64,000 bases of DNA from Physcia stellaris (taxonomy: Eukaryota; Ascomycota; Lecanoromycetes; Caliciales; Physciaceae): contig JABSSW010000042.1 of NCBI GenBank assembly GCA_018902385.1, forward strand, positions 124,001 to 188,000, read 5' to 3'. The translations under genes were made by a program, and so were the position numbers. Numbering within the stretch: the first letter of the stretch is position 1; the number at the start of each line of letters is the position of its first letter. Positions 1 to 64,000 of this stretch are shown here, in pieces. The notes under the pieces were generated by a model. It was not told the DNA's origin, ran no database searches, and was given only the letters and a program-made list of their open reading frames with translations.

Positions 1-1019
1 GCACACCAGAAGATTGTCCGGCACGAATGTGTCAGGAGCTATGAAATCTGTAGGCCAAAAATACATATAACTCGATATAGGGTTAAACGGACACCAAATC
101 CACCTGTGTCGATTGCGATATACATCTCTGATGGTAAATGAGTGAACTCAGAAATCGGCAAAGCTAGATAGAGCCACGGTTGTAGTCTCACAAATCTTGC
201 TTAGTCTTTATCCTAATGGCAAAACTCTCTTCTATCAATGTGTCTTGTGATGGGTTAGATGCCTTATGCGCAAAAACGCTGGAATCTTTCATACGCGTCA
301 TTATCGTCCCCGAAAACATTAAATTTAGATGAGGTGGTTTTTCTAATATACAATTAGACACCAGCACTGTCTAGGCCCCAGCTGCCGCCATTCTTTACTT
401 GTGATACCAACAACCTGTCGTCAAAGCGTCGTGAGTACGAAATATCTCGATACAGACTATTCAAAATTGCTCCTCTCGAACTTATGGTTAACAATAACAA
501 TAACATCTATACAAAACCGTTTAAACGTTAATTCCGTTGAACAATAGCTAAGTGCGAAAGCACGGTATTGATGCCCCTTCGTGGGGGAAGATGCTAGCGG
601 ACGCTTAATCTCATTACAATATATGCATGAAGAATCTCTTTTCTGGCTTTCAGAGGGTCAGAACCTTAACAGCGAGCTCAGGGACGCTTGACGATAGCTG
701 CCAAAAAAGGCTCAGTTGAGTATGAAACTAGTGGCTCCAGCCCCCTGTTATCACATCTACAGAGACTGCTCCGTTAAACCACCCTTGTCGAATTCGTGTA
801 TTTCGCGCGGATCGTGTTCGTCAGAGTTGGATATGCATGGATGATTGGTGCGATCTGAAGCCATGTCGGGGTTGGGGGTTCCATTCATGCATCTTCGGAA
901 AAGAAAGATCCTGCGGAAAAGAAAGCATGTTTTTCCAAGAGCAACTATGTACATGGAAATCTTATGTACGCCCTATACTATGCTTTAAAACAACCGCGCA
1001 ACCAGGCCCGGCAGAAGGC
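1..1019. other. Intergenic left edge, no gene recognised
   Basis: I see no reading frame with a recognisable domain, no tRNA and no clear repeat here. Short open frames around 757-1028 have no family features and look like chance. The stretch includes the 3' flank of the FAD oxidase gene that ends at 1020. Confidence 0.5.
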
Positions 1020-2911
1020 TTAGCATGATGCATATGTCGGCTGAATTGCCTGTGGGTTGGTGAAGAAGTCATCTGGGTCGTATGCTTTCTTCACATCCAC
1101 TAGTCGGCATATATTTCCGCCGAAGTAAGATTGAAGTGGGTCGACGGAAATGTTGCTGTCCATGTATCCAGCGTATGAAGCAGGCCTAACCACACCGAGA
1201 AAGTCAGCAAGTACACAGTATCGTTGAGCTTTTATTGACGGTTTCCAGATCTTGAATGAAAGATATACGAAGAGAAAGAAAAAGATGTTGGGACCTACCC
1301 AAGTTTTGGCCGTAAATAGCCTTCCAGGTCGACAAACCATTTCTCATAGCCTGCCTGCGTCTCCGAGTCATTGGACCCATGAGCCTGAAATTCCAGATGC
1401 GCGTACGCCTGTTCGCTCCACGCGAATGCATTGTTTCCTGTCCCAGAAATGTTCCATGCATGCCACTCCCCCCAAACCTGCGACGCCTCGTCCAACTGTC
1501 CGATACGATCAACAACATCACGCAATACTTCATCACTCATGAGATTGTCCTTCTGCACAAAGAACGATTTGGCCATGCGACGGAAACGGGGCCATGGATC
1601 AGCAGTGGCGCGAGATCCCGAAAGCGGGGTTTCTTCGAAGCTGAATTGCGGCGAGTTCTCGTACTGGCCGAAGGCATCGGGGACGACGTTGAGAATGGAA
1701 GCGTCGACTTTGGCGTCGGGAACGCATTCTTCAACGGTGTAGCCAAAGACGCGGGAGTTATCGGTATTGCAGCCACCAGATACGTTGCTTTGTGGATGGC
1801 CAATCTCCAGTAGACCGGAACCATCGATAAGAGCTTGAAGCTCCTGTTGGGAGCCGCCTAGATGCCAGCCTAGGACCTGTACTTTATTTCGATAGACGTT
1901 GACTTGGCTCGTCAGTTCTTTGGGCTGAGCCGGTGCCCACTCTAGAAAACGTTTCGCGACGTCGAATCGGTCGTTGGTGTCGTTCCATGATATAGCAACC
2001 ATGGCAGATCGAGGAAGTTGGGTCAATTGGAGGGTAAGTTCGATCAAGATCCCATAGGTACCGCCGCCGCCGCCCCGAATGGCCCAAAACAAATCCGGAT
2101 TTGACGATGGAGACGCTAGCAGCGTCTGTCCCTCGGCTGTCACAACTTGAGCGGCCAGAACGTGATCGCTGGATATTCCAAGAGCACGCATCTGCAAGTT
2201 GAAGCCTCCTGCACCGATAAGGCCAGTCAAGCCAACGGTGGGACAAATCCCGCCGACGAATGTTGTGCCATAAGCGTCTAGAGCTGTGTACAGCGCTCCG
2301 AGGCGGATACCGGCTCCTACTTTGGCTGATTTAAGATCCTGGGAGACTTCGACGTGATTCAAATGCGCCAAGTCGATGACGAGGGTGTCATTGAGAGCGG
2401 AGTATGACGAAAAGCTATACAAGTCAGTTCTTGCTCGACGAGCACCAGAAAGCGTGTTTTCCGAGACTGGTTCAGAGTTCAGGGGCTACAGCTCCTCATC
2501 TTATGCCTTACATCGGAGGCGAGATAGAGTCTGAAGGGTGAAGAATACCTATGACCGCCATTCCTGGGAACAGCCTTCACTCCCATGCTCTTGGCGCATT
2601 GGATCAGTGGTGGCACTTCGCTGGCATCTTTAACGTAGGCCAAAAGTGCAGGGAACTGCTCGAACCTAGGAGATGAGTAGGTTAGGGAGTTTATACATAG
2701 CAGCTAGTGTTCCGGCTTTCTGAACTTACTGTATTTTCTCACCCAGCCGAGCATCAGTATAAGTCTCATCCTGAGGCGTAACTATCCGCTTCGGAGCATC
2801 TGAACCATGCAAGGCTTGCGTTGCACATGTCTTTAGAGATGGTGGAATGGCCTTGCAGGCGGTAATGGCAGAGTAGGTCACTAGGCTCAAGAGGAGGACT
2901 GTGAGATACAT
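1020..2911 (-). CDS. Secreted FAD-linked oxidoreductase (BBE / 6-hydroxynicotine oxidase type)
   Basis: Four exons (2911-2730, 2665-2549, 2414-1299, 1185-1020) join in frame to about 526 residues, normal for the family. Residues 1-19 are a hydrophobic signal peptide. The FAD-binding (PCMH) domain shows RNGGH at about residue 99, where the His normally binds FAD covalently, and GGICPTVG at about 157, whose Cys is the usual second covalent link. The C-terminal BBE domain ends with the expected YDPDDFF-type motif. Such enzymes oxidise alcohols, amines or C-C bonds with O2, and some fungal members act in polyketide pathways (solanapyrone synthase is one). The gene lies beside the P450 and is read in the same direction, so a tailoring oxidation, possibly in the secretory pathway or outside the cell, is the best guess. 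The substrate is unknown. Both the family assignment and the splice model are clear. Confidence 0.9.
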
Positions 2912-3732
2912 GATTTTTTTACTAGATCAAGACGTAGAAGAAAGGAAGTCCAGGAAGCATGCGATAACAACATAAGAACGTCGAGCAGTCCAGACAGCAC
3001 AATATATATGTTCTGTCCTCTGGACACCTGCCAGACGATCGTCGTCCAGCTGAAGCCATCCACATCTAGAACGCCACATACGGACATCTAGCAAGAGAGG
3101 ATCACGGAGGCCATGGAAATTGTACAAAAGCCTCCGACGGCATCCTGTTCAACCAAACGGAAAGTTTTGAGATAGTACTATCGTATACTGCAGGGGCACC
3201 CGCTTGTGCATTGCAGGTGGAAAATGGTCCGCTGCGCACGGAGACTTTTCTCCACGTGTGCAGCGACACGGCACGAAATGTTTGGATACCAGACTGGATC
3301 CCCACAGCTTCCCGAACATGGTCCCTGCTTTCGCCCTTTTCCCTGCGGGTCGTTTGGATCTCGTCAATCGGGCCCTGCAGTAGAGTACTAGTATCGAGTC
3401 GTGGGGTTTTGCAGCGGTCCATGACTGTGGAGACGAAAACTCGGCGAGCTGCACAAAAGTCGAGCAGAGAACCTGTTACTTGCAAGGGTCACTGGGTTTG
3501 TTGTTGGTCCTTTTTTGTTTGTGCTATGTGCAAATCATGGTCTACTCTCTAATGGTTCCATCTCGAGAGATCAACGAAGTCTACTGAGTGAGTATCTTCA
3601 GGGCTTGGGGCACGGCTAGTATCGATATATCAATTTCTGCAGTGACAAGTGCATCAGGAGTGAGAGTTGTGAGATGTACTAGCGATGACGTCTTAGGCAG
3701 TATTTCCAATAAGCCGGCCATTATTGATCCCT
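2912..3732. other. Intergenic: oxidase promoter side and P450 3' flank
   Basis: This is the 5' flank of the FAD oxidase (start at 2911, minus strand) and the 3' flank of the P450 (stop at 3733-3735). Open frames on both strands between 3100 and 3550 overlap one another and show no domain. I see no repeat. Confidence 0.5.
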
Positions 3733-5334
3733 CTACGCTTCCCTCCTTGTGATTTTCACCGATGCATCGCCCTTCAACCAAGGACTTCCAATTTTCGAGA
3801 AATCCAAGCTCTTGGTGTCTCCTTCCTTCGTACCCCACGCGATATCGAAATCTCGGGCTAGAGTCCCCACAACAACAGACGCAATAATCCCGGCCAACTT
3901 CTCCCCTGGACACCGATGTGCGCCTGCTCCAAAAGGCACATACGCTAGCTGACCGGCTTTGTTCAGGCGCTTGGCAAGATCAGGCTCTTCCAGCCAACGT
4001 TCAGGATACCACTGCTCCGCGTGGAGGTATATTGCTGGGTCGTGGTGGGTAAGGTACGGAGACACAGATACAACAGAACCTTGCGGGACCATTATGTCGG
4101 TCTTTGGCACTTCCACCGACTGACGCGCTAGACGAAGTGTGCTGATCCCGGAGTAATGACGTCCAGTCTCCTTGAGAGCTGCTTGTAGGTACCTGGATGA
4201 TAGTGGATTTGGGTCACAGCTAAGTTCTTGGCGGAGTGCGTCCATGCTTGTAGGGGACTTGAGAAGCTAGGATCAAGAATAAGCTTCTTCAGAGAGTGAG
4301 AATGCAACGGACACGAAGACGACCTACCTCAACAATCGTCCAGGATATGCTTGCGACCGTACTGGTGTGAGCGGCAAACATGAGCAAAGTGTGATGGGCG
4401 GCATAGAGATCGTTGAGATGCGCGGTAGAGCTGTCGTTGAGCGTATATGAAATGTAGTCCTGAGCATCGATCCATGCCTCAGGTTTGGCCTTTCGTTCCT
4501 TGAGCCTTTCGGCAAATATTGCTCCGATCCTTTCTTTCTTACGCTTCAGACGTAAAGCCGCCGGATGAGGTATCCATTCAGGAAGAACGAAGTTTAGGAT
4601 GTTCCCAATATCGGCTTCCAGACCATGGAGAAGGCTATACAGCTCTGCACCGTTCTTCTCGTAGAAATCTGGCCCCATCAGACATTGAACTATGATCGCA
4701 TGTACAAGCTTTGAGATGTGCTCGAAGAGGTCAACCTCTGCACTTTGGGTATTTTTGGAGAAGAAGGATTGTGACGTCGTTCGCGCGACATTGGTGTAGT
4801 GATCCAGGGCGACCTTACGGTTGATGCCACGGCTCAAAGATGCGACAAAGGTCTTGAGATTGTCGAAATAGCCCGGACTGACGACCTTGTTGAGGAACAG
4901 GCCCATTCCATCTCCGAAAGACCATACTTCCTGCATTTGATCAGCGGTCCGCAAAGAGGCAGTCTAGACACGCCAGCGAAACTGACTTCTTTAGTCTCAA
5001 AGTAGGCTTTGTTCAGATCTGTTCCTCGCAACCAGAGGGTACTTGTGAAGATCATGTTCACCTCAAAGACCGGGCCATGCTGTGCAATCGCCTTGCGCAG
5101 GTAGGATAGCGGATCTCTCGAGTAGCTGACGATGTTGCCCACGATGGGCCAGCCATCATGAGCGCAGGGAACTTTCTCTGCTTTGGTGAAGCGACTCAGC
5201 GCCGCGAAAAGCAGACTGGCTGATATTAAGAGAACGAAGGACGCGAGGGAAGGGAACAGGTTTGGTATGACTAAGCGTGATAGCGCCAAGGCGTTAGTGG
5301 TCGGCAAAATATCCATCTCGTCTTGCATTCTCAA
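3733..5334 (-). CDS. Cytochrome P450 monooxygenase, CYP51/CYP7-like clan
   Basis: Three exons (5334-4987, 4930-4328, 4266-3733) give 494 residues. An N-terminal hydrophobic segment (about residues 25-48) should anchor it in the ER membrane. The I-helix reads FAAHTST (about residue 300), the His-Thr form typical of CYP51-like P450s rather than the common AGxDT. The K-helix ExxR is ETGR (about 350-353), followed by a PERW motif and the heme loop FGAGAHRCPG, with Cys at about 436 as the thiolate ligand. It should use NADPH-P450 reductase for hydroxylation or another oxidation of the PKS-NRPS product. It shares a 383-bp divergent promoter region with the MFS gene, suggesting co-regulation. The first ATG is used here; a second ATG six codons on is also possible. 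It is too divergent from sterol 14-demethylase to call it a resistance copy. Confidence 0.9.
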
Positions 5335-5717
5335 TTGAATCTTTCGAGTCTTCAGCTTCCGCGATCAAGGACGGCTCCGCATTAATATAAACTGAGTACC
5401 GACTGTCAAGAGTCGCGTCTCGCTCTGCCCTAAGTTCCGGCTCTATGCGGAATCTCACGGGGAAGGTGTCCATACCCATTGATCAGTCTGATGGCTGGCA
5501 TGGCTCCGCGGCGGAACGGCGATTTCTTCTGCGCCTGCCACCCCTTGACTTGTCCAGTGATTTGCCTGTGAATGACTTCTGGAGCGGGCAAAAAAGCCCT
5601 GACGCCCGTGAATTACGTAGAACGTAGCTTTCATACTTATTCCCTCACATCTCTCTCTATCTCTTCTCCCCTGTCTGTATTGCTCAATCCTCGCCCCATC
5701 AACAGATACTCGTGACC
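5335..5717. promoter_or_regulatory. Divergent promoter region, P450 / MFS transporter
   Basis: 383 bp separate the two divergent start codons. GC-rich stretches contain the 7-mer GCTCCGC twice (5374 and 5503), the second inside a near-palindrome TCCGCGGCGGA. The same 7-mer recurs in two other cluster promoters. CGG/CCG triplets are what Zn2Cys6 factors bind, so these are candidate sites only. Confidence 0.35.
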
Positions 5718-7281
5718 ATGGGAACATCAAGCAGCTCTAGATCACTCAGTCCTGACACAGATGAACGCACCAAGGAAACGGGAACAATGGACAGCCCTGC
5801 GCCGGACGGCGGTCTTCGAGCTTGGCTGGTTGTGCTTGGTGGCTTTCTCACGTATTTCGCAACCTTTGGTACTTTTGTCACCAACATCACCAAGTAGCTG
5901 GACGCTAATTTTTCACTAGGACTACTCAATTCCTTTGGAGTATTCCAAGTCTATTATCAGAGGGAGATTCTTCAAGGCATCTCTGCCAGTGTTATCTCAT
6001 GGATTGGCTCTATTCAGGTACCTTGTGCTCTGAAAATCCTCTTGACACTGATTATATACAATTACTGACATCTCAGCTCTTCCTTCTATTTATTGGAGGA
6101 ATGGTCGTGGGCCCTATCTTTGATACCCACGGCTCTAAAGCGCTGATGATCTCGGGAACATTGATCTACGTCCTTTCTGTCATGTTCACCAGTCTATCAT
6201 CCGAATTATACCAGTTCATACTTGCGCAAGGGATTATGTTCGGCATTGGAGACACTATGCTGTGCGGCGCCCCCTTCTCCAACCATGTCGGATCTCTGAC
6301 CTTTCTGTCAGCTTCTACCCGACCATATCGGCTATTTCTCACTGGTTTGACCGTAAGCGTGGTCTTGCCCTCGGTGTCGTCGTCGCGGGTTCCTCTGTCG
6401 GTGGTATCTGCTGGCCTTTCATGCTTGACCGACTCTTCGGCACCATCGGCTTTGCGTGGACAGTCCGAATAGCAGGCTTCATGTGCTTTGCTCTCCTGGC
6501 ACCATCATGTCTCCTCATTAGACCACGACTTCCGCCCAGGAAATCGACGGAGCTGTCGATGACTGATATCAAAACAATCTTCACGGACCGAAGATACAAC
6601 TTACTGACAGCGGCCATGTTCTTTGTGTTTCTGGGAATGTTTATCCCCTTTTACTACCTACCGTCGTACGGGCTAGCCCATGGAATGAGTCTGAACATGT
6701 CAAACAACCTTCTGGCCATATTGAATGCAGGCTCCTTCGCCGGCCGTATCATATCTGGAATCTCGGCGGACAAACTGGGACGGTTCGAGCAGCCCACATC
6801 CATCCTGTAGGCTTTGTTAGCGTGGAATGCTGACTTGCACAGTTTCAATATCACCTTCATATGTGCCCTTGTCGCCGGTATCCTCGTCATGTGTCTTCAC
6901 TCCATGCGAGACGCCACCGCAATCTACGTCTTCTCCGTGCTCTACGGGTTCTTCTCCGGCGGGTTGATCTCGCTGCAGTCGGCGTGTGTCGCGCAGATCA
7001 CGGCCGACATAAATATGATTGGTGTCAAAATCGGGCTCATGATGGCAGTATGTTCCTTTGGGTATGTTCATCGTACCGATCTATCCTGTTGTGCTGGAGC
7101 ACTGACAAGTCCCTTCTCCAGGGTGTTGGTAGGCTGCCCGATTGGAGGCGCATTGATTGCTAGCTCGTCCGGGTCTTTTGGCGCCTTTATCGATTTCACG
7201 GGCATCATGGTACTTTTTGGGGCTTTGCTTGTGTTGTTCGCGAGGTTGGCTGTTGATCGAAGGCTTTTTAGAATGGTATAG
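5718..7281 (+). CDS. MFS transporter, monocarboxylate permease (MCT) type
   Basis: Six exons (5718-5868, 5920-6017, 6077-6261, 6312-6782, 6843-7061, 7122-7281) join in frame to 427 residues with about twelve hydrophobic segments. The N-terminus carries PDGGLRAWLVV, the first-helix signature of fungal MCT-like permeases, and HWFDRKRGLALG and GRIISG-DKLGR-type loops match the MFS fold. The start is the ATG in ACCATGG at 5718. Such proteins move organic acids or finished metabolites across the plasma membrane. The placement next to the P450 suggests product export or precursor uptake. Donor sites in introns 3 and 4 (GTGCGG, GTTCGA) are weak but give the correct conserved reading across the joins. 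Confidence 0.9.
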
Positions 7282-7372
7282 CATTGTTACAGCGAGGGGT
7301 ACTCATAGAAATGGTAATAGAGTTCTTGATTCCTAACTATCAAATAAAATAAAATTGGGTGCTTTCTTTTTG

Positions 7373-7842
7373 GGCTGCCAGTACGCGCACCCCCTATTCC
7401 GGTATGCGCACTCCCATTCCCCGGGGGCTGTACCCGGAGCTGCCCCCGGAAGCTGTCCGAACCCCATCTTTCATCTCCGGCCAAAGTGCGAGTTCGCCAT
7501 ACAAAACCGACCTTTTTGTTGGAGATCTGCCTGCCGTCTATTTGCCCTTTACATGTGATCTAGCATTCAGATCAAACAGGCCAAATTTTGAAACTTCGAA
7601 GCATGATATGACTGCGATATTGATTGAATTTTCTCCGAATGACGGCGAGACGCTTGGTTGAATTGAATGACTCGTTGGTGACGATACAGACTTTATTCAA
7701 TTGAAAAGTACCTTTACAGACGCGGCAGACGTGAGACAAGCCTAAAAGTCTTTCGCATGTCTCACAAATATCTCAACACCACGTATAAAAAAACTGGTAT
7801 AGCCGTAGGGTTTGGGCAGAGGGGGTGCGCGTACTGGTAGCC
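7373..7842. mobile_element. Candidate MITE with 23-bp terminal inverted repeats
   Basis: The ends at 7373-7395 and 7820-7842 are inverted copies matching at 22 of 23 bases (core CCAGTACGCGCACCCCCT). The 470-bp unit has no coding frame. Just inside the left end a second near-copy of the core (GTATGCGCACTCCC) lies in direct orientation. The flanks are T-rich, so I cannot define a target-site duplication. It looks like a non-autonomous DNA transposon sitting 92 bp after the MFS stop codon. Confidence 0.55.
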
Positions 7843-8298
7843 TTTTTTTGGGTTCCTAATGTAGCGAGATAGGCAATTCGAAAGGACGCCAGCTAGCCCA
7901 GGTGAATTTGCCCTTTTACAGTGACTTTTTCCTCATTTTCAGCTTTTCCGTTTTCCCTTTCCAGGAGCTCGTCGCTTTAAGCAAATGAAGGCGAATTTGA
8001 AATCCACTATCCGGTGCCGGGGCATGGGAAACGTGTTCCCTTGTCTGTTCTTGTCTCCTCGTGTGAGGTCGAACTTGCGCCTCCTACATCCTTATCCGAA
8101 GCAGCAGACGCGAACATCAAGGACTACGTACGACATGCTCTACAGGTAACGTTGCAACATCGCTGCGGTGCTGGAAGCATCATTTACCACTTTTTGTCTC
8201 CAAACTGACTCAGAACGTAATAGTACCGCTCAACGGTTTTACTATGTATTTCGTATTTCGTCGAGGGCTGCCTCGGTGACTGATATAGTCTATGAAGG
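7843..8298. other. Intergenic, no gene recognised
   Basis: 3' flank of the thioesterase gene. I see no domain-bearing frame, repeat or RNA gene. Confidence 0.4.
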
Positions 8299-9173
8299 TC
8301 AAGGGATCTTTCCCAGAACATCCCCCAAAATAACCGTTAATTCGCCTATATGTGTCGGATCGAACGCGCTGTCATGTTGTGCCCTGAACCGGACCGTGCG
8401 GAACTGCTTGAACCGCGCCGTCTGCCATCCCATGCGCTCGTCTTGGAAAGTCTTTTGAACGAAATCTCTGCGCGCATCACGAAGCGCTGGCGCTGGTCGC
8501 GATAGAGATGAGCACTTCACGAGTGTGACCGAGGTAGGGCAGTGGTGGGGAGAAAGTGATTTCCAGGATTGACGGAGCCGAGCATGTGAAGCCCGTTGAA
8601 GATGTGTTTCCGCATACGAGGGAGTATGGTGGCGAGGCTGCTATGGGAGTCTTCTTCGTCGTCCGTACTCTCGGAGCCGGAGCCACCGTCATCGTCCGCG
8701 AGGACGGCGTTGTACCGGCCCGCGACTCGGTTGTACGTCATTGATGCAATGGTCTCCTGCTCGTGACGGTTGATAAAAGCGGGATAGAGCTCGGGGTTGG
8801 GGGAATCGATCATGATCACGTGTAGCACGCTTTCGCCCCGGGACTCTAATATCGAGGCCATTTTGAGAGCTATGGTACCCCCCAGCGACCAGCCTCCTAG
8901 AATATAGGGCCCTTCAGGTTGGACTTCCCGTTGGATGAAGGAGATGTACTGGCGAGCTACATCTTCGAGTGAGGAAGGCAGCTTGTAATCCTTATGACCG
9001 TAGATGGGAGAGCTGACGCCATATACAGGTCTACTGCCGCTGAATTGATCGCTTTCATCCGAGAGTGAGCCGAGACCGAGGTAGGGTAGGGCCAAGCCAG
9101 ATATGGCGTGGACCAGAAAGAGAGGTGTCAAAGTCGATGCTTCGTCGCCTTGGATGTGTATGATGTTGTCCAT
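8299..9173 (-). CDS. Stand-alone thioesterase (alpha/beta hydrolase), frame interrupted once
   Basis: The first part (9173 to about 8520) encodes a type II thioesterase-like domain: LFLVHAISG near residue 20 for the oxyanion-hole region, nucleophile motif GWSLGG with Ser at 96, and the acid MIDSPNPELY with Asp at about 123. The conserved end, including QHDSAF with the likely catalytic His, lies in a different frame between about 8530 and 8299. No GT-AG intron joins the parts convincingly, so the gene has one frame interruption or a base error in the assembly, near 8540. The coding span is about 292 codons, usual for this family. Such hydrolases free or edit acyl chains from carrier domains of PKS or NRPS enzymes. 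It is divergent from the pepsin-like gene. Confidence 0.75.
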
Positions 9174-9762
9174 TAGTGGTGAAGCTGAAGATAGAGATGG
9201 CGTTCTGGGTCAGCTCGCCAAAAGCTTGTCACCTCCAGTGCCCTTCTTATGTACAGTGATCCTTTCCTTTATAGTACACGGGCAGTGGTGCCGAGCGCGG
9301 AAGGCTCTTTGCGTTTCGGCGGAGCAGAAGTACACGGCCACTACGGCGTTGTCGCTCCATGGAGGTCAGCGCCATGTCGACTGGATGACGTGCTTGGCAC
9401 CGTAGCAGGTATGAAGTTGTGATACATTATTCAAGTCTAATGACACAAGCGGTGTATTCTCACGAAACCACCGTGGAGCCAGGAACAGAGTGCGCGGAAC
9501 GCTCTTTGAGGGCGGCTCCGCTGAGGCCGCGTTTTGACGGAGACTTCTTTGCCGTCGGGTCATTTTACGGCAAAAGGCAAGGATGCCGAGAGAGCTGAGA
9601 GTCGGAGACAGCTACACTGAGAAGAGACAGAGACTATTGTAGACAAGACTAAATCGAAAGGGGGGTGAACAAGGAATATGACAATAGAAGAAGACGCTGA
9701 AGCTCCGAGTCGAGACGAGAGAAGAAATTCGAGTCCCGTCAACAAGCAAGAATAGTGCCAAG
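9174..9762. promoter_or_regulatory. Divergent promoter region, thioesterase / pepsin-like gene
   Basis: 589 bp lie between divergent start codons. The cluster 7-mer GCTCCGC occurs on the plus strand at 9515 and on the minus strand at 9319-9325. No open frame here has a domain. Confidence 0.35.
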
Positions 9763-11262
9763 ATGTATCAGTCTACCTCAATCTCCATCGCCGCTCTTCT
9801 CTCACTGATTTGTATGGTTTGTGGGAGTCCTGTTCCTCCTCGAACCAGCTTTGACCTCCCATTGACATGGAATGAATTCGGCTTCCTTGGGAATATCTCT
9901 CTTGGCACCCCTCCCCAGCGCATCACCTCCTTCGTGGACTGGACTTGGATCAGTCAGTATGTCTTCACGGAGAGAAGCTGCCATGGTGACGAGTCACGGT
10001 TGTATGAATGCTTCGCCAAGGGACAGACTGTCTTCAATCAGTCGCGGTCCTCAACCTTCCAGGACCAGTCGGCCTCGTACCCGACTCGGACCTGGAACCC
10101 TAACCACGTACGCTGCTCCGCAACCCTAATTTGTCTTTTGAGTCCTTGGCCCAAGTCAACACATGTCTTCGAGCCGCGACGCTGACCGCGACATCGTCAA
10201 TAGTTCTTTTTTTACGACGATCTCACCGTCGACTATGTCTCTGAGGTCGAAACAGTTGGTCCTAGCACAGCCTCCCTGACAATTCAGGCGGCAGACGTCA
10301 AGAATTCCGTTCTTTCCGATAAGCTGTTCCCTTTCGCTGGCGTTTACGGCCTTTCCCCAGTCTTCGAGGGCGATGACAGTAAGCATCTCTCTAGATGTAT
10401 ACCGGAACAACTCACTTACCAATGTTCTGCAGAGTCATTACAGTCGCCCTTCTACCAAGCTTGGGTCGCCGGCACATGGCCCCAGCCTTTCGTGGCCTTC
10501 CATTACTGCTACAACGGATCTGCCGACATCAGCAAAAGTACCTGCGGAGGATACGATGCTCTACAGACCCTTGGTGGCTACAACCACATCCTGGTTAGAG
10601 GGGAACTCTCTTGGTACGACATCATACCTTTACCCGAGATAAACACGGTCGACTTTGTATACAAGCCGGGTGTCTACAACTACTGGACTCTCAACATTAC
10701 CGGGCTGAGTATAGGCGACAAGCCCCAGGCACTAAATGAGTCTACTGGTGCTGGTGCCGTCTTCGACCATGCAAGGTAGGTCTTTCCAACGCCTTTCTGC
10801 GCTTTTGGGAAATACTTAGGGGTCGCTACACTATCGTGATGTCTCATATTTTAGATTTTACCCGCGAGGGGAAATGCTGACCCAGAGTTTTACCACAGTT
10901 ATGGTCGTGGAGCACCACTGTCCGTAAACGCGTACAAAAACCTCATCTCGGCGACCGCAGCAACCCCTATTACCCTGAGCTTACCACCAAACAACGGTAA
11001 TCAGTCCTTCTACGAGGTTGACTGCACCAAGGTGGCCACCTTTCCCAAGATAGAATATCAGTTTGGAGGATCCGAAAGAGTTTGGGAGATTGTTCCCTCT
11101 AATTATGTGGACAATATCGATGATAAATGTGTACTCAACGTCCGGACTCTTGGGGATGGAGATATGATAGTGGGGAATTTCGGCGAAACATTTGCCAAGG
11201 ACAAGTATGTCGTGTTTGATTTTGCGAAAAACAAAGTTGGACTCGCAGACTTGAATTGGTGA
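9763..11262 (+). CDS. Pepsin-fold (peptidase A1-like) protein with altered catalytic triplets
   Basis: Four exons (9763-10107, 10204-10378, 10433-10775, 10899-11262) give 408 residues. A signal peptide covers about residues 1-22. The fold is that of family A1: GNISLGTPPQ before the first active loop, VYGLSP in the middle, and a C-terminal VGLADL end. The first catalytic triplet, normally DTG, reads DWT (D59) and is followed by W; the second, in AVFDHASYG near 284, reads DHA. Both Asp residues are present but the conserved Thr/Gly positions are not. Classical proteolysis is therefore doubtful. N-glycosylation sequons (NIS, NQS, NGS, NIT, NES) and spaced Cys pairs fit a secreted or vacuolar protein. 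Its place inside the cluster suggests a role in product maturation, but that is inference; it could also be an unrelated passenger. Confidence 0.85.
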
Positions 11263-12026
11263 TGGAATCAAGCTACTCTTCCCTTTTTAGCACGGTCACT
11301 CATCCATTCGAGCTATCAGTGTATATACATGTATATCGATGATGGTTGAAGTTTCTAGGATAAGGAAATCAATGCTCATTCCCCAGATGTTGATCAAGCT
11401 GTACGCCGCCAGTGTTGATGTAGGTTTTATCATGATTGGAAACACCGTTTTCAGGCGACCTAATCCAACGTCAAGAATTATTGATGGTCTAGCTCCTTGG
11501 CTTCTTGGCGACTTTGCTAGTCACGAGATCTCATGCCCAAATCTTGCAACAATCTGTAAAGTATCTGTTGAACACTCTCGCCATTCTCGCTCTGATCGGG
11601 CGAGGCTTCTGGTCTTACAGGCTCAGCACTAAGGAATTCAGTCCGTAACATATTTTAGACTCGCACCATGCCTGACTCCCGGCGGCCGTTCAGTGTCACT
11701 TTACTCCACGCCGCGTCGATACCAGCCCCGTTGCAGTCAACGGTCTTTAAAGGGGCGAGCCGAAAATACAAGAATAAGCCGCGGAAGCAAAGTCTCATGC
11801 ATCACAGAGAGTGCTCAATAATCCGCGTCGGACTATCATTCGAGCGACAACCAAAATTACGAAAACTCTCCGTGCTGCAACGGCACTTTCTTGATTTATA
11901 CTTGACCAGCTCAGCAATGAGTTTTCCATAGTCGATTTATTCCCATCATATGAATATACTGCCTTTCTACTTTGAAAAGCAGAGCGACATTGTAGGAACC
12001 ACAGTTAGCGATAAATTGTTGTCAAC
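11263..12026. other. Intergenic, promoter of the FAD monooxygenase
   Basis: No recognisable gene. Open frames at 11339-11632 and 11668-11931 have no family features. A CCGGCGGCCG stretch near 11677-11686 could be a regulator site, but nothing in the sequence tests it. Confidence 0.4.
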
Positions 12027-13927
12027 ATGCCTTCAACCCAAGAGACTCAAGTTCTTATCATTGGAGGCGGCATTGGAGGCTTGACCCTTGCAGCTCTATG
12101 CAAGAGGTTGAACATATCTTGTCGGGTCCTTGAGCGTTCGCCAAAAGTAGGTCTTTTCAAAGTTCTTCCCGCCCCTTTGGGACTGTCACATTTACTACTC
12201 CGGAGTCATACCCGTGGTATGATTAGTTCTCTAGAGCAGAAACACTGACCCAAGAATTGGTCTACAGGTCTCACCTGCAGGAGCAGGAATTTCGCTTGCT
12301 CCAAATGCCTTGCGTGTGTTAGATCAATTGGGTCTGTATGATGACATAGTTCGCCACGGGCAAAGCGTAAACAAGATCCAAATGCATCGGAATCAGAAAT
12401 ATTGGAGAACTCTCGATTTCACATGCGTGGACTCGTCGTTTGGGTATCCAGTCTATTCAATCGAAAGGCATCATTTCCATCATCTTCTTTATCAGGCCGC
12501 TGACGGAAAGAATACGGTTCTTCTGAACTCGGCTGTTGTTGATATAGAGGACGATCCGTCCGAGTCTCATGTTAGTGTCAAGCTTGCCGATGACTCAAAA
12601 TTTCATGCGCAGGTGGTTGTGGGTGCCGATGGAATCAGGTCGGTCACTCGGCGAATCCTAGCGCGTCAAGCTGGCATAAACGGCAAGAACACGATTCGAT
12701 TTACCGGGAGGGTACACATGTCTGGTTATACGGCACCCCTGGATAATTTGGGACCGAAGGATCTCGGTGTCGCAAATTGGGTTTTCTATGATGACTCAAT
12801 ACTCACTACATGGCCATGCATCGAAAACAGACAGTGGTATATTGGTGTGAAGGTCGGTTCACCGCAAGTCAGGACGGGGAGCAGGACGTTAATGTGAGGT
12901 AGAAAGCCGAAGTTAATGGCCAAGAAGAGATGGATCGATCTGTTTGGGCGAACACTACGCCTAGCACGGTCAACGATGTCTATGGCAAGAGATTCCATCC
13001 TTTTGCAAAGAGTGGCGAGTTCAAAGATAGTAAGCCTCTGGCCCCGTCCCTTTCGAGAAGGGGATTACTTACTTGTTGTTTGCTTAGTCGTTGACCGTTC
13101 GGAGCGCGTTATTGCTAGCAATGTTTTTGAGGAAGCAGAGCTTCCCACAATGTCTAAACATAGAGTTGCTCTGCTAGGTGATGGTATGTCAATACACTTT
13201 GCTGCTTCTTGTCATAGTATCCGACTGACTCTTTGATAAACCAGCCGCACATTCGATGACATCCTTTTTTGGCCAGGTATGCATTACGTGATTGTGTTTG
13301 ATACAATAACTTATTAAATCTGCTCGTTACTAGGGTGCTTGTCAAGCTATCGAAGACGCCACTGAGCTTGCTAACGCTCTTCATTTATACTTCGCCAGCA
13401 CTCGTCACGGAAAGGAAGATCATGTCCCAACAACTCGTCGAAGCGACAGCTCACGCCTGGAGCAAGTCTTGTGCGATTACAGTGACAAACGCGTTGAACG
13501 AGCCAAAGCTCTTGTCGCCTTCTCCGAGAATTATGCCAAGGTGCATACAGCTAATCTCCCTTATGGACTAGGTCCTCTCGTCCGGAAGCTGATTTTTGCT
13601 TACTTACCTGAATGGGGATGGGTAGGTACATCCTCGGAGCTTCTTCTCCTGCAAGCTCAATGTTCAGAGCGAAGCTATTTCTAGATCTCGAAACCTTTTG
13701 TCGACATGACATCCTTCTCCAAATAGGATAAAGCTGACTCCGGATCTGTGTAGATGTGGGGATTGAAGTGGCTGTATGGCTACCAACCGAGGATCAACGT
13801 ATGTCATTATTCTGGAATGAATAATATTCATACAAAGAAGGCTGACTCGTACTAATAGCTACCGGCTATAAAACCTTCCTATAATAATATATCTCTCGTA
13901 TCCTCTTCAACCCTTAGGTTAGCCTGA
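12027..13927 (+). CDS. FAD-dependent monooxygenase, salicylate-hydroxylase-like (group A)
   Basis: Eight exons are modelled (12027-12146, 12268-12852, 12903-13029, 13088-13183, 13245-13276, 13334-13621, 13754-13798, 13859-13927), giving 453 residues in frame. The N-terminal dinucleotide site is IGGGIGGL (about residues 12-19), the NADPH/FAD motif is GADGIRS, and the second FAD motif is [14 protein letters not shown], split over three exons. These are the three marks of single-component flavin hydroxylases, which insert one O atom into aromatic or enol-like substrates, or epoxidise. It probably hydroxylates the PKS-NRPS product. The last intron (13799-13858) is the least certain; without it the protein would end at about 13855. 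All other joins keep conserved motifs intact. Confidence 0.88.
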
Positions 13928-16239
13928 TTAGGGATCAGAAAACTTTGAGGGTCCAGATCACGAACACCGAAATCGCCTTGTTCTTACGATAACATCGTTG
14001 GGCGATTTCGTGGTACTTTCCATTAAACGATGAAAAAGCGCTGGTGCTTCTCAAGTATTTGGAGATACACGTACCTTTCAATATATGAGAACGCGCTATC
14101 TGGTGCTGTACCAGAGAATGACTATTACGTGTGCCTTGGAGTCATAACAGTAGAAGGGCTTTTGGCGCAGGAGTGTTCTGACCTTCAGCTAAAGTACGCT
14201 GAGCCTACCTCCGTACTGCCCAACCCCCTCCTCCGGGCCAATCGCAGGCCAAATCATGCAAATCTACACTTTTCGAAAGTAGCATACCATTTTGCTTCGG
14301 TCCGTCATGTTACCGATCAGGCACTCAGATCCCCAACAAGCACAGGCCCAGAACAGGCACACAGGCCTAGAACAGGCACACAGACCTGGAACAGGCACAC
14401 AGGCCTAGGGCCCACCTTCACTGGCGGCAACAGGCACAAAGGCCTAACAAGGTGCCCACCTGCATCTGCGCCGAAATCTGAGCCATCCCGGCTATCCATG
14501 TGCTCACACCCCTTTATTATACAGATCAGTAAGTGGTGAGGTGATCACAATCCCACACAGTGCATTCATCACACTCTTATCATGAGTTCATGCTCTTACT
14601 CCCCATGAGACCTCGTATCCCATACACCCTCTCGGGGTCAAAGCACTCAGAACAAGGAAGCGAAATTCCAATGTTCTTGCTGCCCTCGCTGGTGTTTTGA
14701 TTCGAAGCATATCCTTTAATTGCAATCTGACTTTCCTGCTTCGTTGTCGCATTGCTAAACTTGTTCTTAGTAGAAAGATAATACCGTCGTGTTCTTCGTC
14801 TCGCGTCTGTAGACCATTTCTCCTGTTGAATTTTTTCTCTGTGTGAGTAAACAGTTGACTTCGCAACGTTTCTGCGATCGATCAGAACGGCAAACGTCAA
14901 TAAATAAGCTCAGACCAATAGGAAAAAATTTGAGTCACCGCATTAATCGATTGCCAAATGCGTAGCTTCGAAGCGCAAGCTAGGCTCATGAACTGTCGTA
15001 ACGTCATGGCTGCATCCTCGTCTGATTCAACCTATGTCGAGCTGGGAGTAGGACAAGCCGACCTGTACGGTCGAGGTGGGAGTAATAAGGTATTTACATG
15101 TGGGCCCGCAACGTGCCAAGCCTCCAGCTCGCTTATCTCTTCTCATCAGGTTTAGGTCAGGACCCTCCTGCGCTAAGGGTCATGACCTTAAAGTACTCAT
15201 GTTTGTCACTTCGCTTCTAAGCGAATAAGGATCACCGAGATTATCGATCAATATTGGGTGTAGTAATTGTGATTATGCGAGCACGGAGTATTGCAATGGG
15301 AGTATCTGGGTGCGAAAGCTGTCAATTGAACAAGCCCCCCAAATCTGTAGACTCTGCGTTGTCGGACACGTGCATCTAGGAACGAGAGTTGGGGGCCCGC
15401 CTTGCAAGATCGTCGTCGCATCTTCGTCAAAAGCTACCATTTCTAGAGAAACATCATACGATAGCATGAAGAGATCGACGCCACCAGTCGCTCAGGGCTC
15501 TGTGTAACTAAAAGGCAGGCTGACTTGAGCCAACGATTGACACCATGAGCCGAACTGGTGCTGACAGATTTTAGAAAGCGGATCCCAAGGTTACATCGGC
15601 ACCATGGTTGTTGCATAAGGAATCTGAATTTGAGGTAAGAGAAGAGAGAATGCATGCCTAGAGGTGTCTCGCTCGGCTGGATGACTGGAAGTTCCTGCCG
15701 ATTCGCAACGGCTGAAGAAATGTAAGCCCAGCACACATGAGCCTCAAAATTCCGTCGCATTGGAAAAACTTTCCAATCCTTTTAGCAGGACGTTCAGACA
15801 GAGGTGAGTTTCTCAATCTCTTGGTCTTGAACTATTAAATCTGATCCGTCGTCCTGCTTCGGAGTCGATCCCTTGTCTTGGCGTCTAACAAGGCAAACCA
15901 AAGTTGCCTTCCATTACATTACCTTCACAAGACAATCACTACGAGAAGCCTCGTATGCTTCATTCCTTCATAACTTCAATGCCCCTCCGACTTATTGAAG
16001 ATCGGATGGCGAGTTATCAATCTTACTACATGCTTAACCGACAAACTCGGATGGAATCAGGCGCCTTGCGAGGACAAGCATTACGCGGCATATCTTCTAA
16101 TCACCGTCTACTGGGAAACGTGTCCTCTTTCTGAATTACGTAATCTTCTCACATTCGCCTCCAAAATCAAGATGAAAGGTATGCAAGTCACCATCCTGAA
16201 GATCTACTGCCTAACGACATTGTACCAGCTACGCCAACG
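13928..16239. other. Intergenic 2.3 kb before the regulator gene
   Basis: No gene recognised. It contains a short minisatellite at 14341-14410. Frames at 14030-14539, 14580-14900 and 15904-16564 have no domain and overlap each other. An untranslated first exon of the regulator could lie just upstream of 16240. Confidence 0.45.
14341..14410. repeat. 19-bp minisatellite, 3.7 copies
   Basis: Three full 19-bp units (consensus cacaggcctagaacaggca) at 14341, 14360 and 14379 are followed by a 13-bp partial unit. The units differ at a few positions. Confidence 0.85.
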
Positions 16240-18921
16240 ATGCGCAGTAGCTGTAATTTCTGCAGGTCAAGGAAAATTCGTTGCTCGGGTCAAAGCATAT
16301 GCAGTGCCTGTTCGGAGCGAAACATCGACTGCGTATACGTCAGAGAGGCCTCCAAAGGCCGGCCGCCGAGAGGCTCCATTCGTAAACAGTCGTCTCGTGG
16401 CACTTCTCAAGACAACATTGACTCGGGCCGCTCGAAGACCATCTCCGCTGCTCTCCAGTCCTCAGCAACTAACTCTCATATCAATGCCACTGATGCGGCT
16501 TCGACTCCTAGTGGTTCGAGGCTGGACAATTCTGAAAGGCTTGGCCAGTCACCAAGAAGGATGAGCGTCAGTAGCGAAGACAACAACGCCACGCTCGCCT
16601 CCGAGCTCGAAGAAATGTTTGCCGAAGACTTCAAGAATACTGGGCACGCTACGAAGAATGAGTTTCAAGAATCATTGAGAGCCTTCCATCGCAAGATTAG
16701 CAATGATCCTACATCAACAATGGAATCACTTGTGGGCTCGGCGGGCGAAGATCTGCCACGCCGGACAATCAGCTATGCACAACTACTTTACACCATGACC
16801 CAGGGGCTGGTGGAGATGCTCTCAGTCAGATTCGGCAATTTAGGTTGTCACCAGCTCAACGATTCTAGTGCGAGATTCTATGCTGTGAGCCTCGCAACCG
16901 ATAATACTCCGTCGATGTTCAAATCTATCGTCTCTGAAAATCTTAGCCCACTAGATGACTTCGACAGTCATCGGACTATGCAGATGATAGAGGTTTGGTT
17001 CTCTGTTCACCCACTATCAAACATAATCTCCAAGACACTGTTACTACGAAACTTTAAGAGTAATACTCATGATCCTATACTACTTGCTGTTATGCTTGCA
17101 GACGCGAGTTATGTGCATGAGAATGATGTTGCCAGGGAAAAAGGGAGATCCTCTTCACGTGGGCAGAGTCACAACTGAGAGATCGACCTGTGAACGAAAG
17201 CGGTCTTTCAACAGTTCAAATGCTGATGCTGCTGGGATGGCATGGTGAGTCTTTTCGGAGCTGTCCTTGCCACTTTCCGGATGTCTCACGAGGCGATATC
17301 CCAGCTCATTTCTTGTGACAACACGGTCACCCAAGAGTGGAGATGCTGACTCTGAACTCCACTAGAACTTTGTCTTTCTCGCGCCAGGCGCGCCACTTGT
17401 TACTTAGGCTACGCTGGTCGGATTGTCACAAGACTTCAATCCGAGATAATCCAGCGTCCTGGCACCGGCCATAGCCAGGTCAACGGCGTCGACATTGCCG
17501 AAGTGGAAGCAGAGTTGGTACGCAATATGTATTGGCTAACGTTCTCCATTACACTTTGGTCTTTCATGCAGATTGATCAACCGTACCCTCAACTGTTACC
17601 ACCCACGATGCCGACCAAATTTCCACCTGTTGACAAATCATCCTCAGCTCTTGTGAAATTAGACATTGCCTCTGATAATGTCTCCACATTAGCAAAGCAG
17701 TCTGGCATGATACATGAATTATGGCCCCTTAGTCATATTGCTTCGACGACAGCACATATCTATGCCCTCCTTCCACGGAAGGACGAGGCAGAAGAAAACT
17801 CCCATGCTGAGAACTGGCAATCTCAGCCTGTCCATCAGCTCCGTCTCTTGCTGAATCAAAACTGGAGCATCCCAATGCTTTGCCTCAAGATTCGCGATGT
17901 ATTGGTCAACGCTGTAAGGGTACTTGAGGTCAAGGTAGAGAATGCATTATCGAAGGCGTTGGTGCTGACCGCTTACCATACCACCATCATCCATCTCCTC
18001 TTCCCACGCCTGGAAGCCGTTGAAGATCGTGTAAATGTATCTGAAGAGCTCCTGACAGATTTTTTCGCATCTAGCAACAGCCTACGAGAGTTGTTCGCGG
18101 TCGTTGAACAAGAGACGGATACTGAACATCCGATCACAAAGATTAGAAGTTCTACCTTCGCCGACGTCTTTGTGCTAGGCCTAGATGTCTGCGGCAGAGC
18201 CATCGAGTATTTCTACCTCCGTTCTCAAGAAGGTTCGGTCTTAGAAGTCGAAAACATCCACAGAAGGACAGCGGACTTAGCTTCGATGGCATCGGATATG
18301 CACAAGATTGCCAAGAGCGAAATTCTATTGACCGCCAAGAACTTGAGGCTGGTCAAGAAGAAATTGAAGAAGGTCAAATTACTTTTCCATACGGCTAGGA
18401 ATCCTCGCGGTAGTGCGAGAAGTACATCGTCAGCAGACGAAGTTCCAACCCCCTTATCTCGAGAAATCCAGCTCGGTGGTCAGGTTCCAGACTTATTCCC
18501 ATTCGAGACTAGTACTCAGCTTCCGGAGATTTGGTCAAGCGCGGAGCTGTACGAGACTAGTTCAATTCCAACTGAGATGTTTCCTCGAGGAGAGAACCCT
18601 CCTTTCAATCAAAATAGCTGGGGTGAGGTCACGGAGATGGCCAAGCATCCCAACGAGACCTCGGAGGCTTTACTTGATCTACAGCCTAATATCAATAACA
18701 ACCTTAGGTCTTCTCCTGAGATGCCAACAAGGGCACAGGCGTATGCTGGTCTGGGTGCCGGCCAGCAGGTGCACCAGCAACCAACACATTCCCTCGGTGA
18801 GGGTCTCCCCGACCTGGGCAATGTAGAGATGGACATGGACTTCTCCAACCTTGGCTTTTTCGGTCTTGGTGACACCTGGTCAGCAAGTGGGACGCGGCCA
18901 GCTGGAGGTAGTGCTCGGTAG
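16240..18921 (+). CDS. Zn2Cys6 fungal transcription factor, likely cluster regulator; one frame change
   Basis: The N-terminus holds a perfect binuclear zinc cluster: Cys at residues 5, 8, 15, 21, 24 and 31 (C-x2-C-x6-C-x5-C-x2-C-x6-C), then a basic linker. The middle (about residues 90-550) matches the fungal-specific transcription factor domain of AflR/XlnR-like regulators, with LADASYVH and FTWAESQL segments. One intron at 17245-17365 is supported by reading across it (LLGWH into ELCLSRARR). Within exon 1, near 17145, the conserved reading moves to another frame beside an A/G run, so either a base error in the assembly or a true interruption is present. Total length would be about 850 residues. 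It lies inside the cluster, so pathway-specific activation is a fair inference. Confidence 0.82.
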
Positions 18922-19561
18922 GCTCTGGCATGCTCGACGTCGCTGTATTCATACTGTATATTCGTTTCTCTGATAAAGCGTGAGCGGTGATGGGGTGCCC
19001 TATGCCCCAGCAAAGGCGATTCAAACTCCCTTAGCAATTCAAATTCCAGAACATCTAGGACCTTCGAAAACGCTCCAAGGCCAGTTTTAGAACGGGACAC
19101 AAGATTGCGACAAGAACGAAGTCCTCCGCAATGGTTCCCTTTTCGAATCATTTTTATCTATAGCGACCCTTCGAACCCAGGACTTAGACCCTACTAAGGG
19201 TATTGGAGAAGAACTCTGTAAATCCCACAAAGCCATGGTCGATCATTCTGCCTCAACTGCATTTTTTAATGAACTACGAACGAAACGCTTTCGTCATCCA
19301 CAACGTACACATGACGATGCGGACATGCCTTAGAATTGCACTATGTCCTCTGACACAAGAGGTAATTCTTGAGGCGCAATGGAAGGTTCCTTTTCCTCAA
19401 CGGTAGAGTTTTGTGTACCTAGAGCTGTCGTCTGACTAGTAATACAAATTCAGGTGAGCACGCGTGAGTGCATACTGCTCGCTGTCCGGAGACCGATTCG
19501 AACAATACACGTGCAAATAAAACCATGTGCGCAGTTGGCAAGTTGTTTCATAGCAAAGCCC
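18922..19561. other. Convergent intergenic region
   Basis: The 3' flanks of the regulator (plus) and the NmrA-like gene (minus) meet here. I see no gene, tRNA or repeat; a short frame at 19203-19406 has no domain. Confidence 0.45.
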
Positions 19562-20455
19562 TTAATAGGTGATAGAAACCATCTTGGCCCCAAACTTCTT
19601 CCCACCGGCACCCTTCACGATCTCATCAAAGATCCAGCCCCCCACATCATCTCGGCTGATTGTGTATCCCACAGCTGGTTTTGCAGTCTCCTTTCCTTCC
19701 TCCCCGACCCTGACCTTCTCTGTCCCTAGCTTCTTGCCATCCGTCAACAAGCTGGGTCGAACGACGACGAAATTCTCGATGGCCCGCTCTTGTAGCGGTT
19801 TCGCCATTTCCGCCAACAACAGACCTTCCATGGCTTTCTTGTCCTTGTGTGGCACAGCGAGCATCCAGTGATAGAGCGGGATCATGGCAATTGGTATATC
19901 GCGCCCTTGAGAGCTTATGCCGGTGGTGCTGAGGGCCACAATCAAGGGTTTCTTCGGCGAGGCGGGCAGGCTCCGGAGAGCGGCGAGTATGCTGGAGACT
20001 GCATCTTGGCAGATGGTGGGATCGTCGAAGGTGGGGTTGAGAGGGTTTGGGGAGAAGATGGGTGGACGGCCAATGCCTGAGATGATGAGCTGGACGGTAG
20101 CATTGGCGGTGCCGGTTGCAGATTTAAAGGGAGGAGCAAGAGTCTTGGAGACGCTAGGTTGGTCCCGGATATCGCCTTCGATTATGGTGAGGTGTGCGTC
20201 GATGGTGGCCTGAGGAACCTTGCGCTCCAGCAGAAGGGTCTGCAGCTTGGAGGAAGAGCGGCTGACTGTAACGATACGAGAGTTAGCGCAATTTTAAATA
20301 CGACGGATACAAAGCTGTCTCTTGACAACAGCACTGATGGATAATGAGGGAGCATACTGACGTGCGGAGCAGTTGTAGCCAGCCTCGAGAGCGAGAGCTA
20401 AGCAGGCCACAGTTGAGCCTCCAGTAGCCCCAAAGTAGGCGATGGTAGCAGCCAT
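19562..20455 (-). CDS. NmrA-like / SDR-family NAD(P)-binding protein
   Basis: Two exons (20455-20362, 20265-19562) give 265 residues. The N-terminus MAATIAYFGATGGST carries the GxxGG dinucleotide-binding turn of atypical short-chain dehydrogenases (NmrA/NAD(P)H-binding, PF13460 type). Later segments LIISGIGRP, VALSTTG and FVVVRPSLLTDG fit this fold, the last matching the conserved VRP-x-LxxG. The canonical YxxxK pair of classical SDRs is not obvious, so it may be a redox sensor or an atypical reductase. It is divergent from the PKS-NRPS across 671 bp, hence probably co-regulated. A tailoring reduction is plausible but unproven. Confidence 0.83.
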
Positions 20456-21126
20456 GGTAGTCGAGTCTGATCCTACGAGTTCTAAGCAGGCTGACGGGTT
20501 TTATTCACGCTTGACGGAAGACAACGTCGACGACGACGACGAGGAAGGTATACAGGGGCTAAGTTGATGCTTTGAGAAAGAGTTGAAGTCTTCGTTGCCG
20601 CGGAACTTGTTGTGAGACAACGATTCCGTAATAACAAATATGTCTCCGTTTGGCGGCGGCGACTTCCGCTTTAACATCACCACCGTACCGGAACGCAGTG
20701 AATACCAGCTTCGAGTCATGGACATTTCTTGTAACACCTGATGCTAACATAAACCTCCGACCGGCATGCAGAGGAAGGCTTGCATGTCTCCGTGCGGCGC
20801 ACCTGATCCAGCGTGACTGCCATGGGACTCGCGATTGCTCCGCCGCGAACATTTCTTTCTTGTGTCCGCGCATTCCTATCTTATTACCCAGCAGGTAGTA
20901 CCGGAATCTCACGAATGATGTTGCGACATGGCTCTGATGATGGGAAGATATCTATGCTCGTTATGTCCGCCTTCGCTCAAGAATCATTATTATTACCATT
21001 GCCTTCATCAAGCGACGTACTGCTAGGAGTATATGTTCCTATTGACAGCCACAGTCTTAAACACCATCGAAGATATTCACATCCAAGTCCCAAAGCCCAA
21101 GACTCTCATCTACATCCCAAGTCGTC
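20456..21126. promoter_or_regulatory. Divergent promoter region, reductase / PKS-NRPS
   Basis: 671 bp separate the NmrA-like start (20455) from the synthase start (21127). It contains GCTCCGC at 20837 and a CCGTACCGG stretch near 20689-20697, both of the CGG/CCG kind bound by zinc-cluster regulators. Candidate sites only. Confidence 0.35.
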
Positions 21127-24100
21127 ATGTCTCGCGTACAGTCACCTGACCAATCCACTACCTCCTCCTTTTCGCCTTCCCTAGAGTCCTACTCCCCTTC
21201 ACTCTCCGACTCCTCGGAGCTTTCTGCTACGGTCGACCATGATCCTGCGGTCATTGTGGGGCTGGCTTGCCGTGTGCCAGGCGCTCGAAACCCCAGTCAG
21301 CTATGGAGCCTCATCGAGGAGCAAAGGGACATGCAGCGGAAGATGCCTGCGGATCGATTTAACGTTGACGGTTTTTATCATCCCAATGGCGCTAACAAAG
21401 GCACCGTGAGTTTCCAGACCCATGAAAAACACAAGATCCGAAAGAACACGCGTGGTTGCAAACGCGTGTTTTCCCTCTATGCATTGTCGGTGTTTTCGAG
21501 ATGTACTCCGGTTCCACGGCCACCCTTGCAATTGAAACTATTCATTAGCACTTATTTTGAAATATCAAAAGCTCCGATCGTGTTGCAAACGCTGAATTCT
21601 TAATAGACAAACGCCAAGTACGGCTATTTCCTTGACCAGGATATTGGTGAATTCGATGCAGGATTCTTCAATATCTCTGGAGTAGAGGCAGAAGCCATGG
21701 ATCCCCAGCAACGCATTCTGCTGGAGGTAGTTTATGAGGCCTTGGAAGATGGTGAGCAAACAGTACTCAGAATTTTCCATTCGCTCAGCTTACAAGTTGC
21801 TCAGCTGGAATCCCCGTTGAGAGCATTAGCAATTCTCAAACATCGGTCTTCTGTGGTAGTTTTACCAATGATTACAACGCCATGACGACGAAGGATTTAC
21901 AAGCCTATCCCAAATATACAGTGACTGGGACTGGCAACTCGATTCTGGCAAACCGGATTTCCTACTTCTACAATCTTCATGGACCATCAGCCACCATCGA
22001 CACGGCCTGTTCCTCATCTTTGGTATGCTTTCATATGGGCAACCAGTCGATTCGGAATAACGAATCAGACCTATCTATCGTCGTTGGTTCTGCTCTTCAT
22101 TTCGATCCCAATATTTTCATCACGATGACAGACCTTGGTATGCTCTCATCTGACGGTCGATGCCGGGCTTTCGACGCCTCAGGAAGTGGCTACGTCCGCG
22201 GAGAGGGCGTGTGTGCAGCTATCCTGAAGCGCAAGAGTCGAGCTGATTGCGATGGGGATTCAATCCGGGCTATTGTGAGAGGCACTGCTGCCAATCATGA
22301 TGGCAGGAAGCAAGGAATAACGCTGCCATCTGCTGAAGCTCAGGAAGAGCTTATCCGCAGAACCTACAGAGCGGCTGGGGTGGATCCGGCAGATACGCAG
22401 TACTGTATGTTGTTTCCGAGTCTTTCTTTTCCCCGGAGACGATGGTTTTACCCATGGTTCATTTGAGGAGGCGAAGAGCTCGAACTCCTTACACTTGTCT
22501 ACACTCTCCATCACGAGATTCAGTGCTGCTTTCAGCTTTGCCCCTTGTCCTGAACAGCATGGTTCAGCAATCTTCATCTGCGCTTCAGAGCGTCCTTTTT
22601 CAAATCATGACATGGGATCCACTACCGAGCAACTTTTTCCATTGACACTTATGTTTGTGGTCCCCATGTCGAGAAAGGACATATGGCGTTCATGATTGCA
22701 TTGGCAACGTATAGAAATTATGAGGGGTTCTTGGAGCAGCACTGCTAATCCCGAACTCTCTATAGTTGAAGCCCATGGGACTGGAACTGCAGCTGGAGAT
22801 CCTCGAGAGACTCGAGCCATCGGAGCCGTGTTCTCTGCCAACAGGGAGCAGCCACTGAATGTGGGCAGTGTGAAGACAAACATTGGCCATCTCGAAGGGG
22901 CTTCTGGCCTTGCGGGTATCATCAAAGCAACATTATCATTAGAGAACCACAAGATCCCGCCGAATATGCACTTCAAGTCCCCCAATCCAGAGATAAAGTT
23001 TGATGACTGGAAGATTACTGTTCCCACTACGGCAAAAGATTGGCATTCGGCAAATGGAATCCGACGAGCAAGCATCAACTCATTTGGCTATGGGGGGACA
23101 AACGCTCACGTTATACTTGAAGGATACCAGCACTCGAAACCAATTGAGGCCCTGCTTCCAGCGTCGGCAACGCAACTACCTCATACGAGCCATCAGAGGC
23201 CCTTTTTGATCCCTCTATCTTCTCATTCTGAGAACGCAGGGAAGTTACTTTGTGGGAGTTTGGTCAGCTATCTTGAGCGGCATCCCGACACTATTCCGCA
23301 CGATCTCGCATACAGTCTCAGTGTCAGGCGTTCTATGCACAGATATCGCTCATTCGCTATTGGAAGCAGTAAAGACACGGTTGCACACGAACTGGCAACA
23401 CCGCGGCCCGCCGCAGCGTGGACCTCCACTGACGAAGCGAAGCCGAGACTCGGATTCGTTATGACAGGCCAGGGAGCTCAGTGGTTTGCGATGGGTCGAC
23501 AACTCGTACAAGAAAGCCCGCTCTTCAGACAGACTCTAGAGAAATGCGATGACATCCTTCAGCATCTCCCAGACAAACCAGAATGGTCCGTCGTTCAGGA
23601 GCTCCTTCGCTCAAAAGAAAACTCTCGTTTGGCCCAGACACAATTCTCGCAACCCATATGCACCGCGCTACAGCTTGCGATTCTTGATCTAATCGAACAG
23701 TGGGGTATCAAACCGTCCGCTGTCGTTGGGCATTCTTCTGGTGAGATGGCAGCGGCATATGCTGCAGGCATACTGACGTTTGAAAATGCCATCGTCGCCG
23801 CATATTATCGAGGCTTGTATATGTGTAATGCTGTCGAGGGTATGGAGGCAAAGCCTGGCGCGATGATGGCGGTTGGCATGAGCGAGTCCGAAGCCCTAGC
23901 AGAGTTGAGGGCATACAAAGGGCGAATAGCCATGGCGGCTATTAACAGCCCATCAACCATGACATTGTCTGGAGACGAAGACGCAATTCTTGAGTTGAAG
24001 GAGAAGCTTGATGAGAAGAAAACTTTCGCCAGACAGCTTCAGGTCGCCCAAGCATTTCATTCTCATCACATGCACCCATTAGCGCCAGGATACAGAAAGG

Positions 24101-27100
24101 CTTTGGAGAATTGCCCAGCATTTGAGTCCCAAGCAGCCAAAATCCGAATGTTTTCAAGCGTTACTGCTCGCGCTGCAGATTCAAGCAAAATGGGCCCCTC
24201 TTATTGGACTAAAAATATGGAATCTACTGTCAGGTTCTCGGACGCTTTGACGGGGATCGTTCTAGACGACATGGACGGGCAGAACGTTGACATCCTGGTC
24301 GAGATTGGCCCCCATCCCGCTCTCAAAGGACCTGCTCGCCAAGTTCTCCAATCTCTCAAAGTCGATATTCCTTACCTAGCTTCGCTGACCCGGGCTGTAC
24401 CAGATCTAGAGGGATTACTCGCGTTAGCTGGACAGCTGTTTATGCATGGATATCCAGTCGACCTGGTTGCTGCTAATAGTCACCACTACATTGGCGACGA
24501 TGACCTCGTCTGTTCCTTGCAAACGGGTAAAAAACTGAAGAACCTCCCAAGCTACTCATGGGATCATCGAAGGTATTGGGCAGAGACGCGAATGATCAGA
24601 GATCATCGACTTCGTCCACAGCGTCATGCCCTCCTGGGAGCCCCTCTACCTGGCTCAATCGGATCACAGCCGGTGTGGCGCAACTACTTGCGACTGAACG
24701 AGCTACCATGGTTATCTGAACACGTAATTGAGGGCAAGACCATATTTCCGGCTGCTGGTTATATCAGCATGGCCATCGAAGCAGTTACCCGTCTGATAGG
24801 AAACATCGAGAACATCAAGAACTTTCATCTCCGGGATGTCGCCGTAAAAGCCGCCATGACACTGTCTGACAAGGACGCTGGTACCGAGGTACTGCTTCAG
24901 TTGCGTCCTTCGTCGTCGTCGACCAAAACTACCTCCGATACCTGGCATGAATTTACGATCTTTTCATTCGATGAGCACAGAGAAGTGGAACACTGCCGTG
25001 GACTGATAACAGCTGAACAAGGCTCGCCGGAGCCAATCGAGTGCATCAGGAAATACCTATCGTTCGCGGAGCTTGAAAAGAACAGCGATCGTCGAATTCT
25101 CCTGCACAAGTACTACCAAAGCCTTGAATCTCTTGGACTCCAGTACGGTGAGAGCTTCAAGCTTCTCTCAGGCGATATTGAAAGCGGACCTGGCTTCGCT
25201 ATGGCCCCTCTCTCATTTCACCAGTACCAAATTTCGGCGGAGCCAGCGGATATCTCCATTTTGCACCCAACAGTCCTGGATGCGTCAGTCCACGTAATTT
25301 TTGCAGCCATTGAATCACAACTCGGGCGGCCACTTGACGAGCCATTCATCCCGACCTTCCTCCGATCAATGAAGGTTTCGGGTGTTTTCACAAGCTCAGA
25401 AGCTGCCGCTGTAGAGCAGAAATTCAATGTGTGCGCTGACACGACGCTATCAAGCCCTCGTACGGCCATCAACGACGTGCGCATTCATTCCAAGGAGCGT
25501 GAAGAGCTCCTTGTCGATATCCAAGGCCTGCAGCTGACAGCTCTTGGCGGAGATTCCGCCGAAAACACGAATGGACGTAGTCTTTTCTTCCGTACAAGAT
25601 GGCAACCTGCATTCGACTTCCTAGGCTCCAGTAATTGTTTGTCGTCGATCGGTGGCATCTCAAAGGCCATGGATCTCTATGCGCATCAGCACCCCAATTC
25701 CCGAGTCCTGCATTTGACTCCCAATGTTGACTCTTCCAAGCAAGCATTACGTCTACTTGGCGGCTATGAAGGCCAACGCCGTCGTTTCCAGAGTTATACC
25801 CCTTACCCGGCTTCGACCGGTCAATACGAGCAGCTGCTCAACATTTGGGCACCGGGGCTGATAGCTCTAGAGGAGCCAAAGGAAAAGCAGTACGACGTTG
25901 TCATTGTCGAAGGAGATGTCGGAAAATTTGTCGAGCTTTATGTGAAGCCCGGTGGATACGTAATCAGCAGTGGTTCGGACCTTAGCACTAAGACTCTGGC
26001 TCCAATTTTCTCCACAGAGTCCTTGAACGCTGTGCAGAAGGTTCAAGAGAGCTCACACATCGCAAGTCCACTCACACTGGTAGTATCATCGGCCGCATCC
26101 CCACGCACACGGGCGATCGAATCACATATACGGGCAGTGTGTTCAAAAACTGTGAAAACGGTCACCGTCGCTCAATTAGCCCTTGAATCCAATATTACGG
26201 AGAATATCGTTATTCTCGCAAGTATCGATGAGGACCTATATTTCGAATGCTCGGACCATAACGCGGAACAGTACGATTCCGTTCAGAGGCTCCTTACCCG
26301 ACAAGGGCATAACGTCATCTGGCTCCTTGAAGGTGCTACAATGGAAGCCGAAAGACCGGAGCATGCTATTATCTCGGGTCTTGCGAGATCCGCCCGTAGC
26401 GAGAATGATCAGCTCAGGCTGTTAATCCTGGATGTCACGCAAGGCTGCGACGAGATCGTTGTCGCTCAGCGCCTTATGCAATTGCTTGATCGGGGAATCA
26501 ACGAGGACGAGGTGACAGAGCGGAATGGAACACTACTCATCCCAAGAATCGAAGCTGACGACATGTTGAATGCCAAAATTCCTAACGGCGTCAATGCTGA
26601 GCCCCGGCTTGAAAAGTTTGGCCAGAAGCGACCACTTGCTCTCAAGATCGGAAGAGTTGGCCTTCTTGAAACTTTGGTATTTGGTGACGATGAGAAAATA
26701 CTAGATACAGACCTTGGAGATGACGAAATCGAGATTGAGTAAGTACTTATCTGAACTCTCCCTTCCAATATGGTGGTAGAGTAGAACTGACACAAATTCT
26801 ATCTAGGGTTAAAGCTTCGGCGATCAATTTCAGAGACATTGCTGCAGCGATGGGTATCATTGAAGATTATCAGCTCGGAGACGAGTGCTCTGGTGTAGTT
26901 ATACGAACAGGAAACCAGGTCGACAAATCCGCTTTTCAAGCCGGAGACCGCGTTGTTGCTTGGAGGCCTGGACAGGGTGCTCATTGCACCATTGTACGCA
27001 ATCCCGCCTCGTTGTGCTTCAAGCTAGGAGAGATGGCTTTCGGAGTTGCCGCCGCCATGCCATTGATCCTGACCACAGCACACTATTCACTCATGGACGT

Positions 27101-30100
27101 GGCACGCCTGCAGCCAGGGGAGACTGTTCTGATTCATTCCGCCGCCGGAGGTGTTGGGCAAATGGCAGTCCAGATAGCCCATATGGTTGGTGCTAGGGTT
27201 CTAGCAACTGTGGGCTCCCAAGCAAAACGCGATCTTATGAAGTCTAAATTCTTCCTCACGGATGATCAGATGTTCTCTTCCCGAGACGACTCTTTCGTTG
27301 CTGGTGTAATGGCGGCAACCAACGGCAGAGGGGTTGACGTGGCTCTCAATAGCCTGGCAGGCAAGCTCCTACATGCGACCTGGGAGTGCATAGCTCCTTT
27401 TGGTCGTTTTGTCGAGATCGGGAAACGCGACATTCACGAGAATTCAAAAATCCAGATGGACCCGTTCAGAGTCAATGTTACTTTCGCCTCTGTGGACCTT
27501 ATTACCATGTTTGAGCGCAACAAAATCCTTGGTGCCCGTATCTTCCAGGAATGCTGTAGACTGGTACATGAAGGTGCCATCTCCCCTCCGGAGTCCATCA
27601 CAGAACTTTCTTATGCCGAAGCTCAGAAGGGCTTCAGACTTCTCCAAATGGGCAAGCATACTGGCAAGGTTGTTCTTGTCCCATCGAAGGAGGACGAGGT
27701 GCCCGTACTGCCTCCTGGCTTCCGGAATAGTCAGATCTTCGACTCATCCAAGACTTACTTGCTTGTAGGGGGCCTTGGTGGCCTCGGACGGACATTGGCC
27801 GAGTGGATGGTACGGAAGGGGGCAAGGAGTCTGGCCTTCCTTTCCAGATCTGGAGCGGAAACAGAGAATGCACGTGCCACAGTCTCATGGCTCAAGACAA
27901 GAAACGTACACGTGCAGGTATGTCGAGGGGATGTCGCCAAACTCGCAGACGTCGAAGCCTGTATTGAAGCTTGCGGTCGTGCATTGGGCGGCATCTTCCA
28001 AGCTGCTATGGCTCTCAAAGATGCCCCACTCGATCAGATGACCTACAAAGAGTGGAATACTTGCCTTCGTCCTAAAGTCCAAGGGACATACAATCTGCAC
28101 AAGGCAACTTTGCAGTCACCGCTCGACTTCTTTATCTGTTTCTCATCGGTCTCGGCTATACTAGGTTCCAAGGCCCAAGCCAATTACTCAGCCGCTAATG
28201 CGTATTGCGATGCACTCATGCGTCATCGGCGGGGAATGGGCCTCAGAGGTACAACTATGAATTGTGGTATGATTGTTGGGGTTGGTGCCGTCGCAGAAGA
28301 TGCTGCGCTTCAACGAGTCATGGAGAGAATCGGCTATGACGCTGTGAACGAGCAAGAGCTTCTCTTCCAGATTGAAGAGGCAGTCACGGCAGATCAATCG
28401 ATGATATCCTCAAGCCGTGGCCTGGAGGAACATCAGACTATCACAGGCGTCAATCTTCAGCGACGAGAACTATTCTGGGCCGAAAAGCCGTTATTCCGAA
28501 ATCTATATCTTAACCACGACTTCGATGGAAAAATCTCCCCACAAAATACCACCAAGAATATCGGAGCATTACTTCGCACGGTTACTGAGCCGGCAGAATG
28601 TATCCAGCTTCTCACAGCAGCCTTCATCGAGAAGGTAGCGGCCGTATTAGGTGTTGCAGCTGATCTTATCCAGCCTCGAAACCCACTATCGGCATATGGC
28701 CTGGACTCAATTGTACGTAGTCTTCAGGGTTTCTTTCTTCTTTACTACACGTCCCTCCTTCTCCTAAATCGTGTTGCCTTAGCACAGGCGCTTTTCCGCT
28801 CCTAGTACTTGAGTCTCGAATTCATAGACACTCTCGGTGGAATAATGCTGACTATTGTATGTCTATAGGTTGCAGTCGAGTTTCGAAAATGGTTCTCTAA
28901 GGCCGTAGGAGTCGACCTCGCTTTATTTGATGTACTTGGATCGAAGTCTATCAATGCCCTTATCACTAAAGCAGCAAGCTTGATAAAAACGAATCAGTCA
29001 AGGCCAGAAACCGAAGGCGGTAAGCCCATTGAGTCAGCGGTTCAGACTAGTGACGACGGGCAAGATCAAGGACCGAAGGGCGGCTCCCGTTCAGCGATTG
29101 CCAGAGTCGAGAGGCCCGAGGAAATTCCAATGTCAACTTTCCAACGCCGACTTTGGTTCTTACATAACCTAAACGAGGACAAGACAGCTCTGAATTTCCC
29201 GGTCATCTTCCATCTGAAAGGTCAGCCTAACACTACTATCCTTCATCGAGCCCTAATCGAATTGACCATACGGAATGAGTCCTTGAGAACGGCCTATTAC
29301 GAGGGTATCAATTTCGCGCAACAAGAAATTGTCGATCGGCTTGATCTGGAGCTTAGCTATGACGACTTTTCATCAGAAAGAGAGCCGCAGGCCTCTCTGG
29401 ATGAACACGTATCAATACTCCAGAATGAAGAACTTGATATCGAAGAGGGAGAAGTTTTCAGAGCCTCCTTGGTTAAGCTGAACGATACCGAATACGCCCT
29501 TGTTTTGATCTTTCATCACATTGCGATAGATCGGGGGAGCTCCAAGTCCTTCCTTAGTCAATTGTCGTCTCTATACGATGGCATCCGGAATGATAGAGAC
29601 ATTGCCGCTATCCCGGCTCCAGAGATTCAGTATCCCGATTTTAGCGTCTGGCATAATGCTCAACTACAATCTCTGGATGTTGAGATTGAAACTAAATACT
29701 GGAAGGAAAAGTTCACTGGCGCCCCAGGTGCGAGCAAGCTTCTGCCATTCGCAAAATCCGAGCGACCACCACAAAATGACAACGAGAGAGCCGCCCATGA
29801 AACCACACTTGGTCTAAGCACCCTCAACCGTCTCAAAAGGGTGTGTTCTCGTATGAACGTGACACCATTCCAGTTCTTATTGACGGCATTCCGCTGCTTT
29901 CTATATCGTTACACCGAGGAGAAAGACCTGACAATTCTTATGATTGATGGCAATAGACCACATCCGGACCTGGAAGAGGTCCTTGGTTTCTTTGTCAACA
30001 TGATTCCTCTTCGATGTGTCAACAATTGTGAGGCTGGATTTGACGATGTTCTCGAGGAGCTGAAGAATGTAACGCTCGAAGCGATGGCACACAGCAAGGT

Positions 30101-33100
30101 GCCGTTTGATATTATCGCCGATGCCGTTGAGGTGGAGAAAAGTGCCAGTCACTTCCCGTTGGGACAAATTGTGCTCAACTATCAGATGCATGGAAAGATG
30201 CCTAATTACCCTACCCAGGATTTCGACATCGACGATGTAAGATCGAACGATATTCCCACAGCTTGCGAGCTGAATCTGGAACTATTGGAAGACCCAAGCA
30301 AAGGATTAGATATCCGTCTGGAATACTCAACAACATTGTATGACAGCCAGCAGATGGATCGTTTTCTGGACAACTTCCTGTCTTTTCTTACGAGCGCTGT
30401 CAAGGATCATCGCCAACCAATCCCTGAGATAGCAATGTGTGGCCAGAAAGAAATCAAGCACCTAGAGGATAATATCTGGGCCACAGAGTTCACTCAAAAT
30501 AGCTGGGATGGTGTTTCCGTTCTTGGAAAGATCGTTGAGAATGCAAAGATCAATCCACACGCCGTTGCTCTTCACACCTCGGACGAGGAGAACATCACTT
30601 ACGATAACCTTCTTCATCAGGCACGGAAGGTAGCATTCACTCTACGCAGAATGGGAGCTACACCGGGTCAATACATAGGTCTTTTTTCTCTCGGCCTGGT
30701 ATCGAGGCTGTCGTTGGTATGATAGGCATCCTACTTACCCGCTGCGGGTTTGTGGGCATGGATCCAGACTTTGCAATCGACAGACTTGCGTTCATGGTGT
30801 CTGATTCGAAGGCTCATATCGTACTATTTGGTCAATGCCTGCAAGAGGCTGCAACGGACGTGGCTATCAAGAGTGCCCTGTCACCTCAAACTATAGAGAT
30901 TACTGAGGCTGCTACAAACGACAATATGCTAGGACCTCTCAAGTCCGCGTCTCCAGAAGACCCCTTCTATGTAATCTACACATCGGTAAGTCGACTACCA
31001 CATCTATGATGAATTTCTCACAAGAAACAACTTTAGGGAAGTACTGGGAAGCCGAAAGGTGTGGTTGTGACTCAGTCTAACACCCAGCAAATGCTCAGTA
31101 CGCTACATCACGATTACGGTTTCAATGCGCAAGACAGGTTCCTCCATCAATCATCAATATGCTTCGACCTTTCCATAGTGCAGATATTCTCAGCATTGAC
31201 TGCTGGTGCTAGAGTCTGTATTGCCTCTGTCGGAGTGAGAAAAGACCCTGTGCTCCTTGCTCGCTATATGCAAATGTCGTCGGTCACGTTCACCTACTTT
31301 ACTCCATCGCAATTCGCACTGCTCCTTGAATTCGCTCTCCAGGCTCTGCAGAAGTGCGTAAATTATCGTGTCGCCTTTTTCGCAGGAGAGCGTCTACCTG
31401 TCCGAGTAGCGAAAGCCTTTTACGACTTGGGAACACCAGCGGCGCTTTACAATACCTGGAGTCCCAGCGAGCTTGTTGTACAAACGACGATTCATCAGAC
31501 TGCATATCCTGAAGCAGACTGTTGTAGTATTCCGATCGGGTATCCTCTCGCCAACTGTCGTCATTATATTGTGGACTCCTGCCTCAACCCTCTGCCGGCT
31601 GGGATCGTGGGAGAAATATGCGTTGCTGGACCGCAGGTTGGCGCCGGATACCTCAATAATCCAAAGGCCAACGCAAAATCGTTTCTTCAAAATCCGTTCT
31701 GCAGTACCGAGGATCGTGATCGAGGCTGGACAAGAATTTTCCGGACCGGAGACCAAGGTCGCTTCCGTCCTGATGGACAACTGGAGTTCCACGGACGAAT
31801 CGCTGGCGATAAGCAAATCAAACTTCGCGGTTATCGTATCGATTTAGGCGAAGTTGAGCAAAGGGCTTACCTTGAGGCTTCTTCCCAAGAGGGTAACGGG
31901 ATTGTCGATATATCCGTGGTCGCTAGAGCCTTGAACGCCGATGAAACACAAACTGCCAAAGAGCTGCCTGGAGATAAATCTACTTTCGTCGACGAGCGTC
32001 AACTTATTGCTTTTATCGTCCCTCGCCATGCGCTTGATGCTCAGCAAGCACAGAAATTTGCCACAACACTACATGAGAAGATGGGGAAACATCTGAATGA
32101 TTACATGCTACCCAACGGCTACCAATTCTTGGACAATCTACCCGTCACGATTGGGGGCAAAGTGGATCGACAGAATCTCTTAGGACGCGACCTAGACCTT
32201 ATTCTGCCAACGTCGGTTCCCTCATTGCAGGCGTCTATTGACCCTGTTGCTCAGGCATTGGCAGATACAAAAATACTCCAATCGATTACCGATCTTTTTC
32301 GGGAGGTATTGAAGCTTCGATCAGACCATCAGATTGCGCCAAGTGACAGCTTCTTTTCACTGGGTGGTCAAAGTATCCTACTTTTAAGGCTTCAGGCAAA
32401 GATCAAACGGTCTTTCAAGGTCACCTTAACATTAGCCGATCTCTTCAAGGCTCCTACGCCTGCTGGAGTGTACGATGCCATTGCCGGCAAGGTACAAGCA
32501 AAGAAAAAGGGCAGTAAACTACCGAAGGTGACAGAAAAGAGGATCAATTGGTCCGAAGAGACAAGTCTACCGAAAGATATCCGTTTCAGAGCGCCAAACA
32601 GTAGCAGCACCTTGAAAAAGGCGGACGTCTCGAACATTCTCCTGACAGGGGTCGACTCCTTTATTGGCGTTCACATGCTAGAGCACTTGCTCTCAACTCA
32701 GACATCCACGACGATTCACCTTGTTGGCACTCAATCAAAGCTTGAGCACGGGATGCTGGTCGACTACATGATGAAGTATCATCTGTTGAGCAATGTTCTG
32801 ACCAAGGAGGTGTTGCACTCCCGAGTGCGTTACATTCCTGGAGTCCTGTCCAGACCGCATTTTGGTCTAAATGACAGCACGTTCAACCGCCTGGGACAGA
32901 AAATCCAAGCTATCTATCATTTCGGTGGTCAGATGTCGCTGCTCAAGACATACTCGGATCTCAAGCCGCTGAACGTATCTGCAGCTCTCGACGTTATTGA
33001 ACTGGCAGCGTGTGGCGAGTATTCCACAGAAATCAACCACCTTTCTACCTGGAGCGTACCACATCTTCAAACGTGGAAAACAACCAGACGATCAAGTACT

Positions 33101-33784
33101 TCAATATTGACGAAAGAATCCAGCCCAGCCCATTTCTCACCGCCTGCGACCAATGACTTTGGTTACTTCAAATCACGCTGGGTGTCGGAGATGCTGATGA
33201 CGGAAGCCTCGAAGCGTGGTTTCCGAGTATCAATCTATCGCGCGCCAGCGGTGACGGCAAGTACAGCCACAGGAGTCTCCGAACCCACCGACGACTTCAT
33301 CCGGCGCATGTTCCTCGGGATGGTCGAGTCGGGATGCGCACCCGACATCGGCCGCTCGGATCCCCAGTTCGCCGTCGACTTCGTCCCTGTCGACTATCTC
33401 GTCGCTACAATATCCACCCTGGCAACCAGCGACCATCCCGCCCTCCGCAACAAAGCTCTCTCCATCTACCACCTCTCGAACCCGGAGCCTCTCCCCCTCA
33501 GCGAGCTCCCGCGCCTGATGGGCGACATCCGTGGCGATGACCTCGTCGGCCGACGCGTGGGTCTCGAGGCCTGGTTCCATCTCGTGTCCGAGTCTGCGAC
33601 GGAGGACGACCGGCTGAGGTGGACTGTGCTGGAAGATTACTTGAAGATGGGACATGTTATGTTTGCGCTTGATCGTACGGAGACGGACGAGAGTATTCGG
33701 CTGGCGGGAGGCACGCTGGGTTGTCCTCCTGTCGATGCTGGCTATTTGAAAGGGATGTTGGGGAACGGTGGGAATGTGGCTTGA
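21127..33784 (+). CDS. Hybrid polyketide synthase - nonribosomal peptide synthetase (KS-AT-DH-psiMT-ER-KR-ACP-C-A-T-R)
   Basis: Seven exons (21127-21405, 21607-21751, 21805-22404, 22766-26738, 26807-28712, 28869-30985, 31037-33784) total about 3,920 codons. KS (about residues 35-460) has DTACSSSL and EAHGTGT. AT has GHSSGE (about 663). DH has [10 protein letters not shown] (about 993) and DASVH (about 1179). The methyltransferase region (about 1285-1415) has lost the SAM glycine motif and looks inactive. ER has HSAAGGVGQ (about 1776) and looks functional. KR has GGLGGLG and SSVSAILG with YSAANAY; ACP has GLDSI. C has HHIAIDR, with Arg where Gly is usual. A has GSTGKPKG after an intron and a tentative ten-residue pocket code DLVYFATVQK. 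The T domain has GGQS. R has TGVDSFIG and GYFKSRW. It should make a reduced polyketide joined to one amino acid, released as a tetramate or aldehyde. The frame changes once near 30,690 beside a T run. Confidence 0.93.
22405..22765 (+). other. Unusually long intron inside the KS-coding region
   Basis: 361 bp with a GTATGT donor and a TATAG acceptor. Joining the flanks gives the expected DTQY-FEAHGTGT reading, so the intron is well supported. The other introns in this gene are 51-201 bp. It shows no domain of its own. Confidence 0.75.
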
Positions 33785-34426
33785 ACTGGTCGTTTTCAGG
33801 TTAGGTTGCAGGGAAGTGTGCTCTGAGTACTCGATGGGTTGGTGTGCAAGCCGCTTTAGATAGGTAGTTGATTCCAGAAAAGGTATCTAGGGAGTTGTTG
33901 GTATGCAATTGTCGGATCCGCCATGTGTTGGGAACCGCAATCTAGGACTTGTATAAGTAGGCTAGACTTCCTTTTCAAATAAACAGACTCTTTGATACAA
34001 GCTCAAATTCATCATCACCTTTCCTTGTTACCAACATACGACACACATCTCGTACTATTCGGAAAGGCTCGTATCTCGATTCTGGCCATGTAAAAAAGTG
34101 CAGGCGGTGCAGTATCCTCATGCTAAGGACCGTCGCACCGAGAACAAAACCAGGTTCATTGATCGGTGAGTTACTTATTCATCGCTCGCGAGCCCCGTGA
34201 TTCCTGGAGACAAGGACTTGAATCCGAAAAGACACCAATTATACCCGGAAAAGGAGCTACAGTCACTCATACTCAGCTCGCAATTGTACACTACATTTCG
34301 GAATGGAATGGAAGTAGACGGAGGCGTTTATGATTGTTCAAGTAAAGGTATCAGTGCAGAATAGATACACGTAAAGTCCGCCCAAAAATTCACCAAAAAA
34401 TTATCAGATTACAGAACAAGGCAAAC
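33785..34426. other. Synthase 3' flank, edge of the repeat island
   Basis: Normal GC content with no gene recognised. AT-rich repeat sequence begins gradually after about 34,400. Confidence 0.5.
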
Positions 34427-34971
34427 GCCTGCAAATTGCAACAGCGCTTTATTTTAGGGTTGGGGTTACCAAATATCGTGGCTTTCGCCACCTAGCATTA
34501 TCGCTCTGTCACCATCATCATCACCGCTCTGTTGTACGAAACATCACATTATTGACAGTTCACGATTATACGTTGAAACGTTAATAATTTTGCGTTCGAA
34601 TATACACATGATTACGTTCAAATCGCAAAAATCGAACATTTATTCAAGCAGTTGACAGTTGATTTTTGATTGAATTTTTCTATTGCAATTGCAATTGCAA
34701 CATTGTTGCAATTTTTATTGCAATTTCTTTTGCAATTGTAATTGCAATATATATACAAAAACTTTTTTAGCGTGCATTTCACATTAACGTTGTTGAGCAC
34801 GTTAACGTTGTTGAGCACGTTAACGTTGTTGAACACGATTATCGCATATCGTTAATATATCAATGCGTCAAAAATTTCATGATTTCGAATCGTTGTTTTC
34901 GTTTTTAACAAGTTTTCATGTCATTTTTCATATTAATTTGTATTGCAAAATATTTTCACAATTGTTCAACA
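34427..34971 (+). repeat. Left arm (first part) of a large inverted repeat
   Basis: This stretch, continued at 41140-41450 after the LTR element, is the inverted counterpart of about 42530-43350. The outer 130 bases (34427-34560) still have normal GC and differ from the other arm almost only by transitions. A further, direct relative begins near 41460. It has no coding potential. Confidence 0.85.
34783..34836. repeat. 18-bp tandem repeat, three copies
   Basis: Three units of gttaacgttgttgagcac (the first starts with a, the third has gaacac). The opposite arm near 42968-43003 has two units in inverted orientation. Confidence 0.8.
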
Positions 34972-35166
34972 TGTGAGGTGCCATGCATTGGTAAGGTACT
35001 AATACATAACTACACGAGGATATCGAAGTGGGGAGCAAATACATGGGGGCCTGCAGAGGCATATGTAGGAGGTTTGGTCATAGGCGGGCCCCGGCCCTGC
35101 CACCCGGTGTGATAAGATAAGGGTGTTAGCCCTGCCAGGTGTTGGATCCGGTGCACGCTCGTCACA
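34972..35166 (-). repeat. LTR (3' LTR in element orientation)
   Basis: 195 bp, TG...CA ends, matching 40945-41139 at 194 of 195 positions. Confidence 0.95.
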
Positions 35167-35186
35167 TTACCCCCCGTTCCCTCTCA
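35167..35186 (-). other. Polypurine tract of the LTR element
   Basis: On the minus strand this reads as a purine-rich run containing GAGAGGGAACGGGGGG directly before the LTR, the expected site for plus-strand priming. It fixes the element's orientation. Confidence 0.65.
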
Positions 35187-35455
35187 GCTTCGCCCCGAAG
35201 CGATCAACCCATTGCTCCTCCTCCTCCCATCGGTCGGCAGTGTACGTGGCCTCGGTGGCTTGTTTGTAGGTGCGTTGAGTCCATAGCGGACGCGACAGCC
35301 ATGGGGATGTACAGGGGTCTGAACTGGAGACGGCGGAGACGGCGGAGACGGCTTCTGCAGTCCGATGCGGCTTTGACATTTGCGGAGGCCTTTGGATGTC
35401 GGAGATACCTGACATTTAGTATGGTGAAACGGCCGTTTTCTCGGAGCATGTAGGT
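35182..35455. repeat. Diverged duplication of 36167-36430 inside the LTR element
   Basis: Both segments begin with ctctcagcttcg-cccgaagcga, share ggcttctgcag in the middle and end with a related tail about 260 bp on. The second copy covers the 3' end of the gag-like frame, so the 35.2-35.5 kb copy looks like an old duplication of the frame's tail and downstream UTR. Confidence 0.7.
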
Positions 35456-36380
35456 CCATCAGATAGCTTGCGCCTGAATCGAGATGTGAAAGGATTATTA
35501 AGGCAGTTGGAATATGCAGGGATATCGCGTTTTTTTTGTATGGCAGAAGCGCGCTCTCTCCTGTAGATCCCAGAGCATGCATGCGATGTTCATTAGTGGT
35601 TAGTACAAATACACAGTAGGAAAGGTGGAAACGTTCTCGGATTTCAATCCGAAATCTGACTGCGAGGCATGGGCCATGGTACTTGCGAGTAAGTGGTATG
35701 ATAGGCCATTTGGAAGTACCTGAAATCCAAAAACCTTAAAGCAGACTGACTGGTCGAGGCGAGGAGATTCTTCAACGCTTTGAGCCTCTGATCAATGTAG
35801 CGAGTCGCTTCTATCAGGCTTTCGATGTAAGTAGAGGTATTTGTATTTGGTGTCGGATGCAGGCCTATGCGAGGTATCTGAGGCCGAGGTCATTGCAGCT
35901 GATAAAAGGACTGGTCTGCAGTCAACTCGCTGAGGATGCAGGCGGTGACGTAGGTGATGAAGTAAGCAGTTGCAACACCAGGCCGATTATACGATGAGAC
36001 GAGCGGTTTCGTCATGTTAATAGAATCAGCGCAACAGCGGTTAACGCATCGATACTTACGCACATGCGATAGTTGATGTGTACATTGCATTCAGCAGAGC
36101 GTGTATGCAATAGGCCTTTTTGAAGGTGTTTCGTGACTGGATATTCGAGCAGTTTATTTCTCGTCTCTTCTCAGCTTCGTCCCGAAGCGACAAACCCATT
36201 ACTCTTATTGATTGGCACGGCCAATGGCCGAAATGGCTTGTTGATAGGCGCTAATACAGCCCATTTTTACAGCGGAAATGGCCGAAACGAATGCGAGAGC
36301 AAGGAGGAAAGCCGGAAGAAGGCGGAGAAGTATGGAAATGAAGGAAACGGCTTCTGCAGCCTTATTCGGATTCGAAGGCT

Positions 36381-39300
36381 TCAAATGGCAGGAGACATCT
36401 GGCAATTTGTATGGTAAATCGGCCAATTTCTCAGGCAAGCTTCTGCTGAAGGCAGTGCGGATTGATTCCGCAGGCATGTGCTGGTCCAAACTCTTCGGTT
36501 TTGAGCTTTTGAGTCCTGACTAATCGACGGCTCCTGATTGGCTCTAGGCTTGAAGTAGGCGGTGATTCGCATTTGGCCTGAGGGTGCTTGAGAAGACACG
36601 TTGTTTTGGCCCTGAAATAGGCCCTTTCTTCTGGATTTCTCATCGAACATTTCGAACAGATTTTCGATAGTGAGGTCAGGCTTGACCGAGCAGGATTGAC
36701 GGATACCGGAGCCCTGCTGAGAAGGATGGCGATTATGGTGCTGCCGCAGGCCAAATGGCCTAGACTTCCCAGCAAACATGCGGCTCAGGTCATTCGCAGT
36801 TAGATAGGACTTCTGGATGTGAGGTTCTTGGTGTTTTCGGACGGGGCTATGCGGTGGAGTAGATGGAGGAGGGAGCGGGCTAACAGCGGCTACGCTCTCC
36901 GCCGGCTTTGGAATGATTTTGTATGTCGCAATCGGGAGATCTGAACGCGTTGAAGCGGTCTGTGAAAACCAGGATTTCTGACTTCTTGGTGTTGCAGGGG
37001 GGGTAGGTGATTTCTGCGGAGCAAGCGGAGCAGGCGGGCAAATGCTTGCTGGGTTCCCAATGGTTTTGTATGTGAGCTCTGGTGTGGGGGCTTGGGGATT
37101 CAAGCTTTTGACAGGCTTTCGAGCATGATGTTTCCGGATATGATCGTGGAGCTTGTTATTGGAGTTGAATATCCGATTACAACGTCGGCATGTTGCTGGC
37201 CTCTCCGTTGACCCTAGCCTAGTTTCGGGTGTAGGAGACGAGAGATCCGAGGGTTTCAGTAGAGTGATTGTTCTGGATGCTACTGCAGACTCGGATATGG
37301 GTCTTTGGGGTTTCGCAGGTGGAGCAGGCAATTTATGCGGAGCGGGTGACGTCTCCTTGATTTCGCATACTAAATTGACTGCATTGATCGAGAGATGAGA
37401 GTCCTTGACGGGCTGCTGAGTTTCATGATTGCGGATATGCTCGTATAACTCCCTGTTGGAGTTGAAGCTCTGCTTGCAAAGCTTACAGGTCACTTGGGCG
37501 CATGTGGCTTCTTGATCTGATGCGCTCTCCATCGACTTTGGTGCAGAATCGAGTGCACGTAGCTGGAGACTCGAGCATCTCGCCGAAACAGACTGCAAAG
37601 GTGTTTCCATACTTGGTGTTGCGGAGGTCAGTGGTTCAACGTGCGTGACGGATGGTTTCTCCTCGATCTCGCATATTAAATTGATTGCATTGATCGAGAG
37701 ATGAGAGTCTCGCTTCCGAGATTCTTGCTCGGCCAACTCGGCTTGTTCCTGGGCTTCCTGCTCTCGTTGATGTGCACGGCGAGCGAGTTGTCGCTCCAAT
37801 CTATGACGTAGTGCTTCATGGCACGAAGGAGATTCGAGGTAATGATCTTTGACTGAAGGAACTTCGATTCGGCAGGTAGGACAACTCCTCTTGAAGGTGA
37901 TAAAAGCTGAACTCTCCTGGATTTCGCATACTGACTTGGCTGTATTGATTGAGAGAAGTGAGCAGGATTCTGAAAGCTTCTGAACAGAGGCTTCTTGGGG
38001 ACTTGATTCGAAAGTTTGAAAAGGTGGTGATTTCGACGGAATAGGTGAACAGTGAGTTGATGTATTCTCCATCAACTCTGGTACAGTTTTTGGTGCATCA
38101 GATTGGAGATGTGAGCCTTTCGATGAAGTGACTGCCTCGGAGGTCTTGGCGGACTCGGATTTCTGCTTTGGTGTTGCAGTAGAGGTATCAGGTTCCTGCG
38201 AAGCAGGCGGAGCAGGCGAATCAATGGCTGTTGACTTCTTCATCGTCTCGCATACCACTTTGGGTGTTTCAGTCGGGAGACTCGAACTTTTCGGCGGAGT
38301 GACTTCGGGGGCTATCTGAATTCGTGGAGCTGTAGGTAGGATATGCGGAGCTTGCAGAGCGGGCGCTTTAATGGCTGCTGGGCTCTCCTCGATTTCGCAT
38401 ATCGACTTGGCTGTATCGATTGAGAGAGACGAGCAGTTGACCGGCTTCTTTACATGCTGCCCGCGCACGTGCTCGCGAAGCTTTTCCTTGGAGTTGAAGC
38501 TTGAATCGCAACGCATGCAGGTGATATTTAAACAATTGACTTTCGGCTTTGCAAACGGAGCATTCGCGAAATCGACTCGTAAGGTATCAATCCACTCTGT
38601 TAGCGATGTTGACTTCATGGTTGTTTGTCTATCGAACCAGATATCGAAAGCAGAACCCCAAAGGCAAGCGGGCAACAACGTAAGCAGATCTGACTCCCGA
38701 TACTGATGCTGACATTGTTGAAGATGTTGCAAGAACTCTTCTGACTCGCTGAATCGTCGATCTTCACATGTGAGAGTTGGATCGAAGATACCGATATCTT
38801 GAAGTGTTGGTGTTGATTTTGCTGCTTCTTCTGCCTTCAACGCTTTCGACTTGGCTCGTTTGGCATTTTTGACTGCGTTGGTCTTAGTCCTCTTCGCAAT
38901 CTTAATAGCATTTGGTTTCTGTTGTTCCTGCTCTTCAAGAAATTGCAAAGCGAATTCGTATGCTTGTTGATTCTGAGCAGCACAGAAAGGATATTGAAGA
39001 CGATGTGAGTCCCAAGTCTCGTAATCTAATTGACACCATTGACAGCGATCTGAGGTTGAGCCTTCAAACTCCTGTTGTTCCCGTGGAGCAAATGAAGTAG
39101 ATGGATCAGTTCGATTGGCCAAAGCAGAATCTGCTGAGCTCTCGGAGGTCTCGCATATTGGTTCTGGTGCAGAAATTGAGAGAGACGAGCTGTTGACCTG
39201 CTTGGGGGGAAATGCATTCGTCAGGGCTATATCGAAATCGTGTAATGAGGTGAACTCCGGCTGACCCTTGAACCAATCCAAAGCGGGACCCATTAAGCAG

Positions 39301-39509
39301 CCTTGCAACAGATCAAGCAAATCTGACTCCCGATGTAGGAGCTGCAGTTGCTGGAGCCGTTGCAGAATGCCCGTGGATTCGCTAAATATGTCCCATTCTG
39401 GATCATCGTCGGTGGCAGTCGGATTGAAGAGACCGAAATATGCAGGGGGGGCAGGCTTCGCAGCTTCAGCTCGCTTTCGGGCTTCTCGCTTTCGCTGCTT
39501 TGATGCCAT
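36381..39509 (-). CDS. Gag-like protein with C2H2 zinc fingers (LTR element frame)
   Basis: One uninterrupted frame of 1,042 codons on the element's sense strand. The N-terminus is highly basic (KQRKREARKRAEAAK). Two related gag/capsid-like modules follow, each with an L-x6-YRESDLL- or HRESDLL-type helix, a CL-G-A core and a trailing W (about 39,430-39,230 and 38,770-38,600). Three classical C2H2 fingers sit at about 38,525-38,444, 37,493-37,418 and 37,200-37,117, and two other Cys-rich segments have C-x2-C starts. At least six copies of a short motif like SSLSINTAKSICEIEES are spread along a Pro/Ser-rich chain. No polymerase part is present. The product would be expected to form particles or bind nucleic acid for the element. 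It is not a host gene despite being open. Confidence 0.8.
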   Translation of the reverse strand: MASKQRKREARKRAEAAKPAPPAYFGLFNPTATDDDPEWDIFSESTGILQRLQQLQLLHRESDLLDLLQGCLMGPALDWFKGQPEFTSLHDFDIALTNAFPPKQVNSSSLSISAPEPICETSESSADSALANRTDPSTSFAPREQQEFEGSTSDRCQWCQLDYETWDSHRLQYPFCAAQNQQAYEFALQFLEEQEQQKPNAIKIAKRTKTNAVKNAKRAKSKALKAEEAAKSTPTLQDIGIFDPTLTCEDRRFSESEEFLQHLQQCQHQYRESDLLTLLPACLWGSAFDIWFDRQTTMKSTSLTEWIDTLRVDFANAPFAKPKVNCLNITCMRCDSSFNSKEKLREHVRGQHVKKPVNCSSLSIDTAKSICEIEESPAAIKAPALQAPHILPTAPRIQIAPEVTPPKSSSLPTETPKVVCETMKKSTAIDSPAPPASQEPDTSTATPKQKSESAKTSEAVTSSKGSHLQSDAPKTVPELMENTSTHCSPIPSKSPPFQTFESSPQEASVQKLSESCSLLSINTAKSVCEIQESSAFITFKRSCPTCRIEVPSVKDHYLESPSCHEALRHRLERQLARRAHQREQEAQEQAELAEQESRKRDSHLSINAINLICEIEEKPSVTHVEPLTSATPSMETPLQSVSARCSSLQLRALDSAPKSMESASDQEATCAQVTCKLCKQSFNSNRELYEHIRNHETQQPVKDSHLSINAVNLVCEIKETSPAPHKLPAPPAKPQRPISESAVASRTITLLKPSDLSSPTPETRLGSTERPATCRRCNRIFNSNNKLHDHIRKHHARKPVKSLNPQAPTPELTYKTIGNPASICPPAPLAPQKSPTPPATPRSQKSWFSQTASTRSDLPIATYKIIPKPAESVAAVSPLPPPSTPPHSPVRKHQEPHIQKSYLTANDLSRMFAGKSRPFGLRQHHNRHPSQQGSGIRQSCSVKPDLTIENLFEMFDEKSRRKGLFQGQNNVSSQAPSGQMRITAYFKPRANQEPSISQDSKAQNRRVWTSTCLRNQSALPSAEACLRNWPIYHTNCQMSPAI

Positions 39510-39530
39510 CGCTCATGCGGGAGAAGGAAG

Positions 39531-40440
39531 ACGATTTGCTAAGGAATTAGGTACGTTTTCGGACTGATTCTCCGGCGTCGAAGATGGCTCGAATACTGAG
39601 TACTGGGGAGGAATTCTGCAGAAGTGATAAGAGTTCCCTGAATTGAGGTGATGTTGGCTTTATCGCAGAAACTGGGGATAGGAGCCGATTTGCTAGGCAA
39701 ACAGGTGTGATTCTAGAATGTTCTCGAGCAAGAAAGATGATGTGGGTATCGAATGCTGACGGGGAGCTTTCGTTTCTGGTGCAGAGCTCTGAAGGCTTGG
39801 TATTGAGTCTAACACCGAGACAGGAGACGGATGCTGATTCGCTAGGTAGATAGGTAGGAAATCGAAAGACTCTCGGGTGAGGAGGGTGGTTGCAATACTT
39901 AATACTGATGGAGGTTTAAAAACAACCTTCGGGATCGATACTGAGGCTACCGCTGAGGCCGGAGAGTATGGCCGATCGGTAAGGAAGACAGGTATGTTTT
40001 GGCAATGTTCTCGAAAGAGATAGGTGGTCTCGGTATTGAGGCAACGTGGGTATTGAGGGCCTCTGAACTCGAGGTGTGATGGTTTCCTTGCCGTGATACT
40101 CAGCTCACCGAGTGAACGGGAGAGTAACACTGAATTGGTAGGCCGATGGGTATGTTTTCGAGCTGGCTCTCAAGGTAATAGGATAGCTTCGATGCCGGGC
40201 TTTGGCGAAGTGTTGAATCGAGATATAAGGGCTTCTTGACTTGATGTCACAGTCACTTCCGTACAGCTTCCTGGTTGAAGTATTAAAGCAATCGAATAGA
40301 TAGGAGAGGATGGTCGAGTTGCTAGTAAAGTAGGTCTGATTCTGGAGGATTCTCGAAGGAGGTAGATGGTTCGGGTTCAACCGAGGAGGTGAAGGTTCTA
40401 TCGAAAGTATCTGGCCGAATAACGGGGTTTCTGGTTCGGC
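39531..40440. repeat. Degenerate ~150-bp tandem repeats in the element leader
   Basis: Related blocks with a -gctagg-a-a-aggt- start and a -ttctcga- centre begin at about 39531, 39687, 39837, 39974, 40133 and 40316 (spacing 137-183 bp). They lie between the upstream LTR and the gag-like frame in element orientation. On the minus strand they read as similar short peptides, so they may derive from a repeated coding segment. Confidence 0.6.
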
Positions 40441-40944
40441 CTCTGGTCGGGTAATTTCGAATACTTCTGGTATGGTGTTTTCGTGATGTAAGGGGGTTCG
40501 TTGACTTGGTGGTTTGAAAACTTGGTGGCCTAGGCCTGGTTTATTGCTTAATGGTTATGATGTCACAAGTGACTCCGAACGCCGTCTGCATGGCCTGTCG
40601 GTAAAATGGGTGCGTGGTTAACGCTCGAGGGTATCAAACAACCGTCGCTTCGGTCACAGTTTACAACTACCTCGTCGTCTCGCTGAGTACCGGAATGGCC
40701 CTTCCGTGGAAGTCCACACTCGAAACCGCTGTTTCCTGGGAGTGACCTGGATGGAGTAGAGCTTCGTTGCTCTCACTCAGATCGCCTAGGCTTTCGACCT
40801 CACGTGGGCAGAACTACGTCGTTCTCGCTAGCACGTCTAGGATTTGGTGACGTCTTAGGTCTTCGCATTTGTTTGGGGTCTTGTTTATTGAGTAAGCTGT
40901 CGTACCTCGAGCAGCTTGAAGGGATTAGGGTGACTTCGATATAA

Positions 40945-41139
40945 TGTGAGGTGCCATGCATTGGTAAGGTACTAATACATAATTACACGAGGATATCGAA
41001 GTGGGGAGCAAATACATGGGGGCCTGCAGAGGCATATGTAGGAGGTTTGGTCATAGGCGGGCCCCGGCCCTGCCACCCGGTGTGATAAGATAAGGGTGTT
41101 AGCCCTGCCAGGTGTTGGATCCGGTGCACGCTCGTCACA
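40945..41139 (-). repeat. LTR (5' LTR in element orientation)
   Basis: 195 bp, partner of 34972-35166. It is followed on the plus strand by the second copy of the CAACA target duplication. Confidence 0.95.
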
Positions 41140-41450
41140 CAACAACGACATCAATAATAAAAACGAATGATGTGTTTACAATAATTTTATGTTTTGACAT
41201 AAATTCATGTCAAAACATGAAATAATTGTAATTGTCAATGAAAAACATTGAACAATATTTTTGATTCGATTGTTCATTTTGTATAATAAATCGTATGATA
41301 ATCAAACGATTTAATTTGAAAATTCTTTTTGAATTTTCGTTTTATTTCAACAATTTTTAAACGAAATACGAAATAAATTGTTTCGAAATCAAATTTATTC
41401 GAAAATCGTGCATTTCACGTTAAAAAATAATTTTTGTATTGAATTAACAA
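41140..41450 (+). repeat. Left arm (second part) of the inverted repeat
   Basis: Continues 34427-34971 beyond the LTR element and mirrors about 42530-42835. Its end (cgtgcatttcacgttaaaaa, about 41408-41427) recurs in direct orientation at about 42373 and in a less mutated form at 56278-56342. Confidence 0.82.
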
Positions 41451-41706
41451 GATAAACGTCTGCAAATTGCAACAACGTTTTATTATAAAATTAAAATTAT
41501 CAATTATCACAATTTTCGTCATCATTTCATGATTTGTCAACAATCATTTTATTGTGTATCGTTTGAAAAACATTGACAACACGATTATACGTTGAAACGT
41601 TGATGTTTTTGCGTTCGAATATACATACAATTACGTTCAAATCGCAAAAATCGAACGTTTCGTTGCAATACGACTCAATTGATTTTTGATGAAATCAACA
41701 TTTTTC

Positions 41707-41763
41707 ATATCATGTCATAACATGACATGACATGACATGACATAACATGACATAACATGTCAT
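41707..41763. repeat. Short acatg / acataacatg tandem repeat
   Basis: Units of 5 bp (acatg and the variant acata) are repeated about ten times. Confidence 0.75.
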
Positions 41764-41875
41764 ACAATAAAATATGCATATATTGTATATTTTTTACAAG
41801 AATTTTTTTTAGCGCTTTTTTTTTTAGCGTCGTTTTTAATTCGTCGCATGTCGCATGTCGCATATCGTTGATTGC

Positions 41876-42197
41876 ATTACTATTACGAAATACGAAATTT
41901 GCAATTCAACAAAACAACGTATTACGAAATTTGCAATTCAACGAAACAACGTGTTACGAAATCAATTACGAAATTTGCAATTCAACGAAACAACGTATAT
42001 ATTACGAAATTTGCAATTCAACGAAACAGCGTATATATTACGAAATTTGCAATTCAACGAAACAGCGTGTTACGAAATCAATTACGAAATTTGCAATTCA
42101 ACGAAACAACGTATATATTACGAAATTTGCAATTCAACGAAACAACGTGTATATTACGAAATTTGCAATTCAACGAAACAACGTGTTACGAAATCAA
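41876..42197. repeat. ~36-bp tandem repeat array
   Basis: About nine units built on acgaaatttgcaattcaacg followed by aaacaacgt and a tata or gtta spacer. Spacing varies between about 36 and 54 bp through loss or gain of an atcaatt block. It sits in the loop of the inverted repeat. Open frames across it are by-products of the repeat. Confidence 0.88.
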
Positions 42198-42529
42198 CGT
42201 GACAACGTTATCAAATTTTGAGCAATTTTTGATTCAATTGTTCAATTTGTATGATAAATTGTATGATAATCAAACAGTTGATTTGAAAATTCTTTCAAAA
42301 TTTTCGTCGTATTTCAGAATTTTTAGACTGAATACGAAATAGATTGTTTCGAAATAAAATTTATTCGCAAATCGTGTTTTTCACGTTAAAAAATCATTTT
42401 TGTATTGAATTAACAAGACATTGTCGTTGAATATGCAACAACGTTCTAAAAATGAAAAAGAAAAAATTAGAATTCATAAAGTTGATTTCGAAATAAAGTT
42501 AGTTCATGTCGATATTTGCATCAATTTCA

Positions 42530-43350
42530 TTAATTCAATACAAGAATTATTTTTTAACGTGAAATGCACGATTTTCGAATAAATTTGATTTCGAAACAAT
42601 TTATTTCGTATTTCGTTTAAGAATTTTTGAAATAAAACGAAAATTCAAAAAAATTTTCATATTGATTGTTTGATTATTATACAATTTATCATACAAAATG
42701 AACAATCGAATCAAAAATATTGTTCAATGTTTTTCATTGACAATTACAATTATTTCATGTTTTGACATGAATTCATGTCAAAACATGAAATTATTGCAAA
42801 CACATTATTCATTTTTATTGTTGATGTCGTTGTTGAACAATTGTGAAAATATTTTGCAATACAAATTAATATGAAAAATGACATGAAAATTTGTTAAAAA
42901 CGAATACAACGATTCGAAATCATGAAATTTTTGACGCATTGATGTATTAACGATATGCGATAATCGTGTTCAACAACGTTAACGTGTTCAACAACGTTAA
43001 TGTGAAATGCACGTTAGAAAAATTCTTGTATATATATTGCAATTGCAATAGAAATTGCAATAGAAATTGCAACAATGTTGCAATTGCAATTGCAATAATG
43101 AAATTCAATCAAAAATCAATTGTCAATTGCTTGAACAAACGTTCGATTTTTGCGATTTGAACGTAATTGTATGTATGTTCGAACGCAAAATCATCAACGT
43201 TTCAACGTGTAATCGTGAATTGTCAATAATGTGATGTTTCGTACAACAGAACAATGATAATGATGACAAAACGATAATACTAAATAACGAAAATCACGAT
43301 ATTTGATAATTTCAATTTTAAAATAAAACGTTGTTGCAATTTGTAAACGT
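42530..43350 (-). repeat. Right arm of the large inverted repeat
   Basis: Reverse complement of 34427-34971 plus 41140-41450, with small length differences. It is mutated along its whole length and shows the uninterrupted site (gatgtcgttgttgaacaatt) corresponding to the place where the LTR element entered the left arm. Confidence 0.85.
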
Positions 43351-46212
43351 TTGTTTTGTTATATCAACATCATGATTTGAAACAAAATCGATGAAAAAAA
43401 CAATTTGATCGCAATGAACGTGTATCAATTATAACGTTTGAATCAATGATTGTTACAATGAAAAAAAAAATATTCGTACAATTCATTCGTGTTGATTAAA
43501 AGTTCGTTAAAACGCGATTAATCGACAAAATAAAAACGAAAAATATGTACAATAGAAATCATTTCATCGCGTCTTTGTGTCAAAACATGATTTTAAAAAA
43601 ATATTTGTTTAATAAAATCAATTGAATTTCAAATAATGAAATTTTGTCATCGTTAAATCAATAAATTAAAATGTTCATTCGTATTAATTCGATAAATTTT
43701 GCAAAAAAAAAAAAAAAAAATAAACAATAAAATTGATTATAATAAAAAAAATCAAAATAAATTTTTTAAAAATCGTTGAAATTTTTTTGCAATATCGTAT
43801 ATAACGATTTTTGCAATAAAATCGTTTTTCAATACAAAAATTTTCATAACATGATTTTATTTTTTTATCGCGCATATTTATTTTTTCATTTCGTTTTTTT
43901 TTTCATTTTCATTTTTTTTTTCGTTTTGTTTTTCGTCACAATTCGATTCGACGTCGCGTAAATTTTACGACATCATTCGAATCGAAAACACGCAAAAAAC
44001 GAAAATAATTTTTTTTTTACGACGATTGATCGTCGTGAAATTGAAATTCAAAATTTATTTCGTTTTGAAAAGAATGTTTTTGTCGATTTTGTTTTTTCGA
44101 TGATAAAAACAATATCATTCGAAATAAATTCGAAATCGAAATCGAATTCGTCGTCGTAATCGTCATGATGTTGTTCAAATTGAAAATTTTCGTTTTCGTT
44201 TTTTTTTTCGTTTTGAAACAAAAACAATGATAAATCGTCGACGACGTTCGAACGATTATTTAATGATTCGTCGTCGTTATCGTTTTTATTGAATTGCGCA
44301 CGATCATTTGTCATAATCGTTGTTGAAAACAACGATTGACGACGTTTGTTCGATAATCGTCGCGAAAAAAACAAATTTGCGACAAAATGATTTTCATCAT
44401 TTTTGATCGAAATTTTAATTTTTTTTTTTTCGTCAACGAACTTTACGTTTGTGACGATGATTTGAAACATCATTTTCATAATTTCGAATTGAATACGCAT
44501 CGAATTTGAAAAAATTTAACATTTGAAACATTGAAAATTGAATGCATTTATTGAATGAACAATTCGATGTTTTGTGTTTGAATATGCAATTTTCGCAAAT
44601 TTCGAAACGATTTCGTGTTTGAACGCATCGAAAAAAAACGAAATTGATTTTGTTTTTTTTCGTGATCGCGCATCGATCGCAAAACGACAATGTTAAATTT
44701 TCAACGATTTTTTTAATGTCAAAACAATGATTTTTCAAAATTCAAACAAATTCGCGTATTTGAATGATCAACGTTTGCAATTGCTGAAAATACGTCAAAT
44801 TCGCGAATATTCGATTCGCAAAATGCAAAATCATCGAACGCGTGTCATAAAAATTGATTAATTGAAAACAATCGAAAAAAAAAACGAAATTTGAATTATT
44901 TCATTGTCAAATTGTTTTTTCTAATTTTCAAATTTATTTATTTGCGCAATATTGACGAAAATTGTCGTTTCATTGTGATTCATTGATTTAATTAACACAC
45001 ATTTCATAAATTAAACAGAAAATACAACATACAAATGATTCAAAATTTCGTTTGATTAAACATCGCGATACATGAAAAAAAAAAAAAAAAAAAAAATTGC
45101 AATCAAATGTGATCGTGAAAACACGTTAATAAATCATTGATCGAATGAATACGAACAACACAAACAATCGAAAATTTATTTTAAATCACAATACGATAAG
45201 AAAAAATCGTTTTATTCAGAATTCGATGAAATCAACATTACATACGTTAAATATGTGATTCGTTTTCATAAATCATTGCAATCGTACAAATTCGATTTCA
45301 AAAAAAATAATGATAATAAAAAAATTTACGATAATTATAATGAAATTTGAATTTTTTACATGCAGAATTTCACAACGTGAATATCGCATAAAAATAAAAA
45401 AAAATATGTTTTGTTTGAAAAACACAATCATTTTAATTCACAACAATTTGAACGAAATATTTGAACATTTTGTATTTTCATTTAAGAATTGAAATTTACA
45501 CATTGTTTACAATTTTTTCGTATAAAAATTTATAAAAATTGAAATATGTTTGTTGAATATATTAATAATAATAAAAAATCGAAACATTGCATAAATTTTG
45601 AATAAATTTCATCAATATACACATTTTAAAAAGTTTTAAATATTCAAGTTGAAATTGTTTCACGACGAATTTGTTTCGTTATATTCAATTTTTCGTCACG
45701 ATCATAAAGTTAATTTTGAAAATTTCGCAAAATTTAAACATTTTTCGTATCAATGACATGATTCGATTCGAAATGAAAATTCATGAAAAATAATAAACAC
45801 GTCGTGCGACAAAAAAATTATAACGTTTCGCGTCGAAAAAAAACGAAAATTATTTGATATTATTGTCATACGATCACGTTAATTTCAATTTTATACATTT
45901 TATTGACAATATTTTTTAAACGTTCATATTCGATTATTGTTTGTTGATTTATTCGAAAAAATTTTTTATACAAAACAAAAATGAATATTTGATTTTATCG
46001 TTGCGTTTTATTCAATGCGATGTAAACATGTTTTGCGACGAACATATTATTGTCAAAATTTATCGATATGTTCGTCATTGTTAACGATTGAATTTTATGA
46101 ACGATCAAAACAAAAACGTTCAAAATTGAAAATTGAATTCGATTGTAAAACACATCATATAACGTTTTGTAATCGATGTAAAAAATTACATACAATTTTT
46201 AAATGATTGATA
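43351..46212. other. AT-rich mutated DNA with a Cys-rich frame remnant
   Basis: No intact gene. The minus-strand frame 44738-44433 has a C-x2-C start and several further Cys residues, including an ICENC segment, and is followed by 44500-44048, very acidic at its end. It may be a remnant of a zinc-binding protein, but I cannot name a family. Confidence 0.4.
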
Positions 46213-48440
46213 TCAATCACGTTGTAACGAATATGAAAAAAATTTAATTTTTATACGTTCGATCATTGAAAAAATTACGATAAAATAGTTTTTGTCATTC
46301 ATTTTGATGATTAAATCACAATTGTCGTTGATTATGTTTCGATTTATGAAATTATTTTTTAAAAACATCATTCGAATTTCAGAAACGATCATTATTTCAT
46401 TCGACAAATTGTTTTTTTTGACGAAATGTTTGTGAATTGATTCGAACAAATTTCGATCGCGTTTTTTATTTGAAATTTTGTGAACGATAACAGATAAATT
46501 GCAAATTTTTTTCAACAATAACGCGTTGAAACGCAACATTTCGTTTTTGCGAAAATGAAAAAAAATACATTTATGAATAAAATTATTGATTCGAAATTTT
46601 TGTTTTCGTCGATGAAATATATTCATGATTTCGTTTGTGATATTGTCAAAACGAACAATTTCAAAAAATCGTTCGAATTCTGAATCGTTGTCGTGTTTTC
46701 TGAAACGTTTCAAAAACAACGAAACAAAAATTTTTCAAACAAAAACATGAAAAACTTGACGTTCGTTGATTGAAAATAATTGCAATAAATCGTCAAACAC
46801 AATAACATGAAAATTTTCAAAAAAAAAAATTTTGTGAATTTTGACAAACAATTTCGAAACAAAATTGAACATTTCATTGTTGATTATGAAAATTTCATCA
46901 ATAATAAAAATTTTGATTTTTTTGAAATCGTTTATTGAATTTTCGATACGAAATATATTGAATTGTAACGATTCATGATTTGAATTATCGACGTTATTGA
47001 TGTGCAAATTGTTGTAAATAATTTTATTTGCGACGTTTTTTGCAACAATTTCGATGAAAATCATTTTGAAAATTCACAATTTACGATTATTGCATCACGT
47101 TACGAAAATGTGCAATAAAAAAAATTTGTTCGTTTTTTCTGAATCTGTAACGAAAAATTCTGTTTTTCGCGATTTTCGAAATGTAACAAAAAAAAATTGT
47201 TTATGATGCGTTGATACGTCACATATTGATTTTCATTCAAATTTAAATTGTCGTCGAACATCGAAATCGATCGAATTTTGATTTGCATTTCGAAAAATTT
47301 TTGTCGTATGCATTCATTTTCGATTTCGAATATTTCAAAAAATAAACGATAAATCGTTTTTAAATAAAAAATGTTAATTTTTACGTCGCGTTTAATCATT
47401 TGAAATGTAATTCAAAAATTTAAATTTCGATATTCGTTTGAATAAAACATCATGAAATGATTACGATAACAAAAAATTGTGAAATTTAATATCGATTTTC
47501 GAATTTTTTTTTTGTACGTCACGATTCAATCATGAACAATTTTTCGTAAAAAAATGTTTTTTCGTCGATCAAACGTCGTTCGATGTTTCGAATTAAAATA
47601 TTCTGAATTGATCAATTTATGTAAAAAAAAACGTTCGATCAAAAAATCATATTTGTTTTTTTTGACAACGTTTTTCACATCATTTATAATTTCAATTTCA
47701 AGTTTTGCGATTGATTTAATTAAATTGTATTGCGCGTGATAATCGAAATACGTCAATTGATCGTAAAACGATTCTGAAAAACGAACAAAATATTTTTCGA
47801 TTTGATTTTGATAAAAAAAATCAAATTTTTCGTTTTCATCGATTTTTTGTTCGAATAAATTTCGCTTTAATTGTCAAAAAAACTTCACGAAAATCGATCG
47901 TTTTTTTGACAAAATAATATCAATATACATCACAATTTTGTTGTAACGAAACATGTCGTAATTTAACATTAACATTATGATTTTCATCGATTTCATTTTA
48001 CGAATCATTAAATGTTTTTTAATGACGTTACGAATGAACAAATTGTACATGTCGTTCGATTCAATTTTGATGACATATTTGTTAACATACGCGACAAAAT
48101 AAATTTCGATAATGTATTGAATATTCATGTGTGCGTTTCAAATCAAAAACATTTGAACATTATATAAAAATATTTAACGATTTTTTTTTTTTAGTCGTTT
48201 GTAAATGTAACAATTGTCGTCGTTCACGATTTCAATTACGAACGATAATGATTGAAAAAATTCAATTTTACATCGAGATTCGATAATCAGATTTTTGCGA
48301 CACATATCGAAACGACACGTGTGAATTTGATGTTTCACGATTAAAACGTGTAATTCAAATTTTTTTTTTATTCGAAACATTTGTTCGTATAATTTATGAA
48401 ATTTTCGACGATCATTTCGAATATCGATTTTTGAATTCAA
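46213..48440 (-). mobile_element. Degraded Helitron: Rep C-terminal part and PIF1-like helicase
   Basis: Successive minus-strand frames match the order of a Helitron protein. 48440-48174 has HVLIVKHQIHTC and C-x4-C spacing, like the end of the Helitron-like N domain. 48128-47874 has YVNKYVIKIES and the following R-x-M-x-SM segment. 47399-47100 has LNENQYVTYQRI, the helicase start. 47064-46735 has IFIIDEIFII (Walker B) and HVIVFDDLLQLFSI (normally GDLLQLPPV). 46719-46213 has VSEIRMMFLKNNFINRNIINDNC, the C-terminal helicase motif. Replacements Gly to Asp/Glu/Asn and Pro to Phe/Ser are what C-to-T changes at CpC and GpG produce. The frames are broken in many places. Ends (TC / CTRR hairpin) were not found. 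The Rep N-terminal part probably lay at 48.4-51 kb. Confidence 0.72.
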
Positions 48441-51400
48441 AATAAAACATGAATATGAATAACGTTTTTCAATTGAAATTTCATTCGTTTTATCATTTTT
48501 TCGAATTTTTCGAAATCGAATACTTTTGAATTGCGTAAAAAATAAATTTTAAATGTTTTTCATCGAAAATGATAATATATTACAATTTTTCAAAATCGAT
48601 TACTTGAAATGATATTTCGATTGTTTGTATTAGCGAGAATTTTAACGTATTCAAATCATTTTTCGAAAAAAATCGTTGTCAAAAACAAATGAAATTTGCA
48701 TATTGTTTTCATGATGATGTTGATTTTTTGTTCGATTTGTATTCAATAAATAAAATCGATTCGTAATTGAACGAAAATGATGATCGTTAAATTTTCGTTG
48801 ATAATCGTGTGAAATTCATAAACGTTTTGTTTGATCAATTTCGTTGTGACAAAACGTTCGATTATTTGACGTTTTTTTCGTTCGATCATCAATTTGTTTG
48901 TGTTTTGAAAAATGCGAAATAATTCGATTTTCATGTATATTCATGTTGTTCAATAATGATCGTCACGAAAATGCGAAACGTTTCAATTCAATTTGTATTG
49001 TGCGTTTTTGAAAAACGTTTTGAAATAAAAATTTTTTTTTACGAAAATGTTCGATTTCATAGAAATAAAATCAAAAAAATATTCGAATTTTTAAATTTTT
49101 ATTATTTTTGAAATATTAACAATCGTCGTTGATCATGTTTTGCTTTTCAAAAAATCGATTGAAACGAAAATTTTCGTCGTGTGTTTTCGAATTATATTGA
49201 TCGACGTTTACGATAAAATCGAATTTGTGATACGATTTTTTTTCGTTTGAATCGAAAATTTCGAAAATAAAAAATTTCACAATGAAAATGTCGATGACGA
49301 AAATGATATAATTTTTCAAAAATCGATTGTGAATTTTCAATCAATTTGTCGCAATCGTTAAATTTTCGACATTTTGATTTTTATCAAAAATTTGAAAAAA
49401 CGATTGAAAAAATTTTCGATAATTTTCGAATAAAAAATCAACGTTCGTGAATTTTTGAACACGTACATGAAATTTTAATAAAAACGTGAACAAACATTTT
49501 CAAATTTTGTCATTACGATGATTTATTTGAAACGATTTTGTAAATGATTCAATTGTTTCGAATATCGTCAACGTTTTGTGTTTTTTCAAATTTTGTTATC
49601 AATTTCAAAAACGACAAAAAAATTCTCGATCGATAAAATAAAAACATTATTTCGTCAAATCAGAATTTTATTTGAAACATAATTCGTGAATTTTTTTGAC
49701 ACGAAACGCATACGATTACGAATCGATTATCGTTTTTATCAAATTTATAATGCAAAAATTGACGAAAAATCAAAAAAAAATCGTATTTCACGTTTTGTCG
49801 AAAACAAATCATTTCGTTTCGTCAAAAAACATGAAAATGTCGCAAAACGAACAAGAAATTTTGAAAAAACGACGATTGTAATTTGTTCGAAAATTCATGC
49901 AACAATTTTGAAAAACGATATGTTTCAAATAAAATTGTGAAACAAAAACGTCAATATTCGAAAATAAACAATTTTATTGAAAACGATAATTTTCGACATC
50001 ATGTTTGTTTTCGATGAATTGTTAAATGTCGATTCAAATAATTTTGTCGTCGAAAAAAACGATTGCAATGTTCGCATTTTCAAAAACGATTGTTTGTATG
50101 AATCGAAAAATGTTTTGTTTTATTGTTGTTTTATTGAAATTTGTTTCACATGTATTGCAAACATAACGTTTTTCGTTGAATTTGAATCACGTTTTCAATG
50201 TTGAAATTTCTGATCGCAATTTTGATATCATAAATCGCGTGATGAAATTCGATTTTTCGATAATAATCATGATAATTTAAATAAATTGAATATTAAAAAA
50301 CGTAATTTATTGAAACGATAAAACGAAAATAAACAAATTTTTTCACAATCGACAACGAAAAATAATCAAATTTAAAATATCGTTGATTTATTTGAATTGA
50401 CAAACTGTTTAATATTGATTGTACGAAAAAAATTTGTATATACAGAAAAATATTGAAAACAAAAATTCGACGATAATGAAATCAAAAATGATCGTAAACA
50501 ATTCGAAAAAAATAAAACGATTCGAACAAATCGAAAAAACGAAAAATGCGTTCAATTTCAAAACAAAAATCTGAAATCTTATACAAATTTGACATATTTA
50601 TCTGATTTGCTTTTCGAAAAAAAAAAAAAACAATAATACGAATGAAAAATATTTCACGATGAAATTTAATTTTATTTGATGTGCAATTGTGATAAAACAT
50701 GAAAAAAAAAACAAAATTATTTGAAAAAAAAAAAAATGAAAATTTTCATTAATCTGAAACGTCACGTGATGAAAATTTGATTTAATCGATCGTTATGACA
50801 AATATAATGAATATCAAAATTATTTTTGCAATGTGAAATTTTATACGAACATCAATAATTAAATTTAAAATGTCGACGATTCAAAAAAAAACGAATGCGA
50901 AAATCATTGATGACAAAAAATGATTTTTTTTCAAAAAATTTTCGAAATTTAATTGAAAAAATTGTTAAAAAATTTATTGTGTTTTATTTGAAAATCAAAT
51001 GAAATGAAACAACAAAAATCAATACAAAAAATCACGTTTAATTTGCTCATTATCAAAAAAATAAATGTTAAATCAAATCGTTATCGTTTGTTTTGTGATT
51101 TTGATTTTGCAAAAAATCATTTGAAATTTGCAATTTGATGTTGTTAATCGATTTCGCAACATTTTCGTTCGTCATAATCGTTCAAATCGTTTTTTTTTAC
51201 GTTTGATTTTTTTTTCGAAAAAGTTTCGTTTTGTTCATTTTCGACAATCGTTTTCGCAATCGCAATTTCGAAATTCAATTTCACGAAAATCGAATCGTCG
51301 AAAATTATTGTTTGCGAATTGTTATCATTTTCGATCAATGTTTGAAACATATAAAATGTTGAAAAAATTGTTGAATTCGAATCGCGACAAATTTCGATGA

Positions 51401-54400
51401 AAAAAAGTTAAATTTGATAAAAAAATTTTAAAAAAACGAATCGAAAAAAAAATTTGTTGATCGAAAGAAAATTTGAAAAAATCAAAACGTTCGAAAGTAA
51501 ATATTGTCGTTTTCAAACGATTTTTAACAAAATTTTTGAAATTGTCGAAAAACGAACGTTCGACAAATCGATAAAATTGAAATTCGATTATTTTAACGAA
51601 AATTAAATAACGAAACAATTGATTAAAATTCGACAAAATAAAAAAAAAATGAAAATTAATTATTTTATTCTGTTAAACAATATAAATGATTATAATGTTT
51701 CGAGAATTTTGTCAATAAAAAAATTTCTGTTGTCGTTCGAAATATTGATTTTTTTTACGTATATTTTTTGAATTTGTAATAATACATAAAAAAAACGTTT
51801 GTTGAACAATCGATTAATAAAATTTTCAAAAAATTGAATAAAAACGTATTTGCGTGATTTTTTTTTTTTTGATCGTCACGATCGAAATCGTAAATTTTTC
51901 ATTAATTTGTAAAAATCGTTTTGTATCATTTTTAAAAACAACAAAACATATTATTCGCACACATTCGTTAATTTATAAATTCAATTTGAACAATTGTTAT
52001 AAAATCGTGAATCAAAATCGTCGAATGAAAAAAAACTGAAAAAATAAACAAAATGACGACAAAAATCGCAAGATCAAAAATCAAATTTGATAAAAAAAAT
52101 TGATTTTCAACAACATTTCGTCGTTCAATAAATAAATGTTTTCGATTCGATAACGAATTCATTATTTTGAAAATTGAATGAAATGAAAAAATTTACGATT
52201 TTTTGTTTTTTTCATTTTTTGTGTAAATGATTTCGATTTTGCGAAATTTTTTTCGTTTGAATTTGATCGTCAATTTTTCGACGATAAAAAACGCATAATG
52301 TGAAATTTGAAAAAATTAAAATTATCAAAAAGCAAATTTATGCAACGAAAAAAAAAGTAAATTAAAAAATAATTAATAACTTTATTTGAATGACAAAAAT
52401 TGAAAAAAAAAAAAAACGAAAAACAAAAATTTTTATTCGATATTGACGATTGAATTTCGTGAATATTGAAACGAAAAATTCGAATTTTGATAATTTATGT
52501 TAAAATTTAAATGTTTGTTTATCACGATTGCATGCATTTTGACAACGATTTTGTTGAAAATTCGATTGATAATTTTGTAATTTTCAATCGTTTTATTTAT
52601 CGACGTCAATTGCATTTTTAACATCATGCGATAATCAAATTTTCGAATTCTAAATATGCAAATACGATCGTTTTGAAACGAATTGAACATTTTGAATCGA
52701 TGATTTTGAATGAACAAAAACGTTGAAATTTGAATTTTCAAATGAAATTTTGAAAATTCGATTATTCGAATTTGAATATGTATGAATTATAACAACGATT
52801 CGATTGTAAAATTCGATTGATATTCATACAAATTTTAATTTTTTTGCGTTTTCATCATCATGATCAGATTTTCGAATTTTAAATCGCGAATACGATCGTT
52901 TTCGATTCGATTCGAACATTTTGAATCGATAATTTTAATAATTGAAATTTCGAAATTTGAAATTCAATGAAATTTTGAAAATTGATTAAATTTTCAAATC
53001 ATGAATCGACAACGATTCGATTGAAAAATTTTTGAACGAATTGAAATTTTAATGTTTTTGTTTTTTTGTCAATCGTATTTGACAACATGCGATGATTAAA
53101 TCGTTAAAAATTTCGAAACGTTTTCAATCGATTAAAAATTGAAATTTTGTATAATTCAATCATTCGAAATGCGATCAAACGATTAATCGAATTTTGAAAT
53201 TTTGAATCGATTAATTCTTTTGTTTTTCGAAATTGATTGAAAACAAACAATTTGAAAATTTAAACGAAAAATAAAAAATTATATTTTAAAACGATGCGAC
53301 GTTAAATTTGTAAATTTCAATCAAATTGATTATTTGCATTTTGACGATCAAAAAAAATTGTTAAAAAAAACGTTAAAAAAAAAATAAAAATTCTTGTAAA
53401 AAATTTATAATAAAAATATGTATGTTATAAATATAAATTTCATGATAAAATTAATGTAATGATATAATAATTTAAAAAAATATTGAATTTTTCAAAATCA
53501 ATTAAGATTTGTTTGAACAAATCGATCGATTTTTGCGATTTGAACGTGATTTTGAAAATTTTAAATCGCAAAATCATCAACGTTTAATGTATATTTTAAC
53601 AATGAATGTCGTCGAAAATCATGTTTTTACGAAAAACGATATTGTTGTTGATAATGAAAACAGAAATTGTTAATCACAATTTTAAAATTTTTTGAAACAT
53701 GCGATCGTTACGAAAAATTAATTTCAACATATTTCAAAAAAGTTTTGCATATGAAAAGAAAATTAAACGTTTATACATATTTGTTGTTGATTTCGTACAA
53801 TATTTTATGTTGTTAAAATAAAAAATTAAAAATTTTGAAAAATAGTCGTTTTTGCGATCACAAATGCAAAAATCAATTTGTTTTTGTTAAAAATTTTTTT
53901 TTTTTGTTTTTTTTTTTTGTTTTCAATTCGAAAACATCATGAAACAAACAATTTTTGAACGTTGAATAATAGATTTTTCATTTTGAAATTGATTTTGATG
54001 TTTTTTAACAAATGTAATTTTGATTGCGTACAATGTTTTATGCAAAAAAAATATGAAATTGAAAATTTGAAAAACGAAATGTGCAAAATGAATAAAAATG
54101 ATTTCATTTTATTTCAATTATCGTTGTCGTCAATTATCGTTGTTTTTAATTCGAATCAATTTTTTTTTTTTTGAAACGTTTGTTCAAATTTCATTTGATT
54201 TTTTTTTTTTTTTTTGTTATAAAATTCGTCGATTTTTTTTTGAAACAATGTTTTTATCATACGTTTATATATTTTGTTTTTTTTGTTGTTGATCACATAA
54301 TTCGCGAATTCGTTTTAATTTATTTGTTTGAATATGTTTTCGACGACACGTTTGAATTCAAGTTTTGAAAACGAAAACGATAAATTGAATTTTGAAAAAT

Positions 54401-56277
54401 AAAATTCAAATCGATAAAAAAAAAGTTTAAAACAATTTTTTCAAAATGAAAAACAAAATTTTTTAAATGAAATGAATGAAATTGACGATGTTGTTAAAAC
54501 GTTAAACAATGATATTATAATTTCAAAAAAAAATTATTTGCGAAACACATTATTCAAAAAAATTCGATCGAAAATGAACATAATTGAAACAAATTTGAAT
54601 TTGAAAAACAAAAATTTGAATATTTTCGACGCAAAATGAGTAAAAAAAAACGAACAAATATTTGAATGAAATAAATGATTATGACAACGATCGCATTTCG
54701 ATAAATTTTTGCGATGATAATTCGAAAATTAAAAATGATACGATGAAAACGTTTTGTTTTTGCACGAAAAACAACGTTTCAACAATGACAATTGCACGAT
54801 TCATATAATTGCGTCAATTGTCAAAAATAATCGTTTCAAATCAAACGTCATAATGCATGTATTCGTAAAATCACAATTTTTTTTTTGCATCGATACAGCG
54901 TCAATTTTGAATGAAAAAAAAAAATTCAAAAAATTAATTTGAAAACGATCATTTTATTTTAATTGTTGTTTTATAATCATCATGTCGTAAATTGATGTTT
55001 CGAAATCGAAAAAAAATTTTCTCGCACGTTCGTTTATTTTAATAATCGTCGTTTTCGCAATTTTTTTTTCATTTATTTTAATTTTTGCTTTTTATTCAAC
55101 ACATTACACGATCGTTCATTTTTTACATCGTGACGATGAATTGTAATACGAAATTTTGAATTTGAAAAACGTATTTTTGACACGATTTAACGCGTTTTTG
55201 AATTTTCATTACGTCGTAAATTTCACACACATTCAATTGTGATTACGCGATCGTGTTTTCGATAACGACGAAATAAATGATTTTGAACATCAATACATGA
55301 AATTAATTTTTTTTAATCATTAAAAAATTTACAATTTGTTGCGTTTTTTTTTTCATTACAATTCAAATCAAGAAATTTGTCGAAACATTTGTTCGATTCG
55401 TTTTTTTTTCGTTTTTTGATTTTTTCTTTTTAGTCATTAGCAATTTTACAATTTGTTGCGTTTTTTTTTTTTACAATTCAAATCAAAAAATTTGTCGAAA
55501 CATTTGTTCGATTCGTTTTTTTTTTGTTTTTTTCATTTTTTTTTTCGTTTTTTTTTCATTATTCGTTTCGTTAATATTATTACATCGTTTTTATTTTTTC
55601 GATCGACGTTTTCAACATTTTTTTTTTCGATTCGTACATCATTTCGTCACAATTTTGTTTTGACATTTTTTTGTGCAATCGTCGTTGTTTCGTCAACGTT
55701 TCAATTTTTTTTTTTTGTTTTGCGTTCAATATCAGTTTTCAACGTTGTTACAACAACAAAAAAATAATGTTTATTGTTTGTTATATTTCATATGTTAACA
55801 ATGATTTCAAATTATCAATTCGATTATTTTGAAAATTTTCATTCGCGTCAAAATTTGCGTTTTGAATTTATAATTATGAAATAATTTATTCGATTGTTCA
55901 ACATTTTGTTCATTATACGATTCGAATTCGCGATTTTCTGAATGAAAAATGCTTATTTACAATTTTAATCGTTAAATCATTCAATCAAATTCGTTTCATT
56001 AAAATATTGATTTTTTATTTGCATATATATACATTATGCGACATTCAAACATATTTACATTTTTTCAATCAAAATCGTTTTTCAATCAATTTTTCATTTT
56101 TTCGTTTTATTAATTTGCAATTTTGACATTTTTTACATTCAAAAATTTTTTTTTGTAATTATTTTGTATTCGTCAATTTGAACAGTCAATTTTTTTGTTC
56201 GAAAACATCGTGATTATTTTCATTCATTCAACAATTCGATACATTGTAATTTTAATTTTGCGGTTTTTCGCGTTGCT
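48441..56277. other. AT-rich mutated DNA, no recognisable gene
   Basis: Same dinucleotide bias as the rest of the island. Many short frames on both strands are Phe/Lys/Asn/Ile-rich and low in information. The part up to about 51 kb is the expected place for the Helitron N-terminal region, but I cannot show it. Confidence 0.5.
55329..55527. repeat. Two-copy tandem duplication, about 117-bp spacing
   Basis: acaatttgttgcgttttttt with the following acaattcaaatcaa-aaattt and gtcgaaacatttgttcgatt blocks occurs at about 55331-55400 and again at about 55449-55520. Confidence 0.8.
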
Positions 56278-56342
56278 CGAAATAAACTTTATTCGCAAGC
56301 CGTGCTTTTCACGCTAAGAAATCATTCTTGTACTGGGTTAAA
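56278..56342 (+). repeat. Less mutated copy of an island repeat end at the right border
   Basis: cgaaataaactttattcgca and the following cgtgcttttcacgctaagaa match 42336-42400 (and 41370-41440) in direct orientation. The border copy keeps C and G where the interior copies have T and A. It marks the right edge of the island; normal GC content resumes at once. Confidence 0.75.
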
Positions 56343-57149
56343 TACGGAAGGAAATACAGGCAACCTCAATCCTCGGCGCGAAAGTCCTTCCTTTCCATAA
56401 AGAAATATATGAACTCGTCAGTTGTATAGGTCACCATTCGGCTCTAAGGCAACTGGGAGATCTATCGATGGGGTTGAGTAGGAAAATTCATTCATGGATA
56501 TCCCCCCTGAACCCACCCCATGCACTGGTGCAGGGTGTTTCCGGGCATTACTTTAGTCAGTCCTCCCACCTAAACTCAAAGAGTCACACCAATGCGTGGG
56601 ATACCGCAAGTATATCTACGGGATATATCCAACCAGTTTAATTCAGTAATCCAAAACGGCCGCTCCGAGTCACAGGATTTGCTCCCTAGGTTGATGATTG
56701 AGGAAAGATGCATAGTGCAATCGAATTCTGGGAGCCCTGTGTTCCCCATCCCATCCTCGACTGTCGGAGAAGCAGCCTACTAGCAATAAAGATATTAACG
56801 TGAAAAAGCATAGATGGCGAGAAGAGGGGCTGCTATAGAATTGATTGCAATATGATTTGAAAGCTGACGAGACACGAAGCTGGGGGAAAAGCAACTGCTG
56901 GATGACCGATATAAGGGTACTGGATCCTACAATGCTGCATTACATTGCCACTCACCCAAGGCTCGAACATACCAATGGACAGCTTTCGCTCGAACACGAC
57001 CATGGATTGCCTATGATGGGACTGACGATTCGGATTCTCAGATCTATTCTTATTTAAAACTGGAGGGATAGCGATTTGCAACTCCCCTTCACCCTACCCA
57101 TCGTCGCGATCCTGACACTAGACACTGACCTTGATTACAGCGGATAGCA
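56343..57149. other. Intergenic between island and SEC21
   Basis: No gene recognised; 3' flank of SEC21. A frame at 56592-56783 has no domain. Confidence 0.45.
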
Positions 57150-60100
57150 TCAAGATACACTCCCCACAACCAACGCAGCAACACCCTCCTCCTCGCTCCT
57201 TACCGTGATCTTCATCGTCACGCCGCTCCGAGCGGAGAACGCCAGTCTGATGAGCGCAGCCACTTTGCCGCCTCCGAGGGTTTTGCCGTAGAGTTTGAGG
57301 GTGTGGGTGGAGGTTGATAGGGCGACGTCTGTGCCGTCGAGGGGTTGGAGGGAGAGGGTTTTGGTCAGGGATTCTGTTGCATCTGTATCCACAATTGATT
57401 AGCTTGATGATTTTTTCAATGGTGGTAGGACAAGGCGAGTGTCATGGCAAGGCCGCTGATGTATTGGAGGTGCGTGAGGGGGAAAACATACCAGCGATAC
57501 TGCCCGCCGCACTCAGTTGCAAGGTCTCCTCGGCCTCCTCTCCATTCGCCCCCGTCGTCTCCCACACATGATCGAAGCTCCCTGCAAAAGCAGGCTGTAC
57601 ATAGTCACTCCCCACTAGTTCCAAATCCTCGACTTGATACTCATCCTCATAGCCCGTCTCATCCGTCTCGCCTGAGCTGGGATCGATCTCTTTGCTTGTG
57701 AATTTAAGGATATTGGTGAATGACGTGACTGGATACGGTGAATCGCCCACTTTCCTGAAGCTGACGAAGACGGTACCTAATTCGTCTGTGCCGAGCTTTG
57801 CAACAGGAACGATGAATTCTTCTTCCAGTGAGGTATCGTCTTCGGAGGGGGTGGCGGAGATGGAGATATCTTCTAGGATGGTGTGAGCGAGGGTGTTTTT
57901 GAGGTCGTATTGAATTACGATATGGTCTTTGTAGATGTGTTTTATGGCCGTGACGACGTATTCGGTTTCCGATTCCGTTAGTTCAACAGACTGGGACGAG
58001 CTGAGTAGGGGCCCGTGGGCTTTGAGTTCGGGGATTTGAAGCAGGGCTTGGGCGTGCTTTTGGGCGGCGGCCACGGCTGCAGCGGCTTTGTCGGCGGTAC
58101 CATTTGCTTGTTCCTTCTTAGGGCCACTGCTGGGGGCTTTGAGTGTTGGGGTGGCGGAGGTAAGTTTCTTGGTGCGCTCTTCCGCTAGGGCCTGTTCGTG
58201 GGATACGACGGGCACGGAAGACATGTCGAAGGCGGTGGCGAACGTGGCTTTGTCGTCCGCGGTGACATACATGACGAGTTGGTGTTCAAACGTAGAGAGG
58301 GAAAACATGGAGTCTATAACTTGTGAGCGCAAGATTTACTACGAGACGTTAGATATTACCGTTCTTGATAAACCGATTTGCCATTTCATCCTCCTCGCTC
58401 ATTAGTCGTAAATTCAGTGCTGCTCGGTCTCGCACTTCATCATCTGTATCGTCGAGGCATCGTGTGAGAAGCACATCCACGCTCCTCTTAAGCTCGGGAT
58501 CTTGTTGCCCGACTCCGAATTTAGCTAACGCAGTGACCGCGGCAGCTCGTACCAATGCGTTCTCAAGCACAACACGATTGTAAATGTAGCGAATATATTT
58601 TGTCGGGTGAGGTGTCTTGGGACCCTCGACGCCTAGCAAATGCAATATCCGCACCGCAAGCTTAGTAAATTCGCAATCTTCAATGAACTCGCACAAATGC
58701 GCAAGAGCTGGTCATATTAGTCAGTGGTGGTACAAGAAGCTGTCCTGACTCACCGTCTTCTTTACTGCCAGGCACAAATTTAATCAAGTCAAACATACTC
58801 TCAACTACCGCCCTCTTGAATTCATAGCCTCCTTCATCTCTCAAGATACCGCTTAAAAATGAGAGCATACCTGCTTGCTTATTAGGAAACTTTAGACACA
58901 GAGTTCGAATTGCTTCCACAACAGTGATCTTGAATTCGTCGGATATATCTGACATAAAGCTAGCGATTTGCTTCATCAGTCTGTCCACGCTGCTTTCATT
59001 GCCGGTTTTGAGCAGTGTGGTAATCGCAAAAGTAGCAATTGAGCGATTAGAGTTCGAGATCAAAGTCTCAATGTCTGGGTTGCATGACTGTACAGCTTGA
59101 GGCTTGAAGGAAGCGACTGTATGTAATATTCGTATGGCAGCGAACTTAGTAATGGCACGGGAGGATGCAAGGAAGCGCTGAAGAGTATTGATAGCTTGGG
59201 TCAACTCCCCTTCAGTAACATTCGGAACATTGCAGATGGCTTTGGCGGCTTCGAAGTTGACCATCTCGTTCTTGTCCCGTAGCCAGCCGTCAAGAAGTTG
59301 CATCATCGGTTTTCGTAGGCTTGCGTCATCCTCAATCAACTTCGCCGCCATTCGGACTAACATCATGGTGGCCGGACCGCTCTTGACCGCACCCGCAGCT
59401 CCATACTGTTGCACCATCTTCACCAGAGCCATCCGATCGTGCGACCTCATCTGGTATAGGAGACCTATCGCATGATATTGGCTCATATGATTGGTACCTA
59501 TCGGTTGTAGCGAATTTTCTCTTGTGGAAAACCCAAGCGAGAAGCCACTGGATGATTTGGATGAAGAGGCCGCTTCTTGGGTTTCACTCTGCCATCTGCG
59601 TACAACATCTCTAGCGATCGGTAATAGGTGGTAGGAAGAAACGAGGGCGGCGGAAGAAACAGAAGGAGTTTTGTCGACAATGGCTGTCTTGATCAACCTC
59701 TCAATTGCTTGGACAGTGGTCGCCTGATCCATGTCAGCAATAGTCTTTCCGACCAGATGTCTTCACGTACGTCTATTATCCTACACAAAGCCCTGATTGC
59801 ATTGGCTCTGTAGAGGATGTCACTACCGACAGCTGTGTCTTTCATGATACTGCTGGTGACCATGATAACGTCTTCCGCGGTATTTGCCAGTTCCTTAATA
59901 ACGAGGTATACCATTTGCCGTAACGAGGCATCCTTGTTTTGAAAGAGCTTGGAGATGCCGAAGAATAGGGAGGTAGCTTCATTGGTAGGGAATCTTTCCC
60001 CGGTGAAGAGAAGGAGGGCGATTTTGGTAAGGAGAATGCGGCATCTTCGTGGCGACACGGGCGAGGAGTTGAACAGCCGTGCTAGAGAGGGCTGTCAGCG

Positions 60101-60207
60101 GGGGCTCCTATAGTAATAATCCGTTCCATACCTTCCTGGAAGACGGAAGTTCTGTCCACCTTGACAATCGCCTGCTCAGCATCTTCATCCCTCTTCCCGT
60201 AACTCAT
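57150..60207 (-). CDS. SEC21: Coatomer (COPI) subunit gamma
   Basis: Six exons (60207-60132, 60081-59771, 59723-58754, 58707-58360, 58313-57492, 57382-57150) give 919 residues, the family's normal length. The N-terminus ([11 protein letters not shown], then [24 protein letters not shown]) and [27 protein letters not shown] are highly conserved gamma-COP segments of the adaptin-like HEAT solenoid. [17 protein letters not shown] and the [12 protein letters not shown] and VRDRAALNL repeats follow. After a Lys/Ala-rich linker the C-terminal appendage domain (about residues 640-919) ends in the usual [11 protein letters not shown]...[15 protein letters not shown]-like pattern. It is part of the coat for retrograde Golgi-to-ER vesicles and is expected to be essential. 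It is divergent from PLP2, is intact, and is unrelated to the metabolite cluster. Confidence 0.97.
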
Positions 60208-60602
60208 CGTGGGCGGTCTGCAACAAAATTGACGCTACGGGAAGTATGCCCTCAAGTTGAGGCCGCAGGGAATCTGGCAATGTTGACCAACGTCGATCTG
60301 TTTTGGCTAGGGAGTACAGTCGTCGGAGGATTCGCCGGACTGTTCATGACATGATCAATTGAAAGGGTAGCTTCGGAGTAGATTTCCAGCATTCAAGGGT
60401 GACTGCGTTCTGTACTCAAGACTTCAAGCATTCGTACCCAGCGCCAGATGTCCTCCGGCGGCTTGAGGTACCGCAATTCTTGATCGGGAATAGCTTCAGG
60501 GTTACGCCCTTCCAGGCTGAAGTCTTGGCGTTCAGAGCTCAAGCTCCGTCACTTCTAAAGTCAACAACTTTCCCGCTCTTCACGAGTCCAGCCACCAGGA
60601 AG
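60208..60602. promoter_or_regulatory. Divergent promoter region, SEC21 / PLP2
   Basis: 395 bp between two divergent housekeeping start codons. I recognise no specific element; a short frame from 60399 is in frame with, and upstream of, the PLP2 start but lacks conservation signs. Confidence 0.5.
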
Positions 60603-61501
60603 ATGGATATGCCTGTCAATGTTCCGGTAGATGATCCACACGCTGATACTGAATGGTGAGTGAGAACAGCATATCCAAAGCTATGCTAACATTGTGATTC
60701 TAGGAACGACATCCTCCGCAAACATGGAGTTATCCCCGAGAAGCCACCATCTCCTACGCCCATGATTCAAGAAGCTCTTTTGGAGGCCCAGAAACAAGCA
60801 TATGATAATAGACTTGAAGATAAAGACCTCGATGAACTTCGCGAGCTCGAAGATGATGAGGATGATGCTTTTCTGGACAAGTACCGGTAAAGCAAGGCTC
60901 TGATGGATGTAGAACTGCCAATGACAGTTTCAGGCAACAGCGTATGGCGGAGCTCTCGACAATATCCACTGCCAGCGTGTACAATCAAGTCTATCCGTTG
61001 CAGAAGCCAGATTATTCCCGGGACGTGACGGAGGCGTCTAAAGAAGCATATGTTCTGGTTCACCTCACTTCGTCTCTAGGCACCAATATAGAATCTCGAA
61101 ACCTCACGGAATTATGGAGAGAGCTGGCGCAAAAGTTTGGAGATATCAAGTTTTGTGAAATCCGTGCAGACATGTGCATCGAGAATTATCCCGAGAGGAA
61201 CACACCAACTATCCTAGTCTACCGAGATGGCGACATCAAGAAACAAATCGTAACGCTGAGAGCAATTGGCGGTGAGGGTACCACAATGAAAGGTTAGTCA
61301 GTTGCCTGCGATTGCGTGCAAGTGCTCGATAACCAATGATTCGTCCGCCGTGCAGATCTTGCGAGCCTTCTGGTAGAAGTTGGTGCAGTCAAGCCCAACG
61401 ACCATCGAATTAACCTGTTGCGGAAGTCCAAGACTGAGGGGCCCCGGGATGGAGTTCGAAACGGCACGCAGCTTACTGAGGACGATGACGATTGGGATTG
61501 A
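60603..61501 (+). CDS. PLP2: Phosducin-like protein, PLP2/PDCL3 type (CCT chaperonin cofactor)
   Basis: Four exons (60603-60655, 60704-60886, 60934-61292, 61356-61501) give 246 residues. The N-terminal DPHADTEWNDILRKHGVIP is the hallmark of the PLP2/PDCL3 branch. An acidic helix (LDELRELEDDEDD) follows, then the thioredoxin-like domain with YVLVHLTSS, FCEIRADMCIENYPERNTPT and ILVYRDGDI. The C-terminus is acidic (DDDDWD). Family members bind the TRiC/CCT chaperonin and help tubulin, actin and G-beta folding in the cytosol; the yeast gene is essential. The thioredoxin fold lacks the CxxC redox pair, as usual for phosducins. The start codon is set by family alignment: ATG at 60603 lies fourteen codons before TEWND. 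Confidence 0.95.
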
Positions 61502-63246
61502 AATGGTGCTGGGTACCCCGCGAACTCCCCTCCCGATCAATAGGATTGGCCTAGTTCCAGCATTTCCATGCGGGTTTGAGTCCTCGATATCTGGAGTGGC
61601 ATGACCTGATGCAGCCCATGTGTTGGCTGACATGTCGGGCACCTATCACGGATGCCTCCAGCATGCAAGAAGGTAAGAACGGCCTGCCTACAGTCGAAAC
61701 GACATAATGCCTGCATTTCCGACCATGGGGCAAGTTGTCTCGCTAATAGGTTGAGCCGCATCCAGCATCAATAACGAATCGATTGGCTCGCCGAGGCTCA
61801 AGTCCACGAGCGCCAAGGCTGCATGTGATGGAGTTGGGAGATATGATTCTCTCCCTTGACAATCGGAGAAGTCAACGCGATCGATGAATCTGTGGAAATT
61901 GATACTAAGGCCACGGCAAGTGCCACATTCTTTCTATACCGGGCTGTGGGTTTTCCTAATCTTAAGTCGAGTTAAGCTCAAACGTCGGCGTGAGGCGTCC
62001 CGTCCTAGCGATGCATGAATGACTTCAAATAAGAAGCGCCGCAGGCCGGCTCTGTCCGACGTACCACCGCTGCGATTAGTAGTAGCTTGGAAATTCATAG
62101 CGTTTACCGCATGAGTGACATGACTCGGGTACGAGAAAAGTGATAGGTTTCCGTATGTTTGTTGCTCGGAGTGGATCGCCAATCAGACAGCAGATTCGCT
62201 TGGCCGGGAAATCTAGATACTGCATGGTGAGATTGTGGACTAAGTAACAATAAGAGGCTGACCTTCTCGAGCATGAAGCACCTGCATGGAACAAATTCAT
62301 GAAGGCGTAAGCCGTGGGCCTGAGAGGGGTGCAAGCATTCTGACATGGCGGCACGATAGCTGCTATCTCGACTGCCACATGGCATTCCTTCAGGATCTGT
62401 TTCACGAGTGCAGGATGACAGGAGGTGAGAAGGTGAATCCTTAATCATCTTACCAATCAACAAGTCGAACCCCGCGGCCCCAAGAGCTGAACGAACGGGA
62501 CCGCCGAGGGAGGGATCGGGGAGCAAGGATCAGGCACTGGACAGCTTGTCGCTCTAGAGACTAAGATCCCCTAGGTAGCCCCTAGCCTCTACGAGTAGTA
62601 GCCCCACCCCCCCGCCAAGTAGTCTAACCCCCATGGCACCCCTAAGTTCTAACGCCCGGCTACGTTGACTACCCGCTATCGATGAACCCGCAGAAGGCCA
62701 GAACAAGTCTGATTCTGGGGATGTAACACCGGAAGAGGTTCATGGTAACCTCGCCTACATGTACCTTCTTGGCAAGGCCTATCTTCCATTGCCATTGATA
62801 TTCTCCACGATCATGATACTTTCGTTTCTATCCGGTATGGGGAAGTCATCAGGAAAAGGTAGCAAGGTACATGTACCTAGAATGATCACTTTATCTCCGC
62901 CTCCTTGCAATCCCCGGCCTTCAGCTCGACTGTGCCTCTTCATCTAGAATCGCAGCCTCGAGCATTCATATTGGCCCCCAATTCCCACGTGTACTCGAAA
63001 CAAAGAGACGTCTACCCCACCATCGTCACTAACGTTACACTCACTCTCCATCACCCTCACCATCACGCATACTCGGCGACAAGAGGTAGACCGCTCTTTG
63101 ACAGCCCTCGTGATAAAAGGATCTCTTCTCCTCGATCTTTACTTTCAAGCCCTCGTTCCACCGCATTCCACATCCAGACGCTGCTTGATGTGATCAAGCC
63201 TTCCTTCCATATCAAGACGCTGCCCAGGGTGACCAACTGATTAGAC
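61502..63246. other. Intergenic 1.7 kb upstream of the bZIP gene
   Basis: No gene recognised. A C-rich stretch at about 62565-62665 repeats ccctag/cccctaa-like words irregularly. The last 350 bp are pyrimidine-rich, as in fungal 5' UTRs, and may hold the bZIP leader with short upstream frames. Confidence 0.45.
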
Positions 63247-64000
63247 ATGGATTACTCATACTTCTCTACCACCGAACCTTACGGTTTTTACAACCTCCCT
63301 CAGAAGCCCGGTCACCCGTATACCCCTCAAGATGATTTCTCCGGTAATCCTATCGTAAGCAACTTTCACTCTCTTTGCGTCTTCCGCTAATTCTGCTAGG
63401 ATACATATGCCGACCCTACAGCCTTCCAGAGCTTCGATCAATCATTTTCCTTCCAAAATCCGCTCCTCCCACAAGCCGCACCTCAGCAGCCCCAATCCCC
63501 ACCCAATTCCCTCCACAGACCCTCTCTGCCAACATCCATGTCTCAAGATATCACGCCAGATCTAGGCTTGGACATGGAAGGTTACGACCAAGGTCAAGGC
63601 GCTCGAAGCAGTGACGACGAAAAAGAGGGCAGGACACCAGCACAAAGTAGGAGGAAAGCGCAAAACCGGGCCGCGTACGTTGTCGATCAAACGTAGCACC
63701 TGACCCATCTGACTGTCATCTAGCCAACGTGCATTCCGCGAGCGCAAAGAACGACATGTCAAAGGTATGCAATCCTCACTTTGGCAGCTCCAGTCCCCCC
63801 GCTGACATCTGGGTAAGACCTAGAAATCAAGCTCAACAACCTCACCTCCACCAACGCAAGCATCCTGACTGAAAAAGAGCGCCTCGAGCGCGAAGTCGAG
63901 CGCCTGGCAACCCAGAACGAGATCCTCCGCGCCACGGCCCAAACCTTCCCCACAAGCACCTCGCCTCACCGCCCCGAAAGCCCAGTCTCCGGCCCGCAGG
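63247..64000 (+). CDS. Yap/AP-1-family bZIP transcription factor (5' part, runs off the window)
   Basis: Exons 63247-63354, 63400-63674, 63724-63764 and 63818 to beyond 64000. The N-terminus is Tyr/Pro/Gln-rich (MDYSYFSTTEPYGFY), with SFDQSFSF later. The basic region reads AQNRAAQRAFRERKERH, split by an intron at 63675-63723, and contains the NxxAAQxAFR signature of the Yap/Pap1 class. It is followed by a leucine-zipper heptad (LEIKLNNLTSTNASILTEKE). Related fungal factors control oxidative-stress, osmotic or secondary-metabolism responses. It lies more than 29 kb from the end of the synthase gene, beyond the AT-rich island, so a direct link to the cluster is unlikely. The C-terminus, where Cys-rich redox domains would be, is not in the window. 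Confidence 0.92.

Follow-up and report, generated by a model that had tools for sequence, protein, structure and literature searches.

Repeats of Physcia stellaris depleted of cytosine before C and T point to a RIP-like process with an inverted target order

Which process could remove nearly every cytosine followed by C or T from a stretch of fungal DNA and leave those followed by A or G in place? The question is raised by an AT-rich island (GC 23.8%) whose main part occupies positions 41140-56261 of the window, the 64,000-nucleotide stretch of Physcia stellaris DNA analysed here. The preliminary description had noted that C is kept before A and G and nearly absent before C and T; this is true, and the bias is stronger than it was put. 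The main part contains no CC or GG, against 427 ± 18 in 200 mononucleotide shuffles, and only 120 CT+AG against 1369 ± 30 (CpT/ApG at 9% of expectation), whereas CG (823 versus 213) and CA+TG (1827 versus 1371) exceed the shuffled counts. A recount of the sample stretch 52861-53040 reproduced the earlier figures exactly (14 CpG, 16 CpA/TpG, 1 CpT/ApG and 0 CpC/GpG). Counted per kb on both strands, the island (41501-56100) has 120 CpA, 110 CpG, 0 CpC and 8 CpT, the flanks 136, 114, 117 and 133, respectively. The GC-normal genic flank at 1-33900, with ordinary dinucleotides, was used as control.

The borders of this region are sharp. CpY per 100 nt runs 21, 7, 4 across 34401-34700 on the left and 4, 23 across 56201-56400 on the right, and no CC or GG starts within 41124-56261, which is flanked by a GG at 41123 and by the next CC/GG at 56262. 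The island had been taken to start at 41140, which is wrong: it reaches left to 34525 and is interrupted by a later insertion. The remnant split off on the left (34525-34971; CC/GG-free between 34524 and 34977) forms inverted repeats with 42831-43265 at 86-97% identity. The insertion itself (34972-41139) is a GC-normal, unmutated LTR-type element with ends TG...CA, direct terminal repeats of 195 nt that are 99% alike, and CAACA as its 5-bp target duplication (34967-34971 and 41140-41144). It has 220 matches in the genome, its own copy included, and carries on the minus strand an open frame of 1042 aa (36381-39509) in which a C2H2 zinc finger, but no reverse transcriptase domain, was found. This element entered the island after the island had been mutated. 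Within the island, a short tandem array (41891-42194; families D1 and D2) has a start-to-start spacing of 32-44 nt, and for three ORF remnants no clear match in Pfam was obtained.

The inserted element also served as the unmutated reference for directed mutation counts. Compared with it, one partly mutated copy (L033) has 247/427 CpC (58%) and 121/482 CpT (25%) converted, along with 46/486 CpA and 44/394 CpG; in a second one (L034) the counts are 434/515 CpC (84%), 234/590 CpT (40%), 43/587 CpA and 51/497 CpG. Conversion of CpA and CpG is thus 7-11% in these copies, near background. Transitions from C:G to T:A are found on both strands, CpC in L033 being changed to T at 74/128 and 171/277 sites. 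The same order appears in an rRNA pseudogene (CpC 17/19, CpT 8/19, CpA 0/16 and CpG 0/24, counted at conserved positions in six hand-chosen blocks). A mild CpC excess is seen even in GC-normal copies (70/485 and 60/355, versus 6-13% for T>C). These pairwise comparisons of repeat copies establish the target order and the action on both strands, and they support the earlier proposal of a cytosine-mutating process with CpY specificity. CpA, which as the main mutated context would have contradicted that proposal, stays near background until late in the repeat alignments from the examined part of the genome.

The mutation rule itself, by which C on either strand turns into T whenever C or T follows, was established by simulation on genic DNA of the same genome. 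The divergence to the island dropped under this rule to 0.0017, starting from 0.181, at k=2 and to 0.0073, starting from 0.404, at k=4; under a CpA rule it rose to 0.228 and 0.538. The two rules also differ in their effect on coding DNA: on four ORFs of the window (3486 codons) the CpY rule produces far fewer stops, 36, all out of Trp codons, versus 190 by the CpA rule. The suspicion that standard RIP indices could miss such an island was well founded. None of the 104 AT-rich 1-kb windows was flagged by the standard criteria, and both the product and the substrate index move in the wrong direction for mutated DNA. The ratio (CpC+GpG)/(TpC+GpA) has a median of 0.000 (range 0.000-0.333) in AT-rich windows versus 0.788 (0.360-1.754) in normal ones.

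The mutated DNA is repeated in the blocks searched. All three CC-free, or nearly CC-free, blocks searched are multi-copy and the one normal block is single-copy, so that in these four blocks the mutation is confined to repeated DNA. CpY depletion also occurs in AT-rich windows sampled elsewhere in the genome, and the same rule is seen in different repeats on several contigs. Depletion in single-copy DNA would have spoken against a repeat-directed process; the GC-normal DNA of the examined part of the genome shows none. Much of the island consists of a mobile-element unit of about 9 kb (43400-52458) with at least 40 matches in the genome (the best 25 of 82 candidates were scored, and the window's own locus is not among the matches listed); pieces longer than 2 kb share 79-94% identity among the matches listed. 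A less mutated copy of this family (L028) contains a PIF1-like helicase remnant at 5813-6172 (E 1.3e-6), which suggests that the unit is Helitron-like; no internal repeats of at least 60 nt were found within this copy. In five other copies of the family, T stands at 86-96% of the CpT positions of L028, at 11-16% of its CpA and at 4-10% of its CpG. Unmutated repeats exist as well, namely the inserted element of the window and two others (L032, L035); repetition is therefore insufficient by itself, and a similarity threshold for mutation is possible.

We consider it probable that the island consists of mobile-element copies mutated by a RIP-like process whose choice of target depends on the base 3' of the C and ranks CpC >> CpT >> CpA >= CpG. 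C is changed to T on both strands, first at all CpC, then at most CpT, and late at only a minority of CpA. A neighbouring pyrimidine or purine stays one after C>T or G>A, so that mutation at CpY neither makes nor removes other CpY sites and the process can go to near completion. The trigger would be duplication and the timing before meiosis. A RID-class C5-methyltransferase with a changed target preference may be the catalyst. The search for methyltransferase genes proposed earlier recovered one DIM-2-like gene (L011) and two apparently intact RID-like genes, one with EQT (L016) and one with EET in place of EQT (L018). Both have split exons, with the catalytic motifs in the frames read, and from these motifs we take them to belong to the RID/Masc1 class. 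One of the two is the most likely candidate, perhaps the EET variant. As the described ascomycete systems are mostly CpA-first, the enzyme acting here must differ in specificity. A Pre-SET domain of the H3K9 methyltransferase type is present in the genome; a chromo-shadow (HP1) domain gave no match in a search whose controls also gave none. This domain, Zn2Cys6 genes and the RID-like and DIM-2-like genes suggest a filamentous ascomycete; neither the ITS3 primer site nor COX1 was found in the assembly.

Alternatively, a DIM-2-like enzyme could methylate those heterochromatic cytosines that precede C or T; the resulting 5-methylcytosine would turn into T by deamination or at replication, either in the sexual phase or in the course of many generations, with no RID step. 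The presence of a DIM-2-like gene agrees with this, as do statements that Neurospora DIM-2 prefers CpT (in part of a 2026 review; PMC13297926) and that functional dim2 promotes mitotic C>T in Zymoseptoria tritici (PMC8016269, in the sections cited). However, the Z. tritici mutations are described there as falling at CpA, and transposon 5-methylcytosine in dim2 strains is given as about 43-61% CG, 10-22% CA and 3-8% CC, with almost none at CT; in P. stellaris, CpG and CpA are hardly affected. Moreover, slow deamination should track age. Transversions amount to 4.5% and 4.3% in two mutated copies and to 3.9% and 5.8% in two unmutated ones, so that the mutated copies are no older, yet CpC is converted at 84%, 58%, 17% or 14% among copies of about equal transversion divergence. 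The level of mutation is independent of copy age in these four copies, and we regard this alternative as unlikely.

Editing of element DNA by a single-strand cytidine deaminase of the AID/APOBEC kind appears far less probable still. Deaminases can produce dense C>T changes on both strands of mobile elements, but AID/APOBEC-type enzymes read their context from the 5' neighbour. Here, nearly all of the signal lies in the 3' base: the +1 base predicts mutation with chi2 of 333 (L033) and 969 (L034), against 8.5 and 17.5 for the -1 base, 6.9 and 7.9 for the -2 base, and 4.3 and 25.4 for the +2 base; for L034, the weak effects of the -1 and +2 bases (3 df) reach nominal significance. It is also the first C of CC that is altered, as TC is abundant (898) and CT rare (49) in the island.

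We give almost no credence to classical CpA RIP in which a further layer, of repair or back-mutation, restored CpA. The raised TpA of the island (60.8 per thousand versus 44.8 predicted by the CpY rule) is as late CpA loss would give, and no support for restoration was found; the CpA density of the island is close to that of genes, and CpC is 58-84% converted in partly mutated copies in which CpA is still near background. The earlier alternative, in which mutation and repair form two layers, is unneeded. An assembly artefact, DNA of foreign or organellar origin, or a drift in base composition would suit an AT-rich island without a clear gene, but is just as implausible: over 15 kb CC and GG are entirely missing with CpG and CpA kept, a single rule covers different repeats on several contigs, and a GC-normal element has copies that are partly converted.

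The RIP-like reading thus concerns a target choice opposite to that usually described for this fungal genome defence. Similar species may have been overlooked, because the common indices score such mutated DNA as clean. More tentatively, and with the balance of our judgement somewhat against it, the second of the RID-class enzymes, encoded on contig C6 and carrying EET, could now be a CpC-specific mutator; the target letter of repeat-induced mutation would then be evolvable, and a share of the fungal genomes in which no such mutation was scored would be false negatives. The genome offers a natural comparison for what determines the target of RID-class enzymes; a passage of a 2026 review (PMC13297926) describes their in vitro activity as undetected.

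In our best reading, repeat-induced C>T mutation is already known, and what is new here is the inverted target order with CpC first. A dinucleotide survey of ascomycetes by Clutterbuck from 2011 reportedly exists and could contain a precedent. Within the literature searched, partly in extracts, we found no precedent for CpC-first RIP, the one lead being a sentence on Coccidioides (PMC9409882). That review lists CpC, and CpG too, among the dinucleotides affected there, and a passage of another paper names CpG alone (PMC4014442); by the review's account CpC is affected in both fungi, with CpG spared in P. stellaris. The latter passage gives CpG or TpCpG as the basidiomycete target, a similar C>T process in repeats, whereas here C before G is kept and the 5' preference is small. 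The Z. tritici process, CpA-specific and Dim2-dependent in the sections cited (PMC8016269), shares C>T change and is linked there to a methyltransferase, but CpA is spared here. A CpA preference is common to RIP-like defences according to the conclusion in part of a kingdom-wide survey from 2025 (PMC12543289), and to this P. stellaris is a clear counter-example. In Trichoderma reesei, C>T in duplicated DNA likewise depends on the 3' neighbour, with CpA and CpG at about the same level, CpT behind them, and CpC last (excerpts of PMC5496416). CpT is named as a further strong target in Neurospora crassa Tad1, some Stagonospora nodorum repeats and Magnaporthe (a passage of PMC2621366). RIP of N. 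crassa and other Pezizomycotina is a close likeness, with dense C:G to T:A change on both strands of repeats, AT-rich islands, and RID- and DIM-2-type genes. The N. crassa order, CpA>CpT>CpG>CpC as cited in part of PMC5496416, differs from that of P. stellaris, where CpC comes first and CpA and CpG last.

The AT-rich island has lost C before C completely and C before T almost completely. Neither CC nor GG begins anywhere from 41124 to 56261, and in the main part (41140-56261) CC+GG number 0 against 427 ± 18 in shuffles, and CT+AG 120 against 1369 ± 30. CpG lies about fourfold above shuffle expectation, an excess that is relative only. Counted on both strands, the absolute densities of CpA (120 per kb versus 136 in genic flanks) and CpG (110 versus 114) are close to those of the flanks, indicating that these sites were largely retained while CpC and CpT were lost. 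The preliminary description had C kept before A and G and nearly absent before C and T, as found here, and our recount of its dinucleotides in 52861-53040 was identical. No comparable bias occurs in the GC-normal flanks of the window.

The island is longer than first described, being interrupted by a GC-normal element of 6.2 kb (34972-41139) that separates the main part from a left remnant (34525-34971). This young, unmutated LTR-type element has terminal repeats of 195 nt that are 99% alike, begins with TG and ends with CA, and is flanked by a CAACA target duplication (34967-34971 and 41140-41144); its 1042-aa frame contains a C2H2 finger but lacks a detectable reverse transcriptase. Its position inside the island, target duplication included, implies that mutation of the island most likely preceded the element's arrival. 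Its four fetched relatives (L032-L035) range from untouched through largely converted. The island also carries a repeat unit of ~9 kb (43400-52458), whose long copies, on many contigs, are 79-94% identical. A PIF1-helicase remnant (E 1.3e-6) in a less mutated copy, together with the absence there of internal repeats of at least 60 nt, suggests that this unit may be a Helitron. Nested or rearranged element copies at the island's left side are suggested by several inverted repeats there (34513-34971 and 41140-43367), 81-230 nt long and 83-97% complementary. Adjoining frames at 22696-33784 (PKS, condensation, AMP-binding/reductase) form a PKS-NRPS type gene cluster next to the island. To the right, some 1.2 kb beyond the island's sharp edge, frames of coatomer-gamma appendage and adaptin type (57442-59732) have normal base composition and are probably one coatomer gamma gene.

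Scoring of C-to-T changes in aligned copies establishes, for the fetched part of the genome, both the CpY context (C before C or T) proposed in the preliminary description and the order of targets. Relative to the window element, L033 has lost 247/427 CpC, 121/482 CpT, 46/486 CpA and 44/394 CpG, and L034 434/515, 234/590, 43/587 and 51/497, respectively. A slight CpC excess is seen in the GC-normal relatives too (L032: CpC 70/485, CpT 40/516, CpA 31/528, CpG 38/453; L035: 60/355, 38/355, 33/390, 29/314). Transversion divergence is similar in mutated (4.5%, 4.3%) and unmutated (3.9%, 5.8%) copies, so that mutation load does not track age among the four copies compared. Within the heavily mutated 9-kb family, five copies (window, L025, L026, L027, L030; L029 left out) were set against L028; losses of 86-96% of CpT, 11-16% of CpA and 4-10% of CpG make CpA a weak third target. 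In the closest pair (1.6% transversions), L027 has T at 388/403 CpT, 150/1131 CpA and 40/1040 CpG of L028, and in the opposite direction the counts are 15/30, 45/1026 and 36/1036. A mutated rDNA copy (L031; G000:C41, match 45899-46052; LSU, 5.8S and SSU matches) is changed at 17/19 CpC, 8/19 CpT, 0/16 CpA and 0/24 CpG; these counts cover both strands and are limited to strongly conserved positions in six alignment blocks picked by hand. An exact ITS3 primer site was not found in the assembly, from which an intact rDNA unit may thus be missing. Nine (nearly) fully mutated loci (L015, L022, L023, L025-L030) retain, per kb per strand, 0.0-0.2 CpC, 1.9-23.1 CpT, 57.8-64.0 CpA and 55.0-60.1 CpG: the first target is exhausted and the second under way.

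When C is turned into T at every CpC and at 94% of CpT (a fraction taken from the island itself) on both strands of ordinary genome DNA, the island's dinucleotides are reproduced almost exactly. The divergence is 0.0017, versus 0.181 for unmutated DNA; a CpA rule gives 0.228 and a CpC-only rule 0.091, and the full rule gives 0.0026 with GC-normal elements as source. The fit is poorest at TpA, with 60.8 per thousand seen versus 44.8 predicted, and CpA falls short (60.4 versus 69.0), as some late loss of CpA would produce; when 10% of CpA and CpG are removed as well, the divergence drops to 0.0010. Simulated on the window ORFs at 22696-33784, the CpY rule creates 36 stops in 3486 codons, at Trp codons only, and the CpA rule 190; under the CpY rule genes would be disabled mostly by missense change.

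The three (nearly) CC-free blocks searched all proved multi-copy. The 9-kb unit has at least 40 genome matches, the L007 block 64 and the L012 block, which holds three isolated CC/GG, 31 (the latter two counts including the block itself and many short pieces); two near full-length relatives of the L012 block are 93% and 91% identical. A control block from genic DNA had no match other than itself. Mutation is not universal among repeats, some copies being unmutated. CC-free blocks longer than 200 nt occur in 7 of 20 fetched stretches of at most 10 kb (L007, L012, L015, L019 with just 328 nt, L020, L022, L023) and are absent from the remaining 13; in the 12 stretches placed blind on contigs C1-C6 they cover 19.5 of 120 kb (16%). 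Altogether 284 one-kb windows were scored, drawn from 23 loci and the window itself (L001-L004, L011, L016, L018 and L031-L035 left out), a non-random sample in which six loci had been fetched as island copies. The 104 below 32% GC have a median CC+GG of 0, with three above 5 (34, 17, 6). The RIPper criteria, as set out in PMC6714961, flagged 0/104 AT-rich, 0/171 normal and 0/9 intermediate windows, the composite index exceeding 0 in three normal ones; standard RIP indices do miss the island, as had been suspected.

The strongest predictor of mutation is the +1 base (chi2 333 in L033 and 969 in L034, 3 df), against chi2 of 4 to 25 for the -2, -1 and +2 bases. DNA C5-methyltransferase targets (CpN) have this geometry; those of deaminases that read the 5' neighbour do not. 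A search for RID/DIM-2-type genes, recommended in the preliminary description, gave PF00145 matches in three genes. L011 is DIM-2-like; its best solved relative, 9bap, is titled DNA cytosine-5 methyltransferase and is presumably Neurospora DIM-2. The RID-like L016 and L018 have a common N-terminal block and catalytic motifs, with 40% identity in 174 aligned columns of their catalytic parts; L016 has EQT, the motif of RID/Masc1, and L018 EET. A Pre-SET domain was also found in the genome. From the repeat confinement and this gene content we infer that the process is RIP. The main rival view of its specificity would make the DIM-2-like enzyme the carrier of the CpC preference; our reading is that the preference may reside in one of the two RID-like enzymes.

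In the available parts of ascomycete reports, CpA comes first or among the first targets (PMC5496416, PMC2621366, PMC5555474, PMC8016269); one of these offers precedent for CpT as a strong further target and describes a dual CpG and CpA bias in Aspergillus nidulans (PMC2621366). The conclusion of a survey covering 1,239 species is that RIP-like defences share a CpA preference, and 'CpC' is absent from its main text (PMC12543289). For Coccidioides, CpG and CpC are named in one sentence of a review (PMC9409882). No report with CpC first and CpG spared was found in the literature searched. Unlike the ascomycetes in those reports, as far as the available parts describe them, this genome has CpC as its first target.
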